The position numbers and the translations under genes are program-made. Shown piece by piece: positions 1 through 64,000 of a DNA stretch of 64,000 bases (positions within the stretch are counted from its first letter, which is position 1; each line of letters starts with the position of its first letter). The stretch comes from Zanthoxylum bungeanum. Taxonomy: Eukaryota > Streptophyta > Magnoliopsida > Sapindales > Rutaceae. The stretch covers positions 186,001 through 250,000 of the forward strand of contig SKCR01051205.1 of NCBI GenBank assembly GCA_019454045.1. Reading direction: 5' to 3'. Under the pieces are notes generated by a model that saw only the letters and a list, made by a program, of their open reading frames with translations, was not told the DNA's origin and did not search any database.

Positions 1-1061
1 CTCTCGTGGTACCGGGCAATCTGTCTTCAAATGACCCATCTCCTCCGATCTAAATTTCTTTCGAGACTCTCTCTCTGTTTGTCTCTCTCTAACCCGTGCT
101 TCAAATCAAAGAGCAGCATCTAGAACTTGGGTATAGATAATGGTCTATGTGAAATGAATGGAATGGAATAAATAGTCTCGGAGCCCATTTACAAACCTCG
201 TCACCTTCATTTCCTCCGTACTGATCAGATGTGGGGCATAACGAGACAATCGTGTGAACCATATGTCATACTCAGAAATTATTATCTGCTCACCATGTAC
301 CGGCTGTTCAAACTCGCGGGCTCTGGCATCCCTGATACTCTGTGGCAAGAATCTGGACAGAAAAGTCGTACTAAATTCAGCCCATGCCAGAGAAGGGGCG
401 TCTCGTCGCTGACCATTCCGAAAGGACATAAACCATGTGTTAGTGATGTCTTTCAACTGAAAACTGACTAACTCACTGCCCTCTCCGCAGAACATCCCAA
501 AGTCGTGCATATACGATCTGATTCCTCAATAAAACCATAAGTATCAGGGGAGGTCTCTACTTCTAAGAACGTGGGAGGATAAAGCTTCCGAAAATCATGT
601 AAGGATACCAATAGTTCTTGCCGCTGCATAACCTGAACCGTTACTGGAGGTGGCTCATGTGGCACAACCGAAGGTCCAGCTCGAAATGTAGTAGGGTCTG
701 GTATATTTGCAGAATCTACTGTTTGGTGAGCCATGGATACTCCTACTGGTGGTGGTACAGGAATGGTGGGTTCTGCAGCTCTTGGCTCTGGGCCTGGTGG
801 CTGCGGCTGACGAGTAATCAACTAGGCTAAGGCTGCTACTGATTGCTGAATCTGCTGTAAACCCGCAACTACTGGGTCATTGGGCTGGACTACTGGCACA
901 GCTCTACCTTCCCCCATAATACTCTCATGAACTGACTCCACTCATTGCCCCATATCTGGCTCAGAGGGAGGTACTACTAATCTATGATCCATATTTATAC
1001 CTTGAGGCGCCCTACCACGTCTGCGTCTACCCTTGACTCCGGTTCTTCCCTTGGGTGGCAT
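1..1061 (-). pseudogene. Ty3/gypsy gag (chromovirus-like), decayed, cut by window edge
   Basis: Minus-strand reading from an ATG at 1061 gives a basic start (MPPKGRTGVKGRRRRGR), a proline-rich stretch, then a typical Ty3/gypsy capsid region around 145-500 with short motifs such as FQLKDITNTWF and FVNGLRDYLF. Near position 20 the reading MGHLKTDCPVPR looks like the end of a CCHC zinc knuckle, so the gene continues off the left edge. It is broken: two in-frame stops lie near 940 and 825, a one-base length change near 475 shifts the frame, and there is another stop near 145. Gag would package element RNA into virus-like particles. The start sits about 200 bases inside an LTR and primer-binding site, as expected for a 5' leader. 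The chromovirus-like label rests on general resemblance only. Confidence 0.8.
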
Positions 1062-1255
1062 GGATATTTAAGAAATTAAGAGAGGAAAATAAATGATCAA
1101 TTATATGTAAAGGAATTGTAAATAATTAGAATGAGACAAACCTCGAGACAAGGTTACCGGAGTGAACATTCACTTATATAGAGTAGTACCCCGAGTATAC
1201 CACATATACAAGTCACTGCTACTCCCTTACTGCAGTCACTGACTCCCTAGACCAT

Positions 1256-1267
1256 GCTCTGATATCA
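1256..1267 (-). other. Primer-binding site for initiator tRNA-Met
   Basis: Read on the minus strand this is TGATATCAGAGC, 11 of 12 matches to the usual initiator-tRNA primer site TGGTATCAGAGC. It lies four bases inside the LTR end at 1272 and upstream of gag, which fixes the element's orientation. Confidence 0.75.
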
Positions 1268-1271
1268 TCTT

Positions 1272-2849
1272 TGTAACATCCCATGTATGGGTATGTTACC
1301 GGTAATCAACAGATCCCACTGTCGCCTAAGCCTCTAACACATGTACTAGAACACTTGTTTTTTATCTTAATGCTATGTAATGTTCACTGAATTACACATG
1401 CAAACTTGAATACTTAGATAAACTTGAATGCATGATTATGAAACAAATACATGCATATATACATGACTAAGAGGAAATACAATGTGTATACAACGTCCAA
1501 CTCGTGTCAAAGATACAACAAAATGACATCTCAGAAGACTACACTCTATATGAATATAGTTCTGGATTTGATGGACCCGACGACTAATGACTGCAGTGTA
1601 ACACTTGTCCTCAAACTGGGTCTCCAAAAACGGCACATGGCTCACCAAAAGAAGAATCATGCAAAAGAACTGGCAAGTGGTGGGGTGAGTCCAAAGGATC
1701 TCAGTGAGTGGAGCTACAAAATAAGAAACTGAGTCAGAACATTATGTGAAGTCATTTATACTTAAAGCATTTCTGAAATCTTTTCTTCAAAACTGTTCTT
1801 TTTCCTTTTAACTGAGAAATTTTTTTTTTCCTGAAAACTTTCTGAGAAAGATATCTCTGGTGCTGTAGAAAAACTTGACGCATGGGGACGTTACGTATCG
1901 CCGTCCCCTCATATGCCTAACTGGTGCTAGAAGTCAAAATCCATGACTTTGGAGCGTTACGTATCGCCGTCCCCCAAAGCATGACACTAATGTCCCTGAA
2001 TCTGATGGTCTTGGGGTGTTACATATCGCCGTCTCCCAAGCCACTGTACTAGAACTGGGGGTGCGGATCTATGCTACCCTCCAAGCTCTGGAACTATGGT
2101 CTAGGGGCATTACGTATCGATGTCCCCCTAGCCCTGAACTACATGTGCACACGGTCTATGTCCGTCAATTCCATAAGTAAGAGCTGAGGTGGGTTTTTCC
2201 CATGCCTCGAAAAACATAAAACATTACTGTTAAACTTTAAACTTTCAAATCAAATCTCAATTATTACGTAACTGATAATTAGTAAGGCTAACACCCTAAA
2301 ACTTTGAAGAATAAGTCTGAAATAATAACAAGTGTATACAAATCAACTTGAAAGAAAAAGCATCCACTCACAGATTTAAATTCAAGTTAAGTTCCCTTCA
2401 CGTCACTAGGGGTGAAAATGAAAATCATTAAAATTTGGGTCAAAAACCATTACCTTAGTTAAATCTCTTTCTTCCTTAAAATTTGAATGATTACTTTGTT
2501 AGGCTTCAAATTTTAGACAAGATTAGACAAGAAAAATTTACAAGCTCTCTCTCTCTTCCTTCACTCCCACGTCCTAGCAAAGAAAAAAATGGAAGCATTT
2601 CTTCTTTTGTTATTCACTTGGTTATTTCTAGAGAAATCTAGTTGAAATTGGTTATAATTTGTTTTGGGCCTTGGACTTTCATTTCCATTTCTTCTTAAAT
2701 TTGTTCTTGGGCCTAAAAAAATAGGGGAAAGTTGGGCTAAAACTCAAATATGTGATCATTATCTCTAAGTCGATCCCGGAAATATTTATGAACCCGGAAA
2801 AGAAAACCCCATACGTTCCTAACCGAGCAAAATATTTGGGGTCGTTATA
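1272..2849 (-). mobile_element. 5' LTR of decayed Ty3/gypsy element
   Basis: The inner end reads GGGATGTTACA on the minus strand beside the primer site. The outer end reads TATAACGACCCC, close to the TGTAACGACCC-type start common in this LTR class with one base changed. The length is about 1.58 kb. The matching 3' LTR would lie left of the window. The body contains four small hairpins at 1882-2131. Short ORFs around 1436-1732 have no recognisable product. Confidence 0.7.
1882..2131. repeat. Four spaced hairpins with a conserved loop inside the LTR
   Basis: Hairpins lie at 1882-1912, 1947-1979, 2010-2040 and 2101-2131. Each has the loop TTACGTATCGC or a one- to two-base variant, flanked by arms that pair with each other but differ between copies: ATGGGGACG with CGTCCCCTCAT, CTTTGG with CCAAAG, CTTGGG with CCCAAG, and CTAGGGG with CCCCTAG. 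The changes on the two arms compensate one another. Confidence 0.75.
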
Positions 2850-3395
2850 GTAAAATCCCTTTGTGAGTGGGTATACTCAAAAGGGTGATTGTTGTAAAAA
2901 GTTCTGAGTAAGTCTAGGAACAAAACTCATTGTAAGGGTTTAAGAGTGAGCCATTGGAAAACTCTTGTGTAAAGGTTTGGAGTGACCCTGGGGGACAAAA
3001 CTCTTGGTTGCGGGTGAGCCACGGAAAACTCGATGTAAGTTATGGATTCAACTTAGTGGAAATCTCCAAGCGTGACTTGGGGGAGTGGACGTAGGAAATG
3101 AGTTGGCCGAACCACTATAAATTACTGGTATCAATTTCTCTATCTCTAAATTCCTTTATATTATCGCAAGTTTTTTTATATTTACATATTACCTAGTGAC
3201 TTGCATATTAGTAATATATTGTGATTGAGAAATTACTTGACAAGCTTAATTGGTAAAGCTACTAGCTTAGTAACATAAAATCGGCAAGAATTTTTATTTC
3301 TGTAATATTAGGTCATTACCCAATTCACCCCTCCCTTGGGTATATAGAATTTGTTTGGGTATAGAGAATTTTTCATCAAGTCACACTCCTTGGGG
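2850..3395 (+). mobile_element. Remnant of a Ty1/copia-type LTR
   Basis: The text contains hallmarks of a plant copia LTR in plus orientation: GTGGACGTAGG, then GCCGAACCACTATAAAT about 25 bases later, and a later CCCAATTCACCCCTCCC block. These resemble SIRE-type LTR ends. No internal coding region is attached. It abuts the gypsy LTR, so one element was probably inserted beside or into the other. Confidence 0.5.
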
Positions 3396-3399
3396 ACCA

Positions 3400-4520
3400 A
3401 CAATATCTTGTCACGTGTACTGATATATTAAATAATCAGTAACTGAATTACACATGTCATTTATCTATTGGTAAGTAATAGCTATCGAAATCCATGTGTC
3501 TATCTAACTCAAGCCAAAACTTGAGAATAAAGGTTATTCAATACTTATATTTTAAATTCATTGATTTATCTCAACCAATATATAATTTTATTTCTCAATA
3601 CTCCCCACACATGATGTCCGATATTTTTAACCGATCCGTGTCATATAGGTAGATAGTGTGACCCATTTATGTATGAGTTTGGCTCTGATATGCCATGTTG
3701 AAATTCATGGGTTTAACTCAACCCAAAAGCTAGAGAATAAATGGTTGTCTAATATTTATATTTTAAATTTATTCATTCATCTCAACCGATTTGAGATATT
3801 TTCCTCAACAATACCACGTGACTTATGCTTCCATGGCACCATCGACCAAAGTCTTTTGGAAACATGGATTAACCAATGATAAGAAGGCCTTTTGTACAAC
3901 AACTTAGTAACACAATCTCAAGAGTAACCACAAAATTTCCAAGAATAAGCAGCGCCCTAGATATGAAGGCACTCGATATTGTCCATTTTGTGGTGTTGTT
4001 CTTCTCATTGAAGTGAAAGATCAGTCAACCAAAATTCTCAAGTGAAAGATCAGTCAACGAAAATTCTCAGCCCAAGAAAGTAATATGTAGACTAATATTA
4101 AAGGCTAGAGTTTATTTCAATTGATGCAATCAAGAGTGTGATGGATCGATCAACAGGGACTTGGTTACCGGCATGATAGATAAGAAACATTGAAGGTCGA
4201 ATGAGAGATTTGTTTGAGTTGTGCCCCCACATTGATTAGTATGATTGAGATTATGAGTATGATCATAAGTCAATTCACTAATAGGCTACTCTTTTGGATT
4301 GGATATCTAGACATCTTAGTAGGGTCGGCTCTAACTATGTCCTCAAATTTTAATTTTTTTTTAATGATATGGTCAATGAACTTTAATTAGAAAAAAAAAT
4401 GACTAGGTATAAGGATATCAGGAACTGCCCAACATCCTAAGAACATCCCCAATAAATAATATGAGAACCCAACTTTGATAACTGTAATATGTTAGAGGAA
4501 CAATGAACGTGTGTCAGACA
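3400..4520. repeat. Segmental duplication, copy A
   Basis: This stretch is a diverged copy of 5646-6541 plus about 7155-7310. Matching blocks include the run from the CACGTG at about 3413, the block around AGCAGCGCCCTAGATATGAAGG near 3950, and the tail with GCCCAACATCCTAAG near 4427. No gene was recognised. The short ORF at 3658-3879 is not shared intact with copy A' and is probably not coding. The order A, then PAR1 5' end, matches A' then PAR1, so the whole block looks like one tandem duplication. Confidence 0.7.
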
Positions 4521-4597
4521 AAATGACCGGTTCTGAAATCGTTTCGTCCAAAAGGAAAATTATTAAGTTGTATCTCATATTGATTAGTAAGAAATCA

Positions 4598-4906
4598 GTA
4601 AAATCTAAACTAAACGTAGGGCTTTAATTATTTTGTCATTTGGCACACGTTGCATAGTCCTCAATTTCACGAAGCTACAGATGCATTTCAAAAACAGAAT
4701 ATAAATATTCCTCACTGACCCCATGAATCTTCACAAAACATTCATTGCAAGTGAACCTATTATATATACCTCGCATTTAGCTTTAGAACAATTCATATTA
4801 GAATTAATTAACAGTGGCAATGGCTTGTGATTCTGGCAGGATCGGGAGTTATTTAGAGAGGATCTCTCGTAATTTATTATTTTTAGGTATTTCATCGAGA
4901 TTTTAG
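4598..4906 (+). pseudogene. Truncated second copy of the PAR1 promoter and first codons
   Basis: Positions 4598-4838 match 8958-9199 almost base for base. They include the TATA region, the 5' leader and the start ATGGCTTGTGATTCTGGCA. The match stops after the sixth codon, where PAR1 continues into its signal peptide. Unrelated sequence then keeps the frame open to a stop at 4904-4906, giving a chance 28-residue peptide. The TATA box, TATATAAATA in the real gene, reads AATATAAATA here. This is a gene copy broken just after its start, with a possibly live promoter. Whether it is transcribed cannot be told. Confidence 0.85.
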
Positions 4907-5645
4907 GTTCTATCATGAATCATTATGTATTAATTTATATAATTAGGAGCAGATACATATATTTTATGAACTTTTGTTTTCATTTTTAAAACTCGTATGG
5001 GTGATCATATTTATTATGAGAATTTCTATTTTTCAATTTAAATTAATGATCTTATATTTTTTTTCGTTTTATAAGTCATCATGGTATGTGTTTGACTTTG
5101 ACTATTTTGTATTTTAATTAAATTTGAAACAATTACATAATTATCATTGACTCCGGTCAATGACAATTATTGATATTTTAAAAAAAAAATTATCTAAAAT
5201 AATTATATCGTTATTTTGGTAATTATTGGATCTAATATTTTAAGAGTAAAATACTATTCTTTTATATTACCTGAAATTCAAGAAAAAAAAATTGATACGT
5301 AATGGGTGAAAGTAGATGATAACTAAATAAATTTTAAGTAAAATAAATATATATGACGGATCTCTTAGGATAATTTTAAAAAATATAATAACTAACTAAA
5401 TAATTAGTTCAAATTATAAAACTTAGGGAACATTTATTCTAAAATAAAGTGAATTTTAACCGTACATAGAAAATAATGTCGTCATCTCAATAGATTTTTT
5501 CAAATTTAGGTAAATTCATATCAAAAGAGATCTTTGCTGCTCACGTATCATCCTTCAGATCTTACTTTTAGTGACTTGGAATTTACATCGATTAGGAAAA
5601 ATTTTATAATACCGCAGATATATCACGTTATTCATATAATAATCC
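4907..5645. other. AT-rich intergenic stretch, nothing recognised
   Basis: Very AT-rich sequence with short A and T runs. I see no coding frame, no terminal repeats and no match to other parts of the window. Confidence 0.6.
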
Positions 5646-6541
5646 AATAATATTTAGTCACATGTATTAATATATTAAATAACCGGTAACTAAATTACAT
5701 ATGTAATTTATTTATTGGTGAGTAATACCTATCGAAATCCATGTTTCCAGTTAACTCAAACCAAAAGTCAGCTTGAGAGTAGAGGTTGTCCAATACTTAT
5801 ATTTTAAATTCATTTATTAATCTCAACGAATAAATAATATTATTCATCAATACTCTCCCACATGCTAACCGGTATTTTTAACTGGTTTGTGTCATATAGG
5901 TAGATAGTGTAGCCAATTTATACGTGAGTTCGGCTCTGATGTCATATTAAAATCCATGGGTCTAACTCAACTTAAAAACTAACTTGAGAATAAAGGGTTG
6001 TCCAATGCTCATATTTTAAATTCATTCATTCATATCAGCCGATCTGAGATATAATAATGAGATATTTTCCTCAATAATATCGCGTGAATCATATGTCTCC
6101 ATTGCACCATCAACTAGTCTTTTGGAAACATGTATTAACCAATGATAACAAGGCCATTTGTACAAAAACTTAGAATCACAATCACAATCGGCAGCGCCCT
6201 AAATAAGAAGGCACACAATATTTGTCCATTTTGTGGTGTTGTGCTTCTCACTGAAGTGAAAGATCAGTCAATGACAAAAAAACTCAGCCCAAGAATGAAG
6301 AAAGGAATACGTAGACTAATATTAACAGCAATGGTTTATTTCAATTGATGCAATCAAGAGCATGACCAATCGATCAACCTAACTTGGTTACCGGCATGAT
6401 AGGTAAGAAAAATTGAAGGAATGATAGGTTTGTTTAGTTGCGTCCCACATTATTGGTTAGTATGATTGAGATTATAAATATGATAGATCTAAACATATCT
6501 TAACAGGGTTGGTCCTGACTATAGGTATGGTCCTCAAATTT

Positions 6542-7147
6542 TGTTAGAACAATTTATAAAAAACAAGAACAATATTACCGTTCACCCCGAATACAAAAAC
6601 GAAGTTCGGTTGAGTCGCAAGTTATGTCGCTCTCTTTAAGACGTTTCGTGGCACTGTCCAAAATTTGTGCTAGTAGTATGTCAGCCTAGCCTGTCAAGTT
6701 GTTGGACATTTGGTAGATTTCGCGGGGTGGTAAGGGAACTGTTGCTGCAGAACCATGAACAGGCAAAACACTGAAAGTTCCACAGAGTGCCATCACCATA
6801 ACAGCCAAAAGCAAACCCATTTCGGTCTCTAAGAAACTAGAAATAATCAACCTTCAAGATCTCTCATTTCTCTCACTCATGCATATAGAAGCAAGGAGAA
6901 AAAGCGGTGAAAAAATGAAACAGCAACATGAAGCAAAACAACGCCATGGCCAAGAAAGAGAGCAGAGAAAAATGGACAGTCTGATGGAAGAGTAGGTCAT
7001 GTTGTTCTGGATTTTTGAATTGTTATCCACTAATTATAACTTACAAAATAAATAACAATTGGTAGGGAAATTAAATACTTTTGTATTTAAAGTATTTTGG
7101 TTACTGAAATTGTTATTTTTTTTAAAAATTCATAATCAATTCTTAAC
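6542..7147. mobile_element. ~606-bp insertion with 7-bp flanking repeat
   Basis: Copy A of the duplication lacks this block, so it is an insertion in copy A'. It is flanked on both sides by AAATTTT (6535-6541 and 7148-7154), as expected of a target-site duplication. The ends begin GTTAGAACAATT and, inverted, GTTAAGAATTG, a weak imperfect terminal inverted repeat. It encodes no transposase, so it would be a non-autonomous DNA element. Its cargo includes a short secreted-type ORF on the minus strand. Confidence 0.55.
6686..6820 (-). CDS. Short ORF with a signal-peptide-like start, 44 residues
   Basis: The minus strand reads an ATG at 6820 followed by a hydrophobic run (MGLLLAVMVMALCGTFSVLP), a small-residue stretch VHGSAATV that would suit signal-peptidase cleavage, and then PLPPREIYQMSNNLTG before a TAG at 6686. 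I do not recognise the family. It may be the first exon of a host secreted-protein gene picked up by the insertion, since its stop comes soon after a possible exon edge, or a complete small peptide. It lies wholly inside the 606-bp insertion, with leader-like sequence upstream. Expression is unknown. Confidence 0.35.
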   Translation of the reverse strand: MGLLLAVMVMALCGTFSVLPVHGSAATVPLPPREIYQMSNNLTG

Positions 7148-7310
7148 AAATTTTTTTTTTTTTTTATGTTATAATTAAAGATCACAAAATGAAAAAATAA
7201 ATAAATTTGGGCATAAAGATATTAGGATCGGCCCAACATCTTAGGCACATCCTCCAACAAATGATATTTGAACCAAACTTAAGTAACCTAATATGAGGGG
7301 TGGTAATTTG

Positions 7311-8957
7311 GGTCAGGATTCGTTTATTCATTCGATTTGATCCGCTTTAAAGCGAATATGGATAGATTCGTTTAATAAATGGGTCAATTTGATTCGATTC
7401 ATTTATTAAATGATTCGATTCGTTTATTAAACAAATCGAATACGAATTTCAGCACATTGATTCGTTTTATTATTTTTATTTACTAGTTCTTGTTAATTTT
7501 CAATTGAGATTCGAGAAATTATAGTTAATTATCATAGAAAAAGTAATATTTTCGATATTTGGTGATGTATTTTTAGTAAATATATTAATTACATATTTCA
7601 TATGTATATATTTATGAAAAATTAATGTAAATCAAGTGTGATATATTATTTTATTAAATAATATCATTGACTAAACGAATAAACGAATATTCCATGCCCA
7701 AATTTATGATACATATGAAATATTATTTTTATTTGCTAGTTCTTGTTAATTTTCAATTGAGATTCGAGAAATTATAGTTAATTATCATAGAAAAATTAAT
7801 ATTTTCGATATTTGGTGATGTATTTTTAGTAAATATATTAATTACATATTTCATATGTATATATTTATGAAGAATTAATGTAAATTAAGTGTGGTATATT
7901 ATTTTATTAAATAATATCACTGACTAAACGAATAAACGAATATTCAATGCCCAAATTTATGATACATATGAAATATTAAATTTCTAACTTAATGTAGGTT
8001 AAAAATTGTCATAAATTCAGTTTTTTTTTTTTTTTTTAATAATTTTCAGATTGGACCGAGCAAATTTTTTTACTTTGAAGTTATGCTAGGGCGCATAACT
8101 AGCAAAAAATAAAGATATGCTAGGGCGCATATATATATATGTGGGGGGGCAAATTTGAAGTAAGGAAATTTTTGACTCACATGTGGGCAAATTTGGAATT
8201 TCCGGGGAGACAAGAGGGGCGCATGTCGGGGGTGGGAGTAGTAGTTTTCTTTTTCATTAACTTCTTTTGAAAATCAAGTTAATGAAACCTAGATGGATAA
8301 AAAAGTAATTTTTTATGTTTAAAAATAATTATTCGATATTTTATTTAAAAACCAAAATGAATCGAATTAACATAATTTTTTAACTAAAAAAATCGAACCG
8401 AACCGAATTAATTGAATAATTTAGTTTATTGAATTTTTTAAACTCTCATCATATTATTATGTTATTTTATAATTATATTTGTTACGTTATTTAATTTATT
8501 TAGTGTTTAGTGATTATTGATTTCATGAAATATTTATAATTTTTTACTTTGATTATTATTCTTTTTATTTTCCTTTACTTAAATAAAATTTAAAGGATGA
8601 TTATATTGTATGAAAAAATTTATTAGTGTAGTTGTGATGATTAAAATAGTTATAATATAAAAAATTTAAGTAAATGTTAGATTTAGTAAATATTATTAAT
8701 TTTTCAATTTTTATTATTATTATTAAAAAATTGAAAAAATCGAATTGTACCGAACCGAACCGACAATTAAAAATAATTATAATTTTTTAAATAAAAAACC
8801 ATACATTATCTTCTTTTTTTTTTTAAAAAAAAACCCAATAATTATAATTATAAATATTTTTATAATTATATCGAAACGGATCTAACCGTGCCCACCAAAA
8901 GAAAGCAAGCAAGCAAGCACATTACTGTAAAGCAAAACTATAGACAAAACCATCACT
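7311..8957. other. AT-rich intergenic DNA with small repeat remnants
   Basis: The start, GGGGTGGTAATTTGGGTC, resembles the end of hAT-type miniature elements but no partner end was found. Next comes the 253-bp tandem duplication (7469-7974). The motif TATGCTAGGGCGCATA occurs twice near 8085-8130. The phrase AATCGAACCGAACCG near 8389 recurs with changes near 8736. No coding region was recognised. Confidence 0.5.
7469..7974. repeat. 253-bp direct tandem duplication
   Basis: Two head-to-tail copies (about 7469-7721 and 7722-7974) share the same phrases, from TTATTTTTATTT(A/G)CTAG through GATACATATGAAATA, with only scattered single-base differences. Confidence 0.85.
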
Positions 8958-9055
8958 AAAATCTAAACTAAACGTAGGGCTTTAATTATTTTGTCACTTG
9001 GCACACGTTGCATAGTCCTCAATTTCACGAAGCTACAGTTGCATTTCAAAGACAG

Positions 9056-9065
9056 TATATAAATA
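9056..9065 (+). promoter_or_regulatory. TATA box of PAR1
   Basis: TATATAAATA lies about 120 bases before the PAR1 start codon, a suitable distance for a plant promoter with a leader of roughly 90 bases. The surrounding block is duplicated at 4598-4838, where this box has one change. Confidence 0.65.
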
Positions 9066-9180
9066 TTCCTTACTGACCCCATGAATCTTCACAAAACATT
9101 CATTGCAAGTGAACCTATTATATATATATACCTCGCATTTAGCTTTAGATAATTCATATTAGAATTGATTAACAGTGGCA

Positions 9181-11031
9181 ATGGCTTGTGATTCTGGCAT
9201 GAAGATCTTGGCTATCTTGGCTCTTGCTATTGCCATCTGCGTGAAAGGCACTCTGGGTATGTGAAACAAATTAAAAGAAAAAAAAAATCATTTTGTTTCC
9301 ATTTTTATTCTTTATCATTTCAATGTATTGTAATTTTTCATTTCTTCATTCTCTCCTCTAAACCTAACATCATTCAACTCTAACAGTTATTAGTATTTAT
9401 GTTCATTATACAAAGTCATGGTCATTATAGAAGGCTCCCGCTATAAATAGGGTCTAATTAAGGAAGATCTTGATATATGTAACCTTACACATATTTTTTT
9501 AGGTCCTTATATACAAAGTAATATCAATTAGACTTCGATTTAGCACTAAGTTGAACTTTGTATAGAGCTTTTTATATATGATTGGTAGTTAATAGATAAA
9601 TAATATATATGCAACTAAATCTTAATCGTACATTATTATTAAAACACGTGTGACATAAGATATAAAAAAAACTCATCACATCTCAACTCAGTATTGGTTC
9701 CAAATTCGTTTTAGTTAGTTATATAAAAAAAACCAATTATAAATTAAAATGATGGTCTCTTTCAGGAGAAATAACATGCGAGAACCTTGACCAAGACGCT
9801 TGTGCATTTGCGGTATCAGCTTCAGGAAAGCGTTGCGTGCTAGAAAAGCAAATCAAGAGACACGGACAAGAAGTATATACTTGCAAATCTTCCGAAATTG
9901 AGACCAAAAAATTAAGGAATTGGATCGAAACTGACCACTGCATCAAATCATGTGGCCTTGATAGAAAATCCCTCAGTATCTCATCAGACTCCCTCCTCGA
10001 ATCTAGCTTCACTCAGAAGCTATGCTCTTCTCTGTGTTACGATAGCTGCCCCAATGTCATTGATCTTTACTTCAATATTGCCATTGGTGAAGGTAACTAC
10101 GACATATATTCAAAAATGTCATCGTATAAGGATGACGTGATACTAGCAACTAATAATTATATAACAAATAGAAGTTGTGTTAGACAAAATTATTATTTAT
10201 TTATTTTTATTTAGCACAGGTGATAATATATTATTGGATTATTACTTTTCTGAGAGCTTATAGGATGCACTTGCTCGAGGAAAAAACTAAGGAAAGATTA
10301 GAGTTTAATTAAAAGAACAAAATTATCAAAACCCTTTATTTTCCATGGAAATATATCTATTTTTCCCGTCATATTTGAAACTCACGCCGTTCAAAAATTG
10401 TTAACCGTTTTCAGGTTTTTATTTTTAATGGGGTGTACAAATGGATTTTGAAACAGAAAAGGAAAAATAAATAATTTCTAAAAACAATATTAGCGGATTT
10501 TGATTATTTTTCTGAATTTTAATGAAATTTAGTCTATTTCTATGTAAATTAACCATCAAATTTAAAACATTTTATGTTATGAGCTACTAATGAAGTTGTT
10601 TCTCCAAAATCCAGTTTGCGCTGTGGCCTCACGTGCATAAGGAAAATGATAAACAAATTAAAGAGTGATAAAAGATTAATTAAAATTAGTCACATATAAT
10701 ATTGATATTCTACTGTTAAAAAACAATTTCATCGTAGAGTATCGATACTATGTGATTAGTTTTAGTCACTCTCATATCACCTTTTCCATACACATATTAT
10801 TACTCGCATGTATAAATAACTTGATTCTTTTTGTTTTTTGTTTTTTTTTTTTGCGATTGGTTTTTTTTTTCAGGTGTGTTTCTTCCGAAATTATGTGAAG
10901 AAAAAGGAAAAAATGGACGGAGGATAATGTCTGAGATCAAAAGCTCAGGCTTAGTGGCACCAGAACCAATCCAGGCTGTGGAATATCATGTGGGTGTTCC
11001 ATTGTCACCTCCTGCAATTCCACCTTATTAG
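9181..11031 (+). CDS. PAR1: PAR1 family protein (photoassimilate-responsive), three exons
   Basis: Exons are 9181-9256, 9766-10092 and 10874-11031, joined by GT-AG introns that keep the frame, giving 186 residues. The protein starts with a hydrophobic signal peptide (KILAILALAIAIC), followed by EITCENLDQDACAFAV, GKRCVLEK, NWIETDHCIKSCG, CPNVIDLYFN and VFLPKLCEE. These are the conserved cysteine-rich blocks of the plant PAR1 family, whose founding members are induced by sugars and during pathogen defence. It is presumably secreted. Length and cysteine spacing look normal, and no break is visible. A long second intron (781 bases) with a strong pyrimidine tract precedes exon 3. A TATA box lies upstream and a poly(A) signal follows at 11080. 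The biochemical role of the family is not established. Confidence 0.9.
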
Positions 11032-11079
11032 TTTGCTATATACAAAAATGAAACCCTAGCTACATGTATTAGTTATTTG

Positions 11080-11085
11080 AATAAA
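11080..11085 (+). terminator. Poly(A) signal of PAR1
   Basis: AATAAA, 49 bases after the PAR1 stop codon, within an AT-rich 3' region. Confidence 0.6.
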
Positions 11086-11476
11086 GAATCTGCACCAATG
11101 TTGTAGATTTATATAATTATTAAAGCTTTGATTCTCGGTTGGTCGTGCTGAGAGATCTGAGATTTCAATTGCTTAGAATTTATATGGTTTTAAAACTTTG
11201 TATGGTGGCATATGTGCTTAATTAATCCTTAATCATTATTATCTTTGTTCGCTTTGTTGTAGTGGGTTTCAAAAATTAATCATTTGAATAATAGTAGTAG
11301 TATTAAGGATGTTATATCATGAATGTATTATCAATTTTGATGTACTATTATGGGCTTACACATCAGGGGATGAAGAAGTAAACGGATAATTAGTTACCTA
11401 ATTGTTGATGGTGGTTTTTAACTTCGAGGAAGTTTGAAACCTGGGGAGGGGTAGAATGGGGTTTGTACTTGGCAGA
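11086..11476. other. PAR1 3' flank, nothing else recognised
   Basis: AT-rich sequence between the PAR1 poly(A) signal and the start of an Athila-like LTR. No coding frame or repeat was recognised. Confidence 0.6.
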
Positions 11477-12646
11477 TGATCGGTGGTAAACACACACGTA
11501 ACGCAAGCGCACGTATCGCTCAAGCAGTATAAAAATATCGATCCCACGATGACTTAATTTCTACTGTTGTTATTAATTATTGATTCTATTTATTTACAGG
11601 TATCTATTTAGGGTGAGAATGGATTGATTGGTTGAAAGTGGATTTGCTAAATAAATAAACAAAAATACAAAATAAAACAAATGAAATTAATAATAAAGAG
11701 AACAAACATCTAGGGTTGTGATTCTACACAATATTATTCTAATGATGAATTGATTCTCTTATATATGTGTAACAATTCAGTTGTTAACCTGGAACACGAA
11801 GATATGCAAAAGCCCCTTCCGATGGTCAGATGCAAACACCCAAAGTAACCCAATTAACTATATTCATATGCTAACTACCCGAATTCATTAAGTTCAAGTT
11901 CCAATTGTGGTTACCCACACCCGACAGGTATATGTCTATCCTGGAAGGAAATCTCCCATAAAGTGAGATCGTGAGCTATTGAATCTAATGCTAAAACCTA
12001 AAATCTATTTTCCAAGTTCATTTTAAGTTTACCACATCAATCTTATTGGTGATCAGGCAACAAGAAGCATTAAGATTAAGATTCAATAAACAAGCTTATT
12101 GTATTACCCATTATATTAGAAAATCAATTATTAACACGTAAATATTGTGCTTCATCATTTCCCTAGATTATTTTATTAGGATTAGGGGATCCACATTTAC
12201 TATTTCAAATCTAGAAATATCTCTTATTATAATATATAAATTTACATTATATTACCAACCGACCATATAAGCGGTATCCTGATTAAGTCATATTTTAATT
12301 AATTCCAACCGACCATAAATGCGGTATCCAATTAAGTAAGGTTAAAATTAATTTAATTAAGTACAACTGACCATAAATGCGATATCCAATTAAGTCAGGT
12401 TTTAAGATAATTTATATATTATAATTTAATGGAGATTAATCTAAATTATCATGATAAAAGTTTCAACATTCCCCCAGCAGAAATTAACTACAAAACATAA
12501 AAGGTAAAATAAATAAATTGTTATTACTACTACTAGAAATAAAAATACATAATTAAAAATATAAAAATTAAACACACAAGATACAGTCCTTGGATCCTTA
12601 TTAAGAACCTTAAGGAAAGTATGAACTTGGAAAATGAAATCAGCTT

Positions 12647-12657
12647 CTATTTATAGG
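12647..12657 (-). promoter_or_regulatory. LTR TATA box
   Basis: The minus strand reads CCTATAAATAG, at the same relative place as CCTATAAATACC in the E-plus LTRs (25261 and 35686). It marks the likely U3/R promoter of this LTR. Confidence 0.65.
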
Positions 12658-12671
12658 CAAATTTTAGCTTT

Positions 12672-12949
12672 GCGCGTCGCGACGCGCGTTGATTTCTGAC
12701 ACGTGTACGCGGCTTTACTGAGATGTTGACACGTGGCACGCGTCTGTCGGTAGACTGAATTATTGGCTCGGTGTCACGACGCATGAAGGTTTGGTGTCGC
12801 GACGCTGATATCATGATGACGCAAGTGATGACGCATGTTGGCAGACTAAATTATTATGCTGACGTCATGATTACGCGATGATGACGCACGTGATGACGTG
12901 TGATGACGCGTGTCGCCAGATCAATAATTATGATGATGTCATGATGACG
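12672..12949. promoter_or_regulatory. Cluster of TGACG, G-box and CpG palindromes upstream of the LTR TATA box
   Basis: Seven TGACG motifs start at 12817, 12829, 12860, 12882, 12894, 12904 and 12945. One sits inside the full palindrome TGACGTCA. G-boxes CACGTG occur at 12700, 12730 and 12887. A perfect 16-base palindrome GCGCGTCGCGACGCGC lies at 12672-12687. Plant bZIP factors bind TGACG and CACGTG sites, so this is a plausible stress- or hormone-responsive LTR enhancer. Only the motifs are seen; binding is inferred. Confidence 0.55.
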
Positions 12950-13207
12950 CATGTCGACAGTATAGTAATTGAGGCGCGTCGTAATGCAGAGAGCTTGCGC
13001 GTCGCGACGTGTGAACGGTGAATTTCTATTTTTGCCCTTTTGTCCATTTTTTTATCGTTTTAGCCCCAAGTTGATTCCATTGAGTCCCAAAATTTTATTT
13101 ATCTGCAAAATACACAAAAACACATCAAAAAATTCATAAAACCCGAGAAAATAAATAAAATATTAGGTCAAATGGGCGGTAAATAGTGACTTATTTTCCG
13201 CCCATCA

Positions 13208-15590
13208 CACCCCCAAACCTAACATTTTGCTAGTCCTTGAGCAAAACAAACAAAATTAAATTAAAATTAAAATTAATCTAAGCCACTTTCGTAGGGATCA
13301 TGGTTGCATTTAGCGTATGCAACAAGCCTTTAAACCCTTAGGTGTCCCTAGTGGATGAGTTATAGTCTCGTGAGGGTTTACAGCGACGATACCCACAAAC
13401 GTCAATTACATGCACATGCAATCACATTTAAAATAAAAGAAAGAAAGAAATAAAATAAATGAAAATAATAGCTATATATACAATGTCCTCAGAGAATGTC
13501 TAGCAACAAAGTTAAAGGAACCTTCAAAATGCATACTACAACTAAAATCCTTTCCTTTGAGCAAAGTATCTAAATCAAACTCTAAGTGTGTGTGTGTGTG
13601 TGTGAATAATTCTGCAAACAGCTTCGATTCTAAGTTATTAACTAGGTGAGTTTGTCTAAATTCTCAATAGTTAATGGGTCAAACCAACCTGACTATCTAA
13701 AATTATTATGTTTGCTACAAAATGCGTAAAGTGAGGTATGTGATTTTTTTTAAGCTTTACCGTTTGACGCGAACGATCATTGCTTACCGAGGCAAGATGT
13801 CTGGTTATTAAGTAGAAGCTTATTTATTAACTAACTCAAGTCGTACCGTGTGACGCGAACACTCACTGCTGGCCAGGTAAGACGCCCGGTTATTAAGTAA
13901 GAACTCGGTCAGTTTTTTTCTTTTTTTTTTATCATACCTCACATCATAAATAAATACAAACAGAAGTAGATATTCAGGCAAATGGTCATTCATCATCCAC
14001 CGATTATTAAAACTAGTCATTTTGTCAATTCCTTATTTTTTAACTGATACAGAATTATTTTTTTAGTGCATATGAGTCTGACCTAGATAATAGGCTCAAA
14101 GTCCAGAATAAAAGTGAAATTAGCATTTATCTTTTCCTAGAACTTTTTACTAAGACAAACAATATCATCGTTAGACACATTTTTTTTTTTGACTTTTTGA
14201 ATAAAGCATGCAAAAAAAATTAAAACATGCAAGACACGCAAAACACACGACATGCATGGAAGAAAAACATAACGGAGAAAGCAAATAAAAATAAACAACC
14301 TTACTCCCAAACTTAAACCTAGTATTGTCCCCAATGCGTTACAAAAGAAAAATAAGGGAACAATGGTACACGTTCTCTTAGGGGCCATTTTTTATTTATT
14401 TTTTTTTTTAAAAAAAAAAATATTCGGCAGAATTTCCCCTAATTTTCAAGATTTCAAAATTTTTCACCCTAAAATTTCTAACACTTCAACAATTCATAAA
14501 TCACAAACAGTCTTCACCCTCAATACTACAAATTCAACAACCAAAATTTTTCAATCCACCACAATCAAATTAACCACACCAAATATTCATAACCACAACT
14601 TAGAACAAAATCAACTACAAACAACACACCTTCAAACTGCAAATCACAATTTTCGACTACAAATATTCACAAATTTTGCACAAACACAGTGATAAAATTA
14701 AAATTAAAATTAAAAAAGAAAGTGAGTCAGGGAACTTGATTTTTTCCGTAAGTTGTGTCCTAAATTCGAGTGACTTACACGCAAATGGAGGTAGCTTGAG
14801 TTCCAAATCCGAGCTTTACACACGTAAATGAGGGTTGGGTTTCGTTTGGGAAGTGATTTCGTGGGTTTTAATGAGTTTGGTTGAAGGATTTTGGCGAATT
14901 CAAGGACGGATTTTTGGAGGAAGTTGAGAGAAAATGAAGGAGATGGAGATGATATGTGAAAGGTTGATGTTTTTAGATTTGGAATCGCGTGCACATCACG
15001 AGGTGTAGTGTATTCGATATCGCGATGCGCAGCCCTAAAAATAGGGGTTGTTCATGTGTATGTCAACGCATCGCGACACATGGGGTTTACAAGTCGCGAT
15101 GTGAATTTTTTTTAAATAAAATCGAGTCATTTGATGAATATATCCACTAGGACGCGTATCAAGAGTTGACTCCTTACTCTGCCGTCTCTACTGAATTGAC
15201 TTTTTAACTTCGTGATTTTGTCAAACTTTATTCCGTGATAACCCCATTTTTACTAGTTTGCTCTGTTTTAAGTGCTCCGTCTGTGTTTTTCCTTGGAAAA
15301 ATAATATACAAATTAAAAAATCTACAACATGTATACAAAATATAAAATTTAAATTTAAATGAAAATAAAATTTGCATGTGTTGCCTCTCTGCTAGCGCTA
15401 AATTTATCGTCTTCAGCCACACGTGACTGAAGTCCATCTGTCAATGAGGCTTCAACGTGGTTTTGGACGTCCGATTGAGGACAATCCCATGAGCGTTGCT
15501 TTTGAAGGGTCTCTTCCAACGATGAAGTGGCCAAAAGATTTTTGTCTCATTCAATGCTTGTGCCACCTTCTTAAACTTTATCGCACCAGT
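13208..15590 (-). mobile_element. 3' non-coding region of the decayed Athila-like element
   Basis: The part next to the LTR matches, in inverse orientation, the 3' region of E-plus (34870-35060), including the block ending in CTAGTGGACGAG. An 86-bp imperfect tandem duplication lies near 13757-13920, and a second polypurine-like phrase (CCCAAACTTAAACCT) near 14307. A GT run occurs near 13585. The stretch 14380-14700 is A- and C-rich and its open frame is low-complexity. Short ORFs here (13820-14020, 14137-14388, 14710-14994) show no family resemblance. Confidence 0.6.
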
Positions 15591-15593
15591 GGT

Positions 15594-16400
15594 CTACAAA
15601 AGAAATGAAAATAAATCAGGAGGTCTCGTATGAAGTTTGACTTTGAATGGTTGTACCATTCTGTCAAGCTTCTGGGCAATGTCCTTGTTGTGTACTCCCC
15701 AATACAGTGATGTTTCTCTTGAAGTCATGAGATTTTCAATGTGGTCAGACACTTGCTCTGCATCTTGCTCCACTTTTTCGTCACAGATGTATTTCATTAT
15801 TTCATTGTTCAGCTCTTCATCTGTGATCTGTGAAATGCATGATCCATAAGTGTCAACCTGAGGATGTAAAGATATGTCAGGCCTTCATCCTATGTGGTTA
15901 GTATGAACGGCTCGGGTAGCTCTTCTGTTTGTTTCTCCTCAAAATTACAATCAGCGACCAAAGAATTATCTAGATCAGATTGAGATTCTTCATGTTCAGA
16001 CTTGTGAACTAATACCTCTGACTCTTGATACTGCTCAGCCTCTTCCCATGTTAAGGTGTCATCGTGAAATCTTTGGTACTTGAAGGCTTCATCAGTGTCA
16101 TCTAAAATTGCTCCATGAGGTATGTAGCTCTGGTTTTCTATTAATTGTCTCGCTTGATCTATCATTCTTTAAATGGATGCCGCTTGACTCTTAAACATTT
16201 CAACAATTGCATCAAGTTTAGCTTCCCGTTTCTTGACCATGTCCATCAACTGTCTTATCTCTGATGGTTCAGGTTTTTGATGAAGATCATAGGTTGATGG
16301 TGGATAAGATGGAAAATATGGTTCAGTGAAATATGTTGGTTCATCGTACTATGAAGGATTCTGATAGTTCTGCCACCCTGAATTATAATTATACGTGCAA
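15594..16400 (-). pseudogene. Gag remnant of the decayed Athila-like element
   Basis: Minus-strand readings near 16330-16400 give NYNSGWQNYQNPS, typical of the glutamine/asparagine-rich linker at the Gag C-terminus, and near 15890-16165 an acidic stretch (MIDQARQLIENQSYIPHG). Another piece lies at 15594-15797. The frames are interrupted by stops, and no protease, reverse transcriptase or integrase is found between these pieces and the 3' region. This element has therefore lost pol, or the pieces are out of order. A copia LTR cuts it off at 16403. Confidence 0.5.
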
Positions 16401-16402
16401 TG

Positions 16403-19163
16403 TGTTGGGGTTTTATCAGGGCGGCACAGCCGAAGAAGCGTGGTTCGGGCGAAATCGTAATTTAAAATTTTTAAACTTACGAATAAATTATTCAATATCC
16501 AATATTAATAATTCATTCATATTTCACCTAAATATATTTATTCGATATCATATAACGACATAAATAATATGGAGACATCGCGAAACTTTTGCGAAAATAT
16601 TTTTCCGCAAAATAGCATAAAACGCATTTCTGACTGAACCGACCGACTAATGTACATGGGGACTACCCAGGTCAGCCCCAAAAATATTTGGACAGTTCGT
16701 GGACTGCCCGAACAGTTACCAGTTCACTGTTTGGGCATCTGTTACCCGGTAACGCAGTTTTTCACCGTTTTAGCTTATTTTCACTCCGAAATAATTTCCG
16801 ATAATTATTTTCTTGGGAAATTAAAATAAACTTATTTATTTTAATTACTCAATACTTAAAATCTGAAATTTCAAACCAAGAAATCAAATTTCTTATAATT
16901 ACCGAATTAACCCGAGAACTTTGCATTTTGATTATTTTGGTTCTCAAATTGTCAAATACATATTTAAGTGATTCCAAATCAATACCAAAATGATTTATAC
17001 ATGTCTAATACATGAAAATATAAATTACAACACAAAATCCAAATTTTTGTCAAATTGCCGAGAAACCCTAGAATTTTCTAGGTTTTGCATTTTAGTCCTT
17101 TCTTGTTCAAAATAAGTCAAGATCAAATCCAATCAATCCCAAATTTAATATGTATCATATACACACCATAATATATCACATATATGAAAAGCCCTAAAAT
17201 TGGAATAGGTTAAGAGCCCTAATTTCTCAAATTACTCCAATTGATCAATTTACACTAAATTGAATAAATCCAATACTTTAATCAATTCTTTAACGCACCA
17301 AACAAGTCTCACCACTTGAAATAACTCAAGAAAAATTCTAGGTCATAAATGTGTGGCCTTAAAACTCTAGAATGGCAACTTGATTACTAATTAATCAAAA
17401 GAATGTTTAATAACTAATTATAAGCATACTTTGTTAATAAACATGCAAACATATTTCCAACAAGTCTCAAACCAATTTAATTACATACTTAAAGAGTAGA
17501 GAAAATTCTAAGCAACATACGTTGAAGCTTAGAAACATGGAAATATTTTTCTAGTTGAAAAAAGTTGGAAAATACTTACAAAATCAAAATTTCCATAAGC
17601 TTTTTCCTTTGTTCTTCAAGCTTTTTCTCTCCAACTTTACTTGTAATTTTATTTGGTAACTTGTGTTATTGAAAGAAAATGAAACAAAAAAAAATCTTAT
17701 ATACTTTCTTAAATGGGCGTGAATGTGAGAAAATACAAATGCAAGATTTTGTTAATTTCATTTCACAAGTTACTTGTTTGATTTGGTAACTATTACCTTA
17801 AAGTAAATCAACAACTGTTACCAATAAAATGGTGCCATTTCCTAACCATTAATCATGTAAAAGATATTTATGAAATAATTACTTTAATCATTTAACATTT
17901 AAATAATTAAATACAAATATCTTAAATATATGTATTATATTTACATTAAATATCTCAAATACATATATTAATGATATATGTCAAATATCTCAATTTGAAA
18001 ATTAATTAATGTTTATTTAATAATATCAAATATTAAATACAAATACACATTAATTACGAAATGACCATTAGGTCCATTTGCATGTATTTTTCGTTTAACA
18101 GTTAAACGATTTATAAATAATCTTCATTATTCATAAAAGTTGCCCTAGTGCTCTACAAGTATATCTCATTAATGAGAGTCTCTAGATTCAGGTATATTCG
18201 TCACGAAATCCAATTTCGTGTCCATAATTTACCCACCTGTAAATTATGACGACAACAGATAAACTCGCTGAATCATACAGGTCGAGGTCATTACATACGT
18301 AGAATCCCTCCGTCACAGGTATCCGGATTATCCCAGAGATATAGATATAAACGTCAAATCTTTATAGGTACAATCCTGTCGATTTATCTATTAGCAATCT
18401 TCTAAATAAAACTCGGAACTTACTTCCGAGATATACCACGACCATGGATTTAACAGACTGCTAATCATATAATAAACACATATGCCAAGTACACAGGACT
18501 GACGGATCCTATCTTGATACACAAAGGATATTATGAGTATGAGTCCACACCCAATGAACAGGCGGAGGTCTGATCTTAATAGATCGGTGACGTGACTACC
18601 ATCTAAGGGTGGAAGATAACTCATATATACACAGTGGTATCTCAAGTCAAAGAATCAATATGCTACTCAACCCGAGAAGATTCCTATTGACGTTGGTGTA
18701 CTATCTATTAGGTAATCTTGGGTGAGTCGTTCAGTATCTATCAAATAAACACCTATACGTCTATACGAGTATCCCGAGACTCATGGTTCATTGGGATAAA
18801 CCATCAGACTAAGTCCGATATACGACATGTACTGGTCTCAGCGAATTTTACTAACTGACCCGTGTCAGTAAATCTTGACCAGGAACTTTATTTGTTAATA
18901 TATATCTAGTAATGACACTTCCCAATGTCAATTACAAGCTAAGTTGTAATTGCGCACTACATTATATATTATCGGGTCTTTGTCTAATATATATATCACT
19001 AAACATGATTTAGTTTCAATCTAATGAATTAGATCGAATATATATAATAAAAGACAAGAGATACAACTATAAATAAGTAATATTATGGAAAAATATATTG
19101 CCCGTATTCATGAATCGGACATAAAAATGATCTGGATTGGCGCTCCGAGCACCAACCCTAATA
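16403..19163 (-). mobile_element. LTR of copia-type element, family X, copy 1
   Basis: This 2.76-kb block matches 57306-59838 over its whole length. On the minus strand it starts (T)ATTAGGGTTGGTGCTCGGAG and ends CCCCAACA. The start is preceded by a purine tract, CAAGTGGGAGAAAT, the usual copia polypurine tract. The first base pair TG is mutated to TA here but intact in the second copy. Short ORFs inside it (16333-16563, 18391-18645) have no recognisable product. Confidence 0.7.
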
Positions 19164-19530
19164 ATTTCTCCCACTTGCTCTAGTGCCAATCCACGGTATC
19201 ATATACACATCTCAATGTGTATCACATACTCATGGCCCTCAAGAACTCATCTAGCGCTCAAGAAGTAGGCAACAACGAGTAGGTCCGCTATAACATATTG
19301 AGTTTGTCAAACAAACCCAATTGTTTCCCATAGCCAGCATCATAATATTTTGTAGAAACTAAGTTCTACATCAATATGACTCAGATGCCACATCATCATT
19401 GTGCTTCAGCTACTAAGTTGTCTAATTATTTACGGATCAAATCTAAAATACTATGTAGACAACCGCAAACACAACACTAATATCAAACTTCTAATCTATA
19501 AGGTCATTATGCAACTTCATAAGTCGATAG
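19164..19530 (-). mobile_element. Internal 3' remnant of family X, copy 1
   Basis: It matches the start of the internal region at 59839-60165, including CTCTAGTGCCAATCCA(C/T)GGTATC. The match stops where a plus-strand LTR begins at 19531, so a second element was inserted here or deleted the rest. Confidence 0.65.
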
Positions 19531-21036
19531 TGTTGGGATTTATGTCCTAGAGCTTCATGTATATAAACGGAATTGATTATTGTAATAATAATAAATGCAT
19601 TATTCATTTTAACAAAGTTGTTTGATTTATATCGCATATTGTACAATTGTCTTGTTTACCTTGATTACTCTTGTACCTTCAGACTTAGTGTATGTTTGAT
19701 GCACAAGAGGATTTAAGTCTGAAGTTAGTAATTTAAATAGTCCGTAGAGAGCAAACAAAGAGGGTACTTTGTTTGTGGTTTATCTATAGTTGCAGTCCAT
19801 TCTATACTTGTATGACGACCTTGATCCGGAATCGTTCATGTAGTGACATGCGAATAGAGGCACCTTGTATGATGAGATCATATAAGACAAGACTCAGATA
19901 AGTACGAATTTCTTTTAATATTCGTTAACCGAAGAAATTCATTTTATCTAATAGATGGTCATATATGGATTCGATCTTAATCCTAAGTGTACTACGAACT
20001 CCTGCATGATAGGCTATGTCCTTTGATTTACTATGGTGATGTTGGCGTTGCATTCCCAGCCAATAACTACGTATTTTGGGGATAATTTTGGTGTGTAGCT
20101 GGGAACGTTTTACATAGATATGGAATTCACTCCTTCTTACGAGAAGTAGAAGAATATCCTTTTTAAGAGTTGATTCAGGACTTGAACAATTTGAGCGCTC
20201 AACTTTTTTATTGCGAACAGAAAGTTTTATATTCATAATTGTTATGAATTAATTGTTCATTATAGAATCAATGGTGCTTAAGAGACAAAATATTTAGAGG
20301 GATTTTAACGGACTTTTGACCCGACTCTATTTATGAGATATTTGTGAAGGGCTATATCCATATGTAATGACTATATCGATAAACACCGAAGTTGTTCGGT
20401 TTTATTTTATCCATCTACGGTAACGGGAGTTTAACTTTGAGTTTTTAGTGGAATAACGCAGAGTCAATAATTCGTAATATTTGATTAAAGAGTTTAATTA
20501 ATATTTCGGAATTATTGGAGCTCGGAACCGTAGGTCCATTTGGTCATCGTACTAGCTCGATTAACTGTAGCAAACATAATATAATTAGATTGTCTAATTA
20601 TATGCTCACTTTATATTTATATAATATTAATGAGATTAATAATATTTATTGTCCCAAATGAAAACTATATTAAATTAGTTTAACTTAATGTTTTCTAGAA
20701 TTCTTTGATTATGAGAAAATCAAGTCTTGATTATGAGATAATCAAGTTAGTAATAATTATGAGATAATTACTACAATATAATTGAAGGTAAATAAATCAT
20801 TATTAATATATTGATTTTTATTTACCATTGGAGACAAATCCATATGGCTTACCATGTCATCCAAGCAATTATGTCTATTAGGTAGCTTGGATACACCTAA
20901 TAGTTTTGTCATTAGCTAATGCATTTTATGATTTGGTATGGCCTCTACATTTATGTGTTTGTCATTGAAAGAAAGCATTGAATGCTTAATAACAAAGCCA
21001 TTGTCTTTAACTTAACATTTCTTATGCTTTGATATG
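19531..21036 (+). mobile_element. Copia-type LTR, element Y, left part
   Basis: It begins TGTTGGGATTTATGTCCTAG, a typical plant copia LTR start, in plus orientation. It stops at 21036 where the E-minus LTR begins. The sequence at 45244-46070 appears to be the right part of the same element. The open frame on the minus strand at 19925-20236 has no recognisable product and I treat it as chance. Confidence 0.55.
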
Positions 21037-23069
21037 TGACCGGTGCGTAATCACACGCGTATAATGCAAGCGCATGCATCGTTCAAGTAGTATAAAAAGT
21101 ATCGATCCCACGAGGACTTAAAACCTTTTGTTATCAATTTATGAAGTTAAATGTTTACAAGTATCTAATGGATTGATTGTTTGATTGAGTGATGACTTTA
21201 AAATTAAAACAAGTAAATAAAATTGCTTGAAAGTAGATTGAAGAAAATTCAAATTTATAAAACTATCTAGGGTTGTGAATCCTTCCAATAACTTTTTAAA
21301 AGATGAAGTGGATATTTTACATTTGTGTAATATATTGGTTTATTAACCTGGAACACGAAATTATGTAAAAGCCTCTTCTGAAGGTCAAATACAAATACCC
21401 AGTATAACCTAATTAATCATATTCCTATGTTAACCAAGTTATCTGAATTTATTAAGATTAAGTTCCAATTATGGCTACCCCCGCCCGACAGGTATATTCC
21501 TATCCTGTAAGGAAATCTATTAAAGGTGATCGTGGGCTATTAAGTCTAAGGTCTTAAACCTAAAATCTGTTTTCCAAGTTCATTTTAAGTTTACTAGTTC
21601 AATTTTATTAATGGACAGTTAATAAAAAGCATTATGATTAAGGCTCAATAAATAAACATTTATATTACCCAAACTGTAATTTAACCTCTTATAAACCAGT
21701 GATATTGGATTTCATCACAACCCCAGATAACTGGCTTAGTTACGACACATATTTACGGGTAGTAAAAACTTAAATAAAATAAAAAACATAAAGTAAAATA
21801 CTGAAAATTAAATGCTGAAAAGTAAATGCTGAAAGTAAATTACTGAAAAGTGAATACTGAAAGTAAATTGCTGAAAGTAAATTGCTGAAAAGTAAATGCT
21901 GAAAGTAAATTGCTGAAAAGTAAATGCTGAAAGTAAATTGCTGAAAAGTAAATAAAGTAAAAGTACAATAAAAGAAAATGCTGAGGTAAAATGATCCACT
22001 TTTATTACTTCTATTTTAGATATATCCCTTAATATAATATATTAACTTTGCATGATAATTACCAACCAGCCATATAGGCGGAATCCAGATTAAGTCAAAT
22101 TAATAATTAATTACCAACCGACCAATCAGGCGGTATCCAGTTTAGTCAGGTTAAAACCAATTTAAATAATTACCAACCGACCAATATGGCGGTATCATCG
22201 TTAAGTCAGGTTTTAACTAGTTTATATATTATAATTAAGGGAGATTAATCTAAATATTAGTAATAAAAGTTTTACTGAAAAGTAAAAACTAAAAATTAAA
22301 GAAAGAAAAGTATTGTGCGTAAAAGTAAATTGCGGAAAGTAAAAACTGAAAAGTAAAGAAAAGAAAGTGTGAAAGCGGAAATTAATTACTGAAAGCTGTA
22401 AATAAACAAACAAGATACAATCTTCTTAGTATTCTTAAGGAATTCCTTAGAAGAAAGTATGAATTTACAAATGAAATGGCTTGGTATTTATAGGTAAAAT
22501 TTTGCCTCCATCAAATCATCCGCCAAATCCATTATTAATTGCTCCACTAATTGCTCCACCAAATCCATTATTAATTGCTCCACTAATTTCTTATCGTGTT
22601 TGGTTGTGATTTGATAATTTTTATTATTATTTTTTTTTTTTTTTGCTTTGAAAATGATTGAAAATGACTTTAATAATTACACACAACACACTTATGTATG
22701 GTTCATCAATTTCGGGCATGAAATCTTCATAATTCGAAATTATTTTGTCTTTAAAAGTTGTATATCTTTGAGTCTTCTTTAATCTGGAACTTGAATCAGC
22801 TCAATCTGATATCGGAGTAAAAAGTTATGCCCAAAATACGATAGATGCGTAAAACTGGAATTTCCAAAACTGCACTTCGTTAAAACGCCCTTTCAAGTTT
22901 CCAATCTCCAAAATTAATATGTCAAGTCCAATTTTTGGCCCTTATTTGACCCACATTTCGTCCTAAATGATTTCATTGTGTCCAATATTATTTTATCTTT
23001 AAAATAAACTAAAACACATCAAAACGTTCATCAAATCCGAGAAACTAAACAAAATATTAAGTAAAAGGG
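21037..23069 (-). mobile_element. 3' LTR of E-minus
   Basis: The outer end reads ACGCACCGGTCA on the minus strand at 21037. The LTR contains the pyrimidine-CAG minisatellite (about 21796-21960 and 22270-22390), the GGTCGGTTGG hairpin repeats (22060-22205) and a TATA region near 22485. At about 23069 it joins directly to 3' non-coding sequence. Comparison with 34075-35090 in E-plus shows that about 1 kb, including the polypurine tract and the first bases of the LTR, has been deleted. Confidence 0.75.
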
Positions 23070-23465
23070 GCGGTAAAAGGAAATAAACAAAAATTAACTT
23101 ATTCCGAAATAGGTTTTAGACACGTCTCAGGAGTGGAAACTCCTTACTCAGCTATCTCTTACCAATTTCACCTTTTTAGTCAAAATAAAAACGCAAAATA
23201 TTTTTGTAATTTTTGAAAATTTTTCAATTTTTTTGTATTTTTCGAAAAAATTTGGACTAAAAATAAAAACAACACACCACTAAAAACAAGATACTGATCA
23301 ACTAATTCCCTCCCCCAAACCTAAATGAGACATTGTCCCCAATGTCTTAAACAGTAGAAGAAGCGTTTAGAAAATAGTACCTGGTTAGCTGAAATTCTAC
23401 ACGAAAAGTTAAAGGTTAGATCCAGATTAATCTGACGCATCATACCACGATCGTCCTCGGACCAA
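23070..23465 (-). other. E-minus 3' non-coding sequence after LOG
   Basis: It matches 33640-34073 of E-plus in inverse orientation, including the phrase GACATTGTCCCCAATGTC near 23325. No coding region. Confidence 0.7.
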
Positions 23466-24059
23466 TTATCTTTGAAATAATAGGGTCAATTGTGGTTCAT
23501 AGGCTAAGATTTGGTCAATTAGATCCGGAGCAGTTCTGGCAGTAAAGAGGAGTTCTTTCATAGGTTTTGTCACGAACCCATTTCTCCGGGCATCATCAAG
23601 AAAAACACAAAGAAAATCATAAAATCCTTCAATGTTGTACAGTCCAAGTGGTTTCTGGTGTATGTTCAAGTTTGCCCAAGATAATACTGTAAAAAATTCC
23701 TCCAATGTACCCAAGCCACCTAGCAAAGCAATAAAAGCATCAGCACGGTTAATCATTTCTACCAGTCGTTCAGACATACCTGTCACAATTAGCTCTTCTC
23801 TGTTTGATGGTCCAATAAGATTTGCCTCCGCCAATGGTTTTGGGATGATTCCCAAAACGTGACTGCCTCCCTCATGTACAGCTTTTAAAACGATCCCCAT
23901 AAGTCCAAGATTGCCTCTGCCATATACTAAGTGCATATTCCTTGCAGCTAAGACTCGACCCATTTCCTATGTTGCCTCTACGCATTGTGTTTTAACACCA
24001 ACACTAGTACCGCAAAACACACAGATGTTTTCAACTCGTCTTCTTGAAGTGGCTTCCAT
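23466..24059 (-). pseudogene. Retrotransposon-borne LOG homologue (cytokinin nucleoside 5'-monophosphate phosphoribohydrolase), copy 2
   Basis: The minus-strand frame starts with an ATG at 24059. Codon 31 is a TAG stop (23967-23969) where E-plus has a glutamine codon, and the frame then stays open to 23466. It shows ICVFCG at the N-terminus, then GLMGIV, HVLGIIPK, SERLVEM, the signature region LGGLGTLEE and a C-terminal KELLFTARTAPDLI. LOG enzymes cleave the ribose-phosphate from cytokinin nucleotides to release the free base in the cytosol. The signature PGGxGTxxE has its proline replaced by leucine here, and the upstream YGGG loop reads YGRG. There are no introns, whereas plant LOG genes have several, so the copy came from a spliced RNA. 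It lies in the same place as the E-plus copy, between the extra ORF and the 3' LTR. Confidence 0.85.
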
Positions 24060-24307
24060 GTTTTACTCTGGATGTCTTCAAAAGTGCAATGATGAGTTGA
24101 ATTTATAATACCTGAAAAGGGTGAGTAAAATAATAGCACTAGTACCTGCCAAATGACAATTATTAGTTAAACAGTAAAAAAATCGTGATAGTCAAAAGGT
24201 TTGATCCTGTCGGAGAAAATAAAAGAAAACAACAAAACAGATTACAATTATTAGGAAAAGACAAAGAGATATAATATGTACAAGAAAAGTAGCGGCTTGA
24301 TTGACGT

Positions 24308-24637
24308 CTATGCGTCAGGGACAAGCTTCCCATCCATTTTCTTATAAATTGGTAAACATGGTCTTTTTGAGTCAGATTCCCAAACTTAACTGTTGTCTTT
24401 CTTTTTGGAATTGTGTATTAATTTACGAATGGCTAATGAACATATCCCTGGGATGCGTCTCAAGAGTCGAAGATATATTATCTACAACTCCTTACTCTAG
24501 CCATCCCTAATGAATGTAATTATGTTTCGTAGAATTATCAGACACCATTCCTAAAGAACGATAACTATATTGCAATCCAGGTGCACATTTGTAACAAACA
24601 CCCATTTGCTTAGCTCTACTTTAGTTGCATAGGTGCT
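24308..24637 (-). pseudogene. Extra ORF of E-minus, C-terminal part
   Basis: The minus-strand text matches the second half of the 186-residue extra ORF of E-plus and ends at the same TAG (24308-24310). The cysteine cluster region is present but altered. The gene is cut at 24637 by the E-plus LTR, and its other half lies at 37167-37378. Confidence 0.75.
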
Positions 24638-25261
24638 TGATGAGCGGAAAATATATCAATATTTACCGCCCCTTTTACTTAATATTTTGTTTAGTTTCTC
24701 GGGTTTGATGAACGTTTTGATATGTTTTATTTTATTTTGCAGATAAAATAATATCGGGACTCAATGAAATCATTTAGGACGAAATGTGGATCAAATAAGG
24801 GCAATTATTGGACTTGATATATTAATTTTGGAGATTGGAAACTTGAAAGGGCGTTTTTGACGAAGTGCAGTTTTGGAAATTCCAGTTTTGCGCATCTGTC
24901 GTATTTTGGGCATAACTGTTTACTCAGATATCGGATTGAGCTGATTCAAGTTCCAGATTAAAGAAGACTCAAAGATCTACAACTTTGAAAGAGAAAATAT
25001 TTTCAAATTCTGATGATTTCATGACCGAAATTGATGAACCATCCAGAAGTGTGTGGAGTGTAATTATTAAAAGTCATTATCAATCATTTTCAAAGCAAAA
25101 TATTAATTAATAAATAATTAATAAAAATTAAATCAAATCACCACCAACAAGATAAGAAATTAGTGGAGCAATTATGGATTTGGTGGAGTAATTAGTGGAG
25201 AAATTAATAATGGATTTGGTGGAGAAATTGATTGATGATTTGATGGTGGCAAAATTTTGCC

Positions 25262-25269
25262 TATAAATA
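25262..25269 (+). promoter_or_regulatory. TATA box in the E-plus 5' LTR
   Basis: TATAAATA within GCCTATAAATACC. It is conserved in the 3' LTR (35687-35694) and in the E-minus LTRs, so it is the probable promoter for element RNA. Confidence 0.7.
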
Positions 25270-25600
25270 CCAAGCCATTTCATTTGTAAAATTCATACTT
25301 TCTTCTTTGAAATCCTTAATGAAAAAATAAAAAGATTGTATCTAGTTTGTTTATTTTTAGTTTTCAGTAATTAATTTTCAATTTCGCACTTTCTTTTCTT
25401 TACTTTTCAGTTTTACTTTCCGTAATTTACTTTTACGCATAACACTTTCCTTTCTTTACTTTTTCAGTTTTTATTTTTCAACCATGAGGAGGTAACTTCC
25501 CTCTGCCGAGGTGAAAGGTAATTCTTTTACTGTTACTATCTTAGATTAATCTCCCTTAGACACAACATATTCACTATTCTAAAATTTGACTTAAAAAGGA

Positions 25601-25823
25601 ATACCGCTATATTGGTCGGTGGGCTATTTAATTTAAACTGTTAAACCTGACTAAGCAAGGATACCGCCAGATTGGTCGGTTGGTAATTTAATTTTGGTTC
25701 CGCCTTTATGGCTGGTTATTTCTTTATCGCCTACATGGCAGGTTCATGGACAAATTTTACCGCCTTTATGGCTGGTCGGACTTAACTTGACTTAATCAGG
25801 GTACCGCCTATATGGTCGGTTGG
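25601..25823 (+). repeat. Six hairpin-forming repeats in the E-plus LTR
   Basis: Copies lie near 25601, 25661, 25698, 25727, 25758 and 25802. The core is ACCGCC, a 4-5 base loop, then TGGTCGGT or GGCTGGT. The arms pair as ACCG with CGGT, or GCC with GGC in the variants. The same array recurs in the 3' LTR (about 36040-36262) and, on the other strand, in E-minus and the 11477 LTR. Confidence 0.75.
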
Positions 25824-26743
25824 TTTTAATCTCACAAGTGATTATGTTATACTAAGGGAGATATCTAAGTTAGTAATTAGTAAAAGTAATTCCTTTTATC
25901 TTGGCAGTTTATTTTCATTTACTTCCCGCTTTTACTTTCTCGCAGTTACTTTTTAGCATTTTTATTTTATGTCTTTTAAGTTTTCATTAGCCATAGCTAT
26001 GTATTGTAACTAAGTTAGTATCTAGGGTTGTGATGAATTTCAATATAACCGGTTTATAAGGGGTTAGATTATAGGTTGGGTAATTTAAAATTTATTTATT
26101 GAGTCTTAATCTTAATGCTTTTTATTAACTGGCCATTAATAAAATTGATTAGGTAAACTTAAAATGAACTAGACATAGGGATTTTAAGTTTAAGACCTTA
26201 GACTAAATAACCCACGATCTTCCTTGAGGATAGATAACCCTTTTAATAGATTTCCTTACAGGATAGGAATATACCTGTCGGGCGGAGGTAGCCATAATTG
26301 GAACTTAATCTTAATGAATCTAGGTAATTTGGTTGACATAGACATATGGTTCAATTGGATTATACTAGGTATTTGAAATTGACCATCGGAAGAGGCTTTT
26401 ACATAAATTAGTGTCCAGGTTAATAAATCAATATATTACCCAACTTTAAGATAACCACTTCATCTTCTAAATAATATTGGAATTAATCACAACCCTGGAT
26501 AGTTTTTATAAATTTGGATTTTTCTCAACCTACTTTTAAGCAATTTTATTTACTTGTTTTAAATTTAGAATCATCGTCATTTCAAATCAATCAATCAAAC
26601 AACCTGTTAGATACTGGTAATCAGTTGGCCCCATAAATTAATAACAAAAAGGTTTTAAGTCCTCGTGGGATCGATACTTTTTATACTACTTGAACGATAC
26701 GTGCGCTTGCGTTATACGTGTGTGATTACGCCGGTCAAGTTTT

Positions 26744-26761
26744 TGGCGCCGTTGCCGGGGA
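26744..26761 (+). other. Primer-binding site for tRNA-Asp
   Basis: TGGCGCCGTTGCCGGGGA is the complement of the 3' end of plant tRNA-Asp as I know it, including CCA. It starts six bases after the LTR. This primer is typical of Athila and Tat elements. Confidence 0.85.
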
Positions 26762-26867
26762 CTTATTTATCTTTTACTATTAGTTTAGGGGTTAGATACG
26801 TTACTTGTATCTAATTTCTTTTTACTTATTGTTTTTGTTTTCTTGTGTTTCAGGTTCTCAGACTTTA

Positions 26868-28640
26868 ATGAGACGAGCCAGAAGCTTTGAAATCCACCGC
26901 TTGACCCTGAGATTGAAAGAACCATCAGACAGTTGAGAAGGGAAAGGCGAGAAGGCCAAGAAGCAATTGTTAACATGGAACCTGAACCTTTGGAGGTTGC
27001 ACCACCAATTCCCATTCGAGACAGAACCATTCCGTGGTAGATGGCCTCATTTCCTGTATTGTACTTCCTCCCTTACCAGCAAATGCGAGTGATATCAAAA
27101 CTTGCATTCAGATGATTCAGCATTCAGTTCAGTTTGGGGGGAATGCAACTGAAGATCCTAATGCCCACATCAGCAACTTCCTGGAAGTTTGCGGCACTTT
27201 CAATTACAACCGAGCATCAGAAGAAGCAATGAGACTGCAAGTTTTTCCATACTTTTTGAAAGACAGAGCAAAGGCCTGGCTACATTCACTACCAGCTGGT
27301 TCCATCACAACATGGAACACTCTAGCCACCAAATTCCTTGCAAAGTACTTTCCACCACCCAGAACTGCAAAATTGAGGAATGACATCACATCCTTTGTGC
27401 AGCAAGATTCAGAATCTCTGTACGAAGCTTGGGAAAGATACAAAGATCTGCTCCGGAAATGTCCTCACCATGAGATTCCAAAATGGCTTCAAGTCCAAAC
27501 TTTCTATAATGGACTTTCTGGATTGATGAGAACCACTATTGATGCTGCTGCTGGAGGAGCTTTGATGTCAAAAGGAGAAGATCAAGCCTGGGACCTAATC
27601 GAAGAGATGGCCAATAACAATTCCTTGTGGCCAACAGAAAGGAGCTTGATTCAAAGAATTGCAGGAATTTATGAAGTTGGAGCCAACACAACACAGTTAG
27701 TGCCAAACTGGACCAGATATGCAAATTCATGGAGACTCTCAACACTCAAAGCAATATTGGAGCAACAAGTTCAACATATGGAGGAGCACCAGAGCCAACT
27801 CAACCTGAAGAAACGGTGAATTATGTCAACAATTTCAACAGACAGGGAAACAATCCATATTCCAACACCTACAACCCAGGGTGGAGGAATCATCCCAATT
27901 TTTCATGGAGCAACAATTCTGGACAAAGGAACAATCCACCACCAGGATTTCAGCAACAGAACAATCCACCACCTGTATTCCAGCAACATAACAAAGGCCA
28001 GGAGCATGAAAAAGAACCAGTAATGGCAGAAGTGCTGGCTCAGTTAAAAAAATACGATGCTATGATTCAGAACCAATCAGCTTCTATCAAAGCACTGGAA
28101 AATCAGATTGGACAACTGGCCAATGCTCAGAGTTACAGACCACCAGGAAATCTTCCCAGCAACACAGAACCGAATCCAAGGAACCGAGGGAAGGAGCAAT
28201 GTCAAGCCATCACCTTGAAAAGTGGTACTGAAATCAACAAAGATGTTGGAATCAAGGCAACCATTGAAGATGTTCCAAAAGAAGCAGAGCAACAGATGGA
28301 GGAAAAAGAAGCAAAGGAAAAAGAACAGATTACTCCACCTCCACCTTTTCCTCAGCGTCTTCAGAAAAACAAACTGGACAAGCAGTTTGCTCGATTCCTG
28401 GAAGTATTCAAAAAGCTGCACATCAACATCCCATTTGCAGAAGCCTTGGAACAAATGCCCAGCTATGTCAAATTCATGAAAGATATTCTTTCACGAAAAC
28501 GAAGATTGGGAGATTACGAGACAGTAGCATTGACGGAAGAATGCAGTGCCATCATTCAGAGGAAACTACCCCAGAAGTTGAAAGATCCTGGTTTCATTTC
28601 ACAGTCCCGTGCACCATTGGAGAACATTACATCGGTAAGG
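26868..28640 (+). pseudogene. gag of E-plus, with frameshifts
   Basis: It starts near an ATG at 26868. The first part reads PPLDPEIERTIRQLRRER in one frame and a TAG stops it at about 27038. The capsid region follows with EVCGTFNYNR, RAKAWLHSLPAGSITTWN, FLAKYFPP, QTFYNGLSGLMRTTIDAAAGG and IEEMANNN, all usual for Athila-type Gag. Near 27690 the frame changes, and it continues with a glutamine/asparagine/proline-rich linker (NPGWRNHPNFSW) and a charged C-terminal part. It changes frame again near 28590, just before the protease. Gag and pol appear to have been one long reading frame, as in related elements. Confidence 0.85.
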
Positions 28641-30406
28641 CTTTATGTGATTTAGGTGCTAGTGTTAACTTGATGCCTTTTTCTATTTACAGGAAACTAC
28701 AGATTGGAGAAGCAATGCCTACCTCTGTCTCTTTGCAACTTGCCGATCGGACGCTCGCATTTCCAAGAGGAGTGGTTGAAGATGTGTTGGTGAAAGTTGA
28801 CAAACTCATTCTCCCAGCTGATTTCATTATCCTTGACATGGAAGAAGACAAAGATGTTCCTATCATTCTTGGGAGACCATTCTTGGCTACAGGGAGAACT
28901 GTGATTGACGTACAAAAAGGAGAACTAACCATGAAAGTTCAGGACCAAGAAGTTACTTTCAATGTTTTCAAAGCCATGAAATTCCCGAGCGATGAAAAGG
29001 AAGAAGAATGTTTCAGAATTGATGTTGTTGATAGTATCATTCAAGATACTGATACAATTCCCACAGACAAACTTGAAGCTTGCATCACCAACATGTCTGA
29101 CAGTGAGCTTGATGCTGAAATTATGGAATGTATCAACTATCTTGACAAGCCGTTTCGTTTCAAAGTGACACAACCAATTGAAAGTTTGGAACTTCCAAAG
29201 ACAGACCGGATCAAACCCTCGATTGAAGAACCACCGCAGCTGGAGCTGAAGTTACTCCCGAGCCATCTCAGGTATGCATTTCTTGGAAACTCTTCTGAAT
29301 TACCTGTTATAATTTCTTCGTCGCTAACATTGGAACAGGAAGAAAAGTTGCTGAGAGTATTGCGAGAGCACAAGAAAGCCATTGGTTGGACTATAGCAGA
29401 CATTCGAGGCATTAGTCCATCATTTTGCATGCACAAAATCTTGATGAACGATGAGTACAAACCCACTGTGGAGCATCAACGGAGACTCAATCCAATCATG
29501 AAGGAAGTCGTGAAGAAAGAAATCATCAAATGGTTGGATGCTGGCATCATTTATCCCATTTCAGACAGCAGTTGGGTGAGTCCAATGCAATGTGTGCCGA
29601 AGAAAGGAGGAATTACTGTGATCACCAATGAAAAGAACGAGTTAATTCCGACAAGAACGGTGACTGGATGGAGAGTATGCATGGACTACCGTAAGCTGAA
29701 CAAAGCCACCAGAAAGGACCATTTTCCGCTGCCATTCATTGACCAGATGTTAGACAGATTGGCGGGACATGAGTTCTATTGCTTTTTGGATGGATATTCA
29801 GGATACAATCAGATTTCCATTGCACCAGAGGATCAGGAGAAAACCACATTTACATGTCCTTATGGTACTTTTGCTTTCCGCAGGATGCCATTTGGACTAT
29901 GTAATGCCCCTGCCACATTTCAGCGTTGCATGATGGCCATCTTCTCAGATATGTTGGAGCAGAGTATGGAGGTTTTCATGGATGACTTTTCTGTATTTGG
30001 AGATTCATTTGATCATTGTTTGCAAAATCTTGAACATGTATTACAAAGGTGTGAAGACACGAACTTGGTACTCAACTGGGAGAAATGCCACTTTATGGTA
30101 CAGGAAGGCATTGTTCTTGGACACCGGATCTCACAAAAGGGAATCGAGGTAGACAAAGCAAAGATCGAGACAATTGAAAAACTACCTCCTCCAACATCTG
30201 TCAAAGGCATTCGGAGTTTTCTTGGACATGCAGGTTTTTACATGAGATTTATCAAAGACTTTTCTAAAATTGCAAAACCTCTTTGCAACCTTCTGGAAAA
30301 GGATGTGCCTTTCAACTTCACCAAAGAATGCCAGGAAGCCTTCGAGATCTTGAAACAGAAGCTGGTTTCTACCCCCATCATTGTAACACCCTTCCATTTG
30401 AAGTAA
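28541..30406 (+). pseudogene. pol of E-plus, part 1: protease and reverse transcriptase
   Basis: This 621-residue open frame begins in the protease, with active-site motif CDLGASVNLM near residue 37 and IILGRPFLAT near residue 110. The reverse transcriptase follows with SSWVSPMQCVPKKGG, WRVCMDYRKLN, the catalytic box VFMDDFSVFGD near residue 480, and [20 protein letters not shown]. It copies element RNA into DNA inside the particle. The frame ends at a stop after VTPFH, where a short length change separates it from the RNase H part. Coding sequence on both sides of that break is well preserved. Confidence 0.9.
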
Positions 30407-32133
30407 TGTGTGATGCTAGTGATTTTGTTGTAGGTGCAGTTTTGGGACAACGCAAAGCAAAGATTTTCCACACCATTTACTACTCCAGCAGAACTCTAAA
30501 TGAAGCTCAACTCAACTACACAACCACTGAAAAGGAGTTGCTTGCAGTTGTGTTCGCTTTTGACAAATTTCGTTCTTATCTGTTGGGTCCCAAGGTGGTA
30601 GTCTACACAGATCATTCAGCAATCAAATATCTGATCGCGAAGAAAGATGCCAAACCCAGATTGATCCGTTGGATACTTCTTCTGCAAGAATTTGACGTGG
30701 AGATTCGAGACAGGAAAGGAACAGAGAACCAGGTGGCAGATCACTTATCGAGGATCGAGAATGGAGAAACAGCTGGCAAAGAACTGTCAATCAAAGAAAC
30801 TTTTCCAGATGAACAGCTGTTTGCCATGAAACAACAAGATACCCCTTGGTATGCTGACTATGTCAACTACATTGTGTCAGGAAAATGGCCGTTGGAATGG
30901 ACAACTCAACAACGGAAGAAATTCTTCAAAGAAGTCAAGCACTATATCTGGGATGAGCCGTACCTGTTCAAACGGTGTGCTGATCAATTATTGAGACGGT
31001 GTGTTCCACAGGAGGAGGTCAACAGTGTTTTGCAGCACTGTCATTCATCACCATATGGCGGACACTTCAGCGGAAACAAAACTGCAGCAAAAGTCCTTCA
31101 ATCAGGTTTGTTCTGGCCTACACTTTTTAAAGATGCTTATCTTTTTGCTTTTCAATGTGACAGGTGCCAGAGAATGGGGAATATTTCGAGAAGAAACGAA
31201 GAACCATTGCAAAACATTCTGGAAGTTGAGATATTTGATGTATGGGGTATTGATTTCATGGGACCCTTTGTTCCATCATTTGGAAACCTGTACATCTTGG
31301 TTGCTGTAGATTACGTCTCCAAATGGATTGAAGCAATTGCACTGCCATCCAATGATTCAAAAGTGGTGATCAAATTCCTGAAAAAGAACATTTTCACTCG
31401 GTTTGGAACACCTCGAGCAATCATCAGCGATGGTGGCTCTCATTTCTGCAACAAATACTTTGATGCACTTCTATCCAAATACGGAGTTACTCACAAGGTT
31501 GCCACAGCCTACCATCCACAGTCAAATGGACAGGTTGAAGTTTCAAACAGAGAAATCAAAAGAATCTTGGAAAGAACCGTTGGATCAACAAGGAGGGACT
31601 GGTCTACAAAACTGGACGATGCATTATGGGCCTACCGTACAGCTTACAAGACACCCATTGGTATGTCACCATATCGATTGGTGTTTGGGAAAGCATGCCA
31701 TCTGCCAGTTGAGCTTGAACACAAGGCGTACTGGGCACTGAAGAAGTTGAATTTTGATCCACAAGCTGCAGGAGAGAAAAGACTTCACCAACTCAATGAA
31801 TTGGAGGAATTTCGCCTACAGGCTTATGAGAATGCCAGACTGTACAAAGAAAAGACCAAGAGATGGCATGACCGAAAAATAGTGCACAGACAGTTGGAAC
31901 CAAGGCAACAGGTGTTGTTGTACAACTCGAGGTTGAAACTTTTCCCTGGAAAGTTGAAATCAAGGTGGTCAGGTCCATTTGTGATCACTCAGGTTTTACC
32001 ACATGGAGCTGTTGAGTTACTGGATCCCAATACCAACAACACATTCAAAGTTAACAGTCAGCGGGTTAAGCATTATTGGGGAGAACCGTTGGAGCGTCAA
32101 AAAGAAACTGTCACACTTTCAGATCCAGCCTAA
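30407..32133 (+). CDS. pol of E-plus, part 2: RNase H and integrase
   Basis: The open frame reads through RNase H ([16 protein letters not shown], then [10 protein letters not shown]), a spacer, and the integrase HHCC zinc finger ([10 protein letters not shown] and CDRCQRMG near residues 250-292 counted from 30283). The catalytic core has its three acidic residues in [15 protein letters not shown] and [18 protein letters not shown]-type C-terminal module ([19 protein letters not shown]) follows, and the frame ends at TAA, 32131-32133. These domains remove the RNA strand and insert the DNA copy into the chromosome. The upstream frame is separated by a break near 30390, so no full polyprotein can be made from this copy. 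Confidence 0.9.
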
Positions 32134-32250
32134 ACGTTCGAAAAGTCACGTCTAGCTGACGACTTTAAACTTAGCGCTCGCAGGGAGGCAACCCATGCAA
32201 TTTGTGTATATATTGTGATTTTGTGTGATTTAATTTTGTGTGTTTAGTTT

Positions 32251-32811
32251 TTGCAGATTAAGATGGAAGAAGCTCTCGTAAATCTTCACAAGCAATTTCC
32301 TTCTCTCCCTCAAAAATCTCTGATGAAAGTTTACAAAGCTCGCTTGGAACGGATGAGACTATTGATGAACAAAGGTATTCCTACTGATATTTGTTGGGTA
32401 ATCGAAGCACGAATTCGTTTAGCAGGTGAGTATTCTGAGTCTTGTAATTCTTATTTACCTGGATTTGGAAGAAGCACCTATGCAAAGAAACGTAGAGCTA
32501 AGCAAATGGGTGTTTGTTTCAAATGTGCACGTTGGAATTGTAATACTCGTTGTCGTTCTTTAGGAATGGTGTCTGATAATCGAGAAGACAAAATTAAATT
32601 CATTAGGGATGGCTTGAGTAAGGAGTCTTTAGATGATCTATCTTCGACTCTTGAGACGCATCCCAGTGGATATGTTCATATAGCCATTCGCCAATTACAT
32701 ACACAATTTCTAAAAGAAAGACAACAGTTAAGTCTTGGGAATCTGACTCAAAAAGACCCTGTTTGCCAATTTATAAGAAAATTGGATGGGAAGCTTGTCC
32801 CTGACGCATAG
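32251..32811 (+). CDS. Extra ORF between pol and LOG, unknown function, 186 residues
   Basis: It is an intact frame from ATG to TAG, 117 bases after pol. I do not recognise the family. The N-terminal third looks helical and basic (KVYKARLERMRLLMNKG). A cysteine cluster, CFKCARWNCNTRC (C-x2-C-x4-C-x3-C), follows a basic run YAKKRRAK and could bind zinc or nucleic acid. The C-terminal part is soluble-looking, with no membrane segment or signal peptide. Athila elements often have an envelope-like ORF in this position, but nothing here looks like an envelope. E-minus carries the same ORF in the same place, which supports a real protein. The preceding GCGCTCGCAGGGAGGCAACC block is a common sequence after pol in this element branch. 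Confidence 0.6.
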   Translation: MQIKMEEALVNLHKQFPSLPQKSLMKVYKARLERMRLLMNKGIPTDICWVIEARIRLAGEYSESCNSYLPGFGRSTYAKKRRAKQMGVCFKCARWNCNTRCRSLGMVSDNREDKIKFIRDGLSKESLDDLSSTLETHPSGYVHIAIRQLHTQFLKERQQLSLGNLTQKDPVCQFIRKLDGKLVPDA

Positions 32812-33075
32812 ATGTCAATCAAGCCGTTACTTTTCTTGTAATATTATATCTCTTTGTCTTTTTCTAATAATTCTGATTTGTTTTGTTGTTTTCTTTTATT
32901 TTCTCCGACAGGATCCAGATTTTTTTACTATCACGATTTATTTTACTATTTTGATACTAATCGTCCTCTGGAAGATACTTGTGCTATTTTTACTCACCCT
33001 TTTCAGGTACTATAAATTCAACTCGTCAATGCACTTTTGAAGGCATCCTGATTTGAGAAAGAAATACATAAAAAC
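32812..33075 (+). other. Spacer between the extra ORF and LOG
   Basis: A T-rich stretch containing TTTTCTCCGACAG and later ACTCACCCTTTTCAG, both of which look like 3' splice sites. E-minus conserves both phrases on its minus strand near 24120-24230. It could serve for splicing LOG onto an upstream leader, but no transcript evidence is available. Confidence 0.4.
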
Positions 33076-33635
33076 ATGGAAGCCACTTCAAGAAGACGAG
33101 TTGAAAACATTTGTGTGTTTTGCGGTAGTAGTGTTGGTACTAAGCCACAATACATAGAAGCAGCACAGGAATTGGGTCGAGTCTTAGCTACAAGGAATAT
33201 GCACTTAATATATGGCGGGGAAATCTTGGACTAATGGGGATCGTTTCAAAGGCCGTTCAGGAAGGAGGCAGTCATGTCTTGGGAATCATCCCAAAACCCT
33301 TGGCAGAGGCAAATCTTATTGGATCATCAAACGGAGAGGAACTGATCGTGCCAGGTATGTCTGAACGACTGGTAGAAATGATTAACCGTGCTGATGCTTT
33401 TATCGCTTTGCCAGGTGGCTTGGGTACATTGGAGGAAATATTTATAGTATTATCTTGGGCGAACCTGAACATACACCAGAAACCGCTTGGACTGCTCAAC
33501 GTTGATGGATTTTATGATTTTCTTTGTGTGTTTCTTGATGATGCTCGGAGAAATGGGTTCGTGTCAAAACCTTTGAAAGAACTCCTCTTTACTGCCAGAA
33601 CTGCTCCGGATCTAATACCAACTCATAGCCTATGA
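33076..33635 (+). pseudogene. Retrotransposon-borne LOG homologue (cytokinin nucleoside 5'-monophosphate phosphoribohydrolase), copy 1
   Basis: The frame begins MEATSRRRVENICVFCGSS, the usual LOG opening. A one-base length change in the G run at 33215-33220 shifts the frame in the YGGG loop, and the correct frame resumes and runs to 33635. It keeps LGLMGIV, SHVLGIIPK, the SER arginine region and the intact signature PGGLGTLEE at 33411-33437, then QKPLGLLNVDGFYDFL. The last residues differ from copy 2 because of another small length change near 33617. Plant LOG enzymes of about 200-220 residues release free-base cytokinin. There are no introns. It lies between the extra ORF and the 3' LTR. The protein is clearly diverged from typical plant LOGs in the IPK-to-signature part, so substrate and activity are uncertain. 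Confidence 0.88.
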
Positions 33636-35062
33636 ACCTCAAGTTGACCCTATCCTTTCAAAGATAAATTGGTCCGAGGACGATCGTGGTAAGAGGCGTC
33701 GGATTAATCTAGATCTTAACCTTTAATTTCCTGTAGATTTCAGCTAACCAGGTACGACCTTCTTAAACTCTTCTTTTCTACTGTTTAAGACATTGGGGAC
33801 AATGTCTCATTTAGGTTTGGGGGGGGAATAGTTGATTAGTACCTTGTTTTTAGTTTGTGTGTTGTTTTTATTTTTAGTCCAAAATTTTTCGAAAAATACA
33901 AAAAAAAATTGAAAATTTTTAAAAATTACAAAAAAATTTGTGTTTTTGTGTTTTTATTTTGACTAAAAAGTGAAATTGGTAAGAGATAGCTGAGTAAGGA
34001 GTTTCCACTCCTGAGACGTATTTCAAACCTATTTCGAAACAAGTTAATTTTTGTTTATTTCCTTTTGAATTATTTAATTTGTAGATTCTCCATAAAACTG
34101 ACTAAAATGGATCTTCATATGCTTAGTTGGCAGGTATTATCAACATGCATAGTAACATACGGACATGAGCTGTAACTGACAGGATTGTATATATATTCAG
34201 TGCTATAGTTTAATTGGAGGAAGCATCTCAAAAAGTGATGGAGTAAAAAAAAAAAAAAAAAAAAATAAAGCATCTAAGATCCGGGTTATTAAGTCTGTAA
34301 GGGTGTTTTAACACTAGTGCCCTAAAGCCAACTGGTTTGGGAGTCACTGGCCCAAAGCTCGCTACATGGATCAAGGATGTTGCAAAAATATTTATATCTA
34401 ATGTCTGGGTAATTAAGTCCGTAGGGGTGTCTTAACACCTGGTGCCCTAAAGCCAACTGGTTTGGGAGCCACCGACCCAAAGCTCGCTACATAGACAGAA
34501 GATATTGTATATAAATAAAAAATAGAGAAAAAAGAAAGAAAAATCAAAAAATCAGAAAAAAAAAAAATTTACTCCATTACTATAAAAAGGTGTGAAATCT
34601 AATAGAACCTTAGGACAAAAATATTTCTCTTATCAATTGCACTTGTGACTGTTGTGGGCAAAAATGAGTTGATTAATATTTTGCTGGCTGTGTATATGGA
34701 GAATGGTAAATATAATCGGAGAATTTACTTATTCGGTAGTTTAGAAAGAAACAAAACAACTAGTAACTTGGAGTAGAAGTTTCACTTGATTAGTCATTAA
34801 CTTCTTTATTCTCTTTTCTCTTGTCTTTTTGCTTTTGTGTGCATTAGTTTTAACTAACTTTTTACTTTTGTAAAACGTTTGTGGGTATCGTTGCTGTAAA
34901 CCCTCACGAGACTACAACTCGTCCACTAGGGACACCTAGGGGTTTAAAGGCTTGTTGCATACGCTAAATGCAACCGTGATCCCTACGAAAGTGGCTTAGT
35001 TTAATTTTAATTTTATTTTGTTGTTTTGCTCGAGGACTAGCAAAATGTTAGGTTTGGGGGTG
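33636..35062 (+). other. 3' non-coding region and polypurine tracts of E-plus
   Basis: It contains ATTGGGGACAATGTCTCAT then AGGTTTGGGGGGGGAA (33816-33830), a 22-A run at 34244-34265, a 124-bp tandem duplication (34275-34520) and the phrase TTAGGTTTGGGGGTG directly before the 3' LTR at 35063. That last tract is the one correctly placed to prime second-strand DNA synthesis. Confidence 0.7.
34275..34520 (+). repeat. 124-bp tandem duplication in the E-plus 3' region
   Basis: Two copies share GCCCTAAAGCCAACTGG, TTTGGGAG and CCCAAAGCTCGCTACAT, offset by 124 bases, with several substitutions between them. Confidence 0.85.
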
Positions 35063-37166
35063 TGATGAGCGGAAAATATATCAATATTTACCGCCCCTTT
35101 TACTTAATATTTTGTTTAGTTTCTCGGGTTTGATGAACGTTTTGATATGTTTTATTTTATTTTGCAGATAAAATATATCGGGACTCAATGAAATCATTTA
35201 GGACGAAATGTGGATCAAATAAGGGCAATTATTGGACTTGATATATTAATTTTGGAGATTGGAAACTTGAAAGGGCGTTTTTGACGAAGTGCAGTTTTGG
35301 AAATTCCAGTTTTGCGCATCTGTCGTATTTTGGGCATAACTGTTTACTCAGATATCGGATTGAGCTGATTCAAGTTCCAGATTAAAGAAGACTCAAAGAT
35401 CTACAACTTTGAAAGAGAACATATTTTCAAATTCTGATGATTTCATGACCGAAATTGATGAACCATCCAGAAGTGTGTGGAGTGTAATTATTAAAAGTCA
35501 TTATCAATCATTTTCAAAGCAAAATATTAATTAATAAATAATTAATAAAAATTATCAAATCACCACCACCAACAAGATAAGAAATTAGTGGAGCAATTAT
35601 GGATTTGGTGGAGTAATTAGTGGAGAAATTAATAATGGATTTGGTGGAGAAATTGATTGATGATTTGATGGTGGCAAAATTTTGCCTATAAATACCAAGC
35701 CATTTCATTTGTAAAATATATACTTTCTTTTCTTCTTTGAAATCCTTAATGAAAAAATAAAAAGATTGTATCTAGTTTGTTTATTTTTAGTTTTCAGTAA
35801 TTAATTTTCAATTTCGCACTTTCTTTTCTTTACTTTTCAGTTTTACTTTCCGTAATTTACTTTTACGCATAACACTTTCCTTTCTTTACTTTTTCAGTTT
35901 TTATTTTTCAACCATGAGGAGGTAACTTCCCTCTGCCGAGGTGAAAGGTAATTCTTTTACTGTTACTATCTTAGATTAATCTCCCTTAGACACAACATAT
36001 TCACTATTCTAAAATTTGACTTAAAAAGGAATACCGCTATATTGGTCGGTGGGCTATTTAATTTAAACTGTTAAACCTGACTAAGCAAGGATACCGCCAG
36101 ATTGGTCGGTTGGTAATTTAATTTTGGTTCCGCCTTTATGGCTGGTTATTTCTTTATCGCCTACATGGCAGGTTCATGGACAAATTTTACCGCCTTTATG
36201 GCTGGTCGGACTTAACTTGACTTAATCAGGGTACCGCCTATATGGTCGGTTGGTTTTAATCTCACAAGTGATTATGTTATACTAAGGGAGATATCTAAGT
36301 TAGTAATTAGTAAAAGTAATTCCTTTTATCTTGGCAGTTTATTTTCATTTACTTTCCCGCTTTTACTTTCTCGCAGTTACTTTTTAGCATTTTTATTTTA
36401 TGTCTTTTAAGTTTTCATTAGCCATAGCTATGTATTGTAACTAAGTTAGTATCTAGGGTTGTGATGAATTTCAATATAACCGGTTTATAAGGGGTTAGAT
36501 TATAGGTTGGGTAATTTAAAGATTTATTTATTGAGTCTTAATCTTAATGCTTTTTATTAACTGGCCATTAATAAAATTGATTAGGTAAACTTAAAATGAA
36601 CTAGACATAGGGATTTTAAGTTTAAGACCTTAGACTCAATAACCCACGATCTTCCTTGAGGATAGATAACCCTTTTAATAGATTTCCTTACAGGATAGGA
36701 ATATACCTGTCGGGCGGGGGTAGCCATAATTGGAACTTAATCTTAATGAATCTAGGTAATTTGGTTGACATAGACATATGGTTCAATTGGATTATACTAG
36801 GTATTTGAAATTGACCATCGGAAGAGGCTTTTACATAAATTAGTGTTCCAGGTTAATAAATCAATATTACCCAACTTTAAGATAACCACTTCATCTTCTA
36901 AATAATATTGGAATTAATCACAACCCTGGATAGTTTTTATAAATTTGGATTTTTCTCAACCTACTTTTAAGCAATTTTATGTACTTGTTTTAAATTTAGA
37001 ATCATCGTCATTTCAAATCAATCAATCAAACAACCTGTTAGATACTGGTAATCAGTTGGCCCCATAAATTAATAACAAAAAGGTTTTAAGTCCTCGTGGG
37101 ATCGATACTTTTTATACTACTTGAACGATACGTGCGCTTGCGTTATACGTGTGTGATTACGCCTCA
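35063..37166 (+). mobile_element. 3' LTR of E-plus
   Basis: About 2,104 bases, beginning TGATGAGCGG and ending ACGCCTCA, where the 5' LTR ends ACGCCGGTCA. All features of the 5' LTR recur: the TATA box (35687-35694), the pyrimidine-CAG units, the hairpin array and the end region. Confidence 0.9.
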
Positions 37167-37378
37167 GGTCTGCTCTTCCAATCCAGCAAATAAGATTAAC
37201 AGGAATCAATACTCACCTGCTAATCGGACCCGTGCTTCGATTACCCAACGAATGTCATTAGGAATATCATGGATCATCAGTAGTCTCTCCGTTCCAACCG
37301 AGCTTTGTAGACTTTCATCAGAGAGTTTTGAGGGAGAGAAGAATTGCTTGTGAAAGTTTTTGAGAATTTCTTTCTTCA
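37167..37378 (-). pseudogene. Extra ORF of E-minus, N-terminal part
   Basis: Reading from an ATG at 37378 gives a start like the E-plus ORF (FHKQF, then IRWVIEARVRLAGEY). The piece is cut at 37166 by the E-plus insertion and the frame is disturbed near 37206. The C-terminal half lies at 24308-24637. Confidence 0.7.
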
Positions 37379-37515
37379 TCCTGAAATGTCTTAATCTGCA
37401 AAAACTAACACACAAAATTAAATCACACTAAATCACAATATATACACAAATTGCATGGGTTTGCCTCCGCTAGCGCTAAGTTTAAAGTCGTCAGCTAGAC
37501 GTGGCTTCTCGAACG

Positions 37516-38109
37516 TTAGGCTGGATCTGAAAGTGTGACATTTTCTTTTTGTCGCTCAAATGATTCTCTCCAGTATTGCTTGACACGCTTGTTTTTAACC
37601 TTGAATGTTTTGTTAGTGTCAGGATCATGTATCTCAGCGGCTCTGTCTGGTAAAACCTTAGTTATCACAAATGGACCTGACCATCGTGATTTTGGCTTCC
37701 ATGGGAAGAATTTCACCCTTGATTTGTTTAACAGTACTTTATGCCCTGGTTCTAGTTGTATGCGTACTAACTTCTCATCATGTCTCTTCTTGGCCTTTTC
37801 TTTGTACAATTTGGCATTCTCAAAAGGTTGATTGTGAAATTCCTCCAATTCTTTAAGCTGGTGGAACTTTTTCTCTTCTGTTGCTTGTAGTGCAAGAATT
37901 GGCTTTTTCAGTGCAAAAGACGCTTTATCTTCAGGCTCCACAGGCAATTGACATATTTTAAGTTTGTCAATAGAACTTTGCATTGCATTGGAGTTCTGAA
38001 TGGTACTGTGTATCACATCAAGTCTGAAACATTCCTCCTTTTTTTCATCTTCTGGGAAATTCATGGCCTTGAAAACATTGAATGTTACTTCTTGGTCTTG
38101 TACCCTCAT
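37516..38109 (-). CDS. Protease end fused in frame to integrase C-terminus (pol core deleted)
   Basis: This 197-residue open frame begins with MRVQDQEVTFNVFKAMNF, which in E-plus follows the protease near 28930. About residue 50 it passes directly into LPVEPEDKASFALKK, equivalent to 31700 in E-plus near the integrase end, and finishes with GPFVITKVLP and the same terminal LSDPA. About 2.6 kb encoding reverse transcriptase, RNase H and the integrase catalytic core is missing, yet the frame is kept across the join. Whether the product does anything is unknown. The in-frame join may be chance or may mark a non-autonomous lineage that keeps one long Gag-derived protein. Confidence 0.8.
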   Translation of the reverse strand: MRVQDQEVTFNVFKAMNFPEDEKKEECFRLDVIHSTIQNSNAMQSSIDKLKICQLPVEPEDKASFALKKPILALQATEEKKFHQLKELEEFHNQPFENAKLYKEKAKKRHDEKLVRIQLEPGHKVLLNKSRVKFFPWKPKSRWSGPFVITKVLPDRAAEIHDPDTNKTFKVKNKRVKQYWRESFERQKENVTLSDPA

Positions 38110-38131
38110 GGTTAATTCTCATTTTTGTACA

Positions 38132-40059
38132 TCAATAATGGTTCGACATGTAGCCAAGAACGGTCTCCCCAATGATGATTGGCACGTCTGCGTCTTCCTC
38201 CATATCAAGGACAATAAAATCTGCTGGGAAAATGAATTTGTCAACCTTGACCAGCACATCCTCAACTACGCCTCTTGGAAATACGAGCGTTCTATCAGCA
38301 AGTTGTAGAGAGACTGAAGTTGGCATTGTTTCTCAATCTGCAGTTTCCTGAAAATAGAAAAAAGCATCAAGTTAACACTTGCACCTAAATCACATAAAGC
38401 CTTACCAAAGTTATGTTCTCCTATGCTGCATGGAATGGTGAAACTGCCAGGATCTTTCAACTTTGGGGGAAGCTTCGTTTGAATGATAGCACTGCATTCT
38501 TCTGATAATGCTGTTGTCTCGTAATCTCCCAATCTCCGTTTTAGTGAAAGAATGTCTTTCATGAATTTGACATAGCTGGGCATTTGTTCCAAGGTTTCTG
38601 CAAATGGAATGTTGATGTGCATCTTTTTGAACACCTCCAGAAAATGAGCAAACTTCTTGTCCAGTTTGTTTTTCTGAAGACGCCAAGGAAAATGTGGAGG
38701 TGGAGTGATATGTTCTTTTTCCTTTGCTTCTTTTTCGTCCATCTGTTGCTTTGTTTCTTTTGGAACTTCCTCAGTAATTGTTTTGGCTCCAACATCTTTG
38801 TTGATTTCAGTACCACTTTTTAACATGATGGCATGACACTGCTCCTTCCCTCGGTTCCTTGGATTGGGTTCTGTGTTGCTGGGAAGATTACCTGGCGGTC
38901 TGTAACTCTGAGCATTGGCCAGTTGTCCAATTTGATTCTCCAGTGATTTGATAGAAGCTGATTGGTTCTGAAACATAGCATCATACTATTTTAACTGAGC
39001 CAACACTTCTGCTATTCCTGGTTCATTTGCATGCTCATGGCCTTTGTTCTGTTGCTGGAATCCAGGCGGTGGATAGTTCTGCTGTTGGAATCCAGGTGGT
39101 GGATTGTTCTTTTGCCCTGAATTGTTGCCCCATGAAAAATTGGGATGATTCCTCCACCCTGGGTTGTAGGTGTTTGAATATGGATTGTTCCCATGTCTAT
39201 TGAAATTGTTGACATAATTCACCGTCTCTTCAAGTTGGTTCGGCTCTGGTGCTCATTCATATGGTGAACTTGTGGATCCAGTGGTAAGAGTCTCCATAAA
39301 TTTGCATATCTGATCCAGCTTGGCGTTGACTGCTGTATTGGCTCACTTTCATAAATTCCTGCAATTCTTTGGATCATGCTCTTTTCTAGTTGGCCAAAGG
39401 AATTATTGTTGTCCATTTCTTCAATTAGGTCTCAGGCTTGATCTTCTCCTTTTGCCATTAAAGCTCCTCCAGCAGCAGCATCGATTGTGGTTCTCATCAG
39501 TCCAGAAAGTCCATTATAGAAAGTTTGGACTTGAAGCCATTTTGGAATCTCATGGTGAGGACATTTCCGGAGCAAATCTTTGTACATTTCCCAAGCTTCG
39601 TAGAGAGTTTCCGAGTCTTGTTGCACAAAGGATGTGATGTCATTCCTCAGCTTTCCAGTTCTGGCTGGTGGAAAGTACTTTGCAAGAAATTTGGTGGCTA
39701 AAGTGTTCCAAGTTGTGATGGAACCTGCTGGTAGTGAATGTAGCCAAGCTTTAGCTCTTTCTTTCAAGGAGTATGGAAAAACACACAGTCTCATTGCTTC
39801 TTCAGCTCATCGGTTATAATTGAAAGTGCCGCAAACTTTCAGGAAGTTGATGATGTGGGTATTAGGATCTTCAGTTGCTTTCCCCCCAAACTGCACCGAC
39901 TGCTGAATCATATGAATGCATGTTTTGATGTCACACGCATTTGCTGGTAAAGGAGGAAGTACAATACAGAAAATGAAGCCGTCGACCACCAGAATGGTTC
40001 TGTCTCGAATGGGTATTAGTAGTGCAACTTCCAAAGGTTCAGGTTCGTCTCATGTAGTT
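38132..40059 (-). pseudogene. gag and protease of E-minus
   Basis: Minus-strand pieces match E-plus gag in order: EVALLIPIRDRT, VCGTFNYNR, AKAWLHSLPAGSITTWN, QTFYNGLSGLMRTTIDAAAGG, the NPGWRNHPNFSW linker and the protease motif CDLGASVNLM (38371-38400). It is broken by in-frame stops near 39805 and 39430, frame changes near 39356 and 38330, and others. These breaks differ from those in E-plus, so they arose separately. With a repaired history this element would have supplied Gag but no reverse transcriptase. Confidence 0.8.
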
Positions 40060-40162
40060 TCTGAGAACCTGAAACACAAGAAAACAAAAACTATAAGTAA
40101 AAAAGAAATTAGATACAAGTAAAGGTATATAACCTCAAAATTAATAGTGAAAGATAAATAAG

Positions 40163-40180
40163 TCCCCGGCAACGGCGCCA
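40163..40180 (-). other. tRNA-Asp primer-binding site of E-minus
   Basis: The minus strand reads TGGCGCCGTTGCCGGGGA, identical to the E-plus site, six bases inside the LTR end at 40187. Confidence 0.85.
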
Positions 40181-40186
40181 AAAACT

Positions 40187-41267
40187 TGACCGGTGCGTAA
40201 TCACACGATTATAACGCAAGCACACGTATCGTTCAAGTAGTATAAAAAGTATTGATCCCACGAGGACTTAAAACCTTTTATTATAAATTTATGAAGTTAA
40301 ATATTTACAAGTATCTAATGGATTGATTGTTTGATTGGGTGGTGACTTTAAAATTAAAACAAGTAAATAAAATTGCTGAAAGTAGATTGAGAAAATTCAA
40401 ATTTATAAAACTATCTAGGGTTGTGAATCCTTCCAATATCTTTTTAAAAAATGAAGTGGTTATTTTACATTTGTGTAATATATTGGTTTATTAACCTGGA
40501 ACACGAAATTATGTAAAAGCCCTTCCGATGGTCAAATACAAATACCCAGTATAACCCAATTAATCATATTCCTATGTTAACCAAGTTATCTGAATTTATT
40601 AAGATTAAGTTCCAATTATGGCTACCCCCGCCCGACAGGTATATTCCTTTCCTGTAAGGAAATCTATTAAAGGTGATCGTGGGCTATTAAGTCTAAGGTC
40701 TTAAACCTAAAATCATTTTTCCAAGTTCATTTTAAGTTTACCAATTCAATTTTATTAATGGCCAGTTAATAAAAAATATTATGATTAAGGCTCAATAAAT
40801 AAACCTTTATATTACCCAAACTGTAATTTAACCCCTTATAAACCGGTGATATTGGATTTCAACACAACCCCAGATAACTGGCTTAGTTACGACACATATT
40901 TACGGGTAGTAAAAACTTAAATAAAATAAAAGACATAAAGTAAAATACTGAAAATTAAATGCTGAAAAGTAAATGCTGAAAGTAAATTACTGAAAAGTAA
41001 ATGCTGAAAGTAAATTGCTGAAAAGTAAATGCTGAAAGTAAATTGCTGAAAAGTAAATGCTGAAAGTAAATTACTGAAAAGTAAATAAAGTAAAAGTACA
41101 ATAAAAGAAAATGCTGAGCTAAAAGGATCCACTTTTATTACTTCTATTTTAGATATCTCACTTAATATAATATATTAATTTTGCATGATAATTACCAACC
41201 AGCCATATAAGCGGTATCCAGATTAAGTCAAATTAATAATTAATTACCAACCGACCAATCAGGCGGT
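40187..41267 (-). mobile_element. 5' LTR of E-minus, inner part
   Basis: The inner end reads ACGCACCGGTCA on the minus strand. It matches the 3' LTR at 21037 onward, including the pyrimidine-CAG array (40945-41095). It is interrupted at the sequence GCGGT (41263-41267) by the solo LTR that follows. Confidence 0.8.
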
Positions 41268-44200
41268 TGACCGGCGTAAACACACATGTATAACGCAAGT
41301 GCACGTATCGTTCAAGTAGTATAAAAATATCGATCCCACAAGGACTTAATTCCTACTGTTGTTATTAATTGTTGAATCTATTTATTTACATATATCTAAT
41401 TATAGGAAGAAGTGAATGATTGCTTGATTGATTTGGTTGATTGTAGATTTGCTAAATAATAAATAAATAAAAAGACAAAAGAAAATACTAAGGAAAATAA
41501 AAAAAAACACAAAGATCTAGGGTTGTGGATCATTCTAATATCTTTTAAAAGATGAAGTGATTATTTTATGTTTGTGTAATAAATCAGTTTACTAACCTGG
41601 AACACGAAATTATATAAAAGCCTATGTCGATGGTCAGACGCAAATACCCAGTTTAACCCAATTGAACCATATGTCTATGTCAACCAAACTATCTGGATTC
41701 ATTAAGTTTAAGTTCCAATTATGGCTACCCCCGCCCGACAGGTACATGTCTATCCTGTAAGGAAATCTATTAAAGGATTATCTATCCTCAAGGAAGATCG
41801 TGGGCTATTAAGTCTAAGGCTGAAACCTAAAATCCCTATGTCTAGTTCATTTTAGATTTGCCACATCAATCTTATTGGTGATCAGACAACAAGAAGCATT
41901 AAGCGTAAGACTTAATAAGTAAACCTTTAAATTACCCAAACTATAAAATAACCCATTATAAAACGGTGATATTAGAATTCATCACAACCCTGGATAACTA
42001 ACTTAGTTACGACACATAACTAGGGCTAGTAAAAACTTAAATAAAATAAAAGACATAAAGTAAAATGCTGAAAAGTAAAATGTTGAAAAGTAAAATGCTG
42101 AAAAGTAAAATGCTGAAAAGTAAATGACGGAAAGTAAATACTAAAAAGTAAATGCTGAAAGTAAATGCTGAAAGTAAATTGCTGAAAAGTAAATTGCTGA
42201 AAAGTAAATGCTGAAAGTAAATTGCTGAAAAGTAAATGCTGAAAGTAAATTGCTGAAAAGTAAATGCTGAAAGTAAATTACTGAAAAGTAAATAAAGTAA
42301 AAGTACAATAAAAGAAAATGCTGAGGTAAAAGGATCCACTTTTATTACTTCTATTTTAGATATCTCACTTAATATAATATATTAATTTTGCATGATAATT
42401 ACCAACCAGCCATATAAGCGGTATCCAAATTAAGTCAAATTAATAATTAATTACCAACCGACCAATCAGGCGGTTGACCGGCGTAAACACACATGTATAA
42501 CGCAAGTGCACGTATCGTTCAAGTAGTATAAAAATATCGATCCCACAAGGACTTAATTCCTACTGTTGTTATTAATTGTTGATCTATTTATTTACATATA
42601 TCTAATTATAGGAAGAAGTGAATGATTGCTTGATTGATTTGGTTGATTGTAGATTTGCTAAATAATAAATAAATAAAAAGACAAAAGAAAATACTAAGGA
42701 AAATAAAAAAAAACACAAAGATCTAGGGTTGTGGATCATTCTAATATCTTTTAAAAGATGAAGTGATTATTTTATGTTTGTGTAATAAATCAGTTTACTA
42801 ACCTGGAACACGAAATTATATAAAAGCCTATGTCGATGGTCAGACGCAAATACCCAGTTTAACCCAATTGAACCATATGTCTATGTCAACCAAACTATCT
42901 GGATTCATTAAGTTTAAGTTCCAATTATGGCTACCCCCGCCCGACAGGTACATGTCTATCCTGTAAGGAAATCTATTAAAGGATTATCTATCCTCAAGGA
43001 AGATCGTGGGCTATTAAGTCTAAGGCTGAAACCTAAAATCCCTATGTCTAGTTCATTTTAGATTTGCCACATCAATCTTATTGGTGATCAGACAACAAGA
43101 AGCATTAAGCGTAAGACTTAATAAGTAAACCTTTAAATTACCCAAACTATAAAATAACCCATTATAAAACGGTGATATTAGAATTCATCACAACCCTGGA
43201 TAACTAACTTAGTTACGACACATAACTAGGGCTAGTAAAAACTTAAATAAAATAAAAGACATAAAGTAAAATGCTGAAAAGTAAAATGTTGAAAAGTAAA
43301 ATGCTGAAAAGTAAAATGCTGAAAAGTAAATGACGGAAAGTAAATACTAAAAAGTAAATGCTGAAAGTAAATTGCTGAAAGTAAATTGCTGAAAAGTAAA
43401 TGCTGAAAGTAAATTGCTGAAAGTAAATAAAGTAAAAGTACAATAAAATAAAATGCTGAGGTAAAATGATCCACTTTTATTACTTCTATTTTAGATATCT
43501 CTCTTAATATAATATATTAACTTTGCATGATAATTACCAACCAGCCATATAGGCGGTATCCAGATTAAGTCAAATTAATAATTAATTACCAACCGACCAA
43601 TCAGGCGGTATCCAGTTTAGTCAGGTTAAAACCAATTTAAATAATTACCAACCGACCAATATGGCGGTATCCTCGTTAAGTCAGGTTTTAACTAGTTTAT
43701 ATATTATAATTAAGGGAGATTAATCTAAATATTAGTAATAAAAGTTTTACATTTTACCCAGCAAAGGGGAGTTACCTCCTCATTACTGAAAAGTAAAAAA
43801 AAAAAAACTGAAAATTAAAGAAAGAAAAGTATTGTACGTAAAAGTAAATTGTGGAAAGTAAAAACTGAAAAGTAAAGAAAAGAAAGTGCGAAAGCGGAAA
43901 TTAATTACTAAAAGCTATAAATAAACAAACAAGATACAATTTTCTTAGTATTCTTAAGGAATTCCTTAGAAGAAAGTATGAATTTTACAAATGAAATGGC
44001 TTGGTATTTATAGGCAAAATTTTGCCTCAATCAAATCATTCAAAAAATCCATTATTAATTGCTCCACTAATTGCTTATCATGTTTGGTGGTGATTTGATA
44101 TTTTTATTATTTATTTATTTATTTATTTTTTGCTTTGAAAATGATTGAAAATGACTTTAATAATTACACACAACACACTTCTGGATGGTTCATCAATTTC

Positions 44201-44587
44201 GGTCATGAAATATTCATAATTCGAAATTATTTTGTCTTTATAAGTTGTAGATCTTTGAGTCTTCTTTAATCTGGAACTTGAATCAGCTCAATCCGATATC
44301 GGAGTAAAAAGTTATGCCCAAAATACGATAGATGCGTAAAACTGGAATTTCCAAAACTGCACTTCGTTAAAACGCCCTTTCAAGTTTCCAATCTCCAAAA
44401 TTAATATGTCAAGTCCAATTTTTGCCCTTATTTGACCCACATTTCGTCCTAAATGATTTCATTGTGTCCAATATTATTTTATCTTTAAAATAAACTAAAA
44501 CACATCAAAACGTTCATCAAATCCGAGAAACTAAACAAAATATTAAGTAAAAGGGGCGGTAAATATTGATATATTTTCCGCTCATCA
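41268..44587 (-). mobile_element. Solo LTR inserted in the E-minus LTR, with a 1.2-kb tandem duplication
   Basis: It is flanked by GCGGT on both sides (41263-41267 and 44588-44592), the target duplication. It ends TGATGAGCGG-type at 44587 and ACGCCGGTCA-type at 41268. Positions 41268-42474 and 42475 to about 43610 are near-identical head-to-tail copies, and only the second continues to the full LTR. No internal region is present. LTR length without the duplication is 2,113 bases. Confidence 0.85.
42057..42300 (-). repeat. Pyrimidine-CAG minisatellite in Athila LTRs
   Basis: On the LTR sense strand the unit is TTTACTTTTCAGCA with shorter TTTACTTTCAG variants, repeated many times. Related arrays lie at 21796-21960, 40945-41095 and 43263-43440, with different lengths. 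Apparent ORFs across these arrays are products of the repeat. Confidence 0.8.
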
Positions 44588-45243
44588 GCGGTATCCAGTT
44601 TAGTCAGGTTAAAACCAATTTAAATAATTACCAACCGACCAATATGGCAGTATCCTCGTTAAGTCTGGTTTTAACTAGTTTATATATTATAATTAAGAGA
44701 GATTAATCTAAATATTAGTAATAAAAGTTTTACCTTTTACCCAGCAAAGAGGAGTTACCTCCTCATTACTGAAAAGTAAAAAATGAAAATTAAAGAAAGA
44801 AAAGTAATGTGCGTAAAGTAAATTGCGGAAAGTAAAAACTGAAAAGTAAAGAAAAGAAAGTGCGAAAGCGGAAATTAATTACTGAAAGCTGTAAATAAAC
44901 AAACAAGATACAATCTTCTCAGTATTCTTAAGGAATTCCTTAGAAGAAAGTATGAATTTACAAATGAAATGGCTTGGTATTTATAGGCAAAATTTTACCT
45001 CCATCAAATCATCCACCAAATCCATTATTAATTGCTCCACTAATTGCTCCACCAAATCCATTATTAATTGCTCCACTAATTGCTTATCATGTTTGGTGGT
45101 GATTTGATAATTTTTATTATTTATTTATTAATTTATTTTTTTGTCTTTGAAAATGATTGAAAATGACTTTAATAATTACACACAACACACTTCTGGATGG
45201 TTCATCAATTTCGGGCATGAAATATTCAGAATTCGAAATTATT
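44588..45243 (-). mobile_element. 5' LTR of E-minus, outer part, truncated
   Basis: It resumes with GCGGTATCCAGTTTAGTCAGG, the sequence expected after 41267, and runs through the TATA region (about 44975) to about 45243, where the match to other LTRs stops short of the TGATGAGC end. Confidence 0.75.
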
Positions 45244-46070
45244 TTTTTGTGTTGGCCATTGCAAGAAAGCATTAGATGCTTAATGACAAGGTTAGTTGGC
45301 TTGTGTAAAATAATATAATTTCTACCATTTCTCTCATTTCCTAAGGTTAACACTTTGCATACACAATTGTTGTGAGAAAGATTAGAGAGAAAATAGAGAG
45401 AGTTCAAACATTCACAAGTGTTGTGCGAGTGTTTGAAATTCCAAAGATCCAAACACCATTGTGACATAATAAATCTCTAAATAGTTTAGAGGTTTAATCT
45501 TTGGGAGTGAAGCCCACACTTCGGTTTGTTGGTTTCGAGTCATAGTTCGTAAGATCGAATGGTTGATCCAATTATTGGACACCAAATGATTGATCTTGGA
45601 TACTACAACAAATGGAGAAAGCAAAGAAAATTTTGAAGATCCATATCATACCCAGTGCCACCACAAGCAACTTCCGTCGTGCTAAGGAAAGTCGTTTCCT
45701 ACAATTGGCATCGAGATCTTAAGGTTGAAAAGTTTTCTTCACCCTTCTCATTTTAGTTTTATCAATTTATATGAGATATAGATTATTAAAATGCATGTTG
45801 TGATGAGTAAACACATTTTGATTCATGATATGAATAATTTTAATGTTCATGTGATGAATGTTTAATTTTGTTCATGTGATGAATGTATTGCGTTGATCGT
45901 TAATTTTTCCGGCTCTTGGTTTTAGCATTGGAAATGTAATACCATAAGGCCATTTTCTTTCAAGTGTTGTAAGTTTAGACCATAAGGTCATTTTCTTTCA
46001 AGTGATGTAAGTTCATTTCCTTTGTAATAAGTTCATTATGTAACTGTATTTGTAACTTGGAGGAGCCGAT
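45244..46070 (+). mobile_element. Copia-type element Y, right part of LTR and leader
   Basis: The LTR end TCCTACA at 45703 is followed by ATTGGCATCGAGATC, a weak match to the initiator-tRNA primer site, and by AT-rich leader to 46070. The phrase AAGAAAGCATTAGATGCTTAAT at 45265 resembles one at 20970 in the left part, so the two halves may belong to one LTR with an internal repeat or to two related LTRs. Confidence 0.5.
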
Positions 46071-48070
46071 TGTTGGGTTTCTATAAAGTCCGAAGATCGA
46101 TTTCAAGCAAAGAAACACATATGTGAATACTCGTAAAAGCATGGCGGAATCATACTTACAACGATCGGCTTTTGCAACGTGAGGAACAACAAAAATCTAC
46201 AAGCTTTGGTCCTCCAAGGTTCTCGGCTTTAGGCTCATTTTATGCTCCATTTTCGGTCCAAGCTCCAAGCTTTCGAATGGTGATTTCAAGCTCACAAGTT
46301 GGTTTCCCTATCACCTTCACAAGACCCCGAATGTGTGCTAGCACTCCGGAAAATTTGCCGCAAATCTTTCCTTGCTTCTCCTTTGTTCTCGGTAAAACCA
46401 GAAAAAATGAAGAAGAAATGGCCCAAGGCCGTGAGAGGGAAGAGGAAAGAGATAAGGAAAATGTGTTAAGTTTTTGGTTGTTGGAGAGTTGTGTATCTAA
46501 TACACAAAATGAATTTCAAAAATCCATTTACCAAATTTTTGCTTTCCAAAAGTCAAAAGGCATTAAAGCCAACAACCACCTCCATCACTATTCACATCAA
46601 AAGTGACTTGACATCACATCACTCAAAGTGACAAGTAATTTGACGCTTGATGTGACTTGTGGGCCGCACTTGAATTCGAAATGCGAGTGCGCCCGCAAAT
46701 ACTCCTGGGCTCGGGTTCGCTAACTCCGAATTAACGAATTTTCCGTTGCGACGTAATTAAATCTAATTAATTAAATAATTGTGCCTAGCAAAATTACTAT
46801 TCACATCGCTAACGAATTAATTCTAAATTAACTCGTTCGCCCGAATTAAAATCTAATTTCAATTCCGAGTCGAAATCCAATTTCGTATAATATATCGAAT
46901 ATATTATTTTATCGATTAATTCCAAATTAATCGTTCTCTCTCTTTAAATAATATTTTATCCCAGATAAAATATCTCTGTAATTAATCCCAAATTAATTTT
47001 CTCTCTTTAATTAATCCCAGATTAATAAAGTGCGAGTCATAAGTCATCGATGAATCTTCGGGAAGCGACCCATGAGATCCCCGGATATGTTGGCAGTAAA
47101 TACGGTCGTCAGACTATCCGAACATGTACGTACCTAGTACTACATTTTTACCGATTTACAAGACATGGTTTGCTTCTAGCAAAGCATCGTGCCTACCCAA
47201 TTCTCCAGAAATATTCTTACTGGAATATGTGATCTATATCAGGCGTAGTATACATAGTATTGTGTATTACGATCCAGTATTGGATGTCACGTGCAAGGCC
47301 TGGGGCTGGAAATGTGTCTGCCCGATACGAAGCACATATCGAATCTCTGGTAACTAGTCTCTATAATCAGATAAACATGACCGAATCATAATATCCCGAT
47401 AGCTGCAGCATATAAGAGCATTAGTTCTGTATCCTACGTGATCATCATCTCCACTATGACTGGAGTGATACTTTCGTCTCGACATCACACCCAATACACT
47501 ACGATTCTCAATATACCCAGAAGAGGCGTACACAGAACCGGTTAAAGCCCTGCACGACCAAAACCAAAGCATATTGATTGTCGCAAGTATTAGCGGTGCA
47601 AGTCTCAGGTTAATACCAAATACATCTACCCTAATTCGGACTTCCATAGACACATAGTCATACTACCAATGGAATTCCGAGGGGTCTATCCAGAGCGAAG
47701 CTGTTTCCGTACCATCGGTAAACACAACCTCCTATTACACTTGCATGAGTATCCTATACCCAAATATATGAGAACTACGTCGTTATGCTCCCATAACACG
47801 CACACGTGCAATACTAGTTTATTCGCATTATCGATGTCCAGTCTCGATAATACAACGACTAGGGATATTTAATGATTAAACCTTCGTGGATTGATACTGT
47901 CTCATATCATCTCAATCCGGAACTAATCATATGGACCTTTCATCATTTATACATCTTGGTAATCTAATTACAAATGATAAAAGAGCAATTTCCTTTGTCA
48001 CATAGTTAATTTATACAACAACACCATGATATGTACAAATAATGATGTTATGGGTCATAACTGTCCAATA
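46071..48070 (-). mobile_element. 3' LTR of copia element Z
   Basis: On the minus strand it begins TATTGGACAGTTATGACCC after the polypurine tract CCAAGTGGGAGAT and ends AAACCCAACA at 46071, 2.0 kb. Parts match 54013-55193 (same orientation) and 55194-57084 (inverted). The plus-strand open frame at 46172-46606 is antisense to the LTR and not intact in the other copy. Confidence 0.75.
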
Positions 48071-51000
48071 ATCTCCCACTTGGCCTATAGCCAATCACTC
48101 AAGTGTCCTACACTCGAACTATGTACGGTTCGCTCCAACTTCTGCTGAGGAAATGTTTTCGTCAGCGGATTTGCAAGGTTATCATCTGATGCGATTTATT
48201 CGATCATCAGATCACCACGATGTATGATCAGAACGAATCAGATGAATATTTGAAGTATGTATCTGGATCGTTGATGAGACCACTAATTCTTTAGCCTGCG
48301 CTGTAGCCTAACTCAGCTGCTAACAGAACTATATCTAATCTAATTAGATTATTATGAATCCAGAAGGCTTCTATTGCTGCCTCAGCTGCAGCAATAACCC
48401 GTTTTTGTTGTTTATTCGGCAACAGTATCTTGCATGGAAGATTTCCAACTCACTGTTCCGTTATTCAAACTTTATAGTACTGTTGTTGCGACTTATAGTC
48501 GTTTTATCGGTTTGGAAACTTGCAACGGTGAACCCAGTAACTTCAAGTTCTCCTTCTCCATAGTAGAAGAAGTCATCCTTAGTTCCTTTAAGATACTCAA
48601 GGATGTTCTTAACATCAATCCAATGAATATCACTTGGATTGGCCTGATTGTGACTGCATATGCTCAAAGCGTATGAGACACCAAGTCGCGTACATTTATT
48701 TCAATGTACGAGTTCTCAAGGAGTATCAACAACCTTTTAGATCTATCCCAGTAGATCTTTATTCCTAGAATAAAGGTTGTTTCTCCCAAGAATTCTACGG
48801 AGAATTTTTCATGAAAGCCAAGCTTTCACCGATTGTATTATGGGAATATCATTTCCAAGAAATGACATGTCATCATTTATATAGGACATTCACTGTCAGT
48901 GCGCTCCCACTAACCTTCTATTATACACAAGAATCAATTTCGTTTTGAATTAAATCATATATCATTATGATTACATCAAAGCGATAGTTCCAAGAACGCA
49001 ATACTTGCTTCAATCCATACATGGATCGAATAACATGCAAACCTTTGTTTGCTAGTTTTGGTACGACAAAACCGTTAGGATGTTATAAACATCCTCCAAA
49101 AGGTTTCCGTTAAGGAAAGCGATTTTCCCGTTCAGCTGTCATATTTCATAAATGAAACATGCAGCATCATCAAGCATTATCCAAATGGATTTAACCATGG
49201 CAACGAGTAAAAGGTTTCGTCGTAATCGATACAATATTGATAACGATACATTTTCGCTACAAGCCTAGCTTAGTACGTTGGTATGTTATCTTCCATGTAT
49301 GTCTTCCTTGAAGACTTATATAGTACCAATAGGCACAATGCCTTCCGGTACAACAACCAGTGTCCAAACTCGGTTGGTATACATGAATCCATTTTGGACA
49401 TCATGGAACTTTGTCATAATATGGAGTCGATACCTTGTATCACTTCCTCATGCGTAGTCAGTTCGTATTCCTTAATAAGATTGACATCTTTATGAGGTGA
49501 TATCAGAAACCCATACCTCCCAAGTTGTTTTCTGACTCTCTCCGACTATCGCGGTTCTTGTGTATTCGAAGATTATTGGTATAGTTTCATCCTTGATGAA
49601 CTATTTATGTTCCATTAAGGACTCGGTGCCTTGAACAGTATTACTCCGATTTTCATCGAGTTTTACTATCCTCCCACTTACCACTGCAATATCGGTATTC
49701 CTCTTAGGAAAATCGCATGGTGAGCAATAATTACATTGTTCTCTAGTGAGTTGTATAAGTACTATACTTTGGTTTCCCTAGGATAACCATTATTAGGCAC
49801 TTATCCGATTTGGGTTTTAGTTTGGTATCATCCAAACATATGCCTAGCATTCCCAAATCATCAGGAATGAGAAAACCCGATTTCCTTCCTGTTCATATCT
49901 AATATGAAGTCTGTCAAATAGATTTTTCATGAAACCTTATTCAAAATAATTTTTGCACTGTTTAAAGCTTATCCGTTGAAGGAAATGGTAGCTCAGAGCG
50001 ACTCATGATTAACCTTATGATGTCCAACAAAATTTGGTTTCTTAGTTCGGACACACCGTCAAATTGACATGTTCCGGGAGGAGTCCTCATTGAAAGAATA
50101 CTATACTCTTTCAAGTATACGAGAAACTTGTTGCTTAAGTATTTTCATCATGGTCTAACCGTGACGGTTTAATACTTTAGTCGATCTGTTTGTTTATTTC
50201 GTGTCGAAACTCTTTGAATTCATCAAAAGTTTACGATCTGTGTTTCACAAGAAACACATAACCATAACGTGATGCCACATCCGTAAAGGTCACGAAACAT
50301 TCATATCCACATCTAGCCTAGCTATACATGGGCCCACTTACGTCACTATGAATGAGAGATAACAGATCGGTGGCACTTGTACTTTTACCAAGTAAAATGT
50401 GTTTTTAGGCACTTTGCCCAATAAACTAGATTCGTAGACATTATTTGAATAGAGTCAAATCCGTCCTAGTATCCACTCTTCGAAAGTGTGGATATACGAG
50501 TCTTGTTAATTGTGTCCCAGACAACAATGCCACTTATAAGTCTCAACTGATTAAATCAGTTTGAGTTATTTGTTTGTCATGTTATATGTTTGAGATTTAT
50601 TTATATTCAAAATACAAATACTGTTATTCACATCTAATGTGTTTATCTCAATATCATCTTTATAAAATGAAACATTTTAGTGTTCTATAATATAAAGGTA
50701 TACCAGCAACGGGTTAAACCCTGATATATAGATAATGTCTCTAGTCTAACTAGGTACATTACAACAGTTTCCTAATTTAACTACACACCCGAAGGGTAGT
50801 TCCTCAACTTAGGTATCTACGGTTAAAACAGCGACTCTCGTCTCGTTTCCGATTCGTAGATAGATCTCAACTGAAGTCAGTCTCCTGCTCTCAGCGGATT
50901 CTGCACATTAGTACATATTTATGTACCACATCCAGTATCTAAAATCCAATTTTAATACTAGTAGTGAACATGTTGATGACAAACATATTTGAAGTCGGAG

Positions 51001-51300
51001 CCTTGCCCGTCTTCAATTCCTTCATGTTGCCTTGTCCATACGGCAGTCACGCTTCAGTGACCCCGTTTGCCACAGTTTTGGCAGACATCTTGGGATATGT
51101 CATTTGTCTTCCTAGAAGATTATAATGACTTTATCTTTGCCCCTTTTCACATCCCAGAGGCCTTTGGCCAAGCCTTGGCCTTCTAGAATATCGAAGAAAG
51201 AGGCGCATTGCGCTTCTTGCCTATTGCGAACTTTGGCTTTGTCTCCTTGAGTATAGCCATTAACTCTCCAAGAGTTTACTATTGCAATTTAATACTTCTA
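48071..51300 (-). pseudogene. Decayed copia gag-pol of element Z
   Basis: Minus-strand motifs occur in Ty1/copia order. Going from high to low coordinates they are a Gag zinc knuckle remnant CQNCGKRGH (about 51060-51090), the protease motif LDTGCGT (50920-50945), the integrase region HSDVSGPM and FVTFTDVASRYGYV (50270-50370), reverse transcriptase remnants, and the RNase H region QANPSDIHWIDVKNILEYL (about 48560-48660). The order with integrase before reverse transcriptase defines copia. Many stops and shifts interrupt it, so no product is expected. Confidence 0.75.
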
Positions 51301-53998
51301 AGATCTAAAGATAGATCTATGAAGATCCTTCAATTTCAATATCATACTATAAGAATCTAATCCTTAGTTCTAACTAAGAAATTAAGGAGTCTTTTTGGCA
51401 AGCACAATGGATTAAGCACTAAAGTTATCATCACATGAATATTCCAAATATCATGTTCTACTATTTGCTTAACTTCGGGCTTAGGCCTAAGATGTTATTT
51501 TATCAAATAAAGTAACTGCTTAGTTTTCAGGACTATCCTGATTTATTATTCCCAATTTGAAAATTAAAGTCGTTTAAAATATATTTTCACCCAAGATAAT
51601 ATTTTAAACACTAATCTTTCATTTTATCTTGATTCTAATAGTCCAACTATTTAATTAACGATTTTAGGTACTATTTATTATAATGATTACTATAGTCTAA
51701 CTATATAATCAACTATAATTAAATAGGTTAAATTCAATTATATTAATTACTATAATCCAATTATAAAATCAACTATTAATTGAAATGGTTAATTCAAATA
51801 TATTGATTACTATAATCCAGTTATAAAATCAACTATAAATGAAATTAGTTTGAATACAGTCCAACTGTTCTAATTTAAAACAACATTAAATATTAGTCGA
51901 AATATTTGAAATGAGCGTGTATGGCAAGTAACTAAACGAATATTGCAAATTTAATACTTGTCTCCCACTATTTTTCGGTGAGCCTCTAACCCTCTGTTGA
52001 GTACTCGGGAAACCTTGTTTCCTAGTGGGCTAGGATCCCGTTAAATAACACACAATCTTGACTTTGGCCAACAAATTGTATGATAATTAACTAGGTAGAT
52101 CTCTAAGATCAATTGGATCCCATCCAATTCCTAGATCCAGTAGGTGGACATCCAATTCCGAAACATATATCTTATATATGCCAATATATCCAATATATTG
52201 CCTAACCTTTTTCCACTGAATCAACTAAGCCTTGGCTTTGGCACAATAAACTTAGTGATCCCAGTTAAGCGGAACCCATTGACCTTGGAAAGCTTCGTAA
52301 TCAGTGTCGATGGACAAGAAGTGATCTTGACTTTGGCCAACAAATCACAACTTGGACAAGACACCAATATGGAACAAATCTTTCATGATTCAAACACATC
52401 CGCGACGGACAAAGGTCTTGACTTTGGCCAACAAAATAGTGCTAGTCTTGGATCTTGAGTAAGAATCACTCAATGGATGGAAAAACGCTTAATATGATTT
52501 GAGGGTTTTTTTTTTTCGCGTAATTGGCAACCAATTAATTATCTTTGTTAAGGTCTCATCATCATACACCCTTAAAAATGCATTCTAAACACATAATAAG
52601 ACGCATATAAATAAATATAATAATGATATGCGGATTGATACTTAAACACATTGTTCCTAGAACAAATCTCTCACTTTCCTCTCTCCCGCTAGCACAAGTA
52701 TTACTTCTACCCGATTACATAACACTTCTAAAGAAACCTCATTTACATTGAGGGGAATAGGTTAGAAGAGAAATACAAAGAGTAAGGAGGTAATAGGCTG
52801 GACACGCAGGTCCAATTAATAAATTCTAAATTTATTACAATAATTTCCAAAATTGCCCTCACCCATCTAATATCCATCTGATATACATTATTCATACATC
52901 ACATCCATGTATTCACACAAGCATGTTATCAATCAATCTAATCCAATTAATTAATCTGATAATTAATGACCATCCAATGTTCAAACAACGATTTGATTTT
53001 GCGCGAGTCCGACTCGTTTTGCAAATAAGTACTCAAAGTACGAATTCTTGAATTAAATTAAACTACAACATTAAATCCAATTTAATTTGTATTTAATACT
53101 AATTCTATATTTAATTCTAAATTAAATATTTACACTTTATTAACGAACCTTTACGACTTAGATTCCAAATCTAATCGTTACGGGTCTCAAAGCTCGATTA
53201 ACATCCAATGTTAATTTAATTAAAGTCCAATGGGATTTTAATTAATTTCTTAAGGCATTGACTTTTGTTCAATATGGGTCAAACCCAAATACCAAAGCCC
53301 ATTTAAGGAATCACCCTTATTTGCCAAGAAACCAATTTAGGCCCATTAGGCCCAATTAAAATTAAAGGTCCATTAAGTCATAATTGGACTTTATGGATAT
53401 GGTTTTGGGCCCAATTGGATCCAACCAATTAGCCTAAACCAAACTTGGCCCAACCAAGCCCATTAAGCCCAATTACAACTTTAAAAGCCCAATTCCAAAT
53501 TTAAGCCCAATTAATTTAATTTCAAAATTCCAAATTTCATAATTAAATTAACCAAAGTGTATGCCATAATTAATTAACCAAATTAATATTTCCAAAACAC
53601 CAATTAGCCTAATTAATTATGCTTATTATCATCAACACATGTCCAACACATTTGAATAAAAAAATCAATCATTTTCATGCTTCAAAGCCTCGACATTCAT
53701 GGGGTTTTTATGTCCGATTTCGTTTTCAATCCAATTGAATTTTAAATCAACATTACCCAATTGTTTCAAGTCATCCAATGATCAAAGAAACAAAAAATAC
53801 CATGACTTAGGGCATATTCTAATTTCGGCCAAGCCTCAACATTTGGGCAAAAATTGATCCAATAAACTTTTCATGAAATTGATCATGCACAACTTCAATA
53901 CAACATCATTCAAGCATACTCAATCAATTAATTTTATCAAATCATGCTCAAAATAATTTTACCCAAATTTTACCCTAACCAAGTTTCATGGTCAAAAT
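51301..53998 (-). other. gag start and leader region of element Z
   Basis: AT-rich, decayed sequence between gag and the primer site. It contains three identical copies of TCTTGACTTTGGCCAACAAA (52056, 52325, 52416) and a run of AAGCCCAATTA-like phrases at 53280-53515. The open frame at 52144-52458 reflects the first repeat region and is not recognised. Confidence 0.5.
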
Positions 53999-54011
53999 GG
54001 CTCTGATACCA
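53999..54011 (-). other. Initiator tRNA-Met primer-binding site of element Z
   Basis: The minus strand reads TGGTATCAGAGCC, a perfect match to the common plant copia primer site, beside the LTR end at 54013. Confidence 0.85.
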
Positions 54012-54012
54012 T

Positions 54013-55193
54013 TGTTGGGTTTCTATAAAGTCCCAAGATCGATTTCAAGCAAAGAAACACATATGTGAATACTCATAAAAGCATGGCGGAATCATACTTA
54101 CAACGATCGGCTTTTGCGACGCGAGGAACAACAAAAATCTACAAGCTTTGGTCCTCCAAGGTTCTCGGCTTTAGGCTCATTTTGTGCTCCATTTTCGGTC
54201 CAAGCTCCAAGCTTTCGAATGGTGATTCCAAGCTCACAAGTTGGTTTCCCTATCACCTTCGCAAGACCCCGAATGTGTGCTAGCACTCTGAAAAAATTTG
54301 CCACAAATCTTTCCTTGCTTCTCTTTTGTTCTCGGCAAAACTAGAAAAAATGAAGAAGAAATGGCCCAAGGCCGTGAGAGGGAAGAGGGAAGAGAGAAGG
54401 AAAATGTGTTAGGTTTTTGGTTGTTGGAGAGTTGTGTATATAATACACAAAATGAATTTCAAAAATCCATCCACACAAGTTGTTGCTTTTAGAGTGCTTG
54501 GATGTAATGAAGATCGCCTAGCTTCCAATATATTACCTCCCAAGCTGAAGGCTTGCTCAACCGCAACGGTGGAAATAGGTGCTGCCAATATCTCTTTAGC
54601 AATAATAGATAAAACAAGATATATATTTTGATGCTGTTTCCACCATTCAAGGATTTTAAAATTTTTACTACATAAACTTTAATTAGAAAACTCAAAATTT
54701 GTAGATAAATAATTATCTAATTCATGGTTATTAGTTGTTGTCGTATCCCTAGATTTTTTATTTCGTTGCAATAACCAACGATCCCATGCGCTAAGTCTTG
54801 TTTGAATTCCGAGGGGTCTATCCAGAGCGAAGCTGTTTCCGTACCATCGGTAAACACAACCTCCTATTACACTTGCATGAGTATCATATACCCAAATATA
54901 TGAGAACTATGCCGTTATGCTCCCATAACACGCACAGGTGCAATACTAGTCTATTCCGCATTATCGATGTCCAGTCTCGATAATACTACGACTAGGGATA
55001 TTTAATGATTAAACCTTCATGGATTGATACTGTCTCATATCATCTCAATCCGGAACTAATCATATGGACCTTTCATCATTTATACATCTTGCTAATCTAA
55101 TTACAAATGATAAAAGAGCAATTTCCTTTGTCACATAGTTAATTTGTACAACAACACCATGATCTGTACAAATAGTGATGATATGGGTCATCT
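54013..55193 (-). mobile_element. 5' LTR of element Z, with its middle replaced
   Basis: Positions 54013-54470 match 46071-46530 and 54804-55190 match 47674-48055. The LTR middle of about 1.14 kb is absent and a 333-bp hAT fragment stands in its place. Confidence 0.75.
54471..54803 (-). pseudogene. hAT transposase C-terminal (dimerisation) fragment
   Basis: Minus-strand readings give ELDNYL, then KILEWWKQHQNIYLVLS, AKEILAAPISTVAVEQAFS and GGNILEARRSSLHPSTL. These are the standard blocks of the hAT-family C-terminal dimerisation domain. A stop and a frame change separate the first block from the rest. No N-terminal or catalytic part is present, nor clear hAT terminal repeats. It sits where the middle of a copia LTR should be, so it arrived by insertion with deletion or by repair using transposon DNA. 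Confidence 0.8.
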
Positions 55194-57084
55194 CAGTCCA
55201 CGAAGGATAAATCATTAAATATCCCTAGTCAGAGTATTATCGAGATTGGACATCGATAAATACGTAAAAGACTAGTATTACACTTGTGCGCGTTGTGAGG
55301 GCACAACGACATAGTTCTCATATATTTGGGTATAGGATACTCATGCAAGTGTAATAGGAGGTTGTGTTTTACTGATGGTACGGGAAACAGCTTCGCTCTG
55401 GATAGACCCCCTCAGAATTCCATTGGTAGTATGACTATGTGTCTATGGAAGTCCGAAATTAAGGTAGGTGTATTTGGTCTTAACCTGAGACTGGCACCGC
55501 TAATACTTACGACAATCAATATACTTTGGTTGCGGTCGTCCAGGGCTTTAACATGTTCTGTGTACGCCAATGCTGGGTATATTGAGAATCGTAGTGTGTT
55601 GGGTGTGATGTCAAGACGGAAGTGTCACTCCAGTCATATGGAGATGATGGTCACGTAGGATACGGTACCAGTACTCTTAAGTACTGCAGTCATCGAGATA
55701 AAATGACAAGGTCATGTTTATCCGATTATAGAGACTAGTTACCAGACATCCGACATGTGCTTCGTACGGGGCAGACACAATTTTATCCCCAGGCCTAGCA
55801 CGTGATCATCTGATACTGGACAGAAATACGCAATACTAAGTATACTACGCGTGATATAGATCCTTTATTCCTGTAAGGATATTTCCGTAGAATTGGGTAG
55901 GCATGGCGCTTTGCTAGAAGCCAACCCTATCTTGTAAATAGGTAAAACGTAGTACTTGGTACTTACATGTTCGGATAGTCCGACAACCGAATTTACTGCC
56001 AACATATCCGGGGATCTCATGGGTCACTTCCTAAAGATTCACCGATGACGTATGACTCGCGCTCTAAATTAATCTGGGATTAATTTGAAGAGAGAGAAAG
56101 TTAATCTGGGATTAATTACGGAGATATTTTATCTGGGATAAAATATCAATTAAAGAGAGATAGCGATTAATTTGGAATTAATCGATTAATTAATATATTT
56201 GATATATTAAACGAAATTGGATTTCGACGCGGAATTAAAATTAGATTTTAATTCGGGGAAACGAATTAATTTAGAATTAATTCGTTAGCGACGTGAATAG
56301 TAATTATGTTTGGCATGATTATTTAATTAAATTAAATTTAATTACGTCACAACGGAAAATTCGTTAATTTGGAATTAGCGAACCCGAGCCCGAGATTATT
56401 TGCGAGCGCATTCGCATTTTGAATTCGAGTGCGGCACGCAAATCAAATCAAGCGTCAAATCGCTAGTCGCATCTACCGTCACATCATTCGTCAATCAAGT
56501 GATAGATGTCTTTCACTTTGAGTGATTGACGCAAGTCACTATTCATGAGTGATGTAAGTTGATGGATGTGGTGGTTGGCATTAATGTTTGACCTTTGGAA
56601 AGAGAAAGTTAGTAATTGAATTTTGGAAATTCAAAATTGGTATAAGATAAACAATTTTCTTTAACCAAAACTCATCTCTCTCTCCTCTCATTTCTTCTTT
56701 CTCTCCACATGCCCAAGGGGCTAAAAACCTTCTGGTTTGCTGTTAAAACCGAGAGCCAAAGGGAAGCACAAGAGTCACGATTTTGTGGCAAAATCAGGAG
56801 TGCTAGCACACTACGATGTCATGCGAAGGTGATAGGGAAGTCTACCCATGAGCTGGGAATCGTTTGACGAAGCTTGGAGCTTGACAAAAGAGCTCAAAAA
56901 CCAACAATGGAGGAGGCCGAATCTGTGACCTGTGAGCAGTCCACTGCCGAGCAGAAATCAATTTTTTGTTGCCTCCCGCGTCGCTCAACCGATCGATGTA
57001 AGTATTCCGAAATTTCGTCGTTAATTTGTATTCGCACATATTTCATGCTTGTTTATGATCTTGGGACCTTAGCTAAAACCAACA
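55194..57084 (+). mobile_element. Inverted copy of the element Z LTR
   Basis: The sequence is the reverse complement of the Z LTR from about 47890 downwards, more diverged toward its end near 57084 (AAAACCAACA). It lies head-to-head with 54804-55190, giving an inverted repeat with arms of roughly 215 bases around a spacer of about 175. The first 190 bases of this LTR are missing. Confidence 0.7.
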
Positions 57085-57305
57085 ATGCCTTGGATCTATT
57101 GTACTAATTAGATTAGTATAGAAAAATAAGAGCTTGGTCAACGCAATTTGTTTTGTGGATGTTTTCTGCATTTTCCAGCTCCTGGAAACTGGGTTACGTC
57201 GCAACGCAACTCCTTTGCGCATCGCGACATGCCCATTAAAACTGACAGAGGCTATTGCCTCGATCACGTCGTGATGCAAACCTCTTTGCGTCGCGACGCC
57301 ACATT
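57085..57305. other. Spacer with GCGTCGCGACGC-type palindromes
   Basis: No coding region. It holds CGCATCGCGAC and TGCGTCGCGACGCC, close to palindromes found in the Athila-like LTR near 12672. Confidence 0.5.
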
Positions 57306-59838
57306 TGTTGGGGTTTTGAGCGATGGGCACGGCGGAAGCACGATTCGGTCGAAATTGTAATTTAAAACTTTTTCAAATTACCGAATAAATTATTCAATAG
57401 CTAATATGAATAATTTATTCATATTTCACCTAAACCTATTTATTCAATATCAAATATTGACATAAATAATGTTGAAATTTCGCGAAACTTTTACGAAAAC
57501 TATTTTTCCTCAAAATGATGCAAAACGCGTTTTCATCTGAACTGGCCACCTGAAACTTATGGAGACTGCCCAGGTCAGCCCCAATAGTGTCAGGGCAGTT
57601 CATGGGCTGCCTGAAGAGTGATGGATTCACTGTTTGGACATCTGTCACCCAGTTGGCTCAAAATCCACCTGGTAACGCCGTTTTTGATCGTTTTCGCTTA
57701 TTTCAACTCCGAAACACTTTCCAGAAATTATTCCAACTCCCAAAACACATCCAATACATTCAAAAGACAATATTTTCATCACCAAAAATAAAACACTTCC
57801 AGGTCTGATCCAGAAAACAAATTTTCCAAATTTCATGCTTTAAATCCAATTTTCAAGACTAAATCAATTAATCTCAACACCAATTCAAAGTCACCACACA
57901 TGAAGAACTCTAGAATAATTCTAGGCATAATAAGAGTGACTATCACACTCTATAATGACAACAAGGTTTTCCAACAACATATTGAAATAATATTACAATA
58001 ATATTGCCCAAAACTACTTCACACATGCACTAATTCTTTCATTTCATCATCCACAACCAAATGCCCCAAAAATTCAGATTTGAAGGAACCCTAGAACATT
58101 TCTAAATCATAAAGAAACAAGAAATTAAATTTCTAAGCTTAGGTTTTTTGAAACTTACCTTAAATCTCCCAAATCCTTAGCTTTTTTCTTTGATTTTTCC
58201 TTCAAATCTTCATGGAATCATCAAACAAAATTGAAACCCATTTTTCTTTCAAACTTTCGGCCATGGTTGATTCAACAAGAGAGAGAAAACAATTTTTTCA
58301 TTTTAAAAAAGGAGAAGACCGACTTTTCAAAGGGGAAAATGTCCATTTGTAAATTTAATCTAATTAAATTATATTAGACTTTATCTTAACCAATCAAAAT
58401 TGCACATATAAAGTCCAATTTAAATCATGCCAAGTGCACCAATAATAAATGGACAAATTCCATAACATTTATGGAAAAAGTTTATTAATTAATAATTCAA
58501 ATATTCAACAATTAAATATCCAAATAATTAATTAATGTAATTATTATTATATATGTATTTTATTTATAATAAATAACAAATACATATATTTATGGCATGT
58601 GTCAAAATCTCATTTGATGAATAATTAATGTGTATCTAATCGTATTATGTATCAAATATAAATACACAATAATTATTATCGGACAAAATCCCCTAATGTA
58701 TGTGTTATCGTTTAACCGATTAAACGATCCGTATTTAACTCACTTAATCTGGTGAAGTATTCTGAATAATCTATATTATTCATATCATATTGCCTAAGTG
58801 CTCAACGAGTACACTTCATATTGTGGGACTCTCTAAATTTAGGTTTATCCATCACAAAATCCAATTTCGTGTCCATAATCCACTAATTCATGGATTATGA
58901 CGACCACGGATAATCTCGTTAAACTATGCAAGTCGAGGTCATTGCATACGTATAATCCATATGTCACAGGCTATCCATATTATACCTGGGGTATAGATAA
59001 AAACATCAAACCCGTTTGGTATAATATAGTCGACTATCAATTTACGATCTCTAAATAACACTCGAAACATATTTCCGAAGTTATATCACGGCCATGGATT
59101 TACTAGATCGTAAACACTTGCTGGATGTCTATGCCTTGTACACAGGACTGACAGATCTTATCTTGATACGCACTGGATATCATGAGCATCAGTCCACACC
59201 CAATGAATAGGCGGAGGTCTGATCATGAGTAGATCATTGACGTGACTGCCATCAAAGTGTGGATGATAACTCATATATCTCATTGTGGTATCTCAAGTCG
59301 AAATACCATTATGTTTGCTCAACTCGAGAAGGTTCCTATTTACGTTGGTGTACCATCTATTAGGAAACCTTCAGTGAGTCGTTCAGTGTCTTATCAAATA
59401 AATACCTACATGTCTATACGAGTCTCCCGAGACTCATGGTTCATTGGGATAAACCATCGGACTAAGTCACGATATACGACATGTACTGGTCTCAGCGGAT
59501 TTTACTAACCAACCCGTGTTAGCAAATCTTGACCATGAACTTTATTTAAGGATATACATCTTATAGGGCGCTTCCCAATATCAATTACAAGCTACGTTGT
59601 AATTGCGTACTATACTGTAAATCCTATGGTCTTTATCTAATATACATGTATCACTAAATCAGATTTAGTTTCGATCTAATCATAATCAGATATCTAATCA
59701 TAATTAGATCGAGTAAGTGTATAAAAGACAAAGGTGCTATCATTAAATTAAGTAATATTATGGAAAATTGAATTGCTCGTATTTATGAATCGGACATAAA
59801 TACGATCCGGATTAGCACTCCGAGCACCAACCCTAACA
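57306..59838 (-). mobile_element. LTR of copia-type element, family X, copy 2
   Basis: It starts TGTTAGGGTTGGTGCTCGGAG on the minus strand and ends CCCCAACA, 2.53 kb, and matches 16403-19163 throughout. The polypurine tract CAAGTGGGAGAAAT precedes it. The plus-strand ORFs in it are not conserved in copy 1. Confidence 0.75.
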
Positions 59839-62800
59839 ATTTCTCCCACTTGCTCTAGTGCCAATCCATGGTATCCTATACACATCTTAATGTGTATCGC
59901 GAGCTCACCAGCACTCAAGAGGTAGGCAACAACAAGTAAGCCTGCTTTTATAAATCGAGTATGTCCAACAAACCCAACCGTTTTCCTAAGACATCATCAT
60001 TCACATCAATATTACTCAGACGCTATATCAGTATTGTGTTATAGCTACTAAGTTGTCTATGTATTTAGAAATCAAATCCAAATACTATAAGACAACCGCA
60101 AGCACTACACTAATATGAAAACTTCTAATCTATAGGGTCACTATGCAACTTCATAAGTCAATACTTCATAAGTTACAACTGATTCCACTAATCCAGTAGA
60201 ATCAACGGTGACACTCCCACTGCATCTTTTCTAACTTTATAGGACATAGACCATCTAATGTCATAATTAGGATCAAAACTAATCTGACCTTATGGTTGTT
60301 GACTAAATTCTCCATGAATAAGAAACTCATCCTTAATATCTCAAAGATCACAAAGAACATGTTTCAAGACCCATCATATGGTATGTAGCATATCAAAATA
60401 ACTCGTAACAATTATGATTAAATTGATATTTATAAATCACACATAATATAGCATTCATTACGCCATCATCCTATGATGCGCAAGATTGACCAGACATTCC
60501 AATCAATCTATCTTTTGACAAATGAATCATCTTTTACGAAAGATGAATAATATATACATAAAAGACGCGTTAACTGTCAAACAGTTATACTAGCTGTTAT
60601 ACAAATAGTCTCATTATGTCCTTTATTAGATCATATCTAATGCATGACTAATGGGAGTTTCTCACAAGTCTCTTAGTTTTATATCATATATGAAACTTTA
60701 TATCTAATATAACAGAGACTACTCACACTACTTACACGGAGAAAAAGAAGACTTAGGATGTATAATACTAGAAAGAAATTTGTACGCTCCCACTGACCTT
60801 ACTGACAAATACGTATTCTTCATACTTCGATAAAACCAGACAATCTGACTGATATCAAAATCAGAGAACACAGATTTTCGGAAAGCTTTACTGAGTCTAC
60901 AATAGGCTCTATAAGCGAGAATATCAAACTGTGATCTTAGTAGAATACAAACTCTATGGCCATTCTAGAACGAACTTCTTCCAACAAAGAAATCACGACA
61001 GATCTCTCATTCGAAAAAATCACTCAAGAACGCCACTTTGCATTCTTTAGCCAAAATACAGTTTAATATCAACATTAACCAACAGATCCTTAATTGTTCA
61101 ATTAGTGTGACTAGAGATAAGTTTTCTCAGAATCTACAATAAATCACTGAGTAAAACCTTTTTCACTGTCATACTATAAAGGTCAAACCTTTATCAATCT
61201 CACTTTGTTTTTGCTGCGCAAATAATTTGCACATTTTATGAACTATTCATAATAAAAGCCTAATCAAGTTCAAAACTTGATCGTAGTAAGCCATGAACAA
61301 TCTTAGATCTATGGTTCAATGTCAAGTTCCGGAATCGATATCAAATATCGCTCCCATTATAAGTTATAGGATAATTTTCTTCGATAAAAAAATAACAGAA
61401 TCATTAAGTATTAAATACTTTGTAAATGATTCTGACATCCTATTAAACTTATACGGAAGTTTTCTAAGGGTCTTTTCATCTTATTAATTACGTAGTTCAC
61501 TTATACTTTATCATTCTCACATTTGACTTCAATAATTCAAATCTTTTCTACAATCGTCAACATCCAATGTCAACCACCAAGTAACAAAATAATTTTATTA
61601 CTCGGGATCGTAGAAAAGATATTCCATTAGATAGAATATAATATTCTGTTAAAAAGAATAAATGATAAACTTTACTTGTACCTCTGAGGCGCAAGTACTT
61701 TCAATTATATAACAATTATTTAAAAGAAAGTCTCAAATCTCAAACTTTACCAGATTCAAAATTTCTACTATACATATCATATATGTAACTGTAGAAATAA
61801 ATGGAACCTTAATTAAATAGATGAATTAGTGTTACTGGAACATAACCCCAAGAGTATTGAAAACCAATTCAATAACATTCAGTATCAACGAATCAAATCA
61901 TATAAGATTCGATAACTCCCACTGACCAATTCCATCAAAATGGAATCGCGAAAGTTTAATATTGAGTAAGAATCACATTCATTAAATAACTTTAGAACTT
62001 CTTGCCTTATATTCATATGTTTGATCATATCAAACATCTTTGAACAATTCAAAGACTCACAATGAATTTTACAAATATAGTTTTCAACACTACAAATAGA
62101 ATATCCATGAACCATTCAAAATACTATATCTGCATTTCATTAGAAACATATTGAAAGTTCTCAAACCATTCAAGACATTCAACATGTTCTTTATTAGAAA
62201 CACGTAAAAAAGTCATAACAATTCATTAATTAAGTTATGAAGTAAAAAAAAACTATCTAAGGCAATTTCCAATTCATTAAACTACTTACATCCAATTTAT
62301 CAGTTTAATAAATCTGTGGTCCAATGACAATCATTGGTTAAATGAGATTTAATCACATCCTGAATACAATATTCATTAAACGGATAAGGATACATGGTGT
62401 GATCTCATATCATACCATCTTTTACCATAATGATTGAGCATCTAATGCTTTTATGATGAAATCTCATAAAGCACAGTTCTAAGTTATTTACTTTAAAGAT
62501 AAATATGTATCTTAATATTTATCTTTATATTAATGACACTACTAGTCGTCTTAAAATATGTAACAACTGTTTATACAGAGCAAGTAACTATCCAATAGTC
62601 ACAAGTTCTGATATCAAATATCAAAACAGTTATTAAATATTATTTTAAATAACTATATGGGAGATCTGGTATCCAATACCTACAGTTGTCGTATTGTGAT
62701 AATCGATATTCTCTATACATAACTATACGCATCTCCTTCTTAAGCTTTATAATTTGCGTTCAATTATTCACAACGATTGCAAATAATTGATTAGCAAACT

Positions 62801-64000
62801 GTGTCAGACATGTGACTTCTAAAAGTCACTAAAGCCAAGAAACGACATTAAAAGATAAATAAATACTAATGAGGTTTTCTTAATGTCAGTCAAGAATCTC
62901 AAGACATGAACTATTCAAGTCAATTCTTACTGCATAAGAAACTATTCTAACTAGACAATTATATCCTAAACCAGATATCCATTTAGATTACCTATCTTGA
63001 CTTAGTAACTAAGTCACAAACCATCTTGATTTTCAAGAAAATCAGAACAACAGTTCCCGATGGTTTCAACTAATCTAACAATATTTAAGTCTACTGTCTT
63101 TCTAGAACCTATTCTAGAACTACGCAACCATAAGTAAAGTCATAAAATATATTCAAGTAATATATGTAGTGGATTAGAAATGTAAATTTATAAACAATAT
63201 AAAATAAAGAAAAACGAAAGTAGTATTTTCCAAAATATTACACACTGCTTAAGTTATGGATTTTTAACCCAGCAGTGTCTCCCACTACTTTACGTAATAC
63301 CGTAATCCCAATGGACAATGGGAATTCAATAATTAAATCGAATTCCATAGTGAGAGTAGGATCCCAAGAATATATTTCGACTCACAGCTTTGGCACGATC
63401 TCGTCTACGTATATTCATTAGGTAGACAACTCTTTTTCAATCACTCACCAGTGACTCTTGGTTTTGGTCCTAACCATTTCTCATTATGACAGCTTTGGAA
63501 CGTTCACAAGGAGGCGTATCAAGGCTACACTTGTCAATCACAAACTCAAGCTAGCAGTGTAGTCTTGACAGCTTTGGCACGTTCAGGATTTCCACTTTCA
63601 CTTGAATTTGTCCAGTATTAATATACAACCGGTATGGATAATAATTCTATAACTTACACCCTCACAGCTTTGGCACGATCTCGGATGCAGTTATAGAAAG
63701 ATGCCCATAAACCGTACAGATAAGACAGACCAAGAAACATGTATCCAATACACGTTACTTTATAGCCATATTTCTAAGCGGGGATTTTCCTATGGAAGCA
63801 ATAATCTACATCAAATGCAGAATTTTAATCTAAATCATTTTCTAAATATTTCAATTCTACCTTAGAAAACATAACGCAATTTAACTATTAAATTTTCATT
63901 ATATTTTCTGTTAACGTAGAACCGAAAAGTAAAGAAACATATCTAGATTACAAGCATGTGCAAACATTAAAATTGGATTATCTATCAAATATCAAGAATG
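59839..64000 (-). mobile_element. Internal region of family X, copy 2, heavily decayed
   Basis: The first 330 bases match 19164-19530. Beyond that the sequence is AT-rich with scattered CTCCCACT phrases (60788, 61917, 63279) like those in element Z, and a repeated CAGCTTTGGCACG motif (63385, 63565, 63665). I could not find a convincing protease, integrase or reverse transcriptase. It may be a decayed or non-autonomous element. It runs off the right edge. Confidence 0.5.

Follow-up and report, generated by a model that had tools for sequence, protein, structure and literature searches.

Athila-like retrotransposon copies of Zanthoxylum bungeanum carrying a LOG-derived sequence and a flexivirus-type reading frame: a possible accessory module

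The window described here is a stretch of 64,000 nucleotides from Zanthoxylum bungeanum (contig SKCR01051205.1, positions 186,001 to 250,000). It contains an Athila-like LTR retrotransposon (element A) inserted into an older, minus-strand copy of the same element type (element B). In both copies a reading frame of the nucleic-acid-binding protein (NABP) type and a LOG-derived sequence occur in the same order, and LOG takes the same position within each element. The features of the two elements, in positions of the window, are the following.

24638-37166, plus strand: element A, Athila-like LTR retrotransposon (LTR self-match and Pfam domains)
24638-26737, plus strand: 5' LTR of A, beginning TGATGAG (blastn self-match to 35063-37163)
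26744-26761, plus strand: primer binding site, TGGCGCCGTTGCCGGGGA, read from the sequence just 3' of the 5' LTR
27034-27819, plus strand: gag (PF03732) of A (Pfam and ORF listing)
28541-30406, plus strand: pol part of A with reverse transcriptase (PF00078) (Pfam and ORF listing)
30283-32133, plus strand: pol part of A with RNase H and integrase (PF17917, PF17921, PF00665) (Pfam and ORF listing)
32235-32257, plus strand: putative splice signal of acceptor type, immediately ahead of the NABP start codon (by eye; motif also in B)
32263-32811, plus strand: NABP-type ORF, 182 aa, open in A (ORF frame 32251-32811; ATG placed by relatives)
32890-33008, plus strand: two acceptor-like signals between NABP and LOG, at 32911 and 33006 (equivalents in B at 24207 and 24112)
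33076-33726, plus strand: LOG-derived sequence of A, frame broken twice, its end reading ..GKRRRINLDLNL stop
35050-35062, plus strand: polypurine tract ahead of the 3' LTR of A (by eye)
35063-37166, plus strand: 3' LTR of A
21037-23077, minus strand: 3' LTR of B (self-comparison)
23420-24059 (approximate), minus strand: LOG-derived sequence of B, broken
24290-24637, minus strand: NABP remnant of B, 3' part (self-comparison)
about 37170-37380, minus strand: NABP remnant of B, 5' part, separated from the 3' part by element A
37516-40046, minus strand: remainder of B, integrase end and gag/protease (ORF listing and self-comparison)

In a blastn self-comparison the LTR blocks of A (24638-26732 and 35063-37163) are 98.96% identical, and with the ends set at 24638-26737 and 35063-37166 the pair shows 6 mismatches in 2093 aligned columns plus 18 gap columns. 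Substitution rates in plants are 0.7-1.3e-8 per site and year, from which the LTR mismatches date the insertion of A to roughly 0.1-0.2 million years ago. The target-site duplication is approximate, GGTGCT preceding 24638 and GGTCT following 37166. The primer binding site at 26744 is presumably that of tRNA-Asp, as in Athila, and the layout is of the Athila type: gag, reverse transcriptase, RNase H and integrase follow one another and about 2.9 kb separate the last from the 3' LTR. Copy A is probably non-autonomous, because the LOG copies are broken and gag-pol changes frame three times in the ORF listing.

The nesting is evident from the self-comparison, in which A's 31695-32472 matches 37954-37174 and its 32472-34066 matches 24638-23075; A thus matches both its flanks and therefore jumped into the NABP-type ORF of B. 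A stretch corresponding to A's reverse transcriptase is missing from B. The initial annotation had placed LOG within the boundaries of the element, and it lies inside in both copies seen, so that a LOG outside the element is ruled out by two internal copies. That a host LOG gene came to lie between element pieces by chance has a next to negligible probability: the two copies share one internal position, one element is nested in the other, and the LOG sequences of this type stand apart from the host LOGs sampled (see below).

Further repeats accompany these elements. The 5' side of B (40186-45245) is a pile of LTR-like pieces, within which a near-perfect direct duplication occurs at a spacing of 1.2 kb (41376.. 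and 42582..). Tandem arrays of 14/28 bp of the AAAGTAAATGCTGA type occupy B's LTRs (21764-21953, 40937-41111, 42057-42318 and 43263-43453) and vary in length among the LTR pieces. Positions 11471-13402 hold a third LTR-like remnant of this family, which is diverged and still includes a little of the 3' end of the internal region. Another repeat family is represented by dispersed copies in direct and inverted orientation, 81-96% identical (46069-48067 and 54011-56899); in addition, a 253 bp tandem duplication (97% identical) was found at 7468-7978 and two overlapping minus-strand ORFs, retrotransposon gag-like by eye, at 145-821.

The LOG-derived sequence of A is in sense orientation between integrase and 3' LTR, inside both LTRs, and neither A nor B has an intron-sized gap in LOG. 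This confirms, now in two element copies, the initial annotation of an intronless LOG-type sequence at this place of an Athila-like element. Its reading of 33076-33635 as a single coding stretch has to be modified: the frame starts at 33076 (ICVFCGSS) and breaks near 33215, a second stretch (33234-33620) contains PGGLGTLEE and breaks near 33615-33620, and the homology continues in a third frame (..SEDDRGKRRRINLDLNL) to the stop at 33724-33726. These frame changes are small and indistinguishable from assembly errors. From ATG to stop the sequence measures 651 bases, the size expected from 217-aa relatives; neither copy has an intact LOG frame in this assembly, and uninterrupted relatives are present in the protein database.

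Membership in the LOG family, as opposed to a generic Rossmann fold, is borne out by several matches. PF03641 is found with E=2.3e-35 in A (piece 33234-33632) and 1e-33 in B, together with the PGGxGTxxE pattern, and the best PDB match of A's LOG is Arabidopsis LOG3 (2a33, At2g37210; E=3.1e-38), which matches B's LOG at 1.1e-43. All six of the LOG-type sequences that were scanned scored above the TIGR00730 cut-off. NF058542, the equivalog model for LOG, also matched each of them, in every case below its cut-off, in a scan confined to these six.

Comparison of the two copies shows purifying selection on LOG. Over 207 codons (seven were skipped for gaps and one for a stop), changes affect 26.5 of the 144.2 synonymous and 30.5 of the 476.8 nonsynonymous sites, giving dS 0.211, dN 0.067 and an omega of 0.32; a Fisher test on the counts, truncated to whole numbers, gave p=8e-5. 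This value is near that of gag, for which omega is 0.24 in each of two stretches. LOG was therefore constrained while the element lineage was active.

A protein search with B's LOG piece returned 528 proteins among 629 candidates, and the best 120 of the 528 were used. P0217 was set apart, and the remaining 119 matches supplied 91 rows of 190-255 aa for the tree and the pocket counts and 83 rows of at least 205 aa (termed full-length) for the tail counts. A row is called element-type when it matches B's LOG piece, its element status being deduced from clade, copy number and literature. The tree comprised 122 rows: the 91 relatives, the two window pieces, 27 host rows (24 LOG7-type proteins, P0217 and Arabidopsis LOG3 and LOG8) and two bacterial LOGs. 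Among the matches listed, the top LOG relative is 87% and the top NABP relative 92% identical.

The initial annotation had suggested comparing host and element LOGs in a tree. There, the 93 element-type rows (the 91 and the two window pieces) all fall on one side of a branch with support 100/97, apart from the host LOGs sampled, a split that is partly built in, as the element-type rows are the best matches to the window LOG. The 27 host rows occupy another branch (99/98), the host sample consisting of the best matches to one LOG7-like protein plus Arabidopsis LOG3/LOG8. The split survives removal of the last 20 residues from the database rows (SH-aLRT 95 and 97), and in an AU test the grouping of element LOGs with LOG3/LOG7 apart from LOG8 is compatible with the data (p=0.206). 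With the host side narrowly sampled, the capture of LOG looks single and old, and passage through a spliced mRNA is plausible given the lack of introns. Searched against viral contigs, the LOG alignment gave short matches of 25-55% identity at 17 loci.

Between pol and LOG, element A has the NABP-type ORF, which exceeds the Pfam gathering thresholds of Carla_C4 (1e-5; 25.8 bits versus 20.9) and Viral_NABP (2.1e-5; 25.0 bits versus 23), one of the two matches spanning residues 43-124. In an alignment of 25 members (the window ORF and 24 relatives), Carla_C4 was matched by all 25 and Viral_NABP by 24. A match from composition alone was ruled out, as none of six local-composition shuffles matched anything. 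The search for relatives gave 423 at E<=1e-3 among 490 candidates. Among the best 120 of these, PF01623 is present in all 120, a basic run followed by C-x2-C-x4-C-x3-C in 101, and a length of exactly 182 aa in 67; the named matches listed include Xanthoceras, Acer, Populus, Rhamnella and Orobanche. A quick tree was built from 108 of the 120 rows (165-220 aa), of which 24 and 81 also entered alignments A1 and A3. In this tree Acer groups with Xanthoceras, the Populus rows fall together and Orobanche lies far out, as host descent would give. Between A and B, the omega of the NABP ORF is 0.51 in the 5' part and 1.26 in the 3' part, values that derive from few sites and from B as a decaying copy.

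By its Pfam matches and motif layout, the ORF is assigned to the cysteine-rich/nucleic-acid-binding protein family of flexiviruses. The structure model used for the fold search reached a mean pLDDT of 68.6 and a pTM of 0.32 (an earlier model had a pLDDT of 61.3) and has helices flanking the zinc motif on both sides. Against the viral library BFVD no match reached E<=0.001; the best had E=0.078, TM-scores were low, and the first two matches had probabilities of 0.66 and 0.87. Ranks 1 to 3 are silencing suppressors of fig latent virus 1, grapevine Kizil Sapak virus and Chrysanthemum virus B (a fragment), rank 4 is the NABP of red clover vein mosaic virus and rank 9 an NABP fragment of garlic common latent virus, so that flexivirus suppressors or NABPs account for five of the nine best-ranked matches. 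Of 34 stretches picked out in viral contigs by the NABP alignment, none was confirmed.

These data also bear on whether the ORF might belong to Athila-type elements themselves, its zinc knuckle beside a basic run having arisen by convergence, with LOG as the only foreign gene. Such convergence would fit the poor structure model, the non-significant fold E-values and the Pfam E-values, which are moderate even at their best among the 25 members (5.8e-8 and 1.1e-8) and centred on the basic-plus-cysteine stretch. It is considered improbable in view of the two matching Pfam families, one extending across residues 43-124, the shuffles without a match and the prevalence of flexivirus proteins among the first fold neighbours. 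Under the flexivirus assignment, the gene may have passed from virus to element or from element to virus.

Contigs of 2425 and of 4511 bases occur among the rows of both NABP and LOG and hint at linkage of the two genes in other plants. They are not counted as evidence, since such matches arise by chance as well: contigs of 905 and 1018 bases also coincide, and neither has room for the two genes.

The C-terminal end of the element LOGs has a tail of its own. LxLxL occurs within the last 15 residues in 57 of the 83 full-length element-type rows, forming the very C-terminal end in 54 of those 57, and is absent from the other 26; shuffled tails contained it in 6.8 rows on average and in at most 15. 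A basic run near the C-terminus was found in 73 of the 83 rows, and both features together in 52. Among host LOGs of the LOG7 type (119 proteins plus P0217), LxLxL was found in 0/120 and the basic run in 1/120, and Arabidopsis LOG3 lacks such a tail up to residue 214 of its 215. Copy A ends in RRRINLDLNL. LxLxL is presumably the EAR consensus, which binds TOPLESS corepressors, and the tail looks like a nuclear signal joined to an EAR motif. Recruitment of TOPLESS by EAR motifs is described in PMC9485867, where the accessible text does not give the motif letters. The motif is short, and its state requires at least 11 changes on the LOG tree.

That the two genes are passengers, transduced without benefit and spread with the element, would agree with the broken state of both LOG copies of the window and of B's NABP; transduced gene pieces are moreover known from plant elements (PMC7264820, in the part available). 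This explanation has a poor chance: it is at odds with the LOG dN/dS of 0.32 between copies, with the 423 NABP and 528 LOG-type matches and the constant length of 182 aa in 67 of the 120 NABP rows listed, and with a tail that the sampled host LOGs lack.

For the active site, residue numbering and the proposed catalytic pair Arg99/Glu122 follow PMC4979012. The pair is kept in 74 of 91 relatives and in the pieces of A and B, and Trp129 in 91/91; His97 remains in 33/91, Lys100 in 12/91 and Glu125 in 11/91, whereas in host rows the pair and each of these four residues are kept in 25/25. In the adenine/prenyl pocket of the window copies, Met96 and Trp129 are kept and His97, Lys100 and Glu125 are changed, to S, L and I in A, with T at the third position in B. 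A simple cytokinin role, as proposed by the initial annotation, is consequently doubtful in the window lineage: the catalytic Arg and Glu remain, and these three pocket residues do not.

The full set His97/Arg99/Lys100/Glu122/Glu125/Trp129 was found in 11 of the 91 relatives, namely ten rows of Acer/Xanthoceras type (seven so named) and P0190. The ten rows, which have no LxLxL, branch first (own support 96/76), the remaining 83 tree rows forming a clade; P0190 branches next and has LxLxL. From this branching order, it is suggested that a working LOG was captured, that the tail was then gained and that the pocket changed thereafter. The 26 full-length rows devoid of LxLxL and the 11 or more changes in its state speak against so simple an order. 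In its favour, the catalytic pair is lost in 14 full-length rows, eight of which keep LxLxL, and the tail can therefore outlive the active site. Five Citrus-type LOG rows (P0222, P0228, P0234, P0237 and P0240) all lack the catalytic Glu and the PGGxGTxEE pattern; the ending LDLTLRL is still present in P0222 and P0234 and missing from P0237, and the remaining two, P0228 and P0240, are shorter. These five are possible pseudo-enzymes with a kept tail.

An explanation close to the original proposal is that LOG is kept because, in cells transcribing the element, it releases active cytokinin and favours a meristem or germ-line fate; the tail would then be incidental. Retention of Arg99 and Glu122 in most rows and of Trp129 in all, the complete set of six positions in the basal group and P0190, and the TIGR00730 scores speak for such a hormone function. 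The erosion of Lys100, Glu125 and His97 relative to host rows, the retained tail of P0222 and P0234 in spite of their lost catalytic Glu and PGGxGTxEE, and the NF058542 scores below cut-off (in the scan of the six LOG-type sequences) argue against it, and it is held to be unlikely.

The reading preferred here is that the NABP homologue and a captured, remodelled LOG form a selected accessory module of two genes, situated between integrase and 3' LTR in an Athila-like lineage, for which the chances are judged about even. Its first gene is a homologue of the flexivirus-type cysteine-rich/nucleic-acid-binding protein, and its second would be a LOG enzyme captured long ago without introns and remodelled to bear a tail of nuclear-signal-like and EAR-like parts, the product of which is probably nuclear as judged from this tail.

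Both genes could be expressed from spliced subgenomic RNAs, an idea that may equally hold or fail. Besides the acceptor-like signals already listed, one precedes gag at 26853 and is also present in B. A scan of A's interior found 9 acceptor-like signals, compared with a mean of 3.2 and a maximum of 7 in 200 shuffles of 3-mer blocks, which ignore local T-richness; this apparent excess is treated as a lead only.

By analogy with the viral proteins, the first gene product might bind RNA or DNA in the nucleus and thereby dampen silencing of the element or switch host genes, a function credited with slightly less than an even chance. Viral cysteine-rich proteins (CRPs) combine a nuclear signal with a zinc finger and act as silencing suppressors, one of them being a transcription factor that causes hyperplasia (PMC12172455, in the part available). 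The second product may act in the nucleus by binding TOPLESS-type corepressors, which the tail motif tentatively suggests. In addition or instead, it might still cleave a nucleoside monophosphate, which would be a cytokinin precursor in the basal Acer/Xanthoceras-type rows; cleavage of cytokinin precursors in the window lineage itself appears rather doubtful from the pocket residues. Together, the two products would keep the host cell permissive, with silencing down and division or identity altered.

In its widest form, the preferred reading would make the module a host-control kit of eudicot retrotransposons, composed of a suppressor shared with plant RNA viruses and a hormone enzyme turned nuclear corepressor recruiter, in which binding by the tail and not catalysis is selected in most lineages, and which either has been passed down from a time before rosids and asterids diverged or has been transferred from one lineage to another. 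This extended form is somewhat unlikely. The second LOG copy, the NABP identity of the extra ORF and the C-terminal tail were absent from the initial annotation, and the virus-like ORF and the tail likely change the mechanism relative to the one it envisaged.

LOG cargo as such has precedents. Steinbauerova et al. (2011) reportedly found two Athila-like elements with LOGL4-like extra ORFs. The accessible text of PMC9289625 credits LOG cargo in Gypsy elements to a 2011 survey and itself reports LOG (YgdH) domains in Gypsy elements of Citrus and, without the authors' filter, of Populus trichocarpa, so that the view in the initial annotation that no such family had been described does not stand. 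These elements resemble those of the window in having a LOG-type domain as an extra part of a Ty3/Gypsy element. Rows named Citrus and Populus, 50-58% identical to B's LOG piece, fall inside the element-type LOG clade, and the Citrus and Populus elements of that report, as far as its accessible text describes them, therefore very likely belong to the same family. Its main text contains neither 'Viral_NABP' nor 'Carla', and tail and pocket are no topic in its accessible text. The same source, in the part available, describes Gypsy elements of orchids that have acquired an AlkB-type RNA demethylase as accessory enzyme, and flexiviruses, too, have enzymes of this kind; the orchid elements differ from the window elements in the enzyme, in being Ogre-like and in having been tested for activity in vitro.

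The closest relatives of the separate genes differ in comparable ways. The CRP/NABP proteins of carlaviruses, allexiviruses and mandariviruses share with the window ORF a basic stretch followed by a zinc-finger motif and the two Pfam families, and are its nearest-ranked fold neighbours in matches that are not significant singly; the window protein is retrotransposon-encoded and 182 aa long, whereas the five viral fold targets measure 77-125 aa (two are fragments). Plant LOG7/LOG3 phosphoribohydrolases have the fold family, PGGxGTxxE and mostly the catalytic Arg/Glu in common with the element LOGs, which by contrast have a changed pocket, an added basic and LxLxL tail and no intron. A literature search, mostly of papers outside subscription, found no account of an NABP-type ORF or of the LOG tail in such elements; in the accessible text of two papers on extra ORFs, the terms 'lonely guy', 'cytokinin' and 'carlavirus' (PMC11728184) and 'lonely' and 'EAR' (PMC11963269) do not occur. 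LOG cargo in Gypsy elements is already in print, and its combination with a virus-type suppressor ORF and a LOG tail is apparently undescribed.

The benefit that plant LTR elements draw from their 'extra' ORFs is an old question, and here two such ORFs have a recognisable identity, with relatives of both under the names of several eudicots among the matches listed. Suppression of silencing by the NABP-type protein, if it occurs, would amount to a counter-defence of a retroelement that is linked to RNA viruses, and if the LOG tail recruits corepressors, an enzyme would have been turned into a regulator inside a transposon. For the LOG cargo already known, this offers a possible mechanism. An element that holds both an NABP-type ORF and a long-retained, remodelled LOG copy suggests that some retrotransposons acquire proteins with which to manipulate their host.
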